Assembly: GCF_002222595.2 (NCBI RefSeq)
Contig: NZ_CP022413.2
Span: 2,627,501 to 2,691,500, forward strand
Source: Blautia hansenii DSM 20583
GTDB lineage: Bacteria > Bacillota > Clostridia > Lachnospirales > Lachnospiraceae
Length of the DNA stretch: 64,000 nucleotides
Direction: 5' to 3'
Shown: positions 1 through 64,000 of the stretch, one piece after another
How the letters are laid out: each line of letters begins with the position of its first letter
Numbering within the stretch: the first letter of the stretch is position 1
The notes under the pieces: model-generated
The model's database searches: none
Told to the model about the DNA's origin: nothing
Seen by the model: only the letters and a program-made list of their open reading frames with translations
Program-made: the position numbers and the translations under genes

Positions 1-63
1 TTGTTTTTCTTCTGCCTGAATACGTTTTAAAATTTCCTCCGGAGTGCTTCTGTCACTGCTCAT
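1..63 (-). CDS. kdpD: KdpD sensor kinase, N-terminus only (window edge)
   Basis: Only the first 21 codons are visible, starting at an ATG whose complement lies at 61-63. The peptide begins MSSDRSTPEEILKRI, matching the short N-terminal lead-in of KdpD before its Walker A region. It starts 3 nt after the kdpC stop, so it is the last visible member of the kdp operon. KdpD is the membrane histidine kinase that senses potassium limitation and phosphorylates KdpE. The assignment rests on operon position and the short N-terminal sequence; the kinase domains are outside the window. Confidence 0.75.
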   Translation of the reverse strand, partial: MSSDRSTPEEILKRIQAEEKQ

Positions 64-66
64 TTT

Positions 67-699
67 TTATTCACCCATTGCTTCTGCAATATCAATATTA
101 CATTCTAATACATTTACTTCTTCTTCACCGAAGATGCCGAATACCTTTTTTTCTGTATTATTATCTACGATATTCTGAACTTCTTCTTCAGAGAGTCCAC
201 TTGCTGCCGCAACAATAGGGAGCTGTACCTTAGCAGCCTCCGGACTAATATGTGGATCCAAGCCGGAGCCTGAAGCAGTCAGCATATCTGCCGGTATCTC
301 TCCTTTAAATTCTTCGCCTGTTACTTCTTTATAACGTTCCTTGAAAGCTTTTACATCTTCCTCTACACGTTTCTCAAGGTCTTTGCTGCTTGGAGCATAA
401 TTAAAGCTTCCTGATGAAACTCCTTCATATTCTCCACTTTCTTTTTCTTCTTTTGTATAGGTATTATAATTTACAGAGGAAATTCTTCCGTGAAAATATT
501 GGTCACCTTCAAACTCCTGCCCTACGATTTCTGAACCTGCCGCCTTACCATTTACTTTGACAATACTTCCATTTGCCTGTTTAGGAAAAATAGCCTGTCC
601 CGCTGCTGTTAAAAGCAGGGGATAGACAACTCCGCATAAAACCAGCAGTACAAGAGTAACTGCCAATGCTCTTTTTAAATATCTTCCAAAATTCTTCAT
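67..699 (-). CDS. kdpC: KdpC, potassium-transporting ATPase subunit C
   Basis: KdpC is the single-span subunit of the KdpFABC potassium pump and stabilises nucleotide binding by KdpB. The 210-residue protein has one N-terminal membrane helix (about residues 9-32, LAVTLVLLVLCGVVYPLLLT) and a mainly extracytoplasmic body. It contains the family segments FPKQANGS and SGLDPHISPEAA. The length is usual for the family. It lies 15 nt downstream of kdpB and 3 nt upstream of kdpD on the minus strand. Confidence 0.97.
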   Translation of the reverse strand: MKNFGRYLKRALAVTLVLLVLCGVVYPLLLTAAGQAIFPKQANGSIVKVNGKAAGSEIVGQEFEGDQYFHGRISSVNYNTYTKEEKESGEYEGVSSGSFNYAPSSKDLEKRVEEDVKAFKERYKEVTGEEFKGEIPADMLTASGSGLDPHISPEAAKVQLPIVAAASGLSEEEVQNIVDNNTEKKVFGIFGEEEVNVLECNIDIAEAMGE

Positions 700-714
700 A
701 TCTTCACCTCAAAA

Positions 715-2772
715 TTATAATCCAAGCAAAGCCAGTAAAGGCGTTACCAGAATATCAATTAATTTAATTCCGATAAATGGAACAATTACACCGCCAAGTC
801 CGTAAATGCTCATATTTTTTAACAGCATTTTTTCAGAACGCATTGGTTTATATTTTACACCACGCATAGCAATGGGGATTAAGCATGGAATAATAATTGC
901 ATTAAAAATCAATGCTGACAAAATAGCGCTAAACGGTGTAGACAAGCTCATAATATTTAAAATGTTCATCTGCGGAATTACCAGAGTAAACATAGCAGGA
1001 ATAATTGCAAAATATTTGGCTACATCGTTTGCAATACTGAAGGTTGTTAAAGAGCCTCGTGTAATCAAAAGCTGTTTTCCGATTTCTACAACCTCCAGAA
1101 CCTTTGTAGGGTCAGAGTCCAAATCTACCATATTTGCAGCTTCTTTGGCTGCTGTTGTACCACTGTTCATTGCCAGTCCAACATCTGCCTGAGCAAGTGC
1201 CGGTGCGTCATTTGTACCATCACCTGTCATTGCTACGATTTTTCCCTCTGCCTGCTCTTTTTTAATGGCTTCGATTTTATCTTCCGGTTTACATTCTGCA
1301 ATAAATCCGTCTACACCTGCTTCCTTAGCAATCGTTGCTGCTGTAAGCGGGTTATCACCGGTACACATAATTGTTTTAATCCCGATTTCACGCAGACGTT
1401 CAAATCGTTCTACCAATCCCGGTTTTACCGTATCCTTCAGATAAATAACACCATAAATCACATATCCGGCGCATACAACCAAGGGTGTTCCTCCTAAGCT
1501 TGATATTTCTGTTACAATACTGTCTAAATCTTCCGGAATAACACCGTTGTTTTCCTGCACATAAGCTTTAATGGCCTCACTGGCGCCTTTTCTTATCTGT
1601 GTACCGTCTTTTAGATTTACTCCGCTCATTTTTGTCTGTGCAGTAAATTCTACAAATTCCATCTGGTCTTTGGCATCTTCTTTAATATTTGTACCCAAAG
1701 TTCTTGCCAGCTCCACAACAGATTTTCCTTCCGGTGTGGCATCACACAGAGAAGTCATAACACTGTAATCAATTAAATCCTCTTTCTTTTTACCTTTTAC
1801 AGGACGAAAATCTGCTGCCAGACGATTACCGAAAGTGATTGTACCTGTTTTGTCTAAAATCATAGTATCTACATCGCCGCATGCTTCTACTGCTTTTCCT
1901 GACATTGCAATTACGTTAAATCTTGTTACTCTGTCCATACCGGCAATACCGATTGCAGATAACAAACCACCGATTGTCGTTGGAATGAGACACACCAGCA
2001 AAGCAATCATGGTTGCCATTGGAATTTTTGCCCCTGCATAATCAGAAAAGCAATATAATGTAACAACTACAATAAGGAAAATGATTGTCAAACTTACCAA
2101 CAAAGTATTCAGCGCTATTTCATTTGGTGTTTTCTGTCTGGAAGCACCCTCTACCAAAGAAATCATTTTATCCAGAAATGATTTTCCCGGTTCTGAAGTA
2201 ATTCTGATTTTCAACCAGTCGCTCACTACTGTTGTACCACCTGTAACAGAGGAGAAGTCGCCGCCTGCCTCTCTTGTAACAGGAGCACTTTCTCCTGTAA
2301 TGGCAGACTCATCTACGGATGCAACACCTTCGATTACTTCACCGTCATTAGGAATAACTTCGTTCATTCTTACCATAACGATGTCTCCCTTTTTCAGTTC
2401 AGAAGCATTTACAACCTTTTCTGTTCCATCTTTCAGTACCAAATTTGCAACAGTATCTTTTTTTGTTTTCTTTAAGGAGTCTGCCTGAGCTTTTCCTCTT
2501 CCTTCTGCCACAGACTCTGCAAAGTTTGCAAATAAAATTGTCACAAAAAGAATTACTGATACAATACCATTGTAAACTCTCAGACCACTGTCATCTCCGA
2601 AAATGGTTGGGAAGAAGGTCATTACAAGCGTAATGAAAAATCCAACTTCTACTACAAACATAACGGGATTTTTTATCATATATCTGGGACTCAGTTTCTT
2701 GAAAGCTCCTATAACAGAGCTTTTCAATATATCCTTTGTAATAAATTTTGTCTTCTTATCTTGTTTTCCCAT
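715..2772 (-). CDS. kdpB: KdpB, P-type ATPase subunit of the Kdp pump
   Basis: KdpB is the catalytic P-type ATPase that powers K+ uptake through KdpA. The 685-residue protein has TGES at residues 159-162, DKTGT with the phosphorylated aspartate at D307, and [11 protein letters not shown] in the P domain, so all catalytic motifs are present. Serine 162 of TGES corresponds to the serine known from E. coli KdpB to be phosphorylated when potassium is high. Flanking hydrophobic blocks give the expected membrane helices. It sits between kdpA and kdpC. Confidence 0.98.
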
Positions 2773-2794
2773 TTTAATTACAATCCTTTCTGTT

Positions 2795-4504
2795 TTACGG
2801 CATCCATAAAGTCAAATGCTCTGCAATAGGGCCAAGCGCCAATGCAGGGAAGAATGTCAATGCGGCAAAGATATAAACTACTGCTACTAAAATCGCTATA
2901 AAAATCACATTGTCCGTTCTTAATGTACCAACTGTTTCATTAACTTTGCGTTTTGCAAGCATACTTCCTGCAATGGCAAGCTGTGCAACGATTGCTATGT
3001 AACGTCCAAAGAACATTGCAAGTCCTGTTGTAATATTCCAGAAGTAGCTGTTATCTGCAAGTCCTTCAAATCCGGAACCATTATTTGCAGCAGAAGAAGT
3101 GTATTCATAAAGAACCTGTGATAATCCATGAAATCCTTCATTGGTAATACCTGCCTGCCCTGCCCCTGTCATAACTGCCAGAGCAGAAAATCCTAAGATT
3201 AAAAGAGGATGAACAATCAATACCAGCGCTACCAGCTTCATTTCTTTTCCTTCGATCTTTTTGCCCAGATATTCAGGCGTACGTCCTATCATCAAGCCGC
3301 ACAGGAATACGGCAAGTATAACGTACATAATCATATTCATCAAACCAACGCCTTTACCGCCAAACACGCAGTTTAACATCATGTGCAGCATAGGCACCAT
3401 ACCACCAAGAGGGGTTAATGTATCGTGCATATTATTGACAGTACCTGTGGTAAAGGAAGTTGTTGTGGTAGTAAACAGAGTCGATTGTGCAATTCCAAAG
3501 CGGACTTCCTTTCCTTCCATACTTCCCATGTCCTGATTTAATCCTGCCTGTTCCAGTGCAGGATTTCCTGCCATTTCAGATGTAAAGCAAATGGTAAGAC
3601 CTACGATAAACAGAATAGACATTGCGGCAAAAATAGTTCTTCCCTGATTTCCAAAGAGAACTTTTTTATTCTCCTGTTTTTTCCGTTTCATTGTCATTTT
3701 TCCAAAGGTAATCACACATGCTCCCGGCAAAATCATCATGGAAAATAATTCTATCAAATTAGAAATAATGGTTGGATTTTCAAATGGTGTTGTAGAGTTT
3801 GCACCGAAAAATCCACCGCCGTTTGTTCCCAGATGCTTAATGCTTTCCAAGGAAGCTACCGGTCCCATTGCCAAATCCTGAAACTGTCCTTCAATGGTCT
3901 GTACTGTCTGATTTGCTTCCAGTGTCTGCGGAACGCCCTGCCATATAAGTAACAAGCCTGCGATAAAAGATACAGGGATTAAAATACGTGTGGTAATTCT
4001 TACCATGTCTTCATAGAAGTTACCCACATCTTTTTGTTTTCCTGCCAGTCCTCTGCAAAACGCCATACATGCTGCATATCCGCTTGCTGCTGATACAAAC
4101 ATCATAAAGATAATAACCAGCATCTGGCTTAAATAGGAAAGTCCTGACTCACCGGAATAATGCTGCAGGTTTGTATTTGTCATAAAACTGATAATGGTAT
4201 TAAAGGAAAGCGTTGGCTCCATTGCTTCAATCCCATTAGGGTTTGCAAATAAAATTCCTTGCAGTCTTAATACCAGATATCCGATAAATACCATAACCGC
4301 ATTTGTTGTTAATAAATGCAGCGCATACTGTTTCCAGTTCATTCCCTCTCTGCCGATATGACAAATTTTGTAAATGGTATTGTCTAGCGGATTAAAAATC
4401 TTATCGGCGAAGGTCTTTTGTTTTGTAGCAATATGATACATATAAGTTCCCATTGGAATTACCAGTATCATGAATATTGCAAGTGTAAGTACAATCTGTA
4501 ACAT
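2795..4504 (-). CDS. kdpA: KdpA, potassium-translocating subunit
   Basis: KdpA is the channel-like subunit (SKT superfamily) that selects and carries K+. The 569-residue protein is almost entirely hydrophobic with about ten membrane helices and shows the pore-loop sequence [20 protein letters not shown]. The length is normal. The start ATG at 4504 follows a GGAGGAGAAAAGG ribosome site. It begins 30 nt after the kdpF stop and is followed by kdpB after 22 nt. Confidence 0.98.
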
Positions 4505-4534
4505 TCCTTTTCTCCTCCAAGCTTCCTTTATGTC

Positions 4535-4612
4535 TTACAGTTTCTCCGGATAAATCAAAGCATAAAACAAATATCCGGCAAGCAATAAAATAATCATACC
4601 TAATAAAATCAT
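4535..4612 (-). CDS. kdpF: KdpF, 25-residue stabilising subunit
   Basis: A 25-residue single-helix protein (MILLGMIILLLAGYLFYALI, then YPEKL) directly upstream of kdpA. Its size and pattern, a hydrophobic helix followed by LxYAL and a short polar tail, match KdpF, the small subunit that stabilises the KdpABC complex. The ATG at 4610-4612 overlaps the stop of the preceding small gene in an ATGA arrangement, implying coupled translation, and is preceded by AAGGAGGAG. Confidence 0.9.
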   Translation of the reverse strand: MILLGMIILLLAGYLFYALIYPEKL

Positions 4613-4731
4613 TTGCGCTCCTCCTTAGAAACGGTAATTCCTACCTGTTTTTCACACCAGTCAGCCAAAAGCTTCATACTGCCAAAGCATATTGCCAGAA
4701 TTAAAATCATCAATAAATCCATATTCTTCAT
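4609..4731 (-). CDS. Small membrane protein at head of kdp operon
   Basis: A 40-residue reading frame starting MKNMDLLMILILAICFGSMK, with one N-terminal hydrophobic helix followed by a charged tail LADWCEKQVGITVSKEERK. It has a GGAAGAAAGAGAG ribosome site and overlaps kdpF by 4 nt, which supports real translation. It is the first gene after the kdp promoter. It is not part of the classical KdpFABC complex. An accessory role in the pump is inferred only from position, and I do not recognise a named family. Confidence 0.75.
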   Translation of the reverse strand: MKNMDLLMILILAICFGSMKLLADWCEKQVGITVSKEERK

Positions 4732-4759
4732 CTCTCTTTCTTCCTTTATGGCAGAACCT

Positions 4760-4826
4760 AGTGTAGCATAGGTAATTTTAAATTCGTGTTATAATACAGA
4801 GGCGAGGTATTAAAATGGTATTAAAA
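4760..4826 (-). promoter_or_regulatory. kdp promoter with tandem KdpE-like operator
   Basis: Two copies of GGTATTAAAA (4806-4815 and 4817-4826) lie in direct repeat with an 11-bp period, the arrangement bound by OmpR-family regulators such as KdpE. Downstream on the minus strand, TACACT (complement of 4760-4765, within TATGCTACACT) can serve as -10. The repeats would then sit at about -53 to -73, close to the -71 to -55 KdpE footprint known for E. coli kdpFABC. TATTAT (4791-4796) is an alternative -10. Confidence 0.6.
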
Positions 4827-4831
4827 CAGCA

Positions 4832-4860
4832 TAAAAAGGAGGCTGTATAAAACAGCCTCC
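4832..4860 (-). terminator. Terminator after GH125 gene
   Basis: On the minus strand GGAGGCTGT, a 5-nt loop and ACAGCCTCC (4838-4860) form a perfect 9-bp stem followed by TTTTTA (4832-4837). It ends transcription of the mannosidase gene before the kdp promoter. Confidence 0.9.
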
Positions 4861-4897
4861 CCTTTCAAAAGTTCTTCTCTATTCTAAAAATTTTTCT

Positions 4898-6184
4898 TTA
4901 TTTTTCTAAACGATATCCCATGCAGTCTAAGAACAATTCTGCATACATGGCATTTGCCCATGAAAACCATTCTCTTGTAAAGCGAGTATCGTCTTCACAA
5001 CAAAATCCTTCGTGCATAACACCTTTGCCGCCGGTTGTAGCAGCCATTGTTTTTAAAATTTCCATTTTCTTTTCCTGTTCAGTTTCTGTAAGTCCCTGAA
5101 TTGCCATAGCAATATGCCAAACATAGTTGGAAGGTGTATGAGGGCTTCCAATTCCTGCTGCCTTTTCTCCCTTGAAATAGAATGGATTAGCTTCGCTAAG
5201 GAGCAGTCTTCTTGTATTTCCTGCAATTTCCCTATCAGAAGGATATCCCAAATAATCCATGGAAAGAAGACTTGGTACATTGGCATCGTCCATTAAGTTG
5301 TACATACCAAAACCATCTGTTTCATAGGCATATACCATACCGAATTCTTCTGTGAAAGTCTTACCGATTGTTTCAATCGCCTGATAAACCTCATCTTTTA
5401 ATTCTTTTGCTGCCTTGGCAAGCTCCTGATTATGATAAATCTCTGTTTCAATTTCTTCCAGATATCCTAAAACAACTACTGCAAACATATTGGAAGGAAT
5501 TAAATATCCATAAGTACAAGCATCATCACTTGGACGGAAACCGGACCAGATTAAACCTGTTCCTGATTTTACTAATGCTCCCTTACCATCTCTGGAAAGT
5601 GTATCACGATAATATCCATTGTTTCTGTTAAAACGATAAGAAGATTTTTCTTCATGATACTGCTCTGTGTGGAATACTTCCAGAATTTTTTCTACACCTT
5701 TCTGGAAATCTTCATTAAACTGTGTTACACAATCTGCATTTTTCCATAATAAATATGCCAACTGAATTGGGTAGCATAAAGAGTCAATCTCAAATTTTCT
5801 TTCCCATACCCATGGGCTCTGATTTGGATCATCCTTTTCCCAGCAGTCACCGCTTGCAGAATGGTTGAAAGCATTTGCATACTCATCAATATTGATATAC
5901 ATAAACTGTCTTCTCACAAGTCCTGCAATTAACTCACGAATTTCCTCATCTTCCTTTGCAAGGAAGATATATGGACGAAGCTGCGCAGCGGAGTCTCTCA
6001 GCCACATAGCCGGAATATCACCTGTAATTACATGTGTGGTGTTGTTTTCCATTCTCTTTACTGTGGTATCCAATGTGTTTGTATAGCAGGTTACAAATAA
6101 ATCCATCAGTTCTGGATAGTCTTTTGCTTTTCCTCTTAATTCTTCTAAAAATTTGTCCATTGTTTTCTGCATTTGTTCACTCAT
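4898..6184 (-). CDS. GH125 exo-alpha-1,6-mannosidase
   Basis: A 428-residue protein of glycoside hydrolase family 125, which removes alpha-1,6-linked mannose from N-glycan cores by an inverting, metal-independent mechanism. Family segments include GDIPAMWLRDSAAQLRPY (55-72), FNHSASGDCWEKDDP, KFEIDSLCYPIQLAYLLW and SGFRPSDDACTYGYLIPSNM. Aspartate 220 in RPSDD is at the position of the catalytic acid of the Clostridium perfringens enzyme, and E392 in MHEGF is near the proposed base. No signal peptide is seen, so it probably acts on imported mannosides in the cytoplasm. YccF is encoded just upstream, 21 nt away, and may be cotranscribed. Confidence 0.93.
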   Translation of the reverse strand: MSEQMQKTMDKFLEELRGKAKDYPELMDLFVTCYTNTLDTTVKRMENNTTHVITGDIPAMWLRDSAAQLRPYIFLAKEDEEIRELIAGLVRRQFMYINIDEYANAFNHSASGDCWEKDDPNQSPWVWERKFEIDSLCYPIQLAYLLWKNADCVTQFNEDFQKGVEKILEVFHTEQYHEEKSSYRFNRNNGYYRDTLSRDGKGALVKSGTGLIWSGFRPSDDACTYGYLIPSNMFAVVVLGYLEEIETEIYHNQELAKAAKELKDEVYQAIETIGKTFTEEFGMVYAYETDGFGMYNLMDDANVPSLLSMDYLGYPSDREIAGNTRRLLLSEANPFYFKGEKAAGIGSPHTPSNYVWHIAMAIQGLTETEQEKKMEILKTMAATTGGKGVMHEGFCCEDDTRFTREWFSWANAMYAELFLDCMGYRLEK

Positions 6185-6205
6185 TTTTCATAATCCTTTC
6201 TTTTC

Positions 6206-6565
6206 TTATACAATTTCTGCGCCAAAGGGCATAAGCGCCAGCTTTGCAAGCTTAAACTGCTGCAAACCAAAAGGAATGCCTATCACAGTAATACATAAAG
6301 CCACCCCAAAAACCAAATGTTCCAGCGCAAGTGGCAGTCCTGATACCACCAGCCAGATAATATTTAAAATCAAAGAGCCTGCCCCTCCGCCATAAGAAAC
6401 TTCTTTTCCAAAAGGAAAAAAGCTTAAAGATGCAAACTTAAAGCACTGCAGTCCCACAGGAATTCCGATAATCGTAATACACCACAGACATCCTGCCAGA
6501 CACCAGCTAAGACCGGAAATGCAGCCTCCAAAAATAAACCATAACAAGTTCCCTAAACAGCCCAT
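6206..6565 (-). CDS. yccF: YccF family membrane protein
   Basis: A 119-residue membrane protein made of two similar YccF-type halves. Each contains a hydrophobic helix followed by CITIIGIPVGLQCFKFASLS (first half) or CITVIGIPFGLQQFKLAKLA (second half), then a PFG motif (FFPFGKE, LMPFGAE). This internal duplication is diagnostic of the YccF/DUF307 family of inner-membrane proteins, whose function is unknown. It lies 21 nt upstream of the GH125 gene on the same strand. Confidence 0.9.
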   Translation of the reverse strand: MGCLGNLLWFIFGGCISGLSWCLAGCLWCITIIGIPVGLQCFKFASLSFFPFGKEVSYGGGAGSLILNIIWLVVSGLPLALEHLVFGVALCITVIGIPFGLQQFKLAKLALMPFGAEIV

Positions 6566-6638
6566 CTTCTACCTCCTGTTTATTTCTTCCTATCATACCA
6601 TTCTCAAATATCCTGTGCAAGTATTTGTTTTTTCCTTT

Positions 6639-6680
6639 TGTGATTTGGTCACAGATATTCTTCTGTTAAATGCGTATACT
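6639..6680 (+). promoter_or_regulatory. Promoter region of the SDR gene
   Basis: TATACT at 6675-6680 is a good -10, with TSS about 25 nt before the ATG. No good -35 is placed upstream. Instead an inverted repeat TGTGA-N5-TCACA (6639-6653) covers that area, which suggests an activator or repressor site. The regulator is unknown. Confidence 0.4.
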
Positions 6681-6710
6681 AAACATATCAATTTTACGAG
6701 GTGAATATTT

Positions 6711-7457
6711 ATGAGATTAAAAGATAAAGTAGCAATTATAACCGGAGGAAGCAGAGGTATTGGATATGCCACTGCCGATGCATTTTTAAGAGAAGGCGCA
6801 ACTGTAATCTTAACTGCCAGTTCTATGCAGTCTGCCCAAAAAGCAGTTGCACAGTTAAAAGAAAAATACCCTGACTCCACAGTAGTAGGAATTAGCCCTG
6901 ATTTAAGTGATTTAAAAGCTGTAAGAGCCGAATTTAAAAGCGTCACTTCACAATACGGATGTGTAGACATTCTTGTCAACAATGCCGGAGTTTCGGAAAG
7001 CACACTTTTTACTGATTATACAGAAGAAATGTTTGATAAAGTTATGGACTTAAATGTAAAAGGCGTATTCAATGCTACCAAAGCAGCATCTGAATGTATG
7101 GTAGCACGCAAGAAAGGTGTTATTTTAAGTACCTCTTCTATGGTAAGTATTTACGGACAGCCAAGCGGTATTGCCTATCCTACTTCCAAATTTGCGGTAA
7201 ATGGTCTTACGGTATCTCTTGCACGAGAACTGGGGCCAAAAGGGATTCGTGTAAATGCAGTAGCCCCCGGAATTACAGAAACAGACATGATGAAGGCAGT
7301 TCCAAAGGAAGTCATCGAACCGATGATTGCTCAAATTCCTTTACGCCGTCTGGGACAACCGGAGGACATTGCTAATGCTTTTGTATTTCTAGCTTCTGAT
7401 GAGGCTTCTTATATTACAGGCGTAGTGCTGAGTGTGGATGGGCTTGCCCGCACATAA
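6711..7457 (+). CDS. Short-chain dehydrogenase, BaiA-like
   Basis: A 248-residue classical SDR oxidoreductase (NAD(P)-dependent). The cofactor motif TGGSRGIG is at 11-18, NNAG at 90-93, structural N115, and the catalytic set S143, Y156 and K160 (YPTSK). The sequence, including DLSDLKAV, VKGVFNATKAASECM, KKGVILSTSS and APGITETDM, resembles the BaiA 3-alpha-hydroxysteroid dehydrogenases of bile-acid-transforming clostridia more than FabG in my memory, but substrate cannot be read from sequence. ATG 6711 follows ACGAGGTGA. It is a single gene, convergent with the LysR gene. Confidence 0.85.
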   Translation: MRLKDKVAIITGGSRGIGYATADAFLREGATVILTASSMQSAQKAVAQLKEKYPDSTVVGISPDLSDLKAVRAEFKSVTSQYGCVDILVNNAGVSESTLFTDYTEEMFDKVMDLNVKGVFNATKAASECMVARKKGVILSTSSMVSIYGQPSGIAYPTSKFAVNGLTVSLARELGPKGIRVNAVAPGITETDMMKAVPKEVIEPMIAQIPLRRLGQPEDIANAFVFLASDEASYITGVVLSVDGLART

Positions 7458-7461
7458 TCCC

Positions 7462-7503
7462 AAAAGGAGAGCGCTCAATATTTAATGAGTCTGCTCTCCT
7501 TTT
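7462..7503. terminator. Bidirectional terminator between SDR and LysR genes
   Basis: AAAAGGAGAGC (7462-7472) pairs with GCTCTCCTTTT (7493-7503) and has an inner CTCA/TGAG pairing. A-rich and T-rich flanks allow termination on both strands. The hairpin overlaps the last codons of the convergent LysR gene. Confidence 0.85.
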
Positions 7504-8366
7504 ACCATGTCTATAAACACTTGCATCTGAGGTGTAATCCACTTATTTTTATAGTGCAATAATTGGCTGTACATTTTTACACCGGGTAAATCTGTATCAA
7601 GCTGCCTGAGTTTTCCTCTTTTTAATTCCTTTCTCACCGTAAATTCCGGCAAAAAAGAAACACCCATTCCCCTTTTCAATAAATTGATAATTGTCTCTGT
7701 ATTCCCAATCTCCAACACAGGTGAAATTCTTAAATCACGTTCTGATAAAAGTCGCTCTAATTCATAATGATAGGCTGCTCCCCTCTCTGTAAGAAGAAAA
7801 GGTTCCTGTACCAATTCCTGTATCTGTATTTTTCTCTTTTCCTGTCTTTCTTTTCCCAATGTAACAAAAATAATTTCTTCTGTTCTTTGCATTGCACAAG
7901 GCCACTCCGGATTACAAATTTTCTGGTCCAAAGTAAAAATCAAATCCAAATCATTTCCCTTGGCCATATCAAGTAAATCTGCGGTTTTTCCGGATTTAAT
8001 TACAATTTCAATCTCAGGACAAAGCTTATGAAGCTTTAATATTAAATCAGGCAGCAATGCCGTACAAATCGACTCTACACCCCCTATTCTCAACGTCCCC
8101 TTCGGTACACTGTTTTTCTTCGAAAAATCAAGGGCACGATTCGTCACCCTCATAATTTCGTTTGCATAAAAAACAAATTCCTGCCCTTTCTCTGTTAAAT
8201 AAACTCTTTTCCCTATTCTTTCAAAAAGCTGTGTATCTAATTCTTTTTCTAACTGTTGTATCTGTACCGTAACTGCTGATTGTGAATAGCCCAACTGCTC
8301 TGCTGCTTTCGAAAAGTTTTGTGTCCCTGCTACCTTTAAAAAAGTAGCGATATTTCTAATTTCCAT
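7482..8366 (-). CDS. LysR-family transcriptional regulator
   Basis: A 294-residue LysR-type regulator. The N-terminal winged HTH is clear (FLKVAGTQNFSKAAEQLGYS, then QSAVTVQIQQLEKELDTQLF), followed by a periplasmic-binding-like effector domain (GTLRIGGVES to LLHYKN). It is divergently transcribed from the aromatic amino acid decarboxylase with 129 bp between the starts, the standard layout for a LysR regulator and its target. It therefore probably controls that gene, perhaps in response to an aromatic amino acid; the effector is inference. Confidence 0.93.
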   Translation of the reverse strand: MEIRNIATFLKVAGTQNFSKAAEQLGYSQSAVTVQIQQLEKELDTQLFERIGKRVYLTEKGQEFVFYANEIMRVTNRALDFSKKNSVPKGTLRIGGVESICTALLPDLILKLHKLCPEIEIVIKSGKTADLLDMAKGNDLDLIFTLDQKICNPEWPCAMQRTEEIIFVTLGKERQEKRKIQIQELVQEPFLLTERGAAYHYELERLLSERDLRISPVLEIGNTETIINLLKRGMGVSFLPEFTVRKELKRGKLRQLDTDLPGVKMYSQLLHYKNKWITPQMQVFIDMVKGEQTH

Positions 8367-8426
8367 ATCTTCCTCTTATTATTTTTTTTCATATATATTA
8401 TAAAATTTATCAATTTAACAAATAAA

Positions 8427-8451
8427 TAGTTTTAGTGTAAACTACTATATT
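8427..8451 (+). promoter_or_regulatory. Probable LysR site and decarboxylase promoter
   Basis: The interrupted palindrome TAGTTT-N6-AAACTA (8427-8444) overlaps the -35 area of a promoter whose -10 is TATATT (8446-8451). The -35 itself is weak, as expected for an activator-dependent LysR target. It lies 45 nt before the decarboxylase ATG. Confidence 0.5.
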
Positions 8452-8495
8452 AAAGGCGTCAAGATAACAATGAAACTTTAGGAGTTGATAATATT

Positions 8496-9926
8496 ATGAT
8501 AAACAGTGAAAATATTTTAAACAGCGCTCAGTTAGAAAAAGAAATCAAAAATTTTGTTCATGATTTTTGTTTGGAAAAGCATGATATTCATACACAGCAG
8601 GTCATCTGGAATGCACCGGATGGACAAGCTGAAAAAATAAAACAGTTGGGAATTCCCAAAGACGGGCGTCCTGCCAATGAGGTAGTTCAGAAAATGATGA
8701 ACGAAGTATACCAGTATCGAGGAGACTCCAATCATCCACGTTTCTTTGGCTTTGTACCTGGTCCTGCTTCTTCTATTTCTTGGCTTGGTGATATTATGAC
8801 ATCTGCCTATAATATCCATGCAGGTGGGAGCAAACTGGCTCCCATGGTAAACTGTATTGAGCAGGAAGTGTTAAAATGGCTCTGCACTCAGGCAGGATTT
8901 GGTGAAAAATCCGGAGGTGTTTTTGTAAGCGGAGGTTCCATGGCAAATATCACAGCACTTACAGCTGCTCGAGACAACAAGCTTACAGATGAAACCTTAC
9001 ATCTGGGTGTTGCATATATTTCCGACCAAACACACAGCTCTGTTGCAAAAGGTCTTCGCATTATCGGTATTCCCAACAAAAGAATTCGTAAAATTCCTAC
9101 TACACCGGATTTTAAAATAAATACTGAAATTTTGGAAAAAACGATTTTAGATGACAAAAAAGCCGGACTTATCCCATTTGTAGTTATCGGAACTGCCGGA
9201 ACTACAAATACCGGAAGTATTGATCCATTCAAAGCTATCGCAGCTATCTGCCAGAAACACAACCTTTGGTTTCATATTGATGGCGCTTACGGCGCTTCTG
9301 TCCTGTTAAGTCCTAAATATCGCCACCTTTTAGACGGAACAGAATTGGCTGACAGTTTAAGTTGGGATGCCCATAAATGGCTATTTCAAACTTATGGATG
9401 TGCTATGGTTTTGGTAAAAGATATTCAACATTTGTTCCACAGTTTTCACGTAAATCCAGAATATTTAAAAGATGTGCAGGGAGACAGAGAACATATTAAT
9501 ACATGGGATATCGGTATGGAACTCACCAGACCTGCCAGAGGATTAAAACTGTGGCTCACCTTACAGATTTTAGGAACAGATTTAATCGGCAGTGCTATTG
9601 AACACGGTTTTCAGCTTGCATATTGGGCAGAAGATATTTTAAAAGAGCTTCCTGATTGGGAAATTATATCTCCAGCACAGCTTGCCATGATAAATTTCCG
9701 CTATGCCCCAAAAGGATTATCCAACGAGCAAACCGATCTTTTAAATGAACAAATTTCCGAAAAAATATTGGAAAGCGGATATGCTGCTGTGTTTACTACT
9801 GTCCTTCATGGAAAAACAGTCCTTCGCATCTGCGCCCTTCATCCTGAAACAGAAAAAGAAGACATGGAAAAAACAATCCATTTATTAGATACTTATGGGA
9901 AGGAACTTTATAAAGATATGAAATAA
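8496..9926 (+). CDS. PLP-dependent aromatic L-amino acid decarboxylase (tryptophan-type)
   Basis: A 476-residue group II pyridoxal-phosphate decarboxylase. H180 (SDQTHSS) is the cofactor-stacking residue, D262 (HIDGAYG) pairs with the pyridine nitrogen, and K294 (WDAHKW) is the Schiff-base lysine. The sequence closely follows what I recall of the R. gnavus tryptophan decarboxylase ([59 protein letters not shown]). It probably makes tryptamine and/or phenethylamine from dietary amino acids. ATG 8496 follows TTTAGGAGTTGATAATATT. The substrate preference is inferred from similarity only. Confidence 0.9.
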
Positions 9927-9933
9927 ATTTTAA

Positions 9934-9966
9934 GCCCGCAAATCTCCATTTCTGAGACTTGCGGGC
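9934..9966. terminator. Terminator between decarboxylase and putative defence operon
   Basis: GCCCGCAA (9934-9941) pairs with TTGCGGGC (9959-9966), extended by TCTC/GAGA inside. A T-rich run follows on the minus strand and a weaker one on the plus strand, so it can serve both convergent genes. Confidence 0.8.
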
Positions 9967-9975
9967 GGTTTGTTA

Positions 9976-10881
9976 CTATGCTATTCTTGTTTCAAAAAAA
10001 CTCCTTACATAATCTTTCCCGAAATACCTGTATGCTTTCTCTTTCATATTTTCCAGTGATTGAAGTAAACGTTCTTTAAAATAATATCCTATGCTAATAT
10101 TATTCTCTAAATCTATGTTCCTTGTTCTCCAATTTAAAATTAGTTTTTCAAATGAAGTTAGTTGGCTTTTAAATTCTTCTACAACTATATTTTCATCAAC
10201 TGCATCTGTCGAACCAAAAAATTCTTGATATTCACAACGTGTATTCCTACTCACAAATGTATTTAATGAAAGTTGGGATTCTACTTTTTTTATTTTCCTT
10301 TGTGTACTTAAGGTTTCTCTCATCAATCCTAGTAAACATGCAATTAAATAGTTCCATCCATCTTTGTTTTCATGAGGATATACCATTTGTGTTATCCTGC
10401 AAGCCACGCTATATAAAAATTCTACTTCTTCATATTCTATTATAGACCAATATCGACGTTTCATAATTGTTACAATCAGTTTCTTCTCTTCATAAAACTG
10501 TTCATATTCATTACTTTCTTGAGATTGATTTTTCAACTCATTCCATAAATATGATTCTTCAAAATTAGGAATTAACACACCTCTCCATATCTCTTCCTTT
10601 AAATCATACAAAAATACAAACTGCAAATTTCCTGTTTTATTCACTGCATTCGAAAGTTCTTCTACGATCTCTTTTGAATAATAATTAGTTTTACACCTCC
10701 CCTCTCCTGTTTCTTTAATAATCATTTCTTTCTTGTTTTTCCTATTAATTGATATTTCTATATTGCTTCCCAATTGTTCTCTAAAATGTTTTTTCAAATA
10801 TATTTGATTTCTTTCTGAATAGACGGTAACTTCACACATTGTTTTTAACATCTTCTTGATTTCACATATATCTAATTTCAT
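9976..10881 (-). CDS. Unknown protein, partner of TIR gene
   Basis: A 301-residue soluble protein I do not recognise. It is rich in Glu, Lys and aromatic residues and has no signal peptide or membrane segment. Notable stretches are FVFLYDLKEEIWRGVLIPNF in the first half and the C-terminal YRYFGKDYVRSFFETRIA. Its ATG overlaps the end of the TIR gene by 4 nt, so the two are translationally coupled and probably work together. No catalytic motif is visible. Function unknown; involvement in defence is inferred from neighbours. Confidence 0.8.
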   Translation of the reverse strand: MKLDICEIKKMLKTMCEVTVYSERNQIYLKKHFREQLGSNIEISINRKNKKEMIIKETGEGRCKTNYYSKEIVEELSNAVNKTGNLQFVFLYDLKEEIWRGVLIPNFEESYLWNELKNQSQESNEYEQFYEEKKLIVTIMKRRYWSIIEYEEVEFLYSVACRITQMVYPHENKDGWNYLIACLLGLMRETLSTQRKIKKVESQLSLNTFVSRNTRCEYQEFFGSTDAVDENIVVEEFKSQLTSFEKLILNWRTRNIDLENNISIGYYFKERLLQSLENMKEKAYRYFGKDYVRSFFETRIA

Positions 10882-11717
10882 ACCATACCCTCACGTTTAT
10901 TTATTCTACTGGTAACATATTGCTTCATAACCGGTAAAATTTCTTTTGCTAACTCCTCGTAATTTTTTTCTTTTCTATATAAAGCTTTTACGTCCTGCAT
11001 AAACAATGGTAAATCCGATATTGCAATATCTTCATCCAAAATACTAATAATAAGTATCTCATCTTCAATTAATTTTCTAACAAAGCTTCTCATTTCATAC
11101 TTGCACCATTTAGACAATAAAAAGTTTCTTGTAATCCAAAAAATCACACTTTCTGCACTTTCTATCCCATTTTGTACACCTTCTACAATCGACTCGCCTA
11201 TATGAATACTATATTTATCAAACCATACCGGTAACCCCGAGCCGTTCAAATAAGGAAGTAGTTTTTCTACCTCATTTTTATCTTTAGAACTGTGACTAAT
11301 AAAAACCGGGCTTTGTTTTCCCAATGGCTTCATAATATAACCTTTCTTTTCTAAATCCCCGATTTCTGCGAAAGCAAATGCACCATCAAATATTACATCA
11401 ACAGATGCTTCATCTAAAACTGTATAGCTATCAAATCGTCTATTTCCCATTTCTTTTAAAAGTTCTATCATTGTTAAATCCTGTCGATACAACAGCCCTC
11501 CCCCTTCAAACAATTCCTGCATTTCTTCTATATCTTCTTTTTGAGGTCTATCATAACTAACTACTATATACAGTTCTAAATTATACGGTATATTATTTAC
11601 ACATAATGCTACCATCTGTAATGCTTCTGCTTGTTGCTTTCTTACAAGTTCTTTTAATATTTCCCGTAAATGATTTCTTCTTCCATACTCTGCTTCCCAT
11701 ATATAATCTTTATCCAT
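10878..11717 (-). CDS. TIR-domain protein, putative defence effector
   Basis: A 279-residue protein with a C-terminal TIR domain at about 136-250. SPVFISHSSKDKNEVEKLL is the first strand and helix, GLPVWFDKYSIHIGESI the BB region, and SKWCKYEM carries the conserved glutamate (E208) at the position used for NAD+ cleavage by enzymatic TIR proteins. Residues 1-135 contain no domain I recognise. Bacterial TIR proteins commonly act as NADases in abortive anti-phage defence. It overlaps the downstream unknown gene by 4 nt and lies 154 nt after the SMEK gene. Confidence 0.88.
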   Translation of the reverse strand: MDKDYIWEAEYGRRNHLREILKELVRKQQAEALQMVALCVNNIPYNLELYIVVSYDRPQKEDIEEMQELFEGGGLLYRQDLTMIELLKEMGNRRFDSYTVLDEASVDVIFDGAFAFAEIGDLEKKGYIMKPLGKQSPVFISHSSKDKNEVEKLLPYLNGSGLPVWFDKYSIHIGESIVEGVQNGIESAESVIFWITRNFLLSKWCKYEMRSFVRKLIEDEILIISILDEDIAISDLPLFMQDVKALYRKEKNYEELAKEILPVMKQYVTSRINKREGMV

Positions 11718-11871
11718 CCCATTTTACCTCTTTTGTTTTTTCATCAGTATATTCTTTTGGAAAAGAAAAAACTATTCGCATTTTTTATGATATTTATCCT
11801 TTTATTTCAGGAAATAGTTCTATAGATTTCTAATATACAGAAATGATATTCTGAAATTTTAAGGCTTCACA

Positions 11872-13296
11872 CTATGCTTTGCCTATATGCAATCTGTTCC
11901 ATATTCTCTGCCAAAAAGACTGCTTGGTATTACATTTTTCATAATATGTATGTGCTCTTTCCAAAAGTTTATTTCTAATCCATTCTGCTGTGTAATCAGC
12001 TTTCCACTTAACAATATTATCAAAACAATCCATACTTCTTGTACCAGTCTTAAATCCCGGTTCCCAATATAAATCCAATTTATCATTCCATAATTCATTT
12101 GGGCTAACTGATATTTTAGCCAATATATCTCCTCGAATTGTTCCATTTACATTTGGGGATAAAGTGAGACTACTTCTACTACAATTATTATTAAAAATAT
12201 TCCACTCCATTTCATTGTCTTTTTGAAGCCAATCATGATTTCTTGCAAAAAATAATATTTCTTCCCATTCCATTATATCAATTGTCATAAGACGGTATTT
12301 ATTTTCCTCTCTACTCAGACCTTCAACTCCAAGAATATTATTGATTTTCTTTCTTGTCACAAAATACTCCTCTTTAAGTTCTTCAAACAACTTATATATA
12401 TGATATGCAGTATGCGCATTTAAATTAATACGCATATTTTGAATTTGCATACAAATTTCTTCTTCGTCCTCATATCTACCAACATGATGTTTTTTCTCAA
12501 ATTCTATTTCTGATATAAAATAGTCCTCTAATAACATTTCTTGATTAAATGTAATATATACACCTGACAAATTATGTTGGCGTATCTGAAGCATGCAACT
12601 CAACTCGCCTTCATAAGATAATGGTATAAATGCTGATAAATGTATGTCTCCATAACCTTTTGTCCATGATTTTGTTTCGTCTAAATCATAAATTGAAGTC
12701 CGCATCAACAATTCGGTTTCATTCACAATGCTAAAATATTTTAATCGTCCCGAATCATATACCATACTAATGCACTCATATACATCTACAATAAAACCAG
12801 TTTTTATTTCGTTTTTTCGTTCTATTTCACTTATAAGTTTATTGAAATTCATTACATTTTTTGTATAAGAAAACTTTTTTCCATTCTTTAAACATATAGT
12901 ATCTGTGCCTTTATATGTATGTTCATGTGAACTCAATATGAGAAAATAAAGTTCATCAATATTCCTATATAACCCTGAGTCATTAAACTTTTTAAGAGTT
13001 GTGTCAATTTTTTTTCGACTATTTTGCGAAGTTATTTGATATGCAACTCTTTTTCCATAATCAACTAAATCAACAGCTATAAAAGTTCCCGAAACTTCTG
13101 CTGATAGTGAAACTAGATTTATATCATACAACTTATTTAATATCTGTCCAAAAATTTCTTCACATATAACATTTATATCTGTTAAGTTATTTTTATTGTT
13201 AATGTGAATTGCATCTGCCATTTCTAACAAACGTTTCTTAACTCTTTTTAAATCAATATCTGAATCTTTTATACTCTTTCGTGTAACTTTACGCAT
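11872..13296 (-). CDS. SMEK-domain protein with nuclease-like N-terminus
   Basis: A 474-residue protein whose N-terminus matches the SMEK domain. LTDINVICEEIFGQILNKLY is followed by IAVDLVDYGKRVAYQITSQN, then SRKKIDTTLKKF and DELYFLILSS. The D76, Q87-T89 and K95 pattern resembles a PD-(D/E)xK nuclease core with Q replacing E. Residues 170-474 are unassigned. SMEK proteins are typically found in defence islands as predicted effectors. It probably starts the three-gene minus-strand group with the TIR and unknown genes. The nuclease role is inference. Confidence 0.75.
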   Translation of the reverse strand: MRKVTRKSIKDSDIDLKRVKKRLLEMADAIHINNKNNLTDINVICEEIFGQILNKLYDINLVSLSAEVSGTFIAVDLVDYGKRVAYQITSQNSRKKIDTTLKKFNDSGLYRNIDELYFLILSSHEHTYKGTDTICLKNGKKFSYTKNVMNFNKLISEIERKNEIKTGFIVDVYECISMVYDSGRLKYFSIVNETELLMRTSIYDLDETKSWTKGYGDIHLSAFIPLSYEGELSCMLQIRQHNLSGVYITFNQEMLLEDYFISEIEFEKKHHVGRYEDEEEICMQIQNMRINLNAHTAYHIYKLFEELKEEYFVTRKKINNILGVEGLSREENKYRLMTIDIMEWEEILFFARNHDWLQKDNEMEWNIFNNNCSRSSLTLSPNVNGTIRGDILAKISVSPNELWNDKLDLYWEPGFKTGTRSMDCFDNIVKWKADYTAEWIRNKLLERAHTYYEKCNTKQSFWQRIWNRLHIGKA

Positions 13297-13431
13297 TTTA
13301 ACCTCTTTCTTTTGCTAATCATATTTGTTCAAAAGATCTAATGTAAATTTGAAGCACTCTTTCTCATTCATAATCGTATCTCCAAATAACACCTCTATAA
13401 AGAGGACACTTCTTACTGTTAGACTGTCAGC

Positions 13432-13569
13432 TCAACAGCCATGATAAACAAATGTGATATTTGCAGTACACTCTTCTTTTAAGTTTTTCCATTGTTCATT
13501 CATCTTTGTTATCTTATTTTTTCTGTATCCTTCTGGATATTGTATTGATATAAGAATTTTGCTTTGCAT
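13432..13569 (-). CDS. Doubtful small ORF or gene remnant
   Basis: A 45-codon frame, MQSKILISIQYPEGYRKNKI to ANITFVYHGC. Composition looks protein-like but the ribosome site (GGTGG) is weak and no family is recognised. It sits in the 330-bp interval between the SMEK gene and the terminal CRISPR repeat. That interval otherwise shows only a small hairpin (CCTCT-ATAA-AGAGG near 13392-13405). It may be the end of a decayed gene. Confidence 0.3.
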   Translation of the reverse strand: MQSKILISIQYPEGYRKNKITKMNEQWKNLKEECTANITFVYHGC

Positions 13570-13595
13570 TCAAAGCCACCACTATCTGGCTATAT

Positions 13596-13623
13596 GCTTC
13601 CATTCCAATATGTTTCTATTAAT
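13596..13623 (-). repeat. Leader-distal terminal CRISPR repeat, left part (split by IS)
   Basis: CATTCCAATATGTTTCTATT (13601-13620) plus AAT equals positions 6-28 of the array repeat. Positions 1-5 are degenerate (GCTTC instead of ATTTA), as is usual for the last repeat of an array. It is interrupted at 13624 by the IS66 element, and the missing end reappears at 17439-17448 after the 8-bp duplication CTATTAAT. Confidence 0.9.
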
Positions 13624-13743
13624 GTAAACGCAAAATAGCGAGTACCTGTTCAAAATCATCCGATGTGAGATAATAGACTCATCACTACAAAGTCCAAATA
13701 GTTTAGTACTCAACTTTTTTGACTTTGCTACAGGAGGTGAGTT

Positions 13744-14109
13744 ATGAAATCTCATACAAGTTTAGTTGCACAGCAAACCCGTCTGAGTGAATGGGCTGAC
13801 ATGGTCAGGGAATGCCAAAACCGTCCGCAAGGAATGAAAATCGATGAATGGTGTCAACTACACGACATTACAAAAGCAAGTTATTACTGGAGACTCCGGA
13901 AAGTTCGTGAGGCTTATCTGAAAACAGCGGATCATACACAAACATTTGTAGAAGTTCCCTCTTCTGCAATCCAGCCGGTAAATATGGCAGCGGAGTATAA
14001 AATCATTGCCTTGATTAGAGGCAGAAACAACCTCACTCTGGAAATTACCGAACAGGCATCTGATTCATTTCTAAAAACACTTTTGGGAGTGCTCGGCAAT
14101 GCTCAATGA
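13744..14109 (+). CDS. tnpA: IS66 TnpA-like accessory protein
   Basis: A 121-residue protein, first gene of the IS66 element, 98 nt inside the left inverted repeat. WADMVRECQNRPQGMKIDEW followed by CQLHDITKASYYWRLRKVRE is the IS66 accessory-protein HTH, similar to the N-terminal helix-turn-helix of other IS66 OrfA proteins. Start ATG 13744 follows CAGGAGGTGAGTT. It overlaps tnpB by 11 nt. TnpA is needed for IS66 transposition but has no catalytic domain of its own. Confidence 0.88.
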   Translation: MKSHTSLVAQQTRLSEWADMVRECQNRPQGMKIDEWCQLHDITKASYYWRLRKVREAYLKTADHTQTFVEVPSSAIQPVNMAAEYKIIALIRGRNNLTLEITEQASDSFLKTLLGVLGNAQ

Positions 14110-14461
14110 TGGCTCCGGGTTCAAAAAAGTATATCTGGCGACTGGATTTACGGATCTGCGCAGAGGGATCGATGGCTTGGCCAGAATCATACGTTTTCAG
14201 TTCCAGCTTGATCCTTACGATAAGAATACATTATTCTTATTTTGCGGCAAACGTACAGATCGGATAAAAGGGCTTATCTGGGAGGGCGATGGATTTCTAC
14301 TTCTGTACAAGCGGATTGAAAACGGAAACTTCTGCTGGCCCCGTACACAAGAAGAAGCACTGGAAATTAGTGCAGACCAGTATCAAATGTTAATGCAAGG
14401 TCTGGAAATCGTTGCCAGACATCCCATAGAAGAAATCTCCTGTCCAGAATTCTCCTTGTGA
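14099..14461 (+). CDS. tnpB: IS66 TnpB accessory protein
   Basis: A 120-residue IS66 Orf2 protein with the family sequences VYLATGFTDLRRGIDGLARI, FCGKRTDRIKGLIWEGDGF, and then LLYKRIENGNFCWPR. The length is normal and the frame is intact. It overlaps the end of tnpA, implying translational coupling. It is required for transposition together with TnpA and TnpC, with an unknown biochemical role. Confidence 0.93.
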   Translation: MLNDGSGFKKVYLATGFTDLRRGIDGLARIIRFQFQLDPYDKNTLFLFCGKRTDRIKGLIWEGDGFLLLYKRIENGNFCWPRTQEEALEISADQYQMLMQGLEIVARHPIEEISCPEFSL

Positions 14462-14598
14462 TTTGTGCAAAACGCAGAAAATAAAATTGCTTTCATCCAT
14501 GATAAATCACCCTGTGCAATATAAAATTTAAAGTTATTCACATCCTGAAAGTTTTCTGTGAGTTTCTATATACTCCTGATTCCAAAACTTTTCAGATT

Positions 14599-14665
14599 GT
14601 GGATAACAGTCATAAATATCTGAAATTCAGGCTTTTATTTTCAGGTATTCATGACTGTTATCCAC
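14599..14665. repeat. Long hairpin between tnpB and tnpC
   Basis: GTGGATAACAGTCAT (14599-14613) and its exact complement (14651-14665) form a 15-bp stem around a 37-nt loop with its own CTGAAATTCAG palindrome. The tnpB-tnpC gap here is 286 bp, which seems long for IS66. The hairpin may be a regulatory structure or a small inserted repeat. Confidence 0.5.
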
Positions 14666-14747
14666 TGTCAAAATGACGAAGGTGACAGAATTCAAAAATA
14701 GCCAAAAACCGTTGGTTCCGCTATAATAGCACTCAGGAAAGTGAGGT

Positions 14748-16373
14748 TTGGTTATGGCAGTTAAGTATACGGAGGAACAATTAAATAGTGTTGATAAGTC
14801 GTTTCTTATCCAGCTTCTTTTACAACAGCAGGAACAATTGGAAGCCATAACAAAGGAGCTTCACGCATCGAATGAAAAAATGCAGCTTCTGATGGAACAG
14901 GTAATCCTTGGTAAGCAGAACCGTTTTGGAAGGTCATCTGAAAAAATGGAAGATACCAGCCAGATCTGTTTTCAAGAAGTAGACGGCACTATTGTTTTTT
15001 TCAATGAAGCGGAAGCTGTCTACGATCTCAATGAAAAAGAACCTGATGATCTGGAACTCAAATCTCCAAAACAGCCAAAGCGTAAGGGAAAGAAAGAATC
15101 AGATCTTTCCGGACTTACGGTCAGACGGATTGACCATTATCTGTCAGAGGAGGAATTGGAAATAGAATTTGGTGTCAATGGGTGGAAACAGTTACCGGAT
15201 GCCATTTCCAAAAAATATCATTTTGCACCTGCGAGGGTAGAGGTAGAAGAACATCACATCGGTGTGTATGCCAGCAAAACAGATGAGCACATGGTCAAAG
15301 CAGACCATCCAAAAGCATTACTGCATGGAAGTTTGGTATCACCATCTCTTGGAGCTGCGATCATCAATGGAAAGTATGTGAATGCAGTTCCTCTCTATCG
15401 GTTAGAGCAGGAATTCCAGCGTTATGGCCTGTAGATCACAAGGCAGAACATGGCAAACTGGTGCATACGTTTGGCAGAGGAATATCTATCGATCCTTTAT
15501 GATCATCTTCATGAAGAATTGTATTTCTATCATGTGATCCAGGCAGACGAAACACCGGTGCTTGTAAACCATGACGGACGCAAAGCCGGAAGCAAAAGCT
15601 GGATGTGGGTATACCGTTCTGGCCATCTGTATCAAGACCGGCAGATTGTCCTGTATGAATACCAGCAGACAAGAAATGCATCCCATCCACGGGAATTCCT
15701 GAAAGGATACGATGGCATCTGTGTAACAGATGGTTATCAGGTCTACCATACTTTAGAAAAAGAATTGGAAGAACTGACCATTGCTGGATGCTGGGTGCAC
15801 TGTCGCCGCAGATTTGATGAAGCTTTGAAGCTGATTCCCAAACCATCCCAAAAGGAATCCAATGCATTTCTGCTGATGAAACAGATTCAGGCAATCTATC
15901 GGGAAGAAGGGAAATTGAATGACCTTTCTTCTGATGAACGACTGAAACAGCGACAGGTGGTTATCAAACCTCTTGTGGATGCTTTTTTTGCGTACCTGAA
16001 AACCATAAATGTGTCCAAAAAGGACAAATTTGGTGATGCCGTTAGATATGCACGAAATCAGGAAAAATATCTCCGGGTATTTCTTACAGACGGAGATGTT
16101 CCGATTGATAATAATGCATCCGAAAGGGCAATCCGAGGTTTTTGTATTAGAAAGAAGATTTGGCAGATGATCGATACGATTCATGGAGCCAAATCTTCCG
16201 CAATTATTTACAGTATTGTAGAAACTGCAAAAGCCAATAATCTGAAACCTTTTGATTATGTGCAGCATCTCTTGGAAGAGATTCCGAGACACATGAATGA
16301 TAAGGACTGTTCTTTTCTGGAAGATCTTCTGCCCTGGTCAGAAAAACTTCCGGCAGGGATTCGCAAAGGTTAA
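14748..16373 (+). pseudogene. tnpC: IS66 transposase TnpC, interrupted by an in-frame TAG
   Basis: Two collinear open stretches in one frame (14748-15434 and 15435-16373) make a 541-residue TnpC if the TAG at 15432-15434 is read through. Upstream are the leucine-zipper region and FGRSSEKM. Downstream is the DDE domain: VIQADETPVLV, CVTDGYQVY with CWVHCRRRFDEAL, and DNNASERAIRGFCIRKK. The stop falls between RYGL and ITRQNMANW, a conserved junction, and one base change (CAG to TAG) would explain it. Without suppression the catalytic domain is lost or depends on internal initiation at 15450. Confidence 0.85.
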
Positions 16374-16577
16374 ATATCGGTGGCTGCAAAGCAGCCGCCT
16401 AAAAAGAGTGTGTGAAAAATTTTCTGTAATTTCAGATCTTCTATGATAATTGATAGGGCTTGGCGGCAGATTTTGCTGTCAAGCCCTTGGTTAATACATA
16501 TCAAAAATAAGCTGGCATGTCAAGAGCACCCGGAAAAACCGGGTGTTTATTCACTCTTGATATTCCAGCGTTTTTTG
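16374..16577 (+). other. Hairpin-rich gap between tnpC and IS256 fragment
   Basis: No gene is seen. Three stem-loops are present: GGTGGCTGC/GCAGCCGCC (16379-16399), GGGCTTG...CAAGCCC (16456-16486) and CACCCGG/CCGGGTG followed by TTTATT (16527-16545). The last can terminate tnpC transcription. AGAGTGTGTGAAAAATTTTC near 16405 could be an IS256-type terminal repeat, but its partner is missing, so this is uncertain. Confidence 0.45.
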
Positions 16578-17375
16578 TTATTCCGGCATACGATCCGGAT
16601 ACATGATAGCAAGCTCGCCACGTACTTTTCCCCAATTTCGGATTGGCATAGTCCATTTCTTGGCTATTTCAAAAGTTGCCAGATAAAGAGCTTTCAATAA
16701 TGCCTGTGAACTAGGAAATACGCTTCTCTGTCGATTCAAACGGCGATATGACGAATTCAACGACTCTATTGCATTTGTTGTGTAAAAGGCGGTTCTAGTT
16801 TCTTTAGAAAACTTAAAAATCGGTGTTATTGCATCCCAGTTATCATACCAACGTTTCATGGCATTGGGGTATTGCCCCTCCCATTTTTGTTTTACGTTCT
16901 CCAACTGGGTATAGGCACTATTTTCATCAGCCGCTGTGTAGATGGTCTTCAAATCTTTGGCAAACGCCTTCATGTCTTTATTGGCAACGTATTTTAAAGT
17001 ATTTCTTACCATGTGAACGATACATCTTTGTTGCTCTGTTGCTGGGAAGGCTGCTGTGATGGCTTCTTTGATGCCTGTAAGACCATCTGAACATAAAATC
17101 AGAATATCCTTGACCCCACGATTTTTAAGGCTGTTTAAAACACTCAACCAATATTTACTGCTTTCGTTTTCTCCAATAACAATTGTAAGAACTTCTTTTT
17201 TTCCATCTTCATTTATCCCAAGAACAACATATGCTGCTAACTTTCGAATAATCCCATCGTCCCTGACAGAAAAATGCACCGCATCTATAAATACAATTGG
17301 ATAAACGGAGGATAATGGTCTGTTTTGCCATTCCTCAATCTTGGGAAGCAGTTTATCTGTTATGTCTGAAACCAT
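16578..17375 (-). pseudogene. IS256-family (Mutator) transposase, N-terminally truncated
   Basis: The 265 codons match the C-terminal two thirds of an IS256 transposase. ITDKLLPKIEEWQNRPLSSV with VYPIVFIDAVHF (first D), CSDGLTGIKEAI (second D), QRCIVHMVRNTLKYV, FYTTNAIESLNS and RRLNRQRSVFP are all present. The usual first 130-150 residues are absent. An in-frame TAG lies about 10 codons upstream, and 41 bp beyond the first codon the IS66 right inverted repeat begins. An IS256 copy seems to have inserted near the end of IS66 and then lost its 5' part. Confidence 0.85.
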
Positions 17376-17438
17376 TCCTTCGCTGACTTTTTCATAGTCT
17401 CCCTAAAAATGTCAAGGTACTCGCTATTTTGCGTTTAC

Positions 17439-19759
17439 CTATTAATACTATCCTAACACGATTATATCTAACAATGCAGATGCATTTACATTCCAATATG
17501 TTTCTATTAATACAAACTCTTTCTCTACCAAGTTTTATAAGCTTGTCATCATTTACATTCCAATATGTTTCTATTAATACGAAAAACCGTTCGACATTTT
17601 AAGACAGGAGAATATAATTTACATTCCAATATGTTTCTATTAATACCCAATAGTCCAAATAATCTGCAACGGATATTTCTTTATTTACATTCCAATATGT
17701 TTCTATTAATACTGGATTAAATTCGTCAAAGATTATTACCTCAACGTCATTTACATTCCAATATGTTTCTATTAATACTTCCTTACACAAATTTTCACGA
17801 AATGAATTTAGATATTTACATTCCAATATGTTTCTATTAATACGCATAGTACATAGCATTGTCTTCGGCACGCTCCGGAATTTACATTCCAATATGTTTC
17901 TATTAATACGGGCTGGCATGGGCTACCATTTCCTTGTCCGTAAAGAATTTACATTCCAATATGTTTCTATTAATACACTCCGGCAGACGTGATCCGCATG
18001 GAGATGGTTCTACATTTACATTCCAATATGTTTCTATTAATACTGTATGACGAGAAATTGCTTTGCCTGTGATGTTTGTAATTTACATTCCAATATGTTT
18101 CTATTAATACTGGACTTTACCACTTTAAAGAGCCATATTATTCTTGTATTTACATTCCAATATGTTTCTATTAATACATTGACACACCGCTCTCTGTTGT
18201 TAATGATTTCTTATTTACATTCCAATATGTTTCTATTAATACAGATAGTGTCTAAAATTTCAAAAGTCTTATCAAAGCATTTACATTCCAATATGTTTCT
18301 ATTAATACTAAATTTCCCTCATAGGCTGCAATACATTTCGTTCTAATTTACATTCCAATATGTTTCTATTAATACCAGCGATTGATGTTTCAGAAGAAAA
18401 TCTTCAAATGCATTTACATTCCAATATGTTTCTATTAATACTTACAAAGAGTGTTTCAATTACGAATAGGAGACAGATTTACATTCCAATATGTTTCTAT
18501 TAATACTTCAGAGAGGGGGTCGTACAGAGTGAAGATAACCTTGATTTACATTCCAATATGTTTCTATTAATACTAAAATGCTTTCGATTGCCTCATTCTT
18601 TGTCATTGATTTACATTCCAATATGTTTCTATTAATACTATTCTGTCCCTGGAAGGTATCAAGATAATATTTCATTTACATTCCAATATGTTTCTATTAA
18701 TACACAGATATTTCGTTTTCTGATGTCAGCACGGTTGTATTTACATTCCAATATGTTTCTATTAATACCAGACCTTAAAAAAGCGTAAACCTATTATAAT
18801 TTGATTTACATTCCAATATGTTTCTATTAATACCCAGAGAATGAATGTTGGTGCACCGATTGACACTGATTTACATTCCAATATGTTTCTATTAATACTA
18901 CGAAATCGTATGAGATATTTATATAATGCTTATGTATTTACATTCCAATATGTTTCTATTAATACCAGAAGAAGAAATTACAGAAGTAAACAATTATGTA
19001 AAATTTACATTCCAATATGTTTCTATTAATACTAAAAAATCGATTATGGATGAGTTTAATACTCTCGTATTTACATTCCAATATGTTTCTATTAATACTA
19101 AAAAATCGATTATGGATGAGTTTAATACTCTCGTATTTACATTCCAATATGTTTCTATTAATACTAAGTCGTCCGGCGTTTACAACGTCTTGCGGATATT
19201 CATTTACATTCCAATATGTTTCTATTAATACCTGTATCCGCCTCACGGTTCTTGATATTTTCCTCATTTACATTCCAATATGTTTCTATTAATACAGGTG
19301 TACGGCGATGCTGAGGTGTACGGCGATGCTATTTACATTCCAATATGTTTCTATTAATACCGGCGGCACAGGAAACAGAAGCAGACAAGGTATCCGATTT
19401 ACATTCCAATATGTTTCTATTAATACAATTAGTAATTTTTGTCAAAACCCACCAATAAAACGGATTTACATTCCAATATGTTTCTATTAATACTCCGTGT
19501 TCTTCACATTTCTCCTTTCTCGTACACTCATTTACATTCCAATATGTTTCTATTAATACAGCAGACGTACTGTTTTCTACTTTTTCAGCATTTTCATTTA
19601 CATTCCAATATGTTTCTATTAATACCAAAACGGCTGAATTTCCATACTAAAATCACATCAAAATTTACATTCCAATATGTTTCTATTAATACGGATGGTA
19701 GCAGTAAAATTTTCTGTATTAAGATACCAATTTACATTCCAATATGTTTCTATTAATAC
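17439..19759 (-). CRISPR. Type I-B CRISPR array, 35 intact repeats plus one split terminal repeat
   Basis: The 30-bp repeat reads ATTTACATTCC...CTATTAATAC on the plus strand (first intact copy 17484-17513, last 19730-19759). All 35 copies look identical, with 34 spacers of about 35-37 nt between them. A 35th spacer (17449-17483) precedes the first intact copy and follows the split terminal repeat remnant 17439-17448. crRNA sense is the minus strand (GTATTAATAG...ATGTAAAT), inferred from the cas2-proximal leader and the degenerate distal repeat. One repeat-spacer unit is duplicated (spacers 19033-19068 and 19099-19134 are identical). Confidence 0.98.
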
Positions 19760-19924
19760 CCGTTTCTCATACATGCTTATATTTCAATACCTTACAATAT
19801 CATTTTTGTCTACCTAAACAACTTTCCACATATTCTTTTACTATTTCCCTGAGAACTGCTGTCTCAGCCCTCATATTTCGTACTGTCGACCTCTACTATT
19901 TTTTACATTATTACAAGTCGACAA
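19760..19924 (-). promoter_or_regulatory. CRISPR leader
   Basis: 165 AT-rich bases between the cas2 stop and the newest repeat, on the side opposite the degenerate terminal repeat. It contains paired GTCGAC sites (19884-19889 and 19916-19921) and a short GAGAA/TTCTC-type hairpin near 19850. Leader identity is inferred from position; the promoter elements are not distinct. Confidence 0.7.
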
Positions 19925-20203
19925 TTACAACATAAACCCCGTCTTATCCTCCTCTTTTCCCCAAAATTCCTTATCAAGCCACTTCTCCTGCCTGCTTTTA
20001 AACACAAGTACCGAATCTAGTTCTTCATTAATATACGGCTTCAATTCCTTCTGCAATTTCATTAATTGTACTTTAGAAATCTCACCTTCAAATACAGAAT
20101 TTTGTACATGTGATAAATATTTTTTACACGTTTTAAAAACATGAGACCAACGCTTTTGTCCATTATCTGTTTTACTAATATCATACACCAAAACTACATA
20201 CAT
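19925..20203 (-). CDS. cas2: Cas2, adaptation endonuclease-fold protein
   Basis: A 92-residue Cas2, partner of Cas1 in spacer integration. The start is placed at the ATG giving MYVVLVYDIS (20203) rather than 14 codons upstream, because this is the ferredoxin-fold first strand of Cas2 and GGTGG of the cas1 end serves as ribosome site. Other segments are KRWSHVFKTCKKYLSHVQNS and SVFEGEISKVQLMKL. It starts 1 nt after the cas1 stop and is the last gene before the leader and array. Confidence 0.95.
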   Translation of the reverse strand: MYVVLVYDISKTDNGQKRWSHVFKTCKKYLSHVQNSVFEGEISKVQLMKLQKELKPYINEELDSVLVFKSRQEKWLDKEFWGKEEDKTGFML

Positions 20204-20204
20204 T

Positions 20205-21197
20205 TTACCACCAAATTTTAAAACTTTCGTATTCTTTTTCTTCAATTAAATGTTTTATTAATTTATATGCCTCTAAACGAATCAAATATTGATAAGATAC
20301 CTGTTTCCCCAATTCTTTATGCATAATCGTAGTTTTTAACTTATTTTCAAGTTCAGTTACAATTAGCTTGGATGCTTCTTTCTTCAAATGCAAGAAATTC
20401 AATTCTTTTGTAAAACTTTCCTCTGTTATTTGCCTACGATTTAGCAAGGAAAAAATTAGTCTATCCCCTATTAACGGTTTAAATACTTCTGCCAAATCTA
20501 AGCATAATGAATATCTCCGAAATCCAGGCTCATGCAAATAACTAATTGTCGGATTTAACTGTGTGTGATAAATCTCACTTAAGGTTTTAGAATAAATCAA
20601 TGAATTGACAAATGAAATCAAAGAATTAATCATATTATTCGGTGGATGCATAACTCTTTTTTCAAAATTAATTTCCTGATTTACAATAGTATTCCATGCT
20701 GAATAATATTTCCGACGAATATTCCCTTCTATGCCCATTAATTCTTCTATTGTTTCTGCTTTCAATATTCTAGGACGTAAAGAATTTATTTCTTGCATCT
20801 GTTCCACAACATCTTTACCTCTCCCATTATAATACCGTAAATTCCGATAAATATTATCTGCCGCAGCTTCTATAAATTTTTTAGCAATTACTAAGCGTTT
20901 CTCATAATTATTATAATGTTCCACCTGCTTTACTAACAATTGTCCTGCTAATAAACTTTCTTTAGGATAAAAGCTTCCTGTGTAAAAATTATAGTAATTA
21001 AAAAAATGTATTGGAATTCCATATTGGGAAATGTAATTCAAAAAAACTGTATTAAAAGACATTTCTGACATTACATAAATATCTGATATTCTTTCAATTG
21101 GAATATCTCTTTTTTCACCTTCATAAGAAGTAAACTGAAGGGTATTATCTTTTCTTTTCAAATCTCCACTATTATATACATAAAAACTCTGCTTCAT
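20205..21197 (-). CDS. cas1: Cas1, CRISPR integrase
   Basis: A 330-residue Cas1 of the I-B type. The metal-binding residues are E157 (GIEGNIRR), H222 (SYLHEPGFRRYS) and E237 (LDLAEVFKP). The N-terminal beta domain (DIYVMSEMSFNT) and the C-terminal helical domain are complete. With Cas2 and Cas4 it forms the adaptation module that adds new spacers at the leader end. It follows cas4 by 12 nt. Confidence 0.98.
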   Translation of the reverse strand: MKQSFYVYNSGDLKRKDNTLQFTSYEGEKRDIPIERISDIYVMSEMSFNTVFLNYISQYGIPIHFFNYYNFYTGSFYPKESLLAGQLLVKQVEHYNNYEKRLVIAKKFIEAAADNIYRNLRYYNGRGKDVVEQMQEINSLRPRILKAETIEELMGIEGNIRRKYYSAWNTIVNQEINFEKRVMHPPNNMINSLISFVNSLIYSKTLSEIYHTQLNPTISYLHEPGFRRYSLCLDLAEVFKPLIGDRLIFSLLNRRQITEESFTKELNFLHLKKEASKLIVTELENKLKTTIMHKELGKQVSYQYLIRLEAYKLIKHLIEEKEYESFKIWW

Positions 21198-21209
21198 CCC
21201 ATATCCCCT

Positions 21210-21704
21210 TTAAATAAAACATAAATCATGATACGCACATTTTTTACAAACCTTCGTTTCCAGAAATTCCGGTGGTACATTTTGCTTTCTAATTTTACAG
21301 ATTTCCGAAATAATTCCTTCCAGTTTTTTTATATCTTCATCCGCTAATTCTACAATAACATTTTTCTTAAGAAGAGGATAGTCAATTTTCCCTCTAATAT
21401 TTTCAACACCTCTTTGTTTTAAATAATACAAGTAATATTTAACTTGCCAAATTCCCGCCTCTTCTATAGATTTACTCTTTTTTATTTCGTGAAGTTCATG
21501 ATGTTCCTTAATAAAATCAATATTAATCACATTATCAATGTTAATATGCTTTTCGTCTCTCTGATAACTATGTTCGTCCAGCAATTTTCCCAGCATCACA
21601 TTTTCATTCTCTGCCTCCATATTAATTTCATGACAGAAATACCATAATTTTCTTTTACATACAAAATAGTAGTAAATCATTACTCCCGTAATTCGTTCTT
21701 CCAT
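21210..21704 (-). CDS. cas4: Cas4, iron-sulfur nuclease for spacer trimming
   Basis: A 164-residue Cas4. The N-terminal IYYYFVCKRKLWYFCHEI supplies a cysteine and the RecB-like start. The nuclease core includes EAGIWQVKYYLYYLKQRGVE, and the C-terminal KVCKKCAYHDLCFI holds the remaining Fe-S cysteines. Cas4 trims prespacers and helps select the PAM and orientation before Cas1-Cas2 integration. The start ATG at 21704 lies 18 nt after the cas3 stop. Confidence 0.96.
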   Translation of the reverse strand: MEERITGVMIYYYFVCKRKLWYFCHEINMEAENENVMLGKLLDEHSYQRDEKHINIDNVINIDFIKEHHELHEIKKSKSIEEAGIWQVKYYLYYLKQRGVENIRGKIDYPLLKKNVIVELADEDIKKLEGIISEICKIRKQNVPPEFLETKVCKKCAYHDLCFI

Positions 21705-21722
21705 ATAAAAGTTCCTCTTAAA

Positions 21723-24104
21723 TTATATAAAAAATTGCTCGTCCTCAATCTGTTTCAATAGTAAACCGCATCCTTTTCCAGTTTCTCTGTCAAATTCATA
21801 CTTTAAATTTATTCTATGTATATCTAAAATTTTACAATTCCCCTTTTCACCTACAGTTGCAACATCGACTCCCTTCATATTCCCATATCGATTCAAATTT
21901 AAAGTCAAATCATTTAATTTCGCAGTAAACACACTTTTTACATTTCTTCCAATATGTGGACATTCAAGTACTTCTATACTTTTTTCAAATATTATTTGAT
22001 TTTCATCATAAATACTGTCCGGTACTACCGTTATGCTCTGTATATTCCGAAACTTTTCATCTGTTTCCTGTTTGCTATACTCCAAAGGTGTAAGTTCCTC
22101 AAAATGTTTCAAATATTTTTCAATTTCTTTGTAATAAGAAGTATCCATAATTTCTTCTGCACAGTAAACCTGATTAATATAATCTATTTTCTCTTTTTCA
22201 GACAATGTTTTGCCTACATATTGATGTAACTTATCCAAAGAGCGAGAATATAACTCTTTTCCATATACAGACTTATCGCCAACTCCATTCTCATTTGCAT
22301 ACACAATAATATTCGCTTCCTCTGGCTGATATCGTGCTTTTCTATTACACCTTCCCATTCTTTGTAGCAAACTATCTGCGGTACACATTTCTGTATATAA
22401 TATATCAAAATCAATATCTAAACTTGCCTCTACGAGCTGCGTTGTAACCCAAATTCCCGCTACATCTCTATCTTCTGAAAATTGCATAATCATCTTTTCC
22501 AGTTGATTTCTGTCACGTCTAATATATCTGGAATGAAGGAGATGGACTTCCTCTGTCCATTCCTCTAACTCCTTATAAATTTCTTGTGCTTTTGAAACAG
22601 TATTACATATAATCAACACTTTTTTCTCTAAGCCCTGCTCCGCTATTTCATCAATGTCCATTTCTCCATCACGAATATCCACTTTATGCCTTAGCCACTC
22701 AGAGGAATTTGAAAAATCTTGAAACTGATAATTCTCTTCCTTCAATAGTCCGTGTTGTTTCATAAAATGCTCTAAAACAGGAGGAAATGTTGCTGTAATA
22801 ATTGCAAATTTCCCACCCATTGATACAATTTGTTTCAGACCATATATAATAGCCGCAATCACTTGAGGTGAGTACGCTTGTATCTCATCCAATACTATTT
22901 TTGAATATTTTAAAGTTGCCGGAAATATCTCTGTTCCTAAAGCCTTATATACAAACTTAAACAATTGGTCAACTGTACATATAGTCAGTGGATTTGCCAA
23001 TAATTTTGCTCTTTCATACTTTTTATATGTATCCGTATCATCACTTTCTTTCAAATACACTTGCATACTATCTGAATGCAAAAGTGCAACATCTTCATAT
23101 CTATAACGTACCTTTATTCGCTCATAAATTGCATTAGAAGATACTCTTAATGGCAATGTATAAAACCCCTTCTCTCCGTTTAACCATAGAAGTGCGGCTT
23201 CCGTTTTTCCAGAACCAGTAGGTGCAATAACAACCAAATTCTGTTCTACATTCTCTTTCATATATGTCTGCACAGGACGGAGATTATAATTTTTCAATGC
23301 TTCTTCCACGTTCTTTATCAATTCTCTTTTTTCTAAATCCGGATTAATTTCTGCATTTTCGTAGCCTGCACTAACCGTATAATCAAACTTATTCAACATA
23401 CCTTTAATAGTTGAATATAGTACCCATTTCTCCCATTTTATCGGCAGATTTTTACAATTGTTATTATTTCTAAATAACAACTTATTGCGATAGCTGCTAC
23501 GAATCAATACCTTTCCCCTTCCTAGATATTTTTCTAAATGCTCTCTGTAATATTGCTCTGCATATTCTTTTATCTCCGCGCTATCCCATTCATCATTTCG
23601 TGTGTGATGATAATAAACCGCCGTCAAAAACATATCAAAATCCTCTCTCTTAAAGCAATCTGATATCTGTAGAAATTCATCAACAGAAATGGACAGTGCA
23701 CTCAAAAATCCATGAGGAATTTGTTTTTTATTTTTATTATAGCTAGATAGTTCTTCTTTTACCTCTTCATTTACAACTGCTTGAAATAATAAATTAGCTT
23801 TTCCCCAATCATGTATTCTACATGCTTCTATAATCAGCCTCTTTTCCTTTTCTGTAAAATACTGATCATATCTTACAAAAAATCTTTCTGCACATGCTAC
23901 AATATCCTTTTCATGCTCTTTTAGAGTTTTTTGCATTTCTATATTTTCTACATAAATCTTCTCAATTTCATCCTCAAGAATTTTTATTTCCCATTCCTCC
24001 AATTCGCAACTTGAATCTTGTAATATTTTTTGCAATAAGTTTTCAATTTTTTTCTTTTCTCTTTCTGTCTTTCCTTTCTCTTTTGATTTTGCATAATACT
24101 CCAT
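21723..24104 (-). CDS. cas3: Cas3, HD nuclease-helicase
   Basis: A 793-residue fusion of HD nuclease and superfamily 2 helicase. HD motif residues are H98-D99 (RIHDWGKANLLF), IPHGFLSA and VYYHHTRND. The helicase has APTGSGKTEAALLW (Walker A), LDEIQAYSP (DEIQ box), FAIITATFPP, and motif VI QRMGRCNRKARY. It is recruited to the Cascade R-loop and degrades the invader. ATG 24104 follows GGAGGAGTAATATT. Both activities appear intact. Confidence 0.97.
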   Translation of the reverse strand: MEYYAKSKEKGKTEREKKKIENLLQKILQDSSCELEEWEIKILEDEIEKIYVENIEMQKTLKEHEKDIVACAERFFVRYDQYFTEKEKRLIIEACRIHDWGKANLLFQAVVNEEVKEELSSYNKNKKQIPHGFLSALSISVDEFLQISDCFKREDFDMFLTAVYYHHTRNDEWDSAEIKEYAEQYYREHLEKYLGRGKVLIRSSYRNKLLFRNNNNCKNLPIKWEKWVLYSTIKGMLNKFDYTVSAGYENAEINPDLEKRELIKNVEEALKNYNLRPVQTYMKENVEQNLVVIAPTGSGKTEAALLWLNGEKGFYTLPLRVSSNAIYERIKVRYRYEDVALLHSDSMQVYLKESDDTDTYKKYERAKLLANPLTICTVDQLFKFVYKALGTEIFPATLKYSKIVLDEIQAYSPQVIAAIIYGLKQIVSMGGKFAIITATFPPVLEHFMKQHGLLKEENYQFQDFSNSSEWLRHKVDIRDGEMDIDEIAEQGLEKKVLIICNTVSKAQEIYKELEEWTEEVHLLHSRYIRRDRNQLEKMIMQFSEDRDVAGIWVTTQLVEASLDIDFDILYTEMCTADSLLQRMGRCNRKARYQPEEANIIVYANENGVGDKSVYGKELYSRSLDKLHQYVGKTLSEKEKIDYINQVYCAEEIMDTSYYKEIEKYLKHFEELTPLEYSKQETDEKFRNIQSITVVPDSIYDENQIIFEKSIEVLECPHIGRNVKSVFTAKLNDLTLNLNRYGNMKGVDVATVGEKGNCKILDIHRINLKYEFDRETGKGCGLLLKQIEDEQFFI

Positions 24105-24149
24105 AATATTACTCCTCCATTTTCCAAAATGTATCTATTAAATCTTTCT

Positions 24150-25734
<1,585 letters not shown>

Positions 25735-25736
25735 AA

Positions 25737-27422
25737 CTATTTTTCCTCCTTCTTATCTTCTAATTTATTATTCCAACAACTTCCCTTTAGTCCAAGCACA
25801 AATGCATACCCCAACTCTTGAAATACTTCTTTTCCATATAACATATCCACAAATCCATCCGGCATCAATAGTTTCGTAGAACTATACAATCTTATTACAA
25901 TATCTATAAATTTACCCGTATCTTTTACAGACAACGCATTCAAAAGCTGATAAATCGTTCCTCTTAAACAGTCGTCTTTTGTTACTCCTTTAGCTTCCAT
26001 AATAGCTTTTCGTAAATTATAGCCATTATTTCTCATAGTTTTTTGACCCATAGTAATGTTCCTTTCCTTATCTTTTCCACATCTGACAAGTCTCGCCCAT
26101 ACTTGAACAACATATACCCAATATGCAGCAAACAATATTCCCTCATTTTCAATCGCTTCTTTCATCAATCGATTTAATAAAGTATATTGATTTTGATAGT
26201 TTAAAACATTCATAACTACAACCTCATGAACATTAAAAAAATCACCATTTAATTTAATAAACGGATGTTTTCCAAGGTAATTTAATGCATCACTCACTTT
26301 TTCTTTCTCCAGTATAGACAATACTTCCTTTCCAATATTGTTGCAAATGTATTTGTCTTCTGCCTGTATTCCTCTTAATATTACTTGGATATTAGATATC
26401 TCCCTTTTCTTTTCCGAAAGAACTATGTTTAAATTTCGTGAAAACCAAACGGAATATTTTTCTTCCTCTTTCTTTTCAGATAAGAATTTACTCTTACCAC
26501 TCTTTTGATTTGCTGATATTAAACTATGGATACTTTCATTCATATTCAAAAAAACAAATTTATTTGCATATAATTGAAATCCTAATGGGCTTAGAGCATA
26601 CAAATATGCACATACCGGACACAAATATGCATCTACCTTACAGTTCCAGAAAGCTGATTTCTTTCTTGACAAATCATCTGCCATCTCTTTCATAAATGCG
26701 ATAGATACTTTTTCCTTAGAATCCATAGGCATACCACAATCAATACAAAGGTCTTTTGCCTTTTTATGATCGTTCCCCCAATACTTACGAAGTGGTTCAG
26801 AAAATTCTTTCTCAAATAATCCTCGCATATCCTTTTTTGCATTTGCTCGAAGCAAAAAACATTTACCATCCCAAAACCTGTTAATATATGTATATATAAT
26901 ACTTTTCATTGTAAATGTTTCTTTGCATAATGGCTGCACTAAAAATCGTTGAAGCTTCTGTAGCCGCATTTTTAATTCCTGTTGTTCCAACTTATCACTC
27001 AACTTATTCTTCTTTAAATTTAAATATATCTCCACATCCTCAATCTGATCTTTTATATTTTCAAATCCCGCCTGGTAACTATTAGACAACAACTTATCAT
27101 TGATAAATTTAAGATCTTCTTTTATTTCTTTTCCCGGCTTCCATTCTTCTGTTTCTATCTTCTGTAGACAACTGTAGATTTTCTCCAACACTCTCTCATA
27201 AACAGTAAACGGTCCCAAACCTGCAACAAATGCTTTAAAATACATATCTGTCCAGTCTGCTTCTATTGCAAAATCCTTTGCAATCCACAACTCCTGTTCA
27301 TTTTCCGAAATTCCATAATCTATATTATCTCTAGCCGCTGAAATTTCCAGCATATACCACATACCTACAATTCCTGCATTTTTTAAAAAATCACCGGTTG
27401 TAATAACAAAGCGTTCCAACAT
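25737..27422 (-). CDS. cas8b: Cas8b1 (Cst1) large Cascade subunit
   Basis: A 561-residue Cst1-type large subunit that recognises PAM and stabilises the R-loop. The family hallmark is the pair of CxxC motifs: CIDCGMPM, then YLCPVCAYLYALSPLGFQLY after about 45 residues, a probable zinc site. The N-terminus (TTGDFLKNAGIVGMWYMLE) fits the family. The presence of Cst1, Cst2 and Cas5t assigns the system to the Tneap branch of subtype I-B. It lies 12 nt after cas6. Confidence 0.93.
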   Translation of the reverse strand: MLERFVITTGDFLKNAGIVGMWYMLEISAARDNIDYGISENEQELWIAKDFAIEADWTDMYFKAFVAGLGPFTVYERVLEKIYSCLQKIETEEWKPGKEIKEDLKFINDKLLSNSYQAGFENIKDQIEDVEIYLNLKKNKLSDKLEQQELKMRLQKLQRFLVQPLCKETFTMKSIIYTYINRFWDGKCFLLRANAKKDMRGLFEKEFSEPLRKYWGNDHKKAKDLCIDCGMPMDSKEKVSIAFMKEMADDLSRKKSAFWNCKVDAYLCPVCAYLYALSPLGFQLYANKFVFLNMNESIHSLISANQKSGKSKFLSEKKEEEKYSVWFSRNLNIVLSEKKREISNIQVILRGIQAEDKYICNNIGKEVLSILEKEKVSDALNYLGKHPFIKLNGDFFNVHEVVVMNVLNYQNQYTLLNRLMKEAIENEGILFAAYWVYVVQVWARLVRCGKDKERNITMGQKTMRNNGYNLRKAIMEAKGVTKDDCLRGTIYQLLNALSVKDTGKFIDIVIRLYSSTKLLMPDGFVDMLYGKEVFQELGYAFVLGLKGSCWNNKLEDKKEEK

Positions 27423-27434
27423 TTTCCCTCCTTT

Positions 27435-28157
27435 CTACCATATAATTTCAAACTTCCCGTGTCCTTCAGATCTGCGCGTCCCCATTCCTGCTTGGTATAA
27501 CAAATTCAAAAGTTCCGGACTTCCACACAATTTATAAACACCAATGCTAGCATCTACTTTTCTTCCAAAAACATTTACCACAATCTTTTTTCCCTTAATA
27601 GGTAAAATTCCAAATCCATCTGTTGATATCGGGATAGATAACTTCTGCAAAAAGAAATTAATGTTTTCCTTTAATACATTTTCGAATTCTGAGTCATCAC
27701 ATGTATAGTAATAATCTTTATTTGTCTCTACCTCATGCCTTCTTACAATCAAAGAACTTTGTAGCTTAATAATAACTTCTGTTTCTTTGATTTCTCGAAG
27801 TTTTCGCGTCCGAACACTCGTTAATGTCATCGAATTGTTCTTTATCGGATAGTGCTGAAATTTCATCATTTTAAACGAATTAAAAAATAATATCATCTGT
27901 GCCAAATCCGCATTAGAAAAAAACATACTAAACCGAGTCTCTTGAAGCAATATTTTATCATCTTTAAATCTTCCCCCTGGAAGATAATAAGAAAAAGCAA
28001 AAGGTTTAATTACTGACTTTGTCTTATCGTATAATGACTCATATAATTCTGTAGAATAATTACTTGTAGATGCTTTTATAAAGCTAACCAACAAACGATC
28101 TAGCTCCAGCGGAAGTTCCGGTTTTTCTAAAGTGAAGTCTAATTTCAACTGAAACAT
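27435..28157 (-). CDS. cas6: Cas6, CRISPR RNA-processing endoribonuclease
   Basis: A 240-residue Cas6. The C-terminal glycine-rich RNA-binding loop GMGTRRSEGHGKFEIIW is diagnostic, and the RAMP core includes LTSVRTRKLREIKETEVIIK. It cuts pre-crRNA inside the repeat, which should leave the 8-nt handle ATGTAAAT. It is the first gene of the cas operon. ATG 28157 follows GGAGGAGAGAAATT. It could also process the crRNA-like RNA encoded divergently upstream. Confidence 0.95.
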   Translation of the reverse strand: MFQLKLDFTLEKPELPLELDRLLVSFIKASTSNYSTELYESLYDKTKSVIKPFAFSYYLPGGRFKDDKILLQETRFSMFFSNADLAQMILFFNSFKMMKFQHYPIKNNSMTLTSVRTRKLREIKETEVIIKLQSSLIVRRHEVETNKDYYYTCDDSEFENVLKENINFFLQKLSIPISTDGFGILPIKGKKIVVNVFGRKVDASIGVYKLCGSPELLNLLYQAGMGTRRSEGHGKFEIIW

Positions 28158-28195
28158 AATTTCTCTCCTCCTTTCTTTTTTATTTTGTTATGACC

Positions 28196-28251
28196 AGTGT
28201 AGCATATTTTTTACTCATTCGCAACATTTTATTTAAAATCAATTTTAATGG
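28196..28251 (-). promoter_or_regulatory. cas operon promoter with pseudo-spacer target site
   Basis: Minus-strand promoter: TTGCGA (complement of 28219-28224), a 17-bp spacer and TACACT (complement of 28196-28201), giving a 5' leader of about 32 nt. Two bp upstream of the -35 lies the 22-nt site (complement of 28227-28248) starting TTAAAATTGATTTTAAATA. It is preceded on its 5' side by CCA (complement of 28249-28251). It matches the divergent pseudo-spacer at 17 of the first 19 positions. A bound Cascade R-loop here would cover the -35. Confidence 0.8.
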
Positions 28252-28258
28252 TTATATA

Positions 28259-28373
28259 TTGATTTTTTACATTTTTCATAGTATACTTTTGATGGAATAT
28301 ATAACATTTTGGAATGTAAATTTAAAGTTGATATTAAATATTCTAAATAATAGACACATTTTGGAACCACTAC
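28259..28373 (+). ncRNA. CreR-like crRNA-mimic regulatory RNA (promoter plus RNA)
   Basis: Promoter TTGATT (28259-28264), a 17-bp spacer and TATACT (28282-28287); TSS about 28294. The RNA would contain a pseudo-repeat at 28292-28321, whose last 19 positions match the CRISPR repeat at 18 (TTGGAATGTAAAT intact, including the handle ATGTAAAT). Next come a 22-nt pseudo-spacer (28322-28343, starting TTAAAGTTGATATTAAATA) and a second pseudo-repeat at 28344-28373 with 17 of 19 matches over repeat positions 5-23 but a diverged 3' end. The layout is repeat-spacer-repeat in crRNA sense, divergent from cas. No clear terminator is seen. Size and ends are inferred. Confidence 0.8.
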
Positions 28374-28971
28374 ATATATTAAGTATTAGGAAGATTTTCA
28401 TAAAAACAAAAAACTAATCATCGACAAGCAGATTACTAATACGCCATCTTAAAGTATTATTTTTAGTCACCCCCACTGACAATAATCACTACGTTTTGAA
28501 AACAGTTATTATTACTTTAAGCTAAAATCTTATACTCAATCATTCAAACTACAGCTTGTCCGAAACAAAGAGAAGTATATAAATCTTAATTTTGCATATC
28601 TAAAAAATATATATGAACTTGAATAAAGTTAGCTTTTTACCTTTGTCTTATATATAGCAGTTACAAAATTGTATATCAAAAAAAGGAGAGAAATTGATAT
28701 GCTCCGTTTTCTGACCTTTTCATTATTCTGATATCCTCCACTCATGCATAATACTCTATTCCAAAGTGTAGTATCTATCCTACTTTTGTAATCTCAAAAA
28801 TAGTTAAATATGAAACTTTTAATAGAGTTGTATCTCTTAAAAATATACTTTTCTAACAATTTAGTTTGCAACAGAAGAAATTTAGTGTTTCATGAAATTC
28901 GTATATTTCAGAGTCTATTTTTCGGTTATTCGCTCCAAAACTACCAATATATCTTTAATATTCTGTCTTAG
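28374..28971. other. AT-rich region without a convincing gene
   Basis: 600 bp of very AT-rich DNA between the crRNA-like RNA and the transposase remnant. No protein longer than a few codons is convincing. The one notable item is an AAAAAAAGGAGAG ribosome site before a 10-codon frame at 28699-28731. The rest shows no homology I recognise and may be decayed mobile DNA. Confidence 0.5.
28699..28731 (+). CDS. Possible 10-codon mini-ORF with strong ribosome site
   Basis: ATG CTC CGT ... TGA encodes MLRFLTFSLF, 6-7 nt after AAAAAAAGGAGAGAAATTGAT, the strongest plus-strand ribosome site in this gap. No good promoter was found. It may be chance, a truncated gene start, or a tiny regulatory or toxic ORF of the kind seen beside some CRISPR-repeat-like RNAs. 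There is no evidence for function. Confidence 0.2.
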   Translation: MLRFLTFSLF

Positions 28972-29160
28972 GAAATACTACAGCAATCTAAAGAATTAGA
29001 TAAACTTCATTTAGGATGCGATTTTTCCAGTCTTCAATCGTAGGAAGAAACTTATCCGTAACGTCTGAAATAAAACCTTACTCTATTTCAAAACCATAGA
29101 TATATTCACTCATTTCTAAATTCTGTCTGGTCGTCATTCCTTTTACATACATAAAAATAA
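28972..29160 (-). pseudogene. IS256-family transposase remnant
   Basis: The minus-strand translation reads YVKGMTTRQNLEMSEYIYGF, then EIE-stop-GFISDVTDKFLPTIEDWKNR, then a decayed version of the LxEVYPxxYIDAVHF motif with another stop. This is the region just N-terminal to the catalytic core of IS256 transposases. Stops and truncation show a dead fragment. Confidence 0.75.
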
Positions 29161-29231
29161 TCCTTTAATCAATATCTAAAATATTCTTCTGTCATTTGTA
29201 CTCTGTATCCAGATTTCTTTCCTCTTACCAT

Positions 29232-29275
29232 AACAAAAGGTCTCCTTATGATAAAATATTTTATCATAGAAGACC
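29232..29275 (-). terminator. Terminator of the sigma factor gene
   Basis: GGTCT (29239-29243) and AGACC (29271-29275) enclose a perfect 22-bp palindrome starting TATGATAAAATA. On the minus strand TTTTGTT follows, giving a strong rho-independent terminator after the gene ending at 29321. Confidence 0.8.
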
Positions 29276-29320
29276 CTTCATAATATCATGTATCAAAAAA
29301 TCAACTACCAAATAAAATTG

Positions 29321-30970
29321 CTATTCACAAAGCCTTAAATAATCCTTTCCAAAAAATTCAAGATATCCTTCTTCCAATCCTTCTTCCGCAACAATAAATG
29401 TAAAATACACTTCTTTTTCTGAATGTGGTTCTAATCTTACATAATACTTTCCATTATACTTGCTGTCAGAAACTCCTCCTTTAATATCGTATGGCGGTTC
29501 ATTTTCCATAAGTGGGCTGTAAAACACCGGATATACCGGAAGTTCTTCCCACAACTTATCTGTGGTGTTTTGTAATTTCACTGTAACTTCCATCTTCTTC
29601 ACCGGACCATCTATCTTATGTACCTCATCTTCCACCTCAGAAAATGTAATATCCGTCACCTGTAGGCTGCATCCTTTTGCATAATCCGGATACTCTATTT
29701 TTTCTCCCAGAGTAACTTTTTTATTTATAGATTTCTCTTTTTCTCTTTCATAAAAATCATCTTTTTCATAAATTTTTATTTGCTTTCCTATTTCCAATAC
29801 TTCTTCTTTGGGAATAAAGGAAGCTACAAACATCTGCACTACATACCCTTCTTTTTCATAAAACTGAAGCAGACCCCATCGATATCCTGATTCTTCTCCT
29901 CTATCAATCAGCAGTTTTTTTACATTTCCAGTCTGCCAGATTTCACAGGTTTTATATGGAAATTGTTCTTTTTCCATCCATTCATCTACCAAAATTGTAA
30001 TACCATTTGCTCCCCAAACTCCTCCAAAAGAATATTTTCCAAGAGAATATTTTTCTTTTTCCTCATCCCAGACTTCATAACCTTCCGGTAAATACTCAGG
30101 AACAGCAATTACATCAGCACATTCCTTCTTTCTCTCTACTTCCACAAAAATTGTTTGTGCTCCCTCTTCGATTTCTACCTGAATTGCCTCTCCATTTTTC
30201 GTCATTGCATAAACGGTAAAAGAAATTCCTACTACAATTATTACTGCCGCTGCTGCTTGAAGAATTCTTCTAATCACACAGTTATGAAACATTACTTTTT
30301 TCTCTCTATTTGTTTCTGCCAAGGACAATAATCTTTGTTTTTTATTTTGATAATCTTTTGAAAAATCATGTATTTGTTCTTCTTTCCAAAACTGCTCTTC
30401 TTCTATTTCTTGTCCCAGTTTTCCATTATCGGATCTAACTTTTTTTCCTGTTTCATTGTCAAATTCCTCCTCCCATTCTAATCGGTCAGCAATCAGTTTT
30501 CGTGCCCTCTCCAATCTTTTGTTTACATTTCCTTCACTAATTCCTAAAATATTACCTGTCTCTTTTGCTGAAAATCCATAATAGCATCGCAATTTAATGA
30601 TTTCCCTATACTCAGTTGGAACCGCTTGCAATAATCGCTGAAGGAACTCTCTGTCCTCTACGGATTTTATAAATGTACTTGTCTCTTCTCCACATTTCCC
30701 CTGTTCAGACAGCCATTCATTCTGTTTATTGTTCCTGCGATACTGATCAATTGCTGTGTTTCGAACTATTTTTAAAACAAGTTTTTGTGTTTTTGGACTA
30801 TCGGGAGCATCAATCTCCGGTAAATATTTCAAAAGTTTCTCAAAACTATCCTGCACCGCATCCTCTGCCTGTTCCTTGTTATGAAGAACCCCATAGGCAA
30901 CCCGATACATTCCCTGCTCATACAATTCATACATGGTTTCCAGCAGGATTTTAAATCCATTCTTTTCCAA
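29321..30970 (-). CDS. ECF-type sigma factor fused to a membrane-anchored sensor-like domain
   Basis: A 549-residue protein. Residues about 19-82 are sigma region 2 (NKEQAEDAVQDSFEKLLKYL, NTAIDQYRRNNK) and 108-160 region 4 (YREIIKLRCYYGFSAKETGN, ILGISEGNVNKRLERARKLI). A charged linker leads to one membrane helix (about 235-256, ILQAAAAVIIVVGISFTVYA) and about 290 extracytoplasmic residues resembling the DUF4367-type parts of Firmicute anti-sigma proteins (ADVIAVPEYLPEGYEVWDEE). Usually the two halves are separate genes. The start is a TTG at 30970 after GGAGGTGAGAAACC. It probably senses an envelope signal through an intramolecular anti-sigma. Confidence 0.85.
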   Translation of the reverse strand: MEKNGFKILLETMYELYEQGMYRVAYGVLHNKEQAEDAVQDSFEKLLKYLPEIDAPDSPKTQKLVLKIVRNTAIDQYRRNNKQNEWLSEQGKCGEETSTFIKSVEDREFLQRLLQAVPTEYREIIKLRCYYGFSAKETGNILGISEGNVNKRLERARKLIADRLEWEEEFDNETGKKVRSDNGKLGQEIEEEQFWKEEQIHDFSKDYQNKKQRLLSLAETNREKKVMFHNCVIRRILQAAAAVIIVVGISFTVYAMTKNGEAIQVEIEEGAQTIFVEVERKKECADVIAVPEYLPEGYEVWDEEKEKYSLGKYSFGGVWGANGITILVDEWMEKEQFPYKTCEIWQTGNVKKLLIDRGEESGYRWGLLQFYEKEGYVVQMFVASFIPKEEVLEIGKQIKIYEKDDFYEREKEKSINKKVTLGEKIEYPDYAKGCSLQVTDITFSEVEDEVHKIDGPVKKMEVTVKLQNTTDKLWEELPVYPVFYSPLMENEPPYDIKGGVSDSKYNGKYYVRLEPHSEKEVYFTFIVAEEGLEEGYLEFFGKDYLRLCE

Positions 30971-31063
30971 GGTTTCTCACCTCCCTGTTTTTGTCTTTCA
31001 TAAAATATAACGAATGTTTGAAGGAAAATCTGACAACAATATCCTACCATTTTCTTGTCACCA

Positions 31064-31130
31064 GACATAAAAAGAGCCAAGAAAGCCCGTAAAATAGGCA
31101 TTTCTTGGCTCTAATATATTATTCAAACTC
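31064..31130. repeat. Left attachment repeat (displaced guaA 3' end and terminator)
   Basis: A 67-bp sequence identical to 39112-39178. On the minus strand it contains GAGTTTGAATAA (last guaA codons and stop) and the hairpin AGAGCCAAGAAA/TTTCTTGGCTCT with a T tract. It marks the left end of the integrated element. Similarity continues weakly for about 10 bp outside (TTGTCA-C-GACATAAAA). Confidence 0.93.
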
Positions 31131-31175
31131 GCAAAGTTCTATCTGCTTTGCAGTGTTTCTCTGGTGTTTCAGTCT

Positions 31176-31203
31176 CAAAACAGTTCATTTATGAACTGTT
31201 TTG
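31176..31203. promoter_or_regulatory. Perfect palindrome near left end of element
   Basis: CAAAACAGTTCAT (31176-31188), TT, then ATGAACTGTTTTG (31191-31203). The half-site GAACTGTTT recurs in the regulator promoter at 38575. It could be an operator of the element's XRE repressor or a terminator-like hairpin. Apart from this palindrome and the arm-like site, the stretch 31131-31341 holds nothing recognised. Confidence 0.5.
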
Positions 31204-31341
31204 TATGGTTTCTCTATGTTTTCATCTAATTGTATTGTCATTTTATTGTCAGTAATATGCTATATATTTCAATAACTAATAGTCTTAAATACTATAATAC
31301 CTATAAAGCACTTCAATCCCCCTACAAACTGGAATTTCATA

Positions 31342-31704
31342 CTATCCCCAAAATATACCTGCTAAAATAGCAAGTGTAAGTCCTACTACTCCAATAACAC
31401 AAAATATGTTTATAACTGTTTTTATTGTTGATTTTGCAGAACTTATATCCTCATAAATAGAAGATAGTTGTTTTTCACTTAAATTTTTACTTCTAACGTC
31501 TTGTACATCAATATCCTTTACAAGTGCGTCAAGTGATAATCCAAAATAATCACTCAACAAAACAAGTCTTTGAAAATCGGGATAACTTTGAGCCAGCTCC
31601 CACTTAGATATTGTTTGTCTTGATACACCTAATGCATTACCAAGTTCATCTTGTGATAAACCTTTTGACTTACGAAGCTCTATGAGTTTTTCATTAAAAT
31701 TCAT
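31342..31704 (-). CDS. XRE-family regulator with C-terminal membrane helix
   Basis: A 120-residue protein. The N-terminal HTH (LRKSKGLSQDELGNALGVSR, QTISKWELAQSYPDFQRLV) is typical of Cro/C1 regulators. After a linker, one hydrophobic helix (VINIFCVIGVVGLTLAILAG) ends the protein, so it may be membrane tethered. It is the leftmost gene of the integrated element. The target is unknown. Confidence 0.88.
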   Translation of the reverse strand: MNFNEKLIELRKSKGLSQDELGNALGVSRQTISKWELAQSYPDFQRLVLLSDYFGLSLDALVKDIDVQDVRSKNLSEKQLSSIYEDISSAKSTIKTVINIFCVIGVVGLTLAILAGIFWG

Positions 31705-32073
31705 ACTTTATTCCTCCTACTGATTTCTATTTTTGTAATTCAATTATAGAAAACAATATACTTTATAGCAACCAACTACCGTTGGCAATTCGTCAACCTT
31801 AGATAACATCACGAAAAACTTCTAATTTGTCGCTTTCACCATACCCATATTATAACAGTTCCATATATCCGCTACAATGAAAATCTATTCAGCAATACTA
31901 TTTCTTCTGCTGTCCCTGCGGAGCGTAGTTCTTGTCGCTGGCTCTGATACGGTGTCCTTTATCCCAAACCATGCACATAAATCAATCACTCCTTTCTGGG
32001 TATGAAAAAACAGTCAATCCTAAGACTAACTGCTTTGTGTGTATGGATATGAAGTTTTCAAACTGGGCGTTTA
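31705..32073. other. Intergenic stretch in the element
   Basis: 369 bp with no sizeable gene. It includes one 26-codon minus-strand frame (31898-31978) with a ribosome site, described separately. The rest is unassigned and is probably the promoter region of the XRE gene plus gene debris. Confidence 0.5.
31898..31978 (-). CDS. 26-residue ORF, possible gene remnant
   Basis: MCMVWDKGHRIRASDKNYAP then QGQQKK, preceded by AGAAAGGAGTGATTGATTT. The ribosome site is good but the peptide is short and matches no family I know. It may be a truncated accessory gene of the element. Confidence 0.35.
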   Translation of the reverse strand: MCMVWDKGHRIRASDKNYAPQGQQKK

Positions 32074-32394
32074 TTATTTCTTCTTTTTCGGTTTTGAATT
32101 TGGTAACTCATCATACATAGCATTAAATAATCCTGCTAAAAATTCCTTATTATCAACTTCATCTACCAACAACATTTCTTTTGCTCCCTCATAGGGTAAT
32201 TCATACGGAGCTGTCGGCATATAACTAATTGCCGATTTCACTGGTTTAACAAGCAATCTATCATCATAGATACCACCTACAATCTTGCCACGATAATAGA
32301 TAATAAATTCTCCCATCATAGCTCGATAAGTAATTTCTTCTAACTCAGATAACTGCCCTAAAATAAACTCTAAATATTCCTTGCTTGATGCCAT
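32074..32394 (-). CDS. TfoX N-terminal domain protein
   Basis: A 106-residue single-domain protein. ITYRAMMGEFIIYYRGKIVG, GGIYDDRLLVKPVKSA and YPYEGAKEM-like LPYEGAKEMLLVDEVDNKEF match the TfoX_N domain, first known from the Haemophilus/E. coli competence regulator TfoX/Sxy. Stand-alone TfoX_N proteins are common in Firmicutes and have no established role. The lysine-rich end (SKPKKKK) may bind nucleic acid. It is carried as cargo in the integrated element. Confidence 0.85.
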   Translation of the reverse strand: MASSKEYLEFILGQLSELEEITYRAMMGEFIIYYRGKIVGGIYDDRLLVKPVKSAISYMPTAPYELPYEGAKEMLLVDEVDNKEFLAGLFNAMYDELPNSKPKKKK

Positions 32395-32429
32395 ATTTCC
32401 ACCTCAAATTCCAGTTTATATCGCTTCTC

Positions 32430-32573
32430 TCAGTCTAAATGTCCCATTAGCTTGCAAACCATTCTTTTAATTCTTACAATAATTCCTCCAACACCTCCCA
32501 GTCTTGATAATAAGATGCCGAGCACAAAAAATATCACTATAACAGTAGCCATATCCAAATAATTTTCACCCAT
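32430..32573 (-). CDS. 47-residue membrane protein
   Basis: MGENYLDMATVIVIFFVLGI then LLSRLGGVGGIIVRIKRMVC and KLMGHLD. One N-terminal membrane helix and a basic tail, with ribosome site AAAGGAG 8 nt upstream of the ATG. It lies 26 nt after the DUF2500 gene on the same strand and may be cotranscribed. Function unknown. Confidence 0.6.
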   Translation of the reverse strand: MGENYLDMATVIVIFFVLGILLSRLGGVGGIIVRIKRMVCKLMGHLD

Positions 32574-32599
32574 ATTTTTTCTCCTTTACAACTTCAAAT

Positions 32600-32968
32600 T
32601 TATCGTTCAAACGACAAATATCTCGTTCCTTGAAAAGTCAGTCTGCCAGTATCACCTTCTACAAGCATTCCATATTCTGTTCCAGAAACGCAAAGCTCTA
32701 TTCTGTCTCCACTTTCCACCTGAAATGTCACATAATATGAAGTGCTTGTTGTAGTATGGAATCCGTGTGCACCGCTCGAATCACCTGCATTTGCATGTTG
32801 ATGATGTGTAATGTTTTCTCGCTTTGCAACAACGACAACTGGCACTGTTAATCTAGGTGACTGATTATTCTTATTCCATGTGATAATTCCCTGCACCAAA
32901 GAGAAAATAATAATACCAACCACAATAATAAACATGACTGGAAACATAACGTTTATCAACTCAAACAT
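32600..32968 (-). CDS. DUF2500 family membrane-anchored protein
   Basis: A 122-residue protein with an N-terminal membrane helix (FPVMFIIVVGIIIFSLVQGI) and a beta-rich soluble domain (VPVVVVAKRENITHHQHANA, TSTSYYVTFQVESGDRIELC, VSGTEYGMLVEGDTGRLTFQ GTRYLSFER), matching DUF2500/YhhM. The frame opens 22 codons earlier, but the ATG giving MFELINVMF is chosen because GAGGAGGG lies 8 nt before it. Function unknown; cargo of the element. Confidence 0.8.
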   Translation of the reverse strand: MFELINVMFPVMFIIVVGIIIFSLVQGIITWNKNNQSPRLTVPVVVVAKRENITHHQHANAGDSSGAHGFHTTTSTSYYVTFQVESGDRIELCVSGTEYGMLVEGDTGRLTFQGTRYLSFER

Positions 32969-33051
32969 CTCAAACACCCTCCTCGTATCACCAGATTTTT
33001 TTGTTTTGACAATTTCATATTTATCACTTGTCATATAAACTGAGAGTTATC

Positions 33052-33564
33052 TTACATATCTTTCATAATCAAAATAGTTCCTAAAATATATCCGCAATCC
33101 CATTCATTAAATATTTCATTATCATAGTGAAAACAAGGGTGTTTAAATACAATACCAGCACCAATTCCATTGTCAAATGTCTTTAGGTAATCTTCATCAT
33201 TAGAAGATAGAACTTTTATAGACTCTGGGAATTTTTTCCCAAAGACCTCTTCATCACTATAAATATCCTTTTGATACTTAGGCAATGCTAATATTTTACC
33301 TCTTATAAAAAAATTAACTGTCATTCTGTATATTTTAGAAGCAGGTGTTTCTTCATCTTTTGGAATATCATAAATAGTTTTATCAACATCTATCTTAGTT
33401 AAATCAACTCCCAAGGAATTAAAAAATTGTTGTTGTTCTAATGATAGATTTTCTATAAACTCCATATTAGCTGTTTTATCAGTAGAATAATCAACTTCTT
33501 TATATAATTGTTTTGTTAAGTCAATATCAACATTTAATTGCCAAGGATTAAAATCAAAAATCAT
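33052..33564 (-). CDS. Unknown 170-residue protein
   Basis: An acidic soluble protein with no signal peptide or membrane helix. Segments include FDFNPWQLNVDIDLTKQLYK, IYRMTVNFFIRGKILALPKY and FKHPCFHYDNEIFNEWDCGY. It has a good ribosome site (GGAGGTGACATTAGC) before the ATG at 33564. I do not recognise a family. Size and setting would suit an immunity or accessory protein of a mobile element, but nothing in the sequence proves it. Confidence 0.7.
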   Translation of the reverse strand: MIFDFNPWQLNVDIDLTKQLYKEVDYSTDKTANMEFIENLSLEQQQFFNSLGVDLTKIDVDKTIYDIPKDEETPASKIYRMTVNFFIRGKILALPKYQKDIYSDEEVFGKKFPESIKVLSSNDEDYLKTFDNGIGAGIVFKHPCFHYDNEIFNEWDCGYILGTILIMKDM

Positions 33565-33862
33565 GCTAATGTCACCTCCACAACTTCTAATTAGTTGCTT
33601 ACATTATACTTCATCAACAAAAGGAATGGAAGATTTTTTGTACCAAGTTTTCTGCTTACACCCTACAACGTACATTTCCGCAAAATCTTTTTTACCTTTC
33701 CTTGTATCACATTACTTATAGAGCTTTCGCCTAATTCTCGAAGATCTACCAACGCTATTTTCCCTCTTTGCCTATATAAATCTATTCTCTCTGATTTACA
33801 ATTCAAAAAAGCAATGTCTAGACTTTACCTTTTTAGCATAGATTTGATTTCTTCGACTTCCT
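33565..33862 (-). other. Gap before the relaxase gene, with an ATG-less frame
   Basis: 298 bp without a normal gene. One minus-strand frame runs SLDIAFLNCKSERIDLYRQR, GKIALVDLRELGESSISNVI, QGKVKKILRKCTL. It looks protein-like but lacks an ATG and a ribosome site, so it is probably the decayed end of a former cargo gene. Confidence 0.4.
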
Positions 33863-35128
33863 TTATCTACCGCCCCTCTCTGTTCGTCTCTTCTTGATTT
33901 TTTGTTTTGCATTTGCCTGTTCCAAATGTTTTGCCACTTCTATTGCTTCCTTGATCTTATTTTCTCCCAAAACAGCTACAACCCGATCCATATCATATGT
34001 TACATTTAACAAAGCTACATTTTCTTTCTTTATAACAGATATTTCCTCTCTCAACCGATCCACACGATTTTCAAGATCCAGGGTTCGATCTGATAGCTTT
34101 TGATTTTTGCTTTTCAGTTCTAAATGTTTGCTATACAATGCCTGTATCATGTTCGCAACTTTTTTCACCAAAGGAAATATTCTCTTCCTGTAAGATTTTG
34201 CAGACTCTAAAGTTCCGGCTTCTGGCAGCCATTCTTCCGGATAATATCCATACTCACGTGCATGTGAGTCAACAAGTCCAGCTTTTGAATTTAGTGCAGA
34301 AAATCGTTTTTCTAACACTTCTGTCTTTTTAATTACCGCATCTCTCTCTTTTTCTGCCTGTTCTTTTTCCTTTTGGATCTCATCCACACATTCACTGATA
34401 TCATGCAAATCATGTTCCAATAAATTCTTATGTTCCGTTAATTCTTCTACTTCCTGTTCTCGAACCTTTTTCTTGTAATCCAATACAGAAAGATGTGGTT
34501 CATGAGTTCCTTTCTGATCCCATTCTATCTCATTTTCTCTCATGACCATGGCTAGTTTTTCCTTTTCCGATTGCACCCATTGATTTAACTCCGTCTCACT
34601 TCTTGATCCACCTTTAAATCCTAATGACGATAAGGCTTGTTTTAAAGATACTCTTGTATCAAGTCCTCGCTTACTTCCTGTAACATAGGGAATAAAATCA
34701 ATATGCAGATGTGGGGTTGCTTCGTCTAAATGCAGATGAGCAGCAAATACTCGCAACGTAGGATTCCGTTCTTGAAATTCTTTCATGTATTCATCTAATA
34801 TTTTTGCAGCAAGTTGTCCTTCCATCGTTTCTGATCCCATATTGTCTTTATCACCGATCTGAAGGATAACCTCATGAAATAATTTTTCTTGTTTCCCGGA
34901 ACGTATCTTTTCGTAGTAATCATCTATCTTACGATCTTTTCGAGTCTGTTTATCATTGTAACGCTTCAAGGCGTCGTCAAATAATTCATGATATACGTCT
35001 TTGATATCTTCATTACAATATTCAACGTTCCAATGGGTTCTGTTCGGATCCGTATTCTTTGCATGAAATTTTCTACTATTATGGTTCAGGGAGCCTTTTC
35101 CTGTCATAAAACTAATCGTCCTCTTCAA
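33863..35128 (-). CDS. mobV: MobV-family relaxase (Mob/Pre)
   Basis: A 421-residue relaxase that would nick oriT and lead the strand during mobilization. The histidine-rich metal motif HLHLDEATPHLHIDFIP and the N-terminal MTGKGSLNHNSRKFHAKN identify the MobV/Pre class. The C-terminal half is a long coiled coil (about 215-400). The start is taken as TTG 35128, 4 nt after AAAGGAGA, giving the usual MKRTISFM beginning, rather than the ATG 5 codons upstream that overlaps the ribosome site. Confidence 0.92.
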   Translation of the reverse strand: MKRTISFMTGKGSLNHNSRKFHAKNTDPNRTHWNVEYCNEDIKDVYHELFDDALKRYNDKQTRKDRKIDDYYEKIRSGKQEKLFHEVILQIGDKDNMGSETMEGQLAAKILDEYMKEFQERNPTLRVFAAHLHLDEATPHLHIDFIPYVTGSKRGLDTRVSLKQALSSLGFKGGSRSETELNQWVQSEKEKLAMVMRENEIEWDQKGTHEPHLSVLDYKKKVREQEVEELTEHKNLLEHDLHDISECVDEIQKEKEQAEKERDAVIKKTEVLEKRFSALNSKAGLVDSHAREYGYYPEEWLPEAGTLESAKSYRKRIFPLVKKVANMIQALYSKHLELKSKNQKLSDRTLDLENRVDRLREEISVIKKENVALLNVTYDMDRVVAVLGENKIKEAIEVAKHLEQANAKQKIKKRRTERGGR

Positions 35129-35178
35129 TAAATCTCCTTTCATTCATTTTAAAACGCCAGATATGGCGATTATGTTTT

Positions 35179-35260
35179 GTTACTTTTGTCAAAAGTAACG
35201 CAAAAGCACTTTCGACAGCCTAACGTCCATCAAAAGTACCCTTGCGCCCTGCCGGGAGCT
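35179..35260. other. Candidate oriT region
   Basis: Just upstream of the relaxase lies the palindrome GTTACTTTTGTCAAAAGTAA (35179-35198, plus C), followed by GCAAAAGCACTTTCGACAG and AAAAGTACCCTTGCGCCC (near 35232-35249). Inverted repeats next to a mobV gene are typical of MobV origins of transfer. The nick site cannot be read from sequence alone. The whole gap 35129-35365 otherwise holds no gene. Confidence 0.5.
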
Positions 35261-35365
35261 TTCAAATCAGCCAGTACTGTATCGGCTACACCCTACAGCA
35301 ATTCTCCTTGTTTGGTATGATACAGGTGCGTGCCACGCTCCTGTTCTATATTCCCAAAACAAACA

Positions 35366-35602
35366 TCACCATCGATAACTGGCTGACACTCCACGCTTAT
35401 CTAAATATTCCTGTCGTGCTTTCTCCTGCTCTTCCTCAGAAGGAGCAGTCTTATACTTCGTATAGAGTTCATGTCTGACTAATGCATCCAATTTTTCTTC
35501 CAAGCCATTTCGAATATCTTCTTCATACTGATCATCTGAACCCAAATGATAAAAGATCAATTTTCGAAACAGTTCATAATCAATCTGTACTTTTTTCATC
35601 AC
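35366..35602 (-). CDS. Small conserved element protein
   Basis: A 78-residue charged protein (VQIDYELFRKLIFYHLGSDD, GLEEKLDALVRHELYTKYKT, APSEEEQEKARQEYLDKRGV). Proteins of this pattern recur in Lachnospiraceae mobilizable elements between the replication ATPase and relaxase genes, in my memory. It is mostly helical and has no known function. It starts 69 nt after the RepA-like gene. Confidence 0.7.
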   Translation of the reverse strand: MMKKVQIDYELFRKLIFYHLGSDDQYEEDIRNGLEEKLDALVRHELYTKYKTAPSEEEQEKARQEYLDKRGVSASYRW

Positions 35603-35671
35603 TTCACTCCTTTTTAATCAAGGTGGCAAGATTCCCTATTCTTTAAGATATGGTAATCTTGCCATCTTCCT

Positions 35672-36673
35672 TTACTCTTCTTGTAACATCCAGAACCATT
35701 TATTTCCTATCTTCACAGAATCAATCTGTAATTCCTTCTTCGCATTCCAAAGTGTTTTCTTTTTAATTCCTCGTTCTTCTGCTTCTTCCGCTATTTTTGC
35801 CTGTTCCATTGATCCATTTGCTAAGATCTCTTTTAAAAATTCTTTCGCACTTCGGATCTTTTGCCCTCGTCCATCACCAGACAATAAATCCTCTGCACTG
35901 ATGTCATATTTTCCAATCCAATGAAATCCTTTTTCTTTGTCTAATCGAAAGGCGATAGCATCTCCTTCCGGAGCAAGAGAACTCTTTACATGACAGATCA
36001 CTCGGATTTCCGGTTCATCTTTCACTCTTCCAACAATCAATACGCTTCTTGCTGCCGCTTGAAAGTCAATAGACCCCAATCCACGATAGGATGATTTTCC
36101 ATTACTATTCTTATTCATATGACCGATCAGAATAATGGCACATTGATATTTCTCTGCTAATACAGAAATTCTTTTCATCAATGGACGAATCTCATTTGCC
36201 CTATGCATATCAACACCAGCCCCTAGAAAGCCTTGAATTGGATCTAATACTACAAGTCTTGCTTTCGTCTGAATAATCGCTTCTTCCAGCCTTGCATCTA
36301 CCATTGTTAATGGCTGATCCTGGTCATCAATCACTAAGACTCTAGAACAATCTGCCCCTGCCGCTAACAATCTTGGTTTGATTGTATCGCCCAATCCATC
36401 TTCAGCTGTTTGATAAATCACATTGATTGGCTTTACACCTGTTTCTTCTTCAGTTATCTCATTTAGTATTGGTTCTCCCTTTGTTAATTTTGCAATGATC
36501 TGCAACACCACGGTGGTCTTACCCTCTCCAGGATCTCCCTGAATAATGGTGACCTTCCCGTATGGTATGAAGGGATAAAAGAGCCATTCGATTTCTTCCA
36601 CTTCAACCTGATCCATGTGGATCAATTTCAGGCATGGTTCTGCCTTTTTTACTTCTCTATAATTATCTTCCAT
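35672..36673 (-). CDS. RepA-like AAA/RecA-fold helicase ATPase
   Basis: A 333-residue ATPase of the AAA_25/RepA family, hexameric helicases of plasmids and mobile elements. Walker A is GDPGEGKTTVVLQIIAKL, Walker B LVVLDPIQGFLGAG, and GHMNKNSNGKSSYRGLGSID follows. A C-terminal winged-helix-like region (SMEQAKIAEEAEERGIKKKT) ends it. The start is set at MEDNYREVKK (36673), 5 nt after AGGAGGTG, 12 codons inside the longest frame. It probably unwinds the element during transient replication after excision. Confidence 0.88.
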   Translation of the reverse strand: MEDNYREVKKAEPCLKLIHMDQVEVEEIEWLFYPFIPYGKVTIIQGDPGEGKTTVVLQIIAKLTKGEPILNEITEEETGVKPINVIYQTAEDGLGDTIKPRLLAAGADCSRVLVIDDQDQPLTMVDARLEEAIIQTKARLVVLDPIQGFLGAGVDMHRANEIRPLMKRISVLAEKYQCAIILIGHMNKNSNGKSSYRGLGSIDFQAAARSVLIVGRVKDEPEIRVICHVKSSLAPEGDAIAFRLDKEKGFHWIGKYDISAEDLLSGDGRGQKIRSAKEFLKEILANGSMEQAKIAEEAEERGIKKKTLWNAKKELQIDSVKIGNKWFWMLQEE

Positions 36674-36806
36674 TTCCACCTCCTGCCCAACCGGACAAGT
36701 CCCTGGCAAACAGAATTTAACAATTGTTGCAACAACAATTTTGTTATATACTCAAGTTGTTAAGGTGATATATCAGTTATTCTGATGATCAGGGAACTTG
36801 CTCAGA

Positions 36807-37169
36807 TTATTTCTGGGCTTTTTCTTTTTTCCTTCTTTCATAGTTTCTTTCTTCTGCAAATGCATTTAATATCTCCAACATTGTTCGAATAGGTGTAAAC
36901 AACTCTTCATCGGCATCCTCTAATGTAGTTAACCTTTTTAGTTCCTCTTCAATCCCTCGAAGCTGTTTTCTAAACTGTACTAACATCAACGGATTTCCTA
37001 CTGCTGTGACTTTTTGATGTAAAACACTTTCAATGATATATTCTTGTCTCGTCTGGTATCCACAAATCTTTACTCTTAAATCTAGCTCTTTATTTTCTTC
37101 CGGAGACATTCGAAACGCTATGGTCACATTACGCCACCGATTCTTGTTATCCCTATTTTTTTCACTCAT
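36807..37169 (-). CDS. MobC-like ribbon-helix-helix mobilization protein
   Basis: A 120-residue basic protein. RNVTIAFRMSPEENKELDLR followed by VKICGYQTRQEYIIESVLHQ forms an RHH-type DNA-binding start as in relaxosome accessory proteins, and the rest is helical. It overlaps the integrase stop by 8 nt. It probably binds oriT with the relaxase; a regulatory role is the alternative. Confidence 0.75.
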   Translation of the reverse strand: MSEKNRDNKNRWRNVTIAFRMSPEENKELDLRVKICGYQTRQEYIIESVLHQKVTAVGNPLMLVQFRKQLRGIEEELKRLTTLEDADEELFTPIRTMLEILNAFAEERNYERRKKEKAQK

Positions 37170-38247
37170 CCAGATATTCCTCTCTTTCCTGATTTAGATT
37201 TTCCGCCATTTCTGTTTGGATTGTCGGGAATAAATGCGCATATCGATATGTGATTTCCACACTTTCATGCCCTACCCTTTCTCCAATTGCCACCGCAGAA
37301 TATCCCATATTAATCAACAATGACACGTGAGAATGTCGTAAATCATGGATTCGTATTCTCTTCACTCCTGACAACTTCACACCACGATCCATTTCATGAT
37401 GAAGATAGCTTTTTGAAATTTGGAATATCCTGTCATTTTCATTTAAACCATACAGCATTCCTATATACGCTTCTAATTCTTCGCTTAAAAATTCCGGCAT
37501 GGTGATCATACGATTACTCTTCACAGTCTTAGGATCCGTAATAATATCCTTCCCCTCTAATCTTTGATAAGACTTATTGATCCGGATAGTACAAGCCTGA
37601 AAATCGAAATCTGCCGGTGTCAGTGCTAACAACTCTCCCATACGCACTCCACACCAATATAAGATTTCAAATGCATAAAAGGAGATTGGCTTATCCGCCA
37701 CCGCTTCAATGAACTTCATATACTCTTCTTTTGTCCAGAAAAGCATCTCTTTTGTTCTTTCTTTTCCCATAGATCCTGCCTTGCGTGCAGCATTGCTTTT
37801 CAAATCATAGAAATTAACTGCATGATTCAAAATTGCACTCAGCTGATTATGGATGGTCTTTAGATAGACCTGTGAATAGCCTTCTCCTTGTTTATTTCGA
37901 TAGTTCATCATGGTGTTCTGCCACTGTCGAATATCGGAAGGTTTTATTTCCTGCAACTTCTTTTTCGAAAAATATGGGAGAATCTTTTTTTCTACAATAT
38001 GCTTTTTCGTCAGCCAGGTATTATATTTGATTCTGGATTTGATATCATTCAGATAAAGATCTACAAAATCTTCAAAATACATATCCAGACTCAAATTCTC
38101 CTTTAATTTAAACGCTCTTTCCCATTCCTGGGCATCACATTTGCGTTTAAATCCCCTTTTCGTCTTCTGCTTTCTTACGCCGGTCCAGTCCTTATAATAG
38201 GTTCTTACCTCGTAAGTATTTGACTTTTGGTTTTTGATTACTGTCAA
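37162..38247 (-). CDS. int: Tyrosine recombinase (integrase)
   Basis: A 361-residue integrase. The catalytic set is R202 (CGVRMGELL), H301 and R304 (HDLRHSH), H327 (RVGHESVEIT) and nucleophile Y336 (TYRYAHLF). The N-terminal AP2-like arm-binding region (NTYEVRTYYKDWTGVRKQKT) and SAM-like core-binding domain are present. It lies near the guaA end, consistent with integrating the element into the guaA 3' end. It follows the excisionase-like gene by 14 nt. Confidence 0.96.
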   Translation of the reverse strand: MTVIKNQKSNTYEVRTYYKDWTGVRKQKTKRGFKRKCDAQEWERAFKLKENLSLDMYFEDFVDLYLNDIKSRIKYNTWLTKKHIVEKKILPYFSKKKLQEIKPSDIRQWQNTMMNYRNKQGEGYSQVYLKTIHNQLSAILNHAVNFYDLKSNAARKAGSMGKERTKEMLFWTKEEYMKFIEAVADKPISFYAFEILYWCGVRMGELLALTPADFDFQACTIRINKSYQRLEGKDIITDPKTVKSNRMITMPEFLSEELEAYIGMLYGLNENDRIFQISKSYLHHEMDRGVKLSGVKRIRIHDLRHSHVSLLINMGYSAVAIGERVGHESVEITYRYAHLFPTIQTEMAENLNQEREEYLDE

Positions 38248-38261
38248 AACATCACCTCCTG

Positions 38262-38450
38262 CTATTTCATTTCGTTCATACCGTAAACTCGTTCTTCAAA
38301 ATATTTACGGCTGATTTTTCCTTTGACAACAACGAAACCTTTTTGCTCCAATTCAGCATTCAACTGACGGATCAAACGATACGCATAGGAATCAGATACT
38401 TCTAATTCTTTTGCTACTTCTTTTGCTGATATAAATAATTTACTAGCCAT
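38262..38450 (-). CDS. xis: Excisionase-like winged HTH protein
   Basis: A 62-residue protein, LFISAKEVAKELEVSDSYAY followed by RLIRQLNAELEQKGFVVVKG, a MerR/Xis-like HTH. Position just before int on the same strand is typical for excisionases that direct excision of integrative elements. It could instead be a small regulator. Upstream lies the shared operator region with the divergent XRE gene. Confidence 0.75.
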   Translation of the reverse strand: MASKLFISAKEVAKELEVSDSYAYRLIRQLNAELEQKGFVVVKGKISRKYFEERVYGMNEMK

Positions 38451-38483
38451 CTATATCCCTCCTTTCTTTTTTCAGTTCATTAT

Positions 38484-38593
38484 CGAACGGTGTATATGCA
38501 TCATAACATTTCATTTCCGTACTGTCAATAGAATAATTTCAAAAATGAACGGTTTATTTTTATATTTCATTTTTGAACTGTTTATGCTATACT
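38484..38593. promoter_or_regulatory. Divergent control region with repeated GAACNGTKTAT motifs
   Basis: Three direct copies of GAACNGTKTAT occur between xis and the XRE gene: GAACGGTGTAT (about 38485), GAACGGTTTAT (about 38548) and GAACTGTTTAT (about 38575). The last runs into the extended -10 TATGCTATACT (38583-38593) of the XRE gene. The same half-site makes the palindrome at 31176-31203. These are probably operators of the XRE repressor. Confidence 0.6.
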
Positions 38594-38626
38594 TTTAAGT
38601 AACAATCAGCAAAGGAGTGTTTTCTT

Positions 38627-39058
38627 ATGACAGTAGGTGAGAAAATAAGAAAATTCCGGATCGATCAAGGATATACACAGAAAGAATTGGCAATCATGTC
38701 CGGATTGAGCGAATCGGCAATTAGAAATTATGAACTTGGGAATCGTTTCCCATCATCAGAACAATTAGAAAAAATAGCAAACTCATTAAAGATCAGTCCA
38801 TACGCCATGTCTGATCCAAACTTTGATACTTATGTTAGTGTCATGCACGCATTATTTGCTTTAGAGGATCAATATGGACTGCACGCCTACCGGGATGAAT
38901 CTGGCGTACCGCAGCTCATGTTTAAAGACAAAGGACATGATTCTTTAAATATGCTGGATCATATTGGAGCATGGGCTGATATGTACCAGAAATTCAGAAA
39001 TGAAGAGATTACAGAAAAAGAATATTTAGACTGGAAAAGTCAATTCCCAGCTAAATAA
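38627..39058 (+). CDS. XRE-family repressor of the element
   Basis: A 143-residue regulator. The N-terminal HTH (IRKFRIDQGYTQKELAIMSG, LSESAIRNYELGNRFPSSEQ) is of the Cro/C1 type. The C-terminal half (LFALEDQYGLHAYRDESGVP) is an uncharacterised domain common in such element regulators. It is transcribed away from xis-int, the usual layout for a repressor of excision genes. ATG 38627 follows AAAGGAGTGTTTTCTT. Confidence 0.9.
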   Translation: MTVGEKIRKFRIDQGYTQKELAIMSGLSESAIRNYELGNRFPSSEQLEKIANSLKISPYAMSDPNFDTYVSVMHALFALEDQYGLHAYRDESGVPQLMFKDKGHDSLNMLDHIGAWADMYQKFRNEEITEKEYLDWKSQFPAK

Positions 39059-39111
39059 AAAGAAATTATTTACAATAATATTAAAAAAGTATTGTCATTT
39101 GATTGTCAACG

Positions 39112-39178
39112 GACATAAAAAGAGCCAAGAAAGCCCGTAAAATAGGCATTTCTTGGCTCTAATATATTATTCAAACTC
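39112..39178 (-). repeat. Right attachment repeat and active guaA terminator
   Basis: Identical to 31064-31130 (67 bp). It includes the last three guaA codons and stop (GAGTTTGAATAA) and, on the minus strand, the hairpin AGAGCCAAGAAA/TTTCTTGGCTCT followed by TTTTTATG, a rho-independent terminator. Integration therefore restored the guaA end with an element-borne copy. Confidence 0.93.
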
Positions 39179-40459
39179 TATCGTAGCCACCGGCTTCGGA
39201 GTAATTTCATAGCATACTCTGCTGACACTTGGAACTTCCGCCGTAATTCTAGCGCAAATTTTTTCCAGAATATCATAATCAATTCTTTCAATGCTTGCAG
39301 TCATGGCATCAATGGTATTAACAGCACGAATTACCACCATATATCCCATGCTTCTTGCATTATCTCTTACACCAACAGCTTTAAAATCCGGTACTACAGT
39401 AAAATACTGCCATACTTTCTTATCAAGACCTGCTTCTGCAAATTCTTCACGAAGGATAGCATCAGATTCACGAAGTGCTTCCAATCTGTCTCTTGTAATT
39501 GCACCAAGACATCTTACACCAAGTCCCGGTCCTGGGAACGGCTGACGGTAAACCATATCATGAGGCAATCCCAGTTCAATACCGCAAGCACGAACTTCAT
39601 CTTTAAACAACTGTTTCAAAGGTTCTACCAATTCAAACTGTAAGTCTTCCGGCAGACCTCCTACATTATGATGAGACTTCACACATTTAGCTGTTTTTGT
39701 ACCACTTTCGATAATATCAGGATAAATAGTTCCCTGTCCTAAGAAATCAATGCCTTCCAATTTTCTGGCTTCTTCTTCAAATACACGGATAAATTCACCG
39801 CCGATAATTTTACGTTTTTCTTCTGGGTCAGCTACATTTTCCAGTTTTCCTAAAAATCTTTCTGTAGCATCTACATAAATCAGATTTGCGTGAAGCTCGT
39901 CTCTAAAGATTTTCACAACGCTTTCAGACTCATTTTTACGCATTAAGCCATGATTTACATGAACACATACAAGCTGCTGTCCAATGGCTTTAATTAACAT
40001 AGCTGCTACAACAGAAGAATCTACACCGCCGGATAAAGCCAGTAAAACCTTCTTATCCCCTACCTGTTTACGGATAAGTTCTACCTGATCCTCGATAAAA
40101 TTCTTCATATTCCAGTTTGCTTCTGCCTTACATTCTTCAAATACAAATTGTTTTAATTCTTCCTGATTTGGAAGCTCCTTAAACTGTTTTTCACATTTTG
40201 AAGCCGGATAATCAACAGAAATCATTGGGTATCCTAAAGTGTAAAGCTCTGGTCTTATTTCCACTTCTTTTCCATCTACAACTCTGTTTTCTCCACCGTT
40301 TAAAATAATACCTTTTACATTATCCAGCGCCTGAAGTTCTTCCACAGTAATATCATGTGGATGAATTTCACTGTAAACTCCCAGCTCTCTGATTTCTCTG
40401 GCAACCACTGTATTTTCAGTGCTGCCCAAATCCAGAATTACAATCATATCCTGTTTCAT
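39167..40459 (-). CDS. guaA: GMP synthase with degenerate glutaminase half
   Basis: A 430-residue GuaA that converts XMP to GMP. The ATP pyrophosphatase domain is intact (LALSGGVDSSVVAAML, P-loop at 143-148) as is the C-terminal dimerization domain (RQPFPGPGLGVRCLG, ending KPVATIEFE). The N-terminal class I glutaminase part is only about 110 residues instead of about 190. After GYPMISVDYPAS the GxCxG nucleophile elbow and the later His-Glu pair are missing. The enzyme may use free ammonia or a separate glutaminase. The element is inserted at its 3' end. Confidence 0.93.
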   Translation of the reverse strand: MKQDMIVILDLGSTENTVVAREIRELGVYSEIHPHDITVEELQALDNVKGIILNGGENRVVDGKEVEIRPELYTLGYPMISVDYPASKCEKQFKELPNQEELKQFVFEECKAEANWNMKNFIEDQVELIRKQVGDKKVLLALSGGVDSSVVAAMLIKAIGQQLVCVHVNHGLMRKNESESVVKIFRDELHANLIYVDATERFLGKLENVADPEEKRKIIGGEFIRVFEEEARKLEGIDFLGQGTIYPDIIESGTKTAKCVKSHHNVGGLPEDLQFELVEPLKQLFKDEVRACGIELGLPHDMVYRQPFPGPGLGVRCLGAITRDRLEALRESDAILREEFAEAGLDKKVWQYFTVVPDFKAVGVRDNARSMGYMVVIRAVNTIDAMTASIERIDYDILEKICARITAEVPSVSRVCYEITPKPVATIEFE

Positions 40460-40500
40460 GGTATTCTCTCCTTTTACATTTGAAATCTAAACGTACTTCT

Positions 40501-40529
40501 ATTATACCTCTTAACCTGATAAAAATCAT
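40501..40529 (-). promoter_or_regulatory. Probable guaA promoter
   Basis: TATAAT (complement of 40501-40506) lies 42 nt upstream of the guaA ATG. A small inverted repeat, CTGAT-N7-ATCAG (40516-40532), covers the place of the -35 and could be an operator. No recognisable purine riboswitch is seen. Confidence 0.45.
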
Positions 40530-40591
40530 CAGAAACTTACTACTCATCCATCAAATCGTACCAATTCAGCCATATTAGCTCGAATTGATAG

Positions 40592-41032
40592 TTACACCAA
40601 ATTTTCTATCATCTTTTTCAAAACGCCAATACAGGTCTGATAATCCTCAGAAGGTATTCCCTCCCTTAGCTTAGTCTCGACACTGCGTATATTCTCCACG
40701 ACTTCCTTTTGTATCGTCAATGATTTTTCTGTGGGAATGATTTCCTTCATTCTGGCATCTTCTTTAGAACATTCTCTGCAAATAAAACCATTTTTCTCCA
40801 TAAGCTTTAAAATTTCCGTTGCCGTTGATTTTCGAATATCAAATTCCTTCTCGATATCCTTTTGATATACCGGAGCTTCTAATGCTCTAAGCAGAATAAA
40901 ATGAAGTACTCTGTTCTGCATATTGGTAAGTCCACATCTCTTCTCTGAAGAAAGAGTAATTTTCCGCTTTAACTGATGAGAAAGTATGTTAATCAATCTC
41001 CCTGCATCTTCCTGATGGCTTTTCATATTCAT
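40592..41032 (-). CDS. MarR-family transcriptional regulator
   Basis: A 146-residue winged-helix regulator. LTNMQNRVLHFILLRALEAP, KDIEKEFDIRKSTATEILKL and MEKNGFICRECSKEDARMKE give the MarR DNA-binding domain and wing. It starts 5 nt after the aminopeptidase stop and is probably cotranscribed with it. The ligand and targets are unknown. Confidence 0.92.
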   Translation of the reverse strand: MNMKSHQEDAGRLINILSHQLKRKITLSSEKRCGLTNMQNRVLHFILLRALEAPVYQKDIEKEFDIRKSTATEILKLMEKNGFICRECSKEDARMKEIIPTEKSLTIQKEVVENIRSVETKLREGIPSEDYQTCIGVLKKMIENLV

Positions 41033-41037
41033 TCCCT

Positions 41038-42843
41038 TTACTTGATTTCAGCAGTTGCCTCTTTCAACCATTGACGTTCCTCTTCAGAAAGCATCGGTCC
41101 CACAATCTCATATACCTTCTGATGATATTCGTTCAGCCATACAAGTTCTGCCTTTGTAAGCATTTCCGGTAAAATTGCTTCTCTTTCATAAGGAACCCAT
41201 GTCATGTTTTCAAATTCCATGAACTGTCCATATCCATTCTTTTCTGCTTTCTTACAAAGAAGAAGATTTTCTGTACGAATGCCATATTTTCCTTCTAAAT
41301 ACAGTCCCGGTTCATCTGATGTAAGCATACCTTCTTCCAGAGGTGTTGTATTTCCGCGTCTTCCATTAGCACGCATTCTCCAGTTAATATTCTGAGGGCC
41401 TTCATGAACATTCAACAAATATCCCACACCATGTCCTGTTCCATGGTTAAAATCCATTGCTCTTTCCCAGAGAGGTCCTCTCGCCAATACGTCTAAATTA
41501 GCTCCGCTGCATCCATACTGGAATTTTGCCATAGCAAGGCGAATATGTCCCTGAAGCACCAGCGTAAAGTTTTCTTTCTGTTCCTGTGTCAGCTCTCCTG
41601 CCGCAATGGTTCTTGTGATATCTGTTGTTCCCTGCCAATACTGAGCGCCGGAATCAATCAGGAAAAATCCCTTTGGCTCTACCTTTGCATACTCTGTTTC
41701 GGTAGGTGCATAATGGCACATTGCCGCATTTGCTTCATAAGCACAGATTGTCTCAAAACTTAAATCCAGACAATCCGGATCTTCTTTTCTAAATTCCAAA
41801 CTCTTTTCTGCTGCACTGTACTCAGTAATTTCCCCGCTATTTACATGATTTTTAAACCAGTAGATAAATCTGCACATTGCCTTTGCATCTTTGATATGGG
41901 CAATTCGAATGTTTTCCATCTCTGTTTCATTTTTACAGCCCTTCATAATTGCTGCAGGATTGCTCTGGAAAATGACTTCTACATTTCCCGGAAGATTTTT
42001 ATATAAAGTATAGTTGGTGCAGGCATCTTCCAGCATAATTTTGCTGTCATCTGCCAATTCTTTTACGTCCTCATAAATTGCAAAGTAATCATGAAGCACC
42101 ACACCTGCTTTTTCTAATTCTGCTCTTACCTGTTCAGATACCGCTTCTTCCTGTACATAAAAGTGAACCTGCTCCATAGTTACCATTACATAAGACATCA
42201 CTACTGGATTATAAATAATATCATTTCCACGAATATTCAAAAGCCACACAATATCATCCATACTGCTGATAATATGCACATTTGCCCCAGCCTCTTTCAT
42301 GGCATCTCTTACATCCTGAATTTTATCTTCTCTGGATTTTCCCGCATATTTTACATCTAAAGTATATACAGGCTCTTTTGACATTTCCGGTCTGTCTGTC
42401 CAGATTTCTCCTGCCAAATCATCCTGATATTCAAATCTGCCTTCTTTTTCCTGTACCAGAGTTTCAAAATCTTTGCCTTCTGCCACATGAATCGTTCTTC
42501 CGTCACATCCCAGACAGCCATTCATTGGTAAATTCTCTTTAATAAATTCTTCTACTGTAGGAACTCCTTCCTCTCCCATTTTCATGAGAGTTACTCCTGT
42601 ACCCTCCAGCTGTTTTGCCGCCTGAATAAAATACCTTCCATCTGTCCACAGGTAAGCATTCTCTCTTGTTACAAGGAGTGTTCCTGCGGAACCGGAAAAT
42701 CCTGATAACCATGCTCTTACCTTAAAATAAGTTCCTACATACTCTGACTGGTGAAAATCTGCTGTAGGCACCAAATACATATCCATGTTTGCTGCCTGCA
42801 TTTTTTCCTGCAATTTTGCAATTCGTTCCTGATTAACGTTCAT
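41038..42843 (-). CDS. Aminopeptidase P family protein (M24B)
   Basis: A 601-residue Xaa-Pro aminopeptidase of the long (three-domain) type. Two creatinase-like N-terminal domains (AWLSGFSGSAGTLLVTRENA, YLWTDGRYFIQAAKQL) precede the M24 metal site, with ligands in LIDSGAQYWQGTTDITRT (two D), HGTGHGVGYLLNVHEGP (H) and TSDEPGLYLEGKYGIRTENL (two E). It releases N-terminal residues ahead of proline in the cytoplasm. It is followed by marR and preceded by tex. Confidence 0.95.
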   Translation of the reverse strand: MNVNQERIAKLQEKMQAANMDMYLVPTADFHQSEYVGTYFKVRAWLSGFSGSAGTLLVTRENAYLWTDGRYFIQAAKQLEGTGVTLMKMGEEGVPTVEEFIKENLPMNGCLGCDGRTIHVAEGKDFETLVQEKEGRFEYQDDLAGEIWTDRPEMSKEPVYTLDVKYAGKSREDKIQDVRDAMKEAGANVHIISSMDDIVWLLNIRGNDIIYNPVVMSYVMVTMEQVHFYVQEEAVSEQVRAELEKAGVVLHDYFAIYEDVKELADDSKIMLEDACTNYTLYKNLPGNVEVIFQSNPAAIMKGCKNETEMENIRIAHIKDAKAMCRFIYWFKNHVNSGEITEYSAAEKSLEFRKEDPDCLDLSFETICAYEANAAMCHYAPTETEYAKVEPKGFFLIDSGAQYWQGTTDITRTIAAGELTQEQKENFTLVLQGHIRLAMAKFQYGCSGANLDVLARGPLWERAMDFNHGTGHGVGYLLNVHEGPQNINWRMRANGRRGNTTPLEEGMLTSDEPGLYLEGKYGIRTENLLLCKKAEKNGYGQFMEFENMTWVPYEREAILPEMLTKAELVWLNEYHQKVYEIVGPMLSEEERQWLKEATAEIK

Positions 42844-42861
42844 GTTAAGCGCTTCCTTTCT

Positions 42862-45006
42862 TTATTTGATTCCCTTCATGGTCAGGGAAATTCTCTTTTT
42901 CTTCATATCAACACCCAATACCATAACGTCTACTACATCACCTACGCTTACCGCTTCCAACGGATGTTTAATGTAGCGTTCTGTCATCTGGGAAATATGT
43001 ACAAGCCCATCCTGATGTACACCGATATCCACAAAAGCTCCAAAATCAATTACATTTCGAACGGTTCCTTTTAATACCATTCCTTCTTTTAAATCCTTCA
43101 TATCCAAGACATCTGTACGAAGAATCGGCTTCGGCATTTCCTCACGTGGGTCACGTCCCGGTTTTGTCAGCTCCTTGACAATATCTCTTAATGTCATTTC
43201 ACCAACGCCCAGCTTTTCTGCCTGTTGTGCATAGTCTTTTACAAAATATACCTGCTGTCCATTAAAAATATCTTCCGGTTTCATTCCCATACTTTCCAGA
43301 AATTTCTCTGCTGCGGGATAACTTTCCGGATGGACACTGGTGGCATCCAGAGGATTTTTGCCTCCGCGGATACGTAGAAAACCTGCACACTGTTCAAAAG
43401 CTTTTGGTCCTAATTTTGCAACTTTTAAAAGTTCTTTTCTGTCTTTAAACTCACCGTTTTCTTCTCTATATACAACGATATTTTTAGCAATGGCTTTGCT
43501 GATACCAGAGACATATTCCAACAGAGAAACAGATGCTGTATTTAAGTCTACACCGACTTTATTTACACAGTCTTCCACTACTCCAGAAAGGGCTTCGCCC
43601 AGTTTTTTCTGGTTCATATCATGCTGATACTGCCCAACTCCGATAGATTTCGGATCGATTTTAACCAACTCTGCCAATGGGTCCTGAAGTCTTCTGGCAA
43701 TCGATGCCGCACTTCTCTGTCCCACGTCAAAATTCGGGAATTCTTCTGTTGCCAGCTTACTTGCAGAGTATACAGAAGCTCCTGCTTCATTTGTAATTAC
43801 ATACTGAACCTTCTGTGGAATTTCTTTTAAAAGCTCAACAATTACCTGCTCAGACTCTCTGCTGGCAGTTCCGTTTCCTACTGAAAACAGAGTAATGTTA
43901 TACTTTTCAATCATTTCTTTTAAGGTTTCTTTTGCCGCTGCAATTTTTGCCGGTGTGGTAGGCGCAGTCGGGTAAATAACTGTGGTATCCAGCACCTTAC
44001 CTGTGACATCTACTACCGCCAACTTACAGCCTGTACGGAAAGCAGGGTCCCAGCCCAATACGACCTGCCCTACGATTGGAGGCTGCATTAAAAGCTGTTC
44101 CAGATTTTTCTTAAAGACTTTAATTGCTCCGTCTTCTGCCTTTTCTGTTAAATCATTTCTGATTTCTCTTTCAATCGCCGGCGCAATCAGACGTCTGTAA
44201 CTGTCTTCCACTGCTGCTTTTAAAACAGGTGTAGTATTTTCATTTTCTTTTGTAATTACCTGTTTTTCCAGATAACGGAGAATGTCTTCTTCCGGTGCAG
44301 AAATTTTCACCGTAAGGATTTTTTCCTTTTCTCCTCGGTTAATGGCTAAAACTCTGTGACCTGCCACCTTGGATACCGGCTCTTCATGGTCATAGTACAT
44401 CTCGTAAACCGTTGTTTCCTCCGGTTTCTTGGCAACGGAAACAAGCATTCCCTTTTTCATTGTCATTTCACGAATACGAATACGGTAATCTGCTTCATCA
44501 GAAATACTTTCTGCCACAATATCCATAGCACCTGCAATGGCTTCTTTTACATTTTTTACTTCTTTTTCTTCAGAAACAAAAGCTTCCGCTTCTTTCTCAA
44601 TGCTGTTCTCTGTCATCTGAAGAAGCACAATATTTGCCAGACCTTCCAGACCTTTTTCCTTGGCAATGGTGGCTCTTGTTCTTCTCTTTGGTCTGTATGG
44701 ACGGTATAAATCTTCTACCACAACCAATGTCTGAGCTTCTAAAATCTGCTTCTTTAATTCTTCTGTTAATTTGCCCTGTTCTTCAATACTGGAAAGAACC
44801 TGTTTTTTCTTATCTTCCAGATTGCGAAGATAAGTAAGGCGTTCAAATAAAGTACGAAGCTGTTCATCATTTAAAGCTCCTGTTGCTTCTTTACGGTAAC
44901 GGGAAATAAAAGGGATGGTATTCCCCTCATCTATTAAGGAAACAGCAGCTTCTACCTGCCATTTTTCTACATTTAATTCCTGAGTTATAATCTGTATAAT
45001 ATCCAT
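42862..45006 (-). CDS. tex: Tex family RNA-binding protein
   Basis: A 714-residue Tex protein with the complete domain order: N-terminal helical region (LNVEKWQVEAAVSLIDEGNT), YqgF/RuvX-like fold (LGWDPAFRTGCKLAVVDVTG), helix-hairpin-helix pair (VGVDLNTASVSLLEYVSGIS) and C-terminal S1 domain (VLKGTVRNVIDFGAFVDIGV, HQDGLVHISQM). Tex binds RNA and affects transcription or RNA quality control; it is highly conserved. It lies 18 nt upstream of the aminopeptidase gene. Confidence 0.96.
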   Translation of the reverse strand: MDIIQIITQELNVEKWQVEAAVSLIDEGNTIPFISRYRKEATGALNDEQLRTLFERLTYLRNLEDKKKQVLSSIEEQGKLTEELKKQILEAQTLVVVEDLYRPYRPKRRTRATIAKEKGLEGLANIVLLQMTENSIEKEAEAFVSEEKEVKNVKEAIAGAMDIVAESISDEADYRIRIREMTMKKGMLVSVAKKPEETTVYEMYYDHEEPVSKVAGHRVLAINRGEKEKILTVKISAPEEDILRYLEKQVITKENENTTPVLKAAVEDSYRRLIAPAIEREIRNDLTEKAEDGAIKVFKKNLEQLLMQPPIVGQVVLGWDPAFRTGCKLAVVDVTGKVLDTTVIYPTAPTTPAKIAAAKETLKEMIEKYNITLFSVGNGTASRESEQVIVELLKEIPQKVQYVITNEAGASVYSASKLATEEFPNFDVGQRSAASIARRLQDPLAELVKIDPKSIGVGQYQHDMNQKKLGEALSGVVEDCVNKVGVDLNTASVSLLEYVSGISKAIAKNIVVYREENGEFKDRKELLKVAKLGPKAFEQCAGFLRIRGGKNPLDATSVHPESYPAAEKFLESMGMKPEDIFNGQQVYFVKDYAQQAEKLGVGEMTLRDIVKELTKPGRDPREEMPKPILRTDVLDMKDLKEGMVLKGTVRNVIDFGAFVDIGVHQDGLVHISQMTERYIKHPLEAVSVGDVVDVMVLGVDMKKKRISLTMKGIK

Positions 45007-45186
45007 ATAACTGTCCTTTCTCTTTTCACTATTATCACCTTACAACCTTATCAATCTGTAAGGAATTTGTCAAGAAATTCATGCTTTGTCCCTTACCAAA
45101 CTCTTTTTTATGTCTTTTTATTGCCTGACAAAATAATACATGATAAAATAACCCTATGATTATTCAAAAGAAACGAGGTCTAGCCC

Positions 45187-45744
45187 ATGGAAAATCCTTA
45201 CAATAACGAACAGCCTTATCAGCCTGTTCCTCCACAAGAACCAATTCCGCCCACCCCTTCCCTCTATCAGGGAAACAACGGCTTTGCCACAGCATCTTTG
45301 GTAATGGGAATTCTTTCCCTTGTATTTCTTTGCTGTGCTCCGTTTTTACTTTTTATCCTGTCAAGCTTGGGAATTCTTTTTTCCTGCCTGTCAAAGGGTG
45401 AGCGTGCCCGCTCCGGCGCTGCAAAAGCAGGTCTTGCGCTCTCTGCCAGCACATTGGCGATTGCCGGTGCCTTTTTGATTTTTTTCTGCTCTGTATTTCT
45501 GTTCTCACCGGAAGGAAGCTCTTTTTTAAGAGATTATATTCATATTCTTACAGACGATAATGTAAGTGATGAGGAATTATACAATTTCTTAGATGAATAC
45601 TTAAATGGTTTTGAAGGAGATGCAGGCACAGACAGCTGGGACTATGAAAATTCTCCTGATTATTATGAGGACTTTGATGAATTTCAGCTTCCTCCTGAGT
45701 TCTTCCAGCAGCCTGAAACAGACAATGGCGGTAACTTTATATAA
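45187..45744 (+). CDS. DUF4190 membrane protein
   Basis: A 185-residue protein. A proline-rich cytoplasmic start (PYQPVPPQEPIPPTPS) is followed by two membrane helices (FATASLVMGILSLVFLCCAP and AGLALSASTLAIAGAFLIFF) separated by SKGERARSGAAKAG, the DUF4190 pattern. A strongly acidic C-terminal tail of about 70 residues ends the protein. Function unknown. ATG 45187 follows GAAACGAGGTCTAGCCC. Confidence 0.85.
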   Translation: MENPYNNEQPYQPVPPQEPIPPTPSLYQGNNGFATASLVMGILSLVFLCCAPFLLFILSSLGILFSCLSKGERARSGAAKAGLALSASTLAIAGAFLIFFCSVFLFSPEGSSFLRDYIHILTDDNVSDEELYNFLDEYLNGFEGDAGTDSWDYENSPDYYEDFDEFQLPPEFFQQPETDNGGNFI

Positions 45745-45766
45745 GCTATGTAAAATGTATTTTCAC

Positions 45767-45801
45767 GGGGAATTTACCTGTTTATATCAGGTCAATTCCC
45801 C
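45767..45801. terminator. Convergent terminator
   Basis: GGGGAATT (45767-45774) and AATTCCCC (45794-45801) with an inner ACCTG/CAGGT pairing form a stem between the DUF4190 and DUF2752 genes. It overlaps the 3' end of the DUF2752 gene. Confidence 0.7.
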
Positions 45802-46207
45802 ATATTATTTTTACACCATTCTTCAAAATCCATTGTATAAGAATAATAAAAACAGCCCCATATAAATACTTTTCTGTATAGGGTATACTGATACGAAGCC
45901 TGCCTTTTGACAAATACTCAACGGTGTGCGAAAGCATGTACCATCCATATAAAACAGCTCCATAAAGCACTACAGGATGATAGAAGAAAGAGCCTATGAC
46001 ATCACCTCTTAGCAGAGCTTTTACTGCTCTTGTTCCGCCGCATCCGGGGCAATAATATCCTGTCCATTTGTGAAAAACACAGGGCGGCAGCGCAAAATCA
46101 GCAGGAAAAATCCGTTTTACTGCCAGCAGAATAATGCCTACCAAAAGTAAAAGCCACCCTGCTGCATATATATTTTTTTCTAGTTTAACGTCTCTGTTTT
46201 TCTTCAT
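45782..46207 (-). CDS. DUF2752 membrane protein
   Basis: A 141-residue membrane protein. The signature CVFHKWTGYYCPGCGGTRAV followed by KALLRGDVIGSFFYHPVVLY defines DUF2752. Hydrophobic segments at about 14-30, 70-90 and 115-135 give three or so helices. The CxxCGGTR motif is conserved but its role is unknown. It neighbours other small membrane proteins (DUF4190, DUF975). Confidence 0.9.
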   Translation of the reverse strand: MKKNRDVKLEKNIYAAGWLLLLVGIILLAVKRIFPADFALPPCVFHKWTGYYCPGCGGTRAVKALLRGDVIGSFFYHPVVLYGAVLYGWYMLSHTVEYLSKGRLRISIPYTEKYLYGAVFIILIQWILKNGVKIIWGIDLI

Positions 46208-46304
46208 AATTTTATTGTATTCTCCACCTACTATGTTATAATGAAAATATATTTGATAGAATATATTTTACCACATATTTTATCTAAGACAGGAGGTTAT
46301 TTTC

Positions 46305-47078
46305 ATGAAACATACATCATCACAATTAAAAGCCATTTCCAGAAAAGCGCTGGACGGCAACTGGGGACTTCCTATGGGAGCCAACATAATTTTAGGTGTT
46401 ATTAGCTTTATAGTAATATTTTTCATCACCTTTTTCACAAACACTACCACAGTTACAGGTACAATAACCAGCGAATTTCTCACCTATGCGGTTTCCTTAT
46501 TTATCTCCCTGTTTGGTGCGGGAATTACAAAAATGACTTTAAATATCAGCAGAAAACAAGCTTATTCCATGAAAGATATGTTGTATGTTTTTCATCATAA
46601 TGCAGACCGTTTCTTAATTGTGGGATTAATCATTGCAGGAATTGGCTTTGTCACAGGTTTACCTGTTATGTTTATGTCCATGAACAGTGACATTCCTGTT
46701 TCCTTTATTTTGTTTTTCTCTGTGTTTGACCTTATTATCAGTGTAATTATTGACTTGTTTTTAGGTCTCAGTACTTACCTTTTATTAGACCATCCGGAGA
46801 TGGGTGCTATGGACTCCATGAAAGAAAGTATTCGCCTGATGAAAGGAAATAAAGGCCGCTCCCTTTATATTACTCTCAGCTTTCTTCCTCTGGCATTCCT
46901 TTCCGTGCTCACCTGCTACATTGGAATGATATGGCTTATTCCATATATGGATATGACTATGGCAAACTTTTATCGTGATATTATCGGCGAATTAAATACA
47001 CCGGATAATACACCGACAAGTGAAATTCCAACAATGACCATAGAAGAAAATCCGAATGAAAATAATTCCGGTTTTTAA
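46305..47078 (+). CDS. DUF975 family integral membrane protein
   Basis: A 257-residue polytopic protein beginning SSQLKAISRKALDGNWGLPM, the DUF975 start. Several helices follow (IILGVISFIVIFFITFF, FLIVGLIIAGIGFVTGLPVM, LIISVIIDLFLGLSTYLLLD) along with the motif MKESIRLMKGNKGRSLYITL. The C-terminal tail is acidic. Function unknown. ATG 46305 follows CAGGAGGTTATTTTC. Confidence 0.9.
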   Translation: MKHTSSQLKAISRKALDGNWGLPMGANIILGVISFIVIFFITFFTNTTTVTGTITSEFLTYAVSLFISLFGAGITKMTLNISRKQAYSMKDMLYVFHHNADRFLIVGLIIAGIGFVTGLPVMFMSMNSDIPVSFILFFSVFDLIISVIIDLFLGLSTYLLLDHPEMGAMDSMKESIRLMKGNKGRSLYITLSFLPLAFLSVLTCYIGMIWLIPYMDMTMANFYRDIIGELNTPDNTPTSEIPTMTIEENPNENNSGF

Positions 47079-47093
47079 GAATGACCTATAAAG

Positions 47094-47149
47094 AAAAGGG
47101 CTGATATAGAAAACGCAAATAAAAAGCGTTTGTCTGTATCAGCCCTTTT
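47094..47149. terminator. Bidirectional terminator between DUF975 gene and apgM
   Basis: AAAAGGGCTGATA (47094-47106) and TATCAGCCCTTTT (47137-47149) form a 13-bp stem with an inner AAACGC/GCGTTT hairpin. Convergent genes end on each side. Confidence 0.88.
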
Positions 47150-47156
47150 CTATTTC

Positions 47157-48353
47157 TTATTCTTCAAATAAAATCTTCAAAAGCTCATGCCCTTTTACCG
47201 GTTCGAAATGAGCTCCTGTCTCTTCACTGTAACAATTTCCTGTTTCCTCTGTTTTCCTGCTGTCGTACAACAGATATGGAACAGGATTTGCCGTGTGTGT
47301 CTTCACTTTTATAGGAGTTGGATGGTCCGGCAAAATCAAAAGACGATAATCCTCTCCCGACTTCTCCAAGCCTTCTTTTACAAGCTTAATTACCCTTTCA
47401 TCCAGATATTCAATCGCCTGTATTTTCTTCTCCACACTTCCCTGATGTCCCATTTCATCCGGTGCTTCTACATGAATATAAGCAAAATCATATCCCTCTT
47501 TTAAAAGTGCATCAAGGGCAGCCTGAGCCTTTCCCTCATAATTTGTATGAAGTCCTCCGTTTGCCCCTTCCACAGAAATATTTTTCATGCCTGTACCCAC
47601 AGCAATACCTTTTAACAAATCTACTGCTGATATCATAACACCTTTTTTGTGGAATTTCCCTTCAAAAGAAGACAGTGACGGTTTAGTTCCGGCTCCCCAG
47701 AACCAAAGACTGTTCGCCGGATTTAATCCCTTTTCTCTCCTCTTTTGATTGATAGGATGATTCTCTAATATTTTATAACTCTCCTTTTGCATAGCAAGCA
47801 AAAGCTCCTCATCAGGCAGATAATTCTTAATTTCCCGTTCTCTGATATCATGAGGAGGTGTCAGTGGTACAACATTTCCATGTTTCCAAATCAGACAATG
47901 ACGATAACTGGTTCCGGCATAAAACTGAAACTCCTGATTTTCCAGTCCTTCTTTTACTGCCTCCAGCAAAGCAGAAGCTTCCTCTGTACTGATTTCATCT
48001 GCACTGTGGTCTAAAAGATGCCTTTCCTCATAATTTTCCTCTTTTTCCGAAAGAGTCACAAGGTTGGCACGAATTGCCACATCTCCTTCCTCCATACTGA
48101 CTCCGATATTCAGTGCTTCCAAAGGAGAACGGCCTGAATAATAAATCTCCGGATTATATCCCATAATGGATAAATTGGCAGTGTCACTTCCCGGACTCAT
48201 TCCCTCCGGTACAGTCCTTGCCATTCCGATATCACCTGTCTTTGCCAGTAAATCCATGGCAGGTGTTTTGGCATAAGCCAAAGGTGTCTTTCCCCCAAGC
48301 GCCTCTAAGGGTTCATCTGCCATTCCGTCGCCTAACACCACAACATATTTCAT
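47157..48353 (-). CDS. apgM: Cofactor-independent phosphoglycerate mutase, archaeal type
   Basis: A 398-residue ApgM, which interconverts 3- and 2-phosphoglycerate in glycolysis, an alkaline-phosphatase-superfamily enzyme. The N-terminal metal motif is VVLGDGMADEPLEAL. SPGSDTANLSIMGYNP carries the phosphorylated serine region, and HVEAPDEMGHQGSVEKKIQA and LPDHPTPIKVKTHT supply later metal ligands. The length is usual. It is followed upstream by the ACT-domain gene with a 14-nt gap and is probably in its operon. Confidence 0.95.
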   Translation of the reverse strand: MKYVVVLGDGMADEPLEALGGKTPLAYAKTPAMDLLAKTGDIGMARTVPEGMSPGSDTANLSIMGYNPEIYYSGRSPLEALNIGVSMEEGDVAIRANLVTLSEKEENYEERHLLDHSADEISTEEASALLEAVKEGLENQEFQFYAGTSYRHCLIWKHGNVVPLTPPHDIREREIKNYLPDEELLLAMQKESYKILENHPINQKRREKGLNPANSLWFWGAGTKPSLSSFEGKFHKKGVMISAVDLLKGIAVGTGMKNISVEGANGGLHTNYEGKAQAALDALLKEGYDFAYIHVEAPDEMGHQGSVEKKIQAIEYLDERVIKLVKEGLEKSGEDYRLLILPDHPTPIKVKTHTANPVPYLLYDSRKTEETGNCYSEETGAHFEPVKGHELLKILFEE

Positions 48354-48367
48354 ACCCTCACTCCTTC

Positions 48368-48811
48368 TTATTCTCTGCCTAAAATCTTCAAATAATGTAC
48401 TCCGTTAATATGCTCAATATTGTCCATCATTGCAGCAGCGTCTCCCTCTACTGCGGAAATTGCCACACTCAGCGTAAGACTGGCAATTCCGTTCATGGGA
48501 ATACTCTGATGTATAGTCAGAATATTTCCGTGAAATTGTGCGATTGCCCGAAGCACCGCTGACAAAAGTCCCGGTTCATCATCCATCTGAATAATAAACG
48601 TAATATTATGTCCTTTCGTCTTTTCCTTAAATGGGAAAATATCATCCTTATATTTATAAAAGGAGCTTCTGCTAATTCCCACTGCCTCCACTGCTTCCTG
48701 AACAGTATCATATTGCTGAATGTCTAAAAGCCTTTTTGCCTCTACAACCTTCAGTAGTACATCCGGTACGGCTTTTTCTGTTACCACAAAATATCTTCTG
48801 TTATCTTTCAT
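48368..48811 (-). CDS. ACT-domain regulatory protein (UPF0735/PheB-like)
   Basis: A 147-residue protein. An N-terminal HTH-like part (RRYFVVTEKAVPDVLLKVVE, AVEAVGISRSSFYKYKDDIF) is followed by an ACT domain (ITFIIQMDDEPGLLSAVLRA, IAQFHGNILTIHQSIPMNG). The start is set at MKDNRRYF (48811) after AAGGGAAAAAG, because the longer frame would run into prfB. ACT domains bind amino acids, so a regulator of aromatic or threonine pathways is likely but unproven. Confidence 0.88.
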   Translation of the reverse strand: MKDNRRYFVVTEKAVPDVLLKVVEAKRLLDIQQYDTVQEAVEAVGISRSSFYKYKDDIFPFKEKTKGHNITFIIQMDDEPGLLSAVLRAIAQFHGNILTIHQSIPMNGIASLTLSVAISAVEGDAAAMMDNIEHINGVHYLKILGRE

Positions 48812-48887
48812 CTTTTTCCCTTGTTCTTTCCCAAAATACATTTGTACGTCTTCAAAAGATATTATCACACTTTCAGACAGCAAGCAA

Positions 48888-50006
48888 CTATTTTTCTGTT
48901 TTCCCCAAGGCAACCCATTTTAAGTAAGCATTGATAAAGTTATCAATATTTCCGTTCATCACCGCATCTACATTTCCTGTTTCTTCGTTTGTACGATGGT
49001 CTTTCACCATGGTATACGGCTGCATAACATAAGAACGAATTTGATTTCCCCATCCGATTTCTGTCAGCTCACCCTGAATACCGGAAAGCTTTTTCTCATT
49101 TTCCTGCTGTTTTAAAAGATACAGCTTTGCCTTCAACATCTGCATTGCTTTATCTTTATTCTGGAACTGAGAACGTTCATTCTGACACTGTACCACAATT
49201 CCTGTTGGAAGATGCGTGATACGAATAGCAGAAGAAGTTTTATTGATATGCTGACCACCTGCACCACTGGAACGGTAGGTATCAATTCGCAAATCATCGG
49301 GATTGATTTCCACATCCACGTCTTCTTCAATATCCGGCATAACATCACAGGAAACAAAAGAAGTCTGACGCTTTCCTGCTGCATTAAAAGGTGAAATTCG
49401 AACAAGACGATGTACACCCTTTTCGGACTTCAAGTAACCGTAGGCATTCTCCCCGTTTACCTGAAACGTAACAGATTTAATTCCTGCTTCATCTCCGTCC
49501 AAATAATCCAGCACTTCTGTGCTAAATCCCTGTCTGTCTGCCCAGCGCAGATACATACGATATAACATACTTGCCCAGTCGCAAGACTCTGTTCCGCCGG
49601 CTCCTGCGTGAAGGGTAACAATGGCATTATCCTTATCGTATTCCCCTGACAATAATGTCTTAATACGAATATGCTCAAAATCCTGTATAAATTCGTCTAA
49701 CATTTCCTGAATATCAGGGACAATGGAAGGGTCGTTTTCTTCATATCCCATTTCAATCATCAGCTCAATTTCTTCCTTCTGGTTTTGCAGCTTATGATAA
49801 ATTTCCATATCTCCCTTTAAGGCGCTGAGTTCCTTCATCATCTTCTGGGAACGCTCTGCGTTATCCCAAAATCCCGGAGCTTCCATTTCTCTTTCCAGCT
49901 CTTCTACTCTTTTTTCCTTATTCTCTAAATCAAGAGAGTCTCTGACCTCTTTTAAAGGCTCTGTATAACCATTTAATGTATATTTAAACTGATCTAATTC
50001 TACCAA
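48888..50006 (-). CDS. prfB: Peptide chain release factor 2
   Basis: A 372-residue RF2 that ends translation at UGA and UAA. The anticodon-like tripeptide SPF is at 205-207 (RISPFNAAGKRQTSF) and GGQ at 250-252 (SSGAGGQHINKTSSA). The reading frame is continuous through the point (SLDLENK, codons about 24-30) where many prfB genes have the in-frame UGA of the autoregulatory +1 frameshift, so that control is absent here. The small conserved gene and secA lie upstream. Confidence 0.96.
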   Translation of the reverse strand: MVELDQFKYTLNGYTEPLKEVRDSLDLENKEKRVEELEREMEAPGFWDNAERSQKMMKELSALKGDMEIYHKLQNQKEEIELMIEMGYEENDPSIVPDIQEMLDEFIQDFEHIRIKTLLSGEYDKDNAIVTLHAGAGGTESCDWASMLYRMYLRWADRQGFSTEVLDYLDGDEAGIKSVTFQVNGENAYGYLKSEKGVHRLVRISPFNAAGKRQTSFVSCDVMPDIEEDVDVEINPDDLRIDTYRSSGAGGQHINKTSSAIRITHLPTGIVVQCQNERSQFQNKDKAMQMLKAKLYLLKQQENEKKLSGIQGELTEIGWGNQIRSYVMQPYTMVKDHRTNEETGNVDAVMNGNIDNFINAYLKWVALGKTEK

Positions 50007-50018
50007 AGCTTTTTCCTC

Positions 50019-50261
50019 CTATTCCTCATCAATTTCTACCGTAACCATATAGATACTCACCTGTGGTTCTACCTTTGCCACAGTTCCCGTCAATGCTTTT
50101 AAAGGCTTTTTCAGATTACTGGACATAGCCACCGCAGGTTTAATTGTATAATAATACATCATCCCGGACATGGTAAGGGCCTGATCTTCTTTTAATTCTA
50201 CTCTATCTCCTTCTTTTACAAGCCCTTCTCTTTCCATGGTGAAATCTACCATCTGTCCCAT
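50019..50261 (-). CDS. Small conserved protein between secA and prfB
   Basis: An 80-residue protein (MEREGLVKEGDRVELKEDQA, LTMSGMMYYYTIKPAVAMSS, GTVAKVEPQVSIYMVTVEID) with a beta-rich pattern. It has an AAAGGAGGTAAAATGCT ribosome site and ends 12 nt before prfB. I have no named family; placement between secA and prfB suggests a conserved clostridial gene. Possibly a small beta-barrel; function unknown. Confidence 0.75.
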   Translation of the reverse strand: MGQMVDFTMEREGLVKEGDRVELKEDQALTMSGMMYYYTIKPAVAMSSNLKKPLKALTGTVAKVEPQVSIYMVTVEIDEE

Positions 50262-50315
50262 AGCATTTTACCTCCTTTAATTGCATAGACCGCATTTTTC
50301 TATGCAAAAACACAA

Positions 50316-50349
50316 AGACTGCCGTGGAACTATTTTCCCACAGCAGTCT
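50316..50349 (-). terminator. secA terminator
   Basis: On the minus strand AGACTGCTGTGG and CCACGGCAGTCT form a near-perfect stem followed by TTGTGTTTTTG. A second hairpin, GCATAG...CTATGC (50283-50305), comes just after. Confidence 0.85.
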
Positions 50350-50363
50350 GTATCGCTGACTTA

Positions 50364-52934
50364 TCAGATTGATTTTCTGCCGCAGCACTGTTTATATTTC
50401 TTACCGCTGCCGCATGGACAAGGATCATTTGGGTAGACCTTCTTTTCTACTCTCTGCACCGGTTTTTTCGGACCGGAGTCGTCCTTATTTGTTCCCGTTA
50501 CCTGAGCAACCTGCTCACGCTCTACTTTTTGCTCAAGTCGTACATGATACAGCAGTCTTACCGTTGTTTCCTGAATTGCCGCAATCATACCGTCAAACAT
50601 TTCATAAGCCTGCATCTTATATTCTACCTTCGGATCTCTCTGTCCATAAGCCTGAAGTCCAATTCCCTGACGCAGCTGATCCATATCGTCAATATGGTCC
50701 ATCCATTTCTGGTCGATAACTTTCAGAAGGATAACACGCTCCAGTTCACGCAGCTGCTCTGCCTCCGGAAATTCTGCTTCTTTTTCTTCGTAAAGCTTTA
50801 CAGCTTCTTCTTTCAGTTCCTGTTTCAGCTGATTTTTCTTTACGCCTTTTACTTTCTCTAAAGTTAAAGGCTTCAGAGGAATAGTCGGAAGAAGCACTGA
50901 ATTAAATTCGTTTAAATCCCATTCTTCCTGATCCACATCATCAGAAAAGCACATATCTACTGCATGCTCCACTGTATCGGTAATCATTTTATAAATAGAG
51001 TCTCGCATATTCGCTCCATCCAGCACCATACGTCTCTCTTTATAAATAATTTCTCTCTGTTCATTATTTACCTGGTCATATTCCAGAAGATTTTTACGGA
51101 TACCGTAGTTGTTTCCTTCAATCTTTCTCTGTGCTTTTTCAATAGCGCTTGTCAGCATTTTATGCTCAATCTGCTCATTTTCCGCAACACCTAAAGATTT
51201 GAACATCGTCATAAGCTTTTCGGAGCCAAACAGACGCATTAAATCGTCCTCCAGAGAAATATAGAAGCATGACTCACCCGGGTCACCCTGACGTCCGGAA
51301 CGACCTCTTAACTGATTGTCAATACGGCGGGACTCATGACGTTCTGTACCGATAATTTTCAGACCGCCTGCTTCCTTGGAAACATCATCCAGCTTAATAT
51401 CCGTACCACGACCTGCCATATTTGTAGCAATGGTTACATTTCCTGCTTCACCGGCATGCGCTACGATTTCCGCTTCTTTTTCATGGAATTTCGCATTCAA
51501 TACCTGATGTTTAATTCCTTCTCTTGTAAGCATACGGCTTAAAAGCTCAGATGTTTCAATAGTAATTGTACCTACCAGTACAGGCTGTTGTTTTGCATGC
51601 GCTTCTTTTACAGCCTCTACAACTGCACGGAACTTTTCCTTCTTTGTCATATATACCACGTCTTCTTTATCAATACGTGCTACCGGTCTGTTGGTAGGAA
51701 TTTCAATAACGTCCATGCCGTAAATATCTCTGAATTCCTGTTCTTCTGTAAGGGCAGTACCTGTCATACCGGATTTCTTCTTATATTTATTAAAGAAGTT
51801 CTGGAAAGTAATGGTTGCAAGAGTTTTACTTTCACGTCTTACTTTTACATGCTCTTTTGCTTCGATTGCCTGATGAAGACCATCGGAATAACGGCGTCCC
51901 GGCATAATACGTCCGGTAAATTCATCTACGATTAAAACCTCATCATCTTTTACCACATAATCCTGATCTCTGAACATCAGATTGTGAGCACGCAGAGCAA
52001 GAATAATATTATGCTGGATTTCCAGATTTTCCGGATCCGCTAAGTTTTCGATGTTGAAGAATTTTTCTACCTTTTTTACACCCTGCTCTGTAAGGTTTAC
52101 GATTTTATCTTTTTCATTGACAATGAAATCACCTGTTTCTGTAATTTCCTCGCCCATAATTGCTGTCATTCTTGTAACTTCACCGCTGGCTTCACCACGC
52201 TCTAACTGTTTTGCCAAAATATCGCATACTTCATAGAGCTTTGTAGATTTTCCGCTCTGTCCTGAAATAATCAGAGGGGTACGTGCCTCGTCAATCAATA
52301 CAGAGTCGACCTCATCGATGATTGCATAGTGCAAATCTCTCTGAACAAGCTGTTCTTTATAAATAACCATGTTATCACGAAGGTAATCAAATCCCAGCTC
52401 GTTGTTTGTTACGTAAGTAATATCGCAGGCATACTGTTCACGTCTTTCATCATTTTTCATGTCATTTAATACAACACCCACGGTAAGACCTAAGAACTCA
52501 TGTACCTTTCCCATCCACTCAGCATCACGGTGAGCCAGATAGTCATTGACGGTTACAACATGTACGCCTTTTCCTTCCAATGCGTTTAAATATGCAGGAA
52601 GTGTGGATACCAAGGTTTTACCTTCACCGGTTCTCATTTCCGCAATACGTCCCTGATGCAGAATGATACCACCGATTAACTGTACACGGTAATGCTCCAT
52701 ACCAAGTACACGCTTTGCAGCTTCTCGTACTGTGGCAAACGCTTCCGGAAGAAGGTCGTCTAAAGTTGCTCCCTCCTGAAGTCTGTCTTTATACTCTTTC
52801 GTCTTTCCCCGCAGTTCTTCATCACTTAACGCCTGCATAGTAGGACGCAACGCTTCGATTTTGTCTACAAGGGAAGTAATACGTTTTAATTCTCTTTCAC
52901 TATGTGTTCCAAAAACCTTTTCAATCAGCTTCAT
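50364..52934 (-). CDS. secA: SecA, preprotein translocase ATPase
   Basis: An 856-residue SecA that drives export through SecYEG. Present are the Walker A region [20 protein letters not shown], the [19 protein letters not shown] box, [14 protein letters not shown] and [20 protein letters not shown] of the second motor half, and the C-terminal zinc-binding tail [18 protein letters not shown]. Length and domains are complete. A terminator follows it. Confidence 0.98.
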
Positions 52935-53051
52935 TATGATATACTCCTAAAACTCTCTACTTTTAACATTACTAATCTTTATTGTAACACTTTCCTTCTT
53001 TTAACACAAGAACAAAGCGTTTCAGAAGCGAAAAAATCCTTTAAAACAGAA

Positions 53052-53092
53052 GAACTGCTACTTTACGATTTTCATCATCGAAGTAACAGCTC
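53052..53092 (-). terminator. Terminator after the GH85 gene
   Basis: On the minus strand GAGCTGTTACTT and AAGTAGCAGTTC pair with one mismatch and one G-U across a 17-nt loop, then TTCTGTTTT. It lies 40 nt past the GH85 stop. Confidence 0.7.
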
Positions 53093-53131
53093 CTCTCAAT
53101 TAAGATTTAATCTCTTTTAAATTTTTGTACT

Positions 53132-56100
53132 TTATTCCATCTTTCCGGATGCGTCTACATAATAGCCGCCAATCCACTGACTGGTTGCCATGCTTCCGTC
53201 TGTATTCATGTAATACCAATCATTACCTACAAGTACCCAACCGGTGCACATTGCTCCCCACTGGTCCATATAGTACCAATGACCGTTTACAAATACCCAG
53301 CCGGTTGCCATTGCTCCGCTTTCGTTCATATAGTACCACTGACCGTTTACGGATACCCAGCCGGTGCACATTGCTCCCCACTGGTCCATATAATACCACT
53401 GACCGTTTACAGATACCCAACCGGTTGCCATCGCTCCGCTTTCGTTCATATAGTACCACTGACCGTTTACGGATACCCAGCCGGTCTGCATTGCTCCCCA
53501 CTGGTCCATATAATACCACTGACCGTTTACAGATACCCAGCCGGTTGCCATCGCTCCGCTTTCGTTCATGTAATACCACTGGCCATTTACAGATACCCAG
53601 CCGGTGCACATTGCTCCCCACTGGTCCATATAATACCACTGATTATTTACAGATACCCAACCGGTCTGCATAATTCCTTCTTCATTAAAGTAATACCATC
53701 TTTCGGAAACGACTTTCCAACCGGTTGCTTTCTGACCGTTTTCATAGTAGAACCAACCATTTTCAGTCTCAACCCAGCCTTCTTTTTCTTCTGTCTCTTC
53801 ACCTACGTTAATTGTCATAGTTGCCAGAACTGTTTCATCCTGTGACATGAATTTTGCAGTATAAGTTCCTGCTTTTTCCGGATTAAACGGATCTTCATAA
53901 ACGTTTCCGTCTGCATCTGTGATTACAACCTGCATACCTTCCGGTACTTTTGTCATAGCGTCAATGTCATAATCCTCAGCAAGCCATTTCTGGTCTTTTA
54001 ATGCAGAAGCTGCTGTGCCTCTTACTGTTTTTGCTTCTTTATAACATTTGTCCATGTAATCCTGAATTCTCACTGCATCGCTGCCCTGAGCAAGCTGGAT
54101 TTCTGTTGGAATATCTTTATAATCAGCAGTAAGTAAAGGAGACTGTCCTGTATATTTTACTCCACTTTCTACTTCTTCCTTTGTGAAAGCTTCTAATTCC
54201 AGAATAACAGCTTCACCTTTGCCCTTATTCACAGTTGTATATCTCAAATACTGTGCTTTCACCGCTTTATCCAGAACGTTTTCTGCATTTGGCTTCTCAT
54301 TGTCAGATACTGTTACCAGTTCTTTGAAATCTTTTCCGTTTTCGGAATACTCCCATTTATATTCGGAAGCAAATTCTTTTTCTTTATAAGTAACAGCTAC
54401 TTTGGAGATATCTTCAACTTTTCCGAGATTAATCGTTGCAGTTCCTTTGTTATCCAAATAATATCCACCGGACAACTGTGCCTTGTTACCGTCTACCATA
54501 ACCTTCGGATCTTCATGGCGTCCTGCCATCTCATCTGCAGTAATATCTTTTCCTGTTGAAACATTGTTATATTTGTATAAAGCCTTTGGAGGATTTTTCT
54601 TTAAGTTTTCCTCTACTTTATTTACAAATTTACCTTCCGGTGTTTCTTTGCTGAAATCTAATTTGTTTCCGCTTAAATCAACTGCATATACCTTTTCGTA
54701 TTTACCGTCTTTAGAAACATCCAATTTCTCCAGACCTAAGGAATTCATGTACACAAGAACTAATTTCTCACATCCGCTGATATCAGCTTCTTTCAGGTTC
54801 GCAAATCCGCCTGCGCTTAAATCAATAGTTTCAAGCTCTGCACAACCTGACATATTTAATTTTTCCAAAGTTTTTGGTAAGTTCTTACCATTTACTTCTT
54901 TTACTTTTGTTCCTGTTAAAACAAGTCCTTTTAAGTTTTCCAGTTTTTCCAGACCTGTAAGGTCTTTTACCTCAAGATTTGTTAAATCAAGCTCGCCGTC
55001 ATATTTTACAGCTTCTTCTAAAGAAGCAGCTCCTGTCTGTTCTTTAACTGCATTTAAAAGAGCTTCATCAGGAATAACTGTGCTGTCTAACGGTTCAATT
55101 TCAACCAACTCTCTGGCTGCTTTATCCAGTTTTACTCTCTCTGTCTGGATTGTCATTTTATCTGTCTGTGCATCGTCTTTTGCAAAAGCGCTTACACTTT
55201 CAAGTACCGGTTTAAATGTTTCCCAGCTTTCTTTTGAGTAATGGTCTTTATTTGCTTCATATTCTGCACAAACCTCTAAGATACGTAATTTATCGGCATC
55301 TCTTAAAAGTCCGCATTCTGCATCTTTTAATACTTCTCTTGCCGCATCTGCCTGGGCTTTTGTAACATCTTTTCCAATTAAAGCCGCTGCATTGCTGCGT
55401 GCTGTTTCAAATGCACCCCATGTAGAAGCAATAAAATCATTTTCATCAAAGTTGCGTTCATACATATTTACCATTTCTACAAGGTCTGACTGGTAAGCCG
55501 ACAATTCTGAAACTTTTCCGTATTCCAGCGCCAAACGCTCTGTATCCGGTTTCTTTGGTGCATGAATAGTATAGAATACTTTTCCGCCTGCTTCTGTAAG
55601 AGGAACTTCTTCTAAAACAACTGTCTGATCTTCTCCTGCCGGTGCAGATGTCAAAATCGGTTTTTCTGCATTCTCATCTGCATACACTTTTACCACTGCA
55701 TCTTTTGGAAGTCCTGTAATTTCCAATGCACCATAAGGATTTGTCAGATTTACACCACCTGTTCTTGCAAAAACTTTTGCCTCGCCCTGCGGAATTTTCT
55801 CACCGTCTTCCGGTGGATATGCAACACTTGTTCTCTGACTGTTTACAATTTCGCCTGTTGATGCGTCCTGTACTGAATACCACAGACGGCCGCCATTTGG
55901 ATTTAACTTCACATTATCGAAAGCAGCAACACCCATTGCATACTGTTTATACACATTGTCAGGCTGTTCTGCACGAACCTGTGCAATCGGTTCTTTTGCA
56001 TCCATACTGTCGTATAAGGAAACAACACCCGTTTTCTCATCTACGCTTCCGTTTGGATAAGTTCCTTCAGAATACAGCATGCTTACATTGTCAATAATCA

Positions 56101-58735
56101 CTTTATCCTGCTCACCTTTATTGTTATAAACAGTTACGTTTCTTTCCAGCGGTGACGGAGAAACTGCAACGCTTCCTTCTCCTGCATTTTCGTATAATTG
56201 TAATTCATAAATACGAATTGCAGACCAAGGTGTGTTATCGGATTTTGTTACATGAAGCTTAATATAACGTGCTTTGATAGGCTCATTTAAGTTTCTGTCT
56301 GTTATATTCTGCTTATTTCCTTTTACTGTATCCGCTTCTTTATATTCTAAGTTTTTCACTCTTTCTGCTGCTTTTTCATCTGTCGGGTCTAAAACTTCCG
56401 CTCCGTCATCCCCTGCATAAAGGAGTTCAAAATCAACAGTATTATAGCTGACACCCTCTCCTGCACCTCGGCAGTTTGCATGGTATACAACCCAGCGGCT
56501 GATGTCCACTTCTTTTCCTAAGTCAAGGTAAGCGCTTCCGTTTGTGCTTAATCCACACCATTTACTGGAAGGAATAACGCCATCATTAATCTTATCTACC
56601 GGTCCGTCTGCCGCACAGGAAACATCTGTAACAGCCGGTGCACGAAGTGCAAGGTTTGTTCCCAAATCTGCTTCCGGTCCATAGCCGTTTGGAACTTCCT
56701 CAGGCCACTGAATTTTAATCTGTTTGGATTTACCTTCTACACCGTTTTCACTGATAGAAGTAATTTCAAAGGTAGCTTCTTTTTCTCCTTCCAGCTTTCT
56801 GTATTTTGGAATATAAAATGCGTCAGAAGGTGTAGCCCCTACAAACTCTTTTTTTCCGTCAGGTCCGACTCTATGGATAATATCAATAAAAGAGTTTTCT
56901 CCTTTTTCCCAGTAAATTCTGGCTTCTGCTGTTGTATCTGTCGGATAAATCACATCGTCTAAAGCAATTTCACCCGGTGCTTCCGGTTTTGATTTATCTG
57001 TAACAACACCTAATTTACCAATGCTGATATCATAGTCCTTGACGCCTTTTGCAGACTCCAGCTTCAGAGAAATTGCAATAGCTTTTTCTCCCGCTTTATT
57101 TGCCAGCGGAATAGATGCTTCCTGCCATTCTCCGTTTCCTTTTACCTCTACCGGATAAAATTCAAAGTTTTCTTCGTCATAAGTATCGCCAAAGCATAAG
57201 CCTACGGATAATTTCACATCTGCATTTTTCTTTGTCTTGTACACAAGTTCAAAAGCAGAATTATCCTGAATGTCAAGCTGTGTACTGTAAAGCTTAATGT
57301 GGTTTGGTTTTCCTGCTGTTAAATCTCCGCTGATTTTCATGGAAGCTCCGCCCCAGTAAGCATCTTCGTAATCAATTTTCGGCGTTACCTTAGAAGCGCC
57401 TTCTTCTGCGTCTACAATCCAACGCCATGTAGGAAGAACTTCTGTTAAGGAACGGTTGTGCCAACCGTCTTCTTTTCCTGTCACTTTTCCGTTTTCATAG
57501 AATTTATATCCATTTCCAGGGTTAAAGTGTGTGACAAAATCTGTTCCGATAATCGGTGTCTGGTCTGCTACCAGATTAGCAAAACCACAGAATTCATCTT
57601 CCGGTCTGTTGGTGGAAGATGGATCCAAATCCGGTCCTACCCAAAGTTCCTGATCCTGTACATTCATAAAGTCATCGGAATTTTTAGACTGTGTCAGTGT
57701 AGAAGTAGGAGCTAAAATACCCAAAGAAATTTTCAGTTTTCCGTCTTCATCCAGTCTTGCCTGATAATCTCCACCTTTTGCCCCGTCTTCCATCGGAATA
57801 TATTCCCATGTAGAATGAATATCCCACTTATCTCTGTCAGCGCCATAAGCTACATCAATGGTGCTGTCCACATCTCCTGCACCGGACATATCCAGCCACC
57901 ATTCATCGGTAATTCTGTCTTCACCGTCCTGCATCCATGACTGAATATCTCCTTGATTTAAAGTGCCTCTACCGTTATACCAACTGATACGGAAATTTTC
58001 AGGCGCTTTCTCCTGCATATAAATCAAAAATTCTTTAAATCCCGCAACCCCTGTACCGGACTCTGCATTAAAAATATATCCGTCAAATCCGTAGTACTGA
58101 GCAATCTCAATCAGCTTGTCCGCACATGGAAAATTTCCCTGTGCATCCTTTTCTGTCAGTTCACGAACAAACTGACTTCCATAGGCTTCATCTCCCCATG
58201 GAATAAAAATTGTTCCGGTTGCCATAACACCGTTTCTGTGAGCAGAGTCAATGTGCTCCGGTGAAGGAATTGCAATTGGACCTTCCGCGGAAGAACCTCC
58301 CCAGAAGTTATAAGTATCCACATACTGGAAGTTATTGAAAGCATATACGAAATCTCCGTCGCCTCCCTGTGAAGGAGCTTCACTGGCTCTTGCATTTGAC
58401 ATGGCAAGCGGCATAATTTTCGCATCTCTGGAAGCTAATGGATTGACATTCGGTCCCATGTAACGCTCCTGAAGCGGAATTGCGCTTCGATTATAACGTG
58501 CATCCGGGTCATTGTCCGGGCTCCAGTTCTTCAATTCTCCTACCTGAAGACATGTGCCATAAGGCTGCAAAGACTCATTTTGATAATAATATTGGTTCGG
58601 AACAGGTAAATCCTCCGGCCAATATCCAAGTCCTGCACCGGCGTAAGTTGTATCTGTGGGTATTACAACCCCTGACACCACGCAAACACCACTTAACATT
58701 GTAGCCATGGTCTTTTTCAAGATTTTTTTCTTCAT
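53132..58735 (-). CDS. Secreted GH85 endo-beta-N-acetylglucosaminidase with cell-wall-binding repeats
   Basis: An 1867-residue secreted enzyme that should cut the chitobiose core of N-glycans. A signal peptide (about 1-32) is followed by the GH85 domain, with the catalytic Asn-Glu pair N223 and E225 in YGFDGYIFNAESG. Next come beta-sandwich modules, a discoidin/F5-8C-like domain (KWCGLSTNGSAYLDLGKEVD), a FIVAR-like helical region, and leucine-rich-type repeats (LTNLEVKDLTGLEKLENLKG). A second carbohydrate-binding-like domain and ten 20-residue choline/cell-wall-binding repeats (GWVSVNGQWYYMNESGAMAT type) follow. The repeats tether it to the cell surface. The GH125 mannosidase at 4898 would act on related glycans. 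Confidence 0.93.
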   Translation of the reverse strand: MKKKILKKTMATMLSGVCVVSGVVIPTDTTYAGAGLGYWPEDLPVPNQYYYQNESLQPYGTCLQVGELKNWSPDNDPDARYNRSAIPLQERYMGPNVNPLASRDAKIMPLAMSNARASEAPSQGGDGDFVYAFNNFQYVDTYNFWGGSSAEGPIAIPSPEHIDSAHRNGVMATGTIFIPWGDEAYGSQFVRELTEKDAQGNFPCADKLIEIAQYYGFDGYIFNAESGTGVAGFKEFLIYMQEKAPENFRISWYNGRGTLNQGDIQSWMQDGEDRITDEWWLDMSGAGDVDSTIDVAYGADRDKWDIHSTWEYIPMEDGAKGGDYQARLDEDGKLKISLGILAPTSTLTQSKNSDDFMNVQDQELWVGPDLDPSSTNRPEDEFCGFANLVADQTPIIGTDFVTHFNPGNGYKFYENGKVTGKEDGWHNRSLTEVLPTWRWIVDAEEGASKVTPKIDYEDAYWGGASMKISGDLTAGKPNHIKLYSTQLDIQDNSAFELVYKTKKNADVKLSVGLCFGDTYDEENFEFYPVEVKGNGEWQEASIPLANKAGEKAIAISLKLESAKGVKDYDISIGKLGVVTDKSKPEAPGEIALDDVIYPTDTTAEARIYWEKGENSFIDIIHRVGPDGKKEFVGATPSDAFYIPKYRKLEGEKEATFEITSISENGVEGKSKQIKIQWPEEVPNGYGPEADLGTNLALRAPAVTDVSCAADGPVDKINDGVIPSSKWCGLSTNGSAYLDLGKEVDISRWVVYHANCRGAGEGVSYNTVDFELLYAGDDGAEVLDPTDEKAAERVKNLEYKEADTVKGNKQNITDRNLNEPIKARYIKLHVTKSDNTPWSAIRIYELQLYENAGEGSVAVSPSPLERNVTVYNNKGEQDKVIIDNVSMLYSEGTYPNGSVDEKTGVVSLYDSMDAKEPIAQVRAEQPDNVYKQYAMGVAAFDNVKLNPNGGRLWYSVQDASTGEIVNSQRTSVAYPPEDGEKIPQGEAKVFARTGGVNLTNPYGALEITGLPKDAVVKVYADENAEKPILTSAPAGEDQTVVLEEVPLTEAGGKVFYTIHAPKKPDTERLALEYGKVSELSAYQSDLVEMVNMYERNFDENDFIASTWGAFETARSNAAALIGKDVTKAQADAAREVLKDAECGLLRDADKLRILEVCAEYEANKDHYSKESWETFKPVLESVSAFAKDDAQTDKMTIQTERVKLDKAARELVEIEPLDSTVIPDEALLNAVKEQTGAASLEEAVKYDGELDLTNLEVKDLTGLEKLENLKGLVLTGTKVKEVNGKNLPKTLEKLNMSGCAELETIDLSAGGFANLKEADISGCEKLVLVYMNSLGLEKLDVSKDGKYEKVYAVDLSGNKLDFSKETPEGKFVNKVEENLKKNPPKALYKYNNVSTGKDITADEMAGRHEDPKVMVDGNKAQLSGGYYLDNKGTATINLGKVEDISKVAVTYKEKEFASEYKWEYSENGKDFKELVTVSDNEKPNAENVLDKAVKAQYLRYTTVNKGKGEAVILELEAFTKEEVESGVKYTGQSPLLTADYKDIPTEIQLAQGSDAVRIQDYMDKCYKEAKTVRGTAASALKDQKWLAEDYDIDAMTKVPEGMQVVITDADGNVYEDPFNPEKAGTYTAKFMSQDETVLATMTINVGEETEEKEGWVETENGWFYYENGQKATGWKVVSERWYYFNEEGIMQTGWVSVNNQWYYMDQWGAMCTGWVSVNGQWYYMNESGAMATGWVSVNGQWYYMDQWGAMQTGWVSVNGQWYYMNESGAMATGWVSVNGQWYYMDQWGAMCTGWVSVNGQWYYMNESGAMATGWVFVNGHWYYMDQWGAMCTGWVLVGNDWYYMNTDGSMATSQWIGGYYVDASGKME
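53150..53770. repeat. 60/120-bp tandem repeats encoding cell-wall-binding modules
   Basis: About ten 60-bp units encode GW...WYYM...GAM.TGW modules. Units alternate between MDQWGAM and MNESGAM types, giving a 120-bp higher-order period of near-identical DNA, which suggests recent unit duplication or recombination. Long antisense frames here are a by-product of the repeat. Confidence 0.9.
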
Positions 58736-59054
58736 TGTTGTCCCCTTTCTTTATGCTTTTAATATTGGCAACCTTTACTTAACATTTATTTTGTTACCTT
58801 TCCTATAATTATACACTTTTAATACCTTTTGGCAATATTTTTCTTTTACCGCTTATTATTTTCATTATAAATACAGAAATTTACACTCTATTTTTATATA
58901 TTTTTCACAATATTTTTTTGTTTATTTTTTATCTTATGTTCATTATAATTTTTCATGATTTTTTCGCCTTCAAATGTTTCTCTTTTTTCTAGCTAACATT
59001 GTATTTTTATTACTTAACATTGTTCTTTATTGTTACCACAATAGAAAGCCTCAA
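58736..59054 (-). promoter_or_regulatory. GH85 promoter region with paired operator-like sites
   Basis: Minus-strand promoter: TTGCCA (complement of 58830-58835), a 16-bp spacer and TATAAT (complement of 58808-58813). Just downstream of the start, and again about 235 bp upstream, the elements TTACTTAACATT and TTGTTACC occur together (58775-58798 and 59010-59037). They look like a regulator site pair. The rest of the 330-bp gap is AT-rich and holds no gene. Confidence 0.6.
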
Positions 59055-59091
59055 AACACAAAAACCCCAATGGCATTTACTGCCATTGGGG
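59055..59091 (-). terminator. hpf terminator
   Basis: CCCCAATGGCA (59065-59075) and TGCCATTGGGG (59081-59091) form an 11-bp perfect stem, followed on the minus strand by TTTTTGTGTTTT. Confidence 0.93.
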
Positions 59092-59116
59092 CGTCTTCCT
59101 CACCTTATTCTATTCA

Positions 59117-59647
59117 TCAACCAAAATCTGGTTCAATTAATCCGTAAGTATTTCCTTTTCTCTTATAAACTACATTTACTTCCTCTGTCTCTGCATTTAA
59201 GAACACGAAGAAATTATGTCCCAGCAATTCCATCTGTACACATGCATCTTCCGGATACATTGGTTTGAAACCAAATTTCTTTGTACGGATAATTTTAATT
59301 TCGTTTGTATCTTCCTCGTAATCCTTTTCAACAAATTCAGGCTGAAATCCTGCACTTTGTTTTTTATCAATAATTTTATTTTTGTACTTTCTTAACTGTC
59401 TTTCGATAATTTCCTCTACCAAATCGATGGAAACATACATATCACTGCTTACCTGCTCGGAACGGATGATATTTCCTTTTACAGGAATGGTAACCTCGAT
59501 TTTCTGTCTTTCTTTTTCAACACTTAAAGTAACAATAATCTCTGTGTCAGACGTGAAGTACTTTTCCAGTTTTCCCAGCTTATCCTCTACTGCACTTCTA
59601 AGCCCCTGTGTAACCTCAATATTCTTTCCACTTATAATAAACTTCAT
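59117..59647 (-). CDS. hpf: Ribosome hibernation promoting factor, long form
   Basis: A 176-residue long HPF that dimerizes 70S ribosomes in stationary phase. The N-terminal ribosome-binding domain (MKFIISGKNIEVTQGLRSAV, MYVSIDLVEEIIERQLRKYK) and the C-terminal dimerization domain (IIRTKKFGFKPMYPEDACVQ, MELLGHNFFVFLNAETEEVN) are both present. ATG 59647 is preferred over a TTG three codons earlier because AAAAGGGG then lies 9 nt upstream. Confidence 0.96.
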   Translation of the reverse strand: MKFIISGKNIEVTQGLRSAVEDKLGKLEKYFTSDTEIIVTLSVEKERQKIEVTIPVKGNIIRSEQVSSDMYVSIDLVEEIIERQLRKYKNKIIDKKQSAGFQPEFVEKDYEEDTNEIKIIRTKKFGFKPMYPEDACVQMELLGHNFFVFLNAETEEVNVVYKRKGNTYGLIEPDFG

Positions 59648-59792
59648 TATGTCCAACCCCTTTTACGTATATTTTACAAGAGCTTTACCAGTTCTTGTAA
59701 TGTGCTATTATTATACCAATATTTCTCTCTTTATTCAATAGTTTTTAGAAAATTTACAAAATGATTATATTTTGTATACTCTATACATACAG

Positions 59793-59819
59793 AAAAAGAG
59801 CCTGCTAAAAAACAGACTC
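59793..59819 (-). terminator. Terminator after lipoprotein gene
   Basis: On the minus strand GAGTCTG, an 8-nt loop and CAGGCTC (59798-59819) are followed by TTTTTC. It lies 8 nt past the lipoprotein stop. Confidence 0.75.
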
Positions 59820-59826
59820 TTTCTTT

Positions 59827-60108
59827 CTATCTTGTTGCGTTTCCGTTTCCGGTTCCCATTGCATTACTGTTCTCTGATGAATTTTCGCTTCCTGTGGCAT
59901 TGTCCATATTTCGTTCAAGCGTATCTCCCACGCCCTCTACTCCGTCTCGGACATCATCTCCCAATTCTTCCGCACCGTCCTCTAAAGCCTCGCCGGTATC
60001 ACCTACAACGCCCTTGTCCGTTGTATTCTTATCCGTTGTTGTATCGTTGCCACAGGCAGTTACGCAAAGCATGGTTGATAACAGCAGTCCTAATATCAGT
60101 TTTTTCAT
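59827..60108 (-). CDS. Small acidic lipoprotein
   Basis: A 93-residue predicted lipoprotein. The signal peptide MKKLILGLLLSTMLCVTACG ends in a lipobox with the cysteine at 19. The mature part is a low-complexity acidic chain (GEALEDGAEELGDDVRDGVE) rich in Asp, Glu, Gly, Asn and Thr, probably disordered or helical. The start is set at 60108 after AAAGGAG, 15 codons inside the longest frame. Function unknown. Confidence 0.82.
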   Translation of the reverse strand: MKKLILGLLLSTMLCVTACGNDTTTDKNTTDKGVVGDTGEALEDGAEELGDDVRDGVEGVGDTLERNMDNATGSENSSENSNAMGTGNGNATR

Positions 60109-60186
60109 TTCATGAAACTCCTTTCTATTAAGTTCTGCTGTTAATATCTGCAAATAAAACTGTTTTATACACCATTACAAAACAAT

Positions 60187-60945
60187 TTATTTGTTAATGA
60201 CATGACTCATATTATATAAGCCTGCCGGTTTTCCGCTTAAAAATTTTGCAGCTTCCACTGCACCTTTTGCAAAGACAGTCTTAGAATAAGCAGTGTGTCG
60301 AAATTCAATTACTTCATCAGGACCTGCAAAGATTACTTCGTGGTCACCTACAATCGTTCCGCCACGAACTGCTGAAATTCCGATTTCCTTTTCATCCCTT
60401 TTTTCTCTTTTCTGACTTCTGTCATAGACATAATGATATTCATTATCCATTGCCTCATTTAAGCTGTCAGCAAGGGCAAGAGCTGTTCCACTTGGAGCAT
60501 CCACCTTTAAATTATGATGACGCTCTACAATCTCCATATCAAATCCTGCTGTTGCCAGCACCTTTGCGGCATCCTGCAAAAGCTTTAACAGCGTGTTAAT
60601 TCCCAAAGACATATTTGCAGAGCGAAGCACTGCTGTTTCCTTGGCTGCTTCATTCACACAGCTTAACTGTTCCTCAGACAAGCCTGTTGTGCACAGAACC
60701 AGCGGGAGCTTTTTCTCCACACAATACTTTAATACATTGTCTGTTGCCTTTGGAGAAGAAAAATCAATCATAACATCAGCTTCTTTATCACAGTCAAAAA
60801 CATTTGTATAAACCGGATAATTATAAATTTTCATATCTGCAACATCAATTCCTGCTGCAATTTCTGCATTTTCGTCTTTCTCTACAAGCTCTGAAATCAC
60901 ACGTCCCATGTGACCGTTACAGCCGTTCATTATTATTCTGACCAT
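60187..60945 (-). CDS. dapB: 4-hydroxy-tetrahydrodipicolinate reductase
   Basis: A 252-residue DapB, second step of the lysine/diaminopimelate branch. The N-terminal nucleotide motif is MNGCNGHMGRVI, the catalytic His region VERHHNLKVDAPSGTALALA, and the C-terminal GDHEVIFAGPDEVIEFRHTA. The start is placed at MVRIIMNG (60945) after AGAGGAAAAAAG. It follows dapA by 46 nt on the same strand and is cotranscribed with it. Confidence 0.96.
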   Translation of the reverse strand: MVRIIMNGCNGHMGRVISELVEKDENAEIAAGIDVADMKIYNYPVYTNVFDCDKEADVMIDFSSPKATDNVLKYCVEKKLPLVLCTTGLSEEQLSCVNEAAKETAVLRSANMSLGINTLLKLLQDAAKVLATAGFDMEIVERHHNLKVDAPSGTALALADSLNEAMDNEYHYVYDRSQKREKRDEKEIGISAVRGGTIVGDHEVIFAGPDEVIEFRHTAYSKTVFAKGAVEAAKFLSGKPAGLYNMSHVINK

Positions 60946-60991
60946 CTTTTTTCCTCTTTTCTTTTGCATATTACAAAGCTCTTATGCTAAT

Positions 60992-61882
60992 TTAAGCTAA
61001 TTCTATACCAAAATCCTTCATAGCTTTCTTCAGAACTTCCTGATGAGCCTCTTCCATTTCTGTCATTGGCATACGCAGAGGACCTACTTCTTTTCCCATA
61101 AGGTTTAAAGCTGTTTTTACAGGAATTGGATTTACTTCACAGAAAAGTGCATGAATAAGAGGCAGCGCTTTTAACTGCATATCCCTGCTTTCCTCCACTT
61201 TTCCTTCCATGAATTTTGCCACAATATCATGTGTATATTGGGGCGCTACATTGGAAAGTACAGAGATTACACCTTTTCCTCCCAAAGAGAGAATTGGTAC
61301 AATCTGGTCGTCATTTCCTGAATAAATATCCATCTTTCCCTGTGTCAGAGCCGCAATTTCAGCTACCTGAGAAATATTTCCGGAAGCTTCTTTAATTGCT
61401 ACAATATTTTCCACATGCTCTGCCAGATAAGCCGCTGTCTTCGGCTCAATATTACATCCTGTGCGGCTTGCTACATTATATAAAATAATCGGAAGCTTTA
61501 CAGAATTTGCAATTGCTGTATAATGTTCAATCAAACCTTTCTGAGTTGCTTTATTATAATATGGCGTTACTAAAAGCAGTCCGTCTGCCCCATATTTTTC
61601 AGCCTCCTGTGAAAGGTAAATCGCTGTCTGTGTACAGTTAGAGCCTGTTCCTGCAATAACAGGAATTCTTTTATTTACTTTATCAATGGTATATTTGATT
61701 GCGTCTAAATGTTCCTCATGGGTCAGGGTTGAAGACTCTCCTGTTGTTCCGCAGATAATAATTGCATCCGTTTGTCCTGCAATCTGCTCTTCGAGAATTT
61801 CTCCTAATTTCTCAAAGTTTACTTCTCCGTTTTCTTTCATTGGCGTTACAATCGCTACACCCGCACCTGTAAAAATAGACAT
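60992..61882 (-). CDS. dapA: 4-hydroxy-tetrahydrodipicolinate synthase
   Basis: A 296-residue DapA, a class I aldolase condensing pyruvate with aspartate semialdehyde. Signatures are GTTGESSTLTHEEH, the tyrosine region LLLVTPYYNKATQKGLIEHY, and the Schiff-base lysine in NIVAIKEASGNI. Allosteric lysine-site residues cannot be judged by eye. It precedes dapB; no lysine riboswitch is visible in the 59-bp leader. Confidence 0.97.
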   Translation of the reverse strand: MSIFTGAGVAIVTPMKENGEVNFEKLGEILEEQIAGQTDAIIICGTTGESSTLTHEEHLDAIKYTIDKVNKRIPVIAGTGSNCTQTAIYLSQEAEKYGADGLLLVTPYYNKATQKGLIEHYTAIANSVKLPIILYNVASRTGCNIEPKTAAYLAEHVENIVAIKEASGNISQVAEIAALTQGKMDIYSGNDDQIVPILSLGGKGVISVLSNVAPQYTHDIVAKFMEGKVEESRDMQLKALPLIHALFCEVNPIPVKTALNLMGKEVGPLRMPMTEMEEAHQEVLKKAMKDFGIELA

Positions 61883-61941
61883 ATTCTTCCTCCTTATTGT
61901 CCTGTTCCTATTTCTTTTGTATATGTACTTTGATTTGCAGC

Positions 61942-62433
61942 TTATTTAATAACTTCCAGTGAAACCACTCTGTCCGCTGCATTTTTCAAAGCTTCTGTCA
62001 CAACATTTCCTGTCATAATCAGCTCTGTTTCATAATCCTTTGCCTGAATAAGACTTTCGATTTCTTCTTCTGAAACAATGCCAAACTCTAAAGCCCCCAG
62101 AATTTCATCGAGAATTAGCATATCACACTCTTCTGTCAGCAATACTTTTCGTGCAAAATTTAAACCGTTTCGGATATTCAGATTTTCCTCTTTCTTTTCT
62201 TCATCTGTCAGGTCCTCATAAAACTTATCTTTTTTCTCAAATCGAAACAGACGAACCTCCGGCTCCATTGCATTTAGATAATCTAGTCGAGAAGTGGCTC
62301 TCCCTTTTAAAAACTGAATTACAATAGCCCGCTTCCCATAACCTACTGCACGAATTGCCTGACCGATTGCTACACTTGTTTTTCCTTTTCCCGGTCCGCA
62401 GTAAATCTGCGTCAATCCCTTTTCTTCATCCAT
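61942..62433 (-). CDS. cobO: Corrinoid adenosyltransferase (BtuR/CobA type)
   Basis: A 163-residue cob(I)yrinic acid a,c-diamide adenosyltransferase. The P-loop CGPGKGKTSVAIGQAIRAVG and DMLILDEILGALEFGIVSEE, together with YETELIMTGNVVTEAL, are family motifs. It attaches the adenosyl group to cobalamin precursors. No other cobalamin genes are nearby; it lies upstream of dapA on the same strand, which may be chance. The frame and length are normal. Confidence 0.93.
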   Translation of the reverse strand: MDEEKGLTQIYCGPGKGKTSVAIGQAIRAVGYGKRAIVIQFLKGRATSRLDYLNAMEPEVRLFRFEKKDKFYEDLTDEEKKEENLNIRNGLNFARKVLLTEECDMLILDEILGALEFGIVSEEEIESLIQAKDYETELIMTGNVVTEALKNAADRVVSLEVIK

Positions 62434-62544
62434 AATTATACACCTCTTACAGACTGCCTTTTCCTTATTTTACTTTATTAAGAGTTGTGTATATATTACT
62501 ACACCTAAGCAAATATTGCAACCTAACAATCAAACTTGACTATT

Positions 62545-63171
62545 TTAATCTGCATATTCTAATTTGCTCACAGAAACCTCATAAGCCACTCTCTTTTCTG
62601 TCTCATTTTCTCCTAATTTCTTAATATATTCCCTGCTCTGAATTCTGCCCCAAATCAACACATGACCGCCCACCTCAAATGCGGATGCGTAACGGGCATT
62701 TCTTCCCCAGCATATACAGGGTATGTAGTCTGATTTTCCGTAAGGACGGTTCACTGCCAATAAAAGGTCTGCGATTTCCCTTCCCAGCGGTGTTTTCCTA
62801 TATACCGGAGGCTTACAGATATAACCGTCAAGAAAAATCTGATTTGTTTTAATGGAGTCGTCTGCCTCCTCTACAAAAGTCAGCTCTCTTACAAAAACAG
62901 AAAGTACCAGTCTGTTTTTCTTCTCTTCGTGGCGATTGTAGGAACGGAACTGTCCCTGCACCATAATGTATTCCCCTTCATAATCCTGTGTAACGTCTAC
63001 CAGACGTTCTGAAACCATCAAAGGTATTCTGTCCTCGGAGTCGCTGAGTCGCTTCACCAATACGTCTACCAGGTAAAATCCCTCTCCGTATACCTGATGA
63101 CTGAATGTAAAGCCTGACGCTACCTTTCCCATAATGGACACCTGATTGTTTTCAATAATTTTATCTGCCAT
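62545..63171 (-). CDS. SSB-like protein with two OB folds
   Basis: A 208-residue single-stranded DNA-binding-like protein with two tandem OB domains (about 8-105 and 110-207). The second contains IFLDGYICKPPVYRKTPLGR, EIADLLLAVNRPYGKSDYIP and CICWGRNARYASAFEVGGHV, very close to normal bacterial SSB. The first is a diverged copy. It lacks the acidic DDDIPF-type tail of housekeeping SSB, so it is probably a paralogue rather than the replication SSB. Confidence 0.85.
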   Translation of the reverse strand: MADKIIENNQVSIMGKVASGFTFSHQVYGEGFYLVDVLVKRLSDSEDRIPLMVSERLVDVTQDYEGEYIMVQGQFRSYNRHEEKKNRLVLSVFVRELTFVEEADDSIKTNQIFLDGYICKPPVYRKTPLGREIADLLLAVNRPYGKSDYIPCICWGRNARYASAFEVGGHVLIWGRIQSREYIKKLGENETEKRVAYEVSVSKLEYAD

Positions 63172-63282
63172 GATTTGTTTCCCCTTCCTCTTTCTGGTAT
63201 CTTGTCTATATCATATCTATTCACCTGCCTGCTGTTTTAGAACCACTTTTTTTAAAATTTTTAAAAAAATCTTTTTCCCCCT

Positions 63283-63310
63283 TTGTATTTACAGTTAAGT
63301 ATGATAGAAT
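63283..63310 (+). promoter_or_regulatory. typA promoter
   Basis: TTGTAT (63283-63288), a 16-bp spacer and TAGAAT (63305-63310) precede the typA ATG by 80 nt. An AT-rich UP-like stretch lies just upstream. Confidence 0.5.
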
Positions 63311-63390
63311 AAAATCCGGATTTTACTGGAAATATAGGTGTTATTGATTTAAATAATACCTTGACAGCATAAAGAGAAAAGAGGTTAATT

Positions 63391-64000
63391 ATGAAAACAG
63401 CAAGAGAAGATATCAGAAACGTGGCGATTATTGCCCATGTTGACCACGGTAAAACAACTCTGGTTGACCAGCTTCTTCGCCAGAGCGGTGTTTTCCGTGA
63501 AAATCAGGCAGTACAGGAACGTGTCATGGACTCCAACGATATTGAAAGAGAACGTGGTATTACCATTTTATCCAAAAACACTGCCGTATATTACAAGGAT
63601 ACAAAAATCAACATTATTGATACACCGGGACATGCGGATTTCGGCGGTGAAGTAGAACGTGTATTAAAAATGGTAGACGGCGTTATCCTTTTAGTAGATG
63701 CTTTTGAAGGCGCTATGCCTCAGACAAAATTTGTTCTGAAAAAAGCTCTGGAATTAGACCTTCATGTTATTGTATGTATTAACAAGATTGACCGTCCGGA
63801 GGCTCGTCCTGATGAAGTAATTGACGAGGTTTTAGAGCTTCTCATGGATTTAGACGCATCTGACGAACAGCTAGACTGCCCGTTCTTATATGCGTCTGCA
63901 AAAGCAGGACACGCTGTTCTGGATTTAAGCGATACACCGGAAAGCATGGAACCTTTATTTGAAACAATCTTAAAATACATTCCTGCACCTACCGGTGACC
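63391..64000 (+). CDS. typA: TypA/BipA translational GTPase, N-terminal part
   Basis: 203 codons are visible before the window ends. G1 is [15 protein letters not shown] (16-23 core), switch [21 protein letters not shown]3 [16 protein letters not shown], and G4 [15 protein letters not shown]. The sequence matches TypA/BipA rather than EF-G or LepA. TypA is a ribosome-associated GTPase involved in assembly and stress adaptation. ATG 63391 follows AAAAGAGGTTAATT. Confidence 0.95.

Follow-up and report, generated by a model that had tools for sequence, protein, structure and literature searches.

A two-repeat CRISPR unit divergent from the type I-B cas operon of Blautia hansenii very probably encodes a CreR-type RNA aimed at the cas promoter

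Why a pair of degenerate CRISPR repeats should lie between the canonical array's own cas operon and its upstream flank, facing away from cas6, is the question raised by the stretch of the Blautia hansenii genome analysed here (64,000 nt, hereafter the window). An earlier note made from the letters had read this interval as a crRNA mimic that represses the cas promoter. Such RNAs, named CreR, were reportedly described by Liu et al. 2023 (Cell Host Microbe 31:1481). Overall, comparison of the window with related loci indicated that the interval very probably encodes a CreR-type RNA that guides Cascade to the cas promoter and lowers cas transcription.

The window contained a complete type I-B system on the minus strand in the order cas6-cas8b-cas7-cas5-cas3-cas4-cas1-cas2, running from 28157 down to 19925. 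The genes were cas6 (27435-28157), cas8b (25737-27422), cas7 (24859-25734), cas5 (24150-24884), cas3 (21723-24104), cas4 (21210-21704), cas1 (20205-21197) and cas2 (19925-20245). The canonical CRISPR array followed cas2 on the same strand at 17484-19830 (upper end approximate) with 34 spacers counted, each of 34-37 nt. Its repeat in crRNA sense was GTATTAATAGAAACATATTGGAATGTAAAT, the 3' end of which is the 8-nt handle ATGTAAAT. Two adjacent repeat-spacer units of the array (19003-19134) were identical and thus represent a duplicated spacer. Past the distal array end, a lone degenerate repeat was found at 13596-13625, separated from the array by IS66-type and Mutator-type transposase genes (14748-17375); these insertions may have split the array end. 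On the other side of the operon, 83-nt direct repeats with 95% identity were located at 31048-31130 and 39096-39178, one copy overlapping the end of a gene which we take to be guaA. Genes for a phage-type integrase, a Mob/Pre recombinase, an AAA ATPase and an HTH protein were present between them, and the stretch bounded by these repeats looks like an integrated mobile element.

The mini-CRISPR itself was a two-repeat unit on the plus strand, divergent from cas6 and outside the canonical array. Pseudo-repeat 1 (28292-28321) kept 18 of the last 20 repeat bases including the whole handle ATGTAAAT at 28314-28321. The guide, or pseudo-spacer, of 22 nt followed at 28322-28343, and pseudo-repeat 2 (28344-28373) kept the middle of the repeat and lost the handle. 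These coordinates, as claimed in the earlier note, were verified, and so was its claim that the handle is full in the first pseudo-repeat and lost in the second (7/7 handle bases compared with 2/7). A transcript start near 28294 and a Cas6 cut before 28314 are predicted. The repeat core CATNNTGGAATGTAAA occurred without mismatches 36 times in the genome, namely in 35 array copies and in the mini-CRISPR copy. When one or two mismatches were allowed, 55 further genome matches were obtained (four of them with one mismatch) against 34 for the reversed pattern. No terminator was found downstream of the mini-CRISPR in the window. An Rfam search of positions 13000-33000 gave three matches to microRNA models only, all below the gathering scores and none at the mini-CRISPR.

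The guide matched the minus strand read from 28248 to 28227, which places the protospacer on the cas6 strand. Alignment confirmed the match proposed earlier, with 17 of the first 19 positions paired and mismatches at positions 6 and 12 and then at 20-22. The trinucleotide CCA adjoined this site at 28249-28251 of the minus strand as the PAM. The cas promoter was recognised by sequence on the minus strand with a -35 of TTGCGA (28219-28224), a -10 of TACACT (28196-28201) and a spacing of 17; the gap between the 22-nt protospacer and this -35 was 2 bp, in agreement with the distance previously stated. The mini-CRISPR promoter on the plus strand comprised TTGATT (28259-28264) and TATACT (28282-28287), also with a spacing of 17. 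Sequence and spacing of this divergent promoter were likewise as described before, and the match taken alone is weak because a consensus scan of the region found 9 promoter-like sites, TTGATT-17-TATACT included, when 4.8 were expected from shuffles. A search of the 3.07-Mb genome with the PAM-plus-guide pattern returned a single zero-mismatch place, the site at the cas6 promoter, and the next best places had two mismatches. None of 1500 shuffled guides matched the upstream region of the window equally well.

For comparison across genomes, cas6 relatives were collected from 195 nearby genomes (15 with a match), 397 genomes of the family (26 with a match) and 392 genomes of the order (21 with a match at E 1e-15), together with two GenBank MAG contigs; the three draws overlap and include the window's own genome. 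The close set comprised ten loci with cas6 at least 51% identical, counting the window. Nine were evaluable (the window, L020, L021, L040-L044 and L046); in the remaining one, L045, the sequence stops 94 nt upstream of cas6. Each of the nine had, upstream of cas6 and divergent from it, a guide between a first repeat with the handle and a second repeat lacking it. The handle was kept at 6-7 of 7 compared bases in pseudo-repeat 1 and at 1-3 of 7 in pseudo-repeat 2 throughout. Guide length was 21-23 nt in seven loci, 29 nt in L043 and 34 nt in L046.

Guides and sites differed from locus to locus, yet each guide fitted its own promoter in all nine loci. The earlier note had named independent drift of guide and promoter site in relatives as the observation that would speak against it, and no such drift was seen, the two being matched in 9/9. 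Guides matched their own sites at a mean of 15.7 of 18 positions and the sites of other loci at 11.6, and the observed guide-site sum was reached by none of 100000 permutations. At positions 1-16 except 6 and 12, 124 of 126 cells matched, compared with a mean of 72.1 and a maximum of 91 in 20000 shuffles. Pairwise target differences at the same positions numbered 244; both guides followed in 229 and did not in 15. Position 17 matched in six loci and positions 18-22 in two to four of the nine. Taken singly, L021 was weak (14/18, equalled by 312 of 1500 shuffled guides) and so was L020 (96 of 1500), while in the other seven loci 0 to 6 of 1500 shuffled guides equalled the own guide. Chance similarity was considered and rejected on the repeat-core count, the single genome site, the shuffled guides and the cross-locus cell match. 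Because each of the nine evaluable close loci has the element and its guide and site change together, the comparison shows a putative self-regulation of I-B cas genes by a crRNA mimic that is kept by selection.

Mismatches within positions 1-16 were concentrated, with 10 of the 12 across the nine loci at position 6 or 12 (binomial 4.8e-8, if positions are independent). The pattern fits a Cascade-bound guide with each sixth base flipped out, as described in the accessible part of PMC5904413, where position 6 is also said to be able to matter in initial binding by type I-E. The earlier note had cited positions 6 and 12 as known to be tolerated in type I R-loops, and the 10 of 12 cross-locus mismatches that fall there are in line with this.

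The PAM was CCA in six of the close loci and CCT in three. Reading CCA beside the target as an I-B PAM thus held, with CC[A/T] in 9/9 loci and with CCN favoured by phage matches. For the latter, the array repeat of L043 was identical to that of the window over 29 consensus bases, and spacers of L043 matched phage DNA. Searches with three arrays matched 9, 11 and 147 phage records, and ten of those listed were analysed. All four matches with at most one mismatch had CCN (CCT, CCT, CCA and CCG). CCN was also found in 5 of 7 matches with two to four mismatches, the seven including one L044 spacer and one repeat of an already counted spacer, and in 1 of 5 with five or six mismatches, where the matches are perhaps not genuine protospacers. 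For the array of the window itself the phage matches were weak; one of its spacers reached 86-94% in five records (H5-H9). Support for a PAM of CCN thus comes from the phage matches of a same-repeat relative, and this phage-based PAM is drawn from L043 and L044 spacers, not from the window's own array. In addition, OR492271.1 (Fusobacterium phage phiFN37) matched the repeats of all three arrays at about 33365-33544 (H1, H10 and H21), and this phage may carry a small array of similar repeats.

The position of the site relative to the promoters was also compared. In 8 of 9 loci a cas -35 could be recognised, with the protospacer end (position 18) between -18 and +8 nt from it. The mini-CRISPR's own -35 was separated from the PAM by anything from 7 to 265 nt, so feedback on the mini-CRISPR's own promoter is not conserved and the cas promoter is the conserved target. 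In L044, neither a good cas promoter nor a good mini-CRISPR promoter was present, and some 400 nt separated the element from cas6.

Forty-two loci were scanned by a procedure that requires a recognisable repeat and a CC PAM, and in 16 of them 13 or more of the 14 scored positions matched beside such a PAM. The scan passed over L043, the repeat of which was misread, and L021 was below the cut-off; addition of these two from the guide-site comparison gave 18 of 42 loci with the element. Among the 32 more distant I-B loci there were nine candidates (L050, L052, L053, L055, L056, L059, L062, L080 and L085), their status being set mainly by the first repeat and the guide match. The background rate was 34 in 53008 positions (true hits included), from which about 0.3 would be expected in the 432 candidate positions. 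L052 and L059 had weak first repeats (10/16), and the predicted mini-CRISPR of L050, L055, L056, L059 and L085 has the orientation of cas6 instead of the opposite one. The distant candidates are no argument for the 6/12 pattern because positions 6 and 12 were left out of the score. In 23 of the 32 more distant cas6 loci, several with little upstream DNA, the element was not found by the scan. The cas6 hits of G160, G211 (partial) and G734 (L099) and a second partial hit in G142 (L018) were outside the scan, and L064 was dropped as no cas6 was found.

A mechanism can be proposed from these features. The promoter divergent from cas6 would give a short transcript with two degenerate repeats around the 22-nt guide. 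Cas6 would cut this transcript so that repeat 1 supplies the Cas5-bound 5' handle and repeat 2 the 3' tag, and Cascade would load the RNA. The complex would then bind at the site adjoining the CCA PAM, a short way upstream of the cas -35, with about 16 positions paired and the sixth and twelfth flipped out. Pairing of this length would be too short for Cas3 cleavage, so that only RNA polymerase would be hindered and cas transcription would fall. Repression rather than cleavage is favoured because the guides are mostly short and the pairing ends at about position 16. Canonical crRNAs would compete for Cascade, and cas expression would be expected to rise when crRNAs are abundant or when an anti-CRISPR removes Cascade. 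Production of the RNA, its cutting by Cas6, its loading and the lowering of cas transcription are what we infer from the sequence. By analogy with reviews of the 2023 CreR work, the locus would tune cas expression to crRNA supply.

The first alternative is a CreA-type antitoxin, in which the guide represses a toxin gene as in CreTA or CrePA and the match to the cas promoter is secondary. The anatomy is the same, since CreA RNAs, too, retain the Cas5-binding handle in the first of their degenerate repeats and lack it in the second, according to the available part of PMC9458426. No ORF longer than 75 aa was found in the approximately 0.9 kb beside the mini-CRISPR (28374-29320); an RNA toxin would not show in such a search and could hide there. 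However, the only zero-mismatch PAM-plus-guide site of the genome is at the cas6 promoter and the guide fits a site upstream of cas6 in all nine evaluable loci, which makes this alternative improbable; the search for a small toxin under the same site covered the ORF list. The toxin-antitoxin reading was thus left unsupported: where CreTA and CrePA have a toxin promoter, the sole zero-mismatch site here is upstream of cas6. A Racr-like RNA, which would sequester Cas proteins in inactive complexes and guide nothing, would equally come from a repeat-mimicking RNA gene, but Racrs are solitary repeats in viral genomes, as far as the consulted parts of PMC10651486 and PMC11656645 describe them, whereas the present element has two repeats, is chromosomal, lies beside cas6 and has a conserved guide-target match, so that this role is very improbable. 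Finally, the element might be left over from an ordinary array that had a self-targeting spacer, and serve no function today. Such decay would account for the degenerate repeats and for the still longer guides of L046 and L043 (34 and 29 nt), but is hardly credible, as neither the 124 of 126 matched cells across differing loci nor the keeping of one handle and loss of the other in 9/9 is expected of decay.

Within the CreR-type reading, one pair of loci was examined closely. L041 (G483) and L098 (G730) come from two species of one genus and have identical cas6 genes (0 of 717 nt differ). In the stretch of 1305 nt that is bounded by cas6 and includes it the pair had 5 differences, and in about 1080 nt beyond +420 again 5, but the 305 nt from +99 to +403 of the cas6 start codon held 44. 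Guide and site had changed jointly at positions 5, 7 and 8, and position 6 had changed in the guide alone. Positions 1400-1710 of L098, around the mini-CRISPR and cas promoter, differed from L041 and L149 by 14%, as an island between flanks with at most about 0.5% difference. As a control, 20 kb from the start of a different contig of the second genome were compared with the first genome and gave a single match, of 293 nt at 70%. The remainder of the 14-kb contig that carries the locus included a 5.6-kb stretch that was 90% identical, and three intergenic intervals differed by 28.6, 7.5 and 7.8%. The plain reading, a recently exchanged block in which the regulatory island is older or was re-imported, is an adequate explanation because identity falls to about 90% in the adjoining block of the contig.

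Viral contigs were also searched for two such repeats with a short gap, and four contigs were found. L101 (2900-3160) and L102 (1520-1780) had a segment in common in which three guides of about 23-25 nt lie between four degenerate I-B-type repeats, with a promoter-like start and a hairpin-like end as read from the sequence. Both are phage contigs, and L101 carried terminase genes. Two of the three guides of L101 and L102 were variants of each other. None of the phage guides reached 12/14 beside a CC PAM in 43 cas6 upstream regions. Target searches in viral contigs gave 34 and 7 stretches, which are guessed to be chance. L100 (2690-2800, minus strand) and L103 (4820-4905), both from the viral collection, had two-repeat short-guide mini-CRISPRs with no cas genes beside them in the part read, and L100 also had ordinary bacterial transporter genes.

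These observations allow a further, rather doubtful suggestion, that guide and cas-promoter site are inherited together as a specificity cassette that diversifies fast under selection to differ; the reason might be that short-guide mini-CRISPRs of phages could hijack the host Cascade to shut cas promoters. It is supported by the divergent intergenic region of L041 and L098 with its joint changes and by the phage guides of L101. It is weakened by the lack of a cas6-upstream match for the phage guides, by the known targets of viral mini-arrays, which are mostly related viruses in the part of PMC11656645 available, and by its dependence on a single pair that recombination can explain.

By anatomy and target, the identification of the window element as a putative CreR is strongly supported, which gives a clear new case, in a gut bacterium, of a recently described form of CRISPR self-regulation. 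The loci also offer natural pairing rules for non-cleaving binding, namely a CC[A/T] PAM and a paired length of about 16 positions in which the sixth and twelfth are under little constraint. Provided that the mechanism holds, cas expression could be raised simply by removing the guide when such native systems serve as tools. No treatment of the element in this clade was recognised among the matches listed from the open-licence literature.

Several known systems resemble the element. Virus-borne mini-arrays and Racrs are likewise small repeat-bearing RNA genes that use host Cas proteins (PMC11656645 and PMC10651486, as far as their available parts go), but they are viral and directed against related viruses or guide-less, whereas the window element is chromosomal and matches the cas promoter. 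In the type I-B system of Haloarcula hispanica, guides of at most 24 nt repress without interference or primed adaptation according to the part of PMC10989794 consulted, and most of the present guides fall in that range (21-23 nt in 7/9 loci); the shortened spacers were engineered there and are natural here, and two of the nine loci here have longer guides. CreA RNAs share the two degenerate repeats, the handle kept in one and lost in the other, and a guide that partly matches a promoter (in the portions available of PMC9458426 and PMC10097628); CreA represses a toxin gene, whereas the site here is the cas promoter and no toxin was seen in the ORF list. The closest likeness is to CreR, which comprises crRNA-like RNAs that repress cas promoters (available parts of PMC12737573, PMC13131331 and PMC12948488) and has been reported for I-B, I-E and V-A systems (PMC13131331, same restriction). 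Both a mini-CRISPR with degenerate repeats outside the array and a guide with limited complementarity to the cas promoter beside the system's PAM were observed here. To this the present analysis adds a test of guide-site co-variation, an end of pairing near position 16, the clustering of mismatches at 6 and 12, and candidates that face either with or against cas6.
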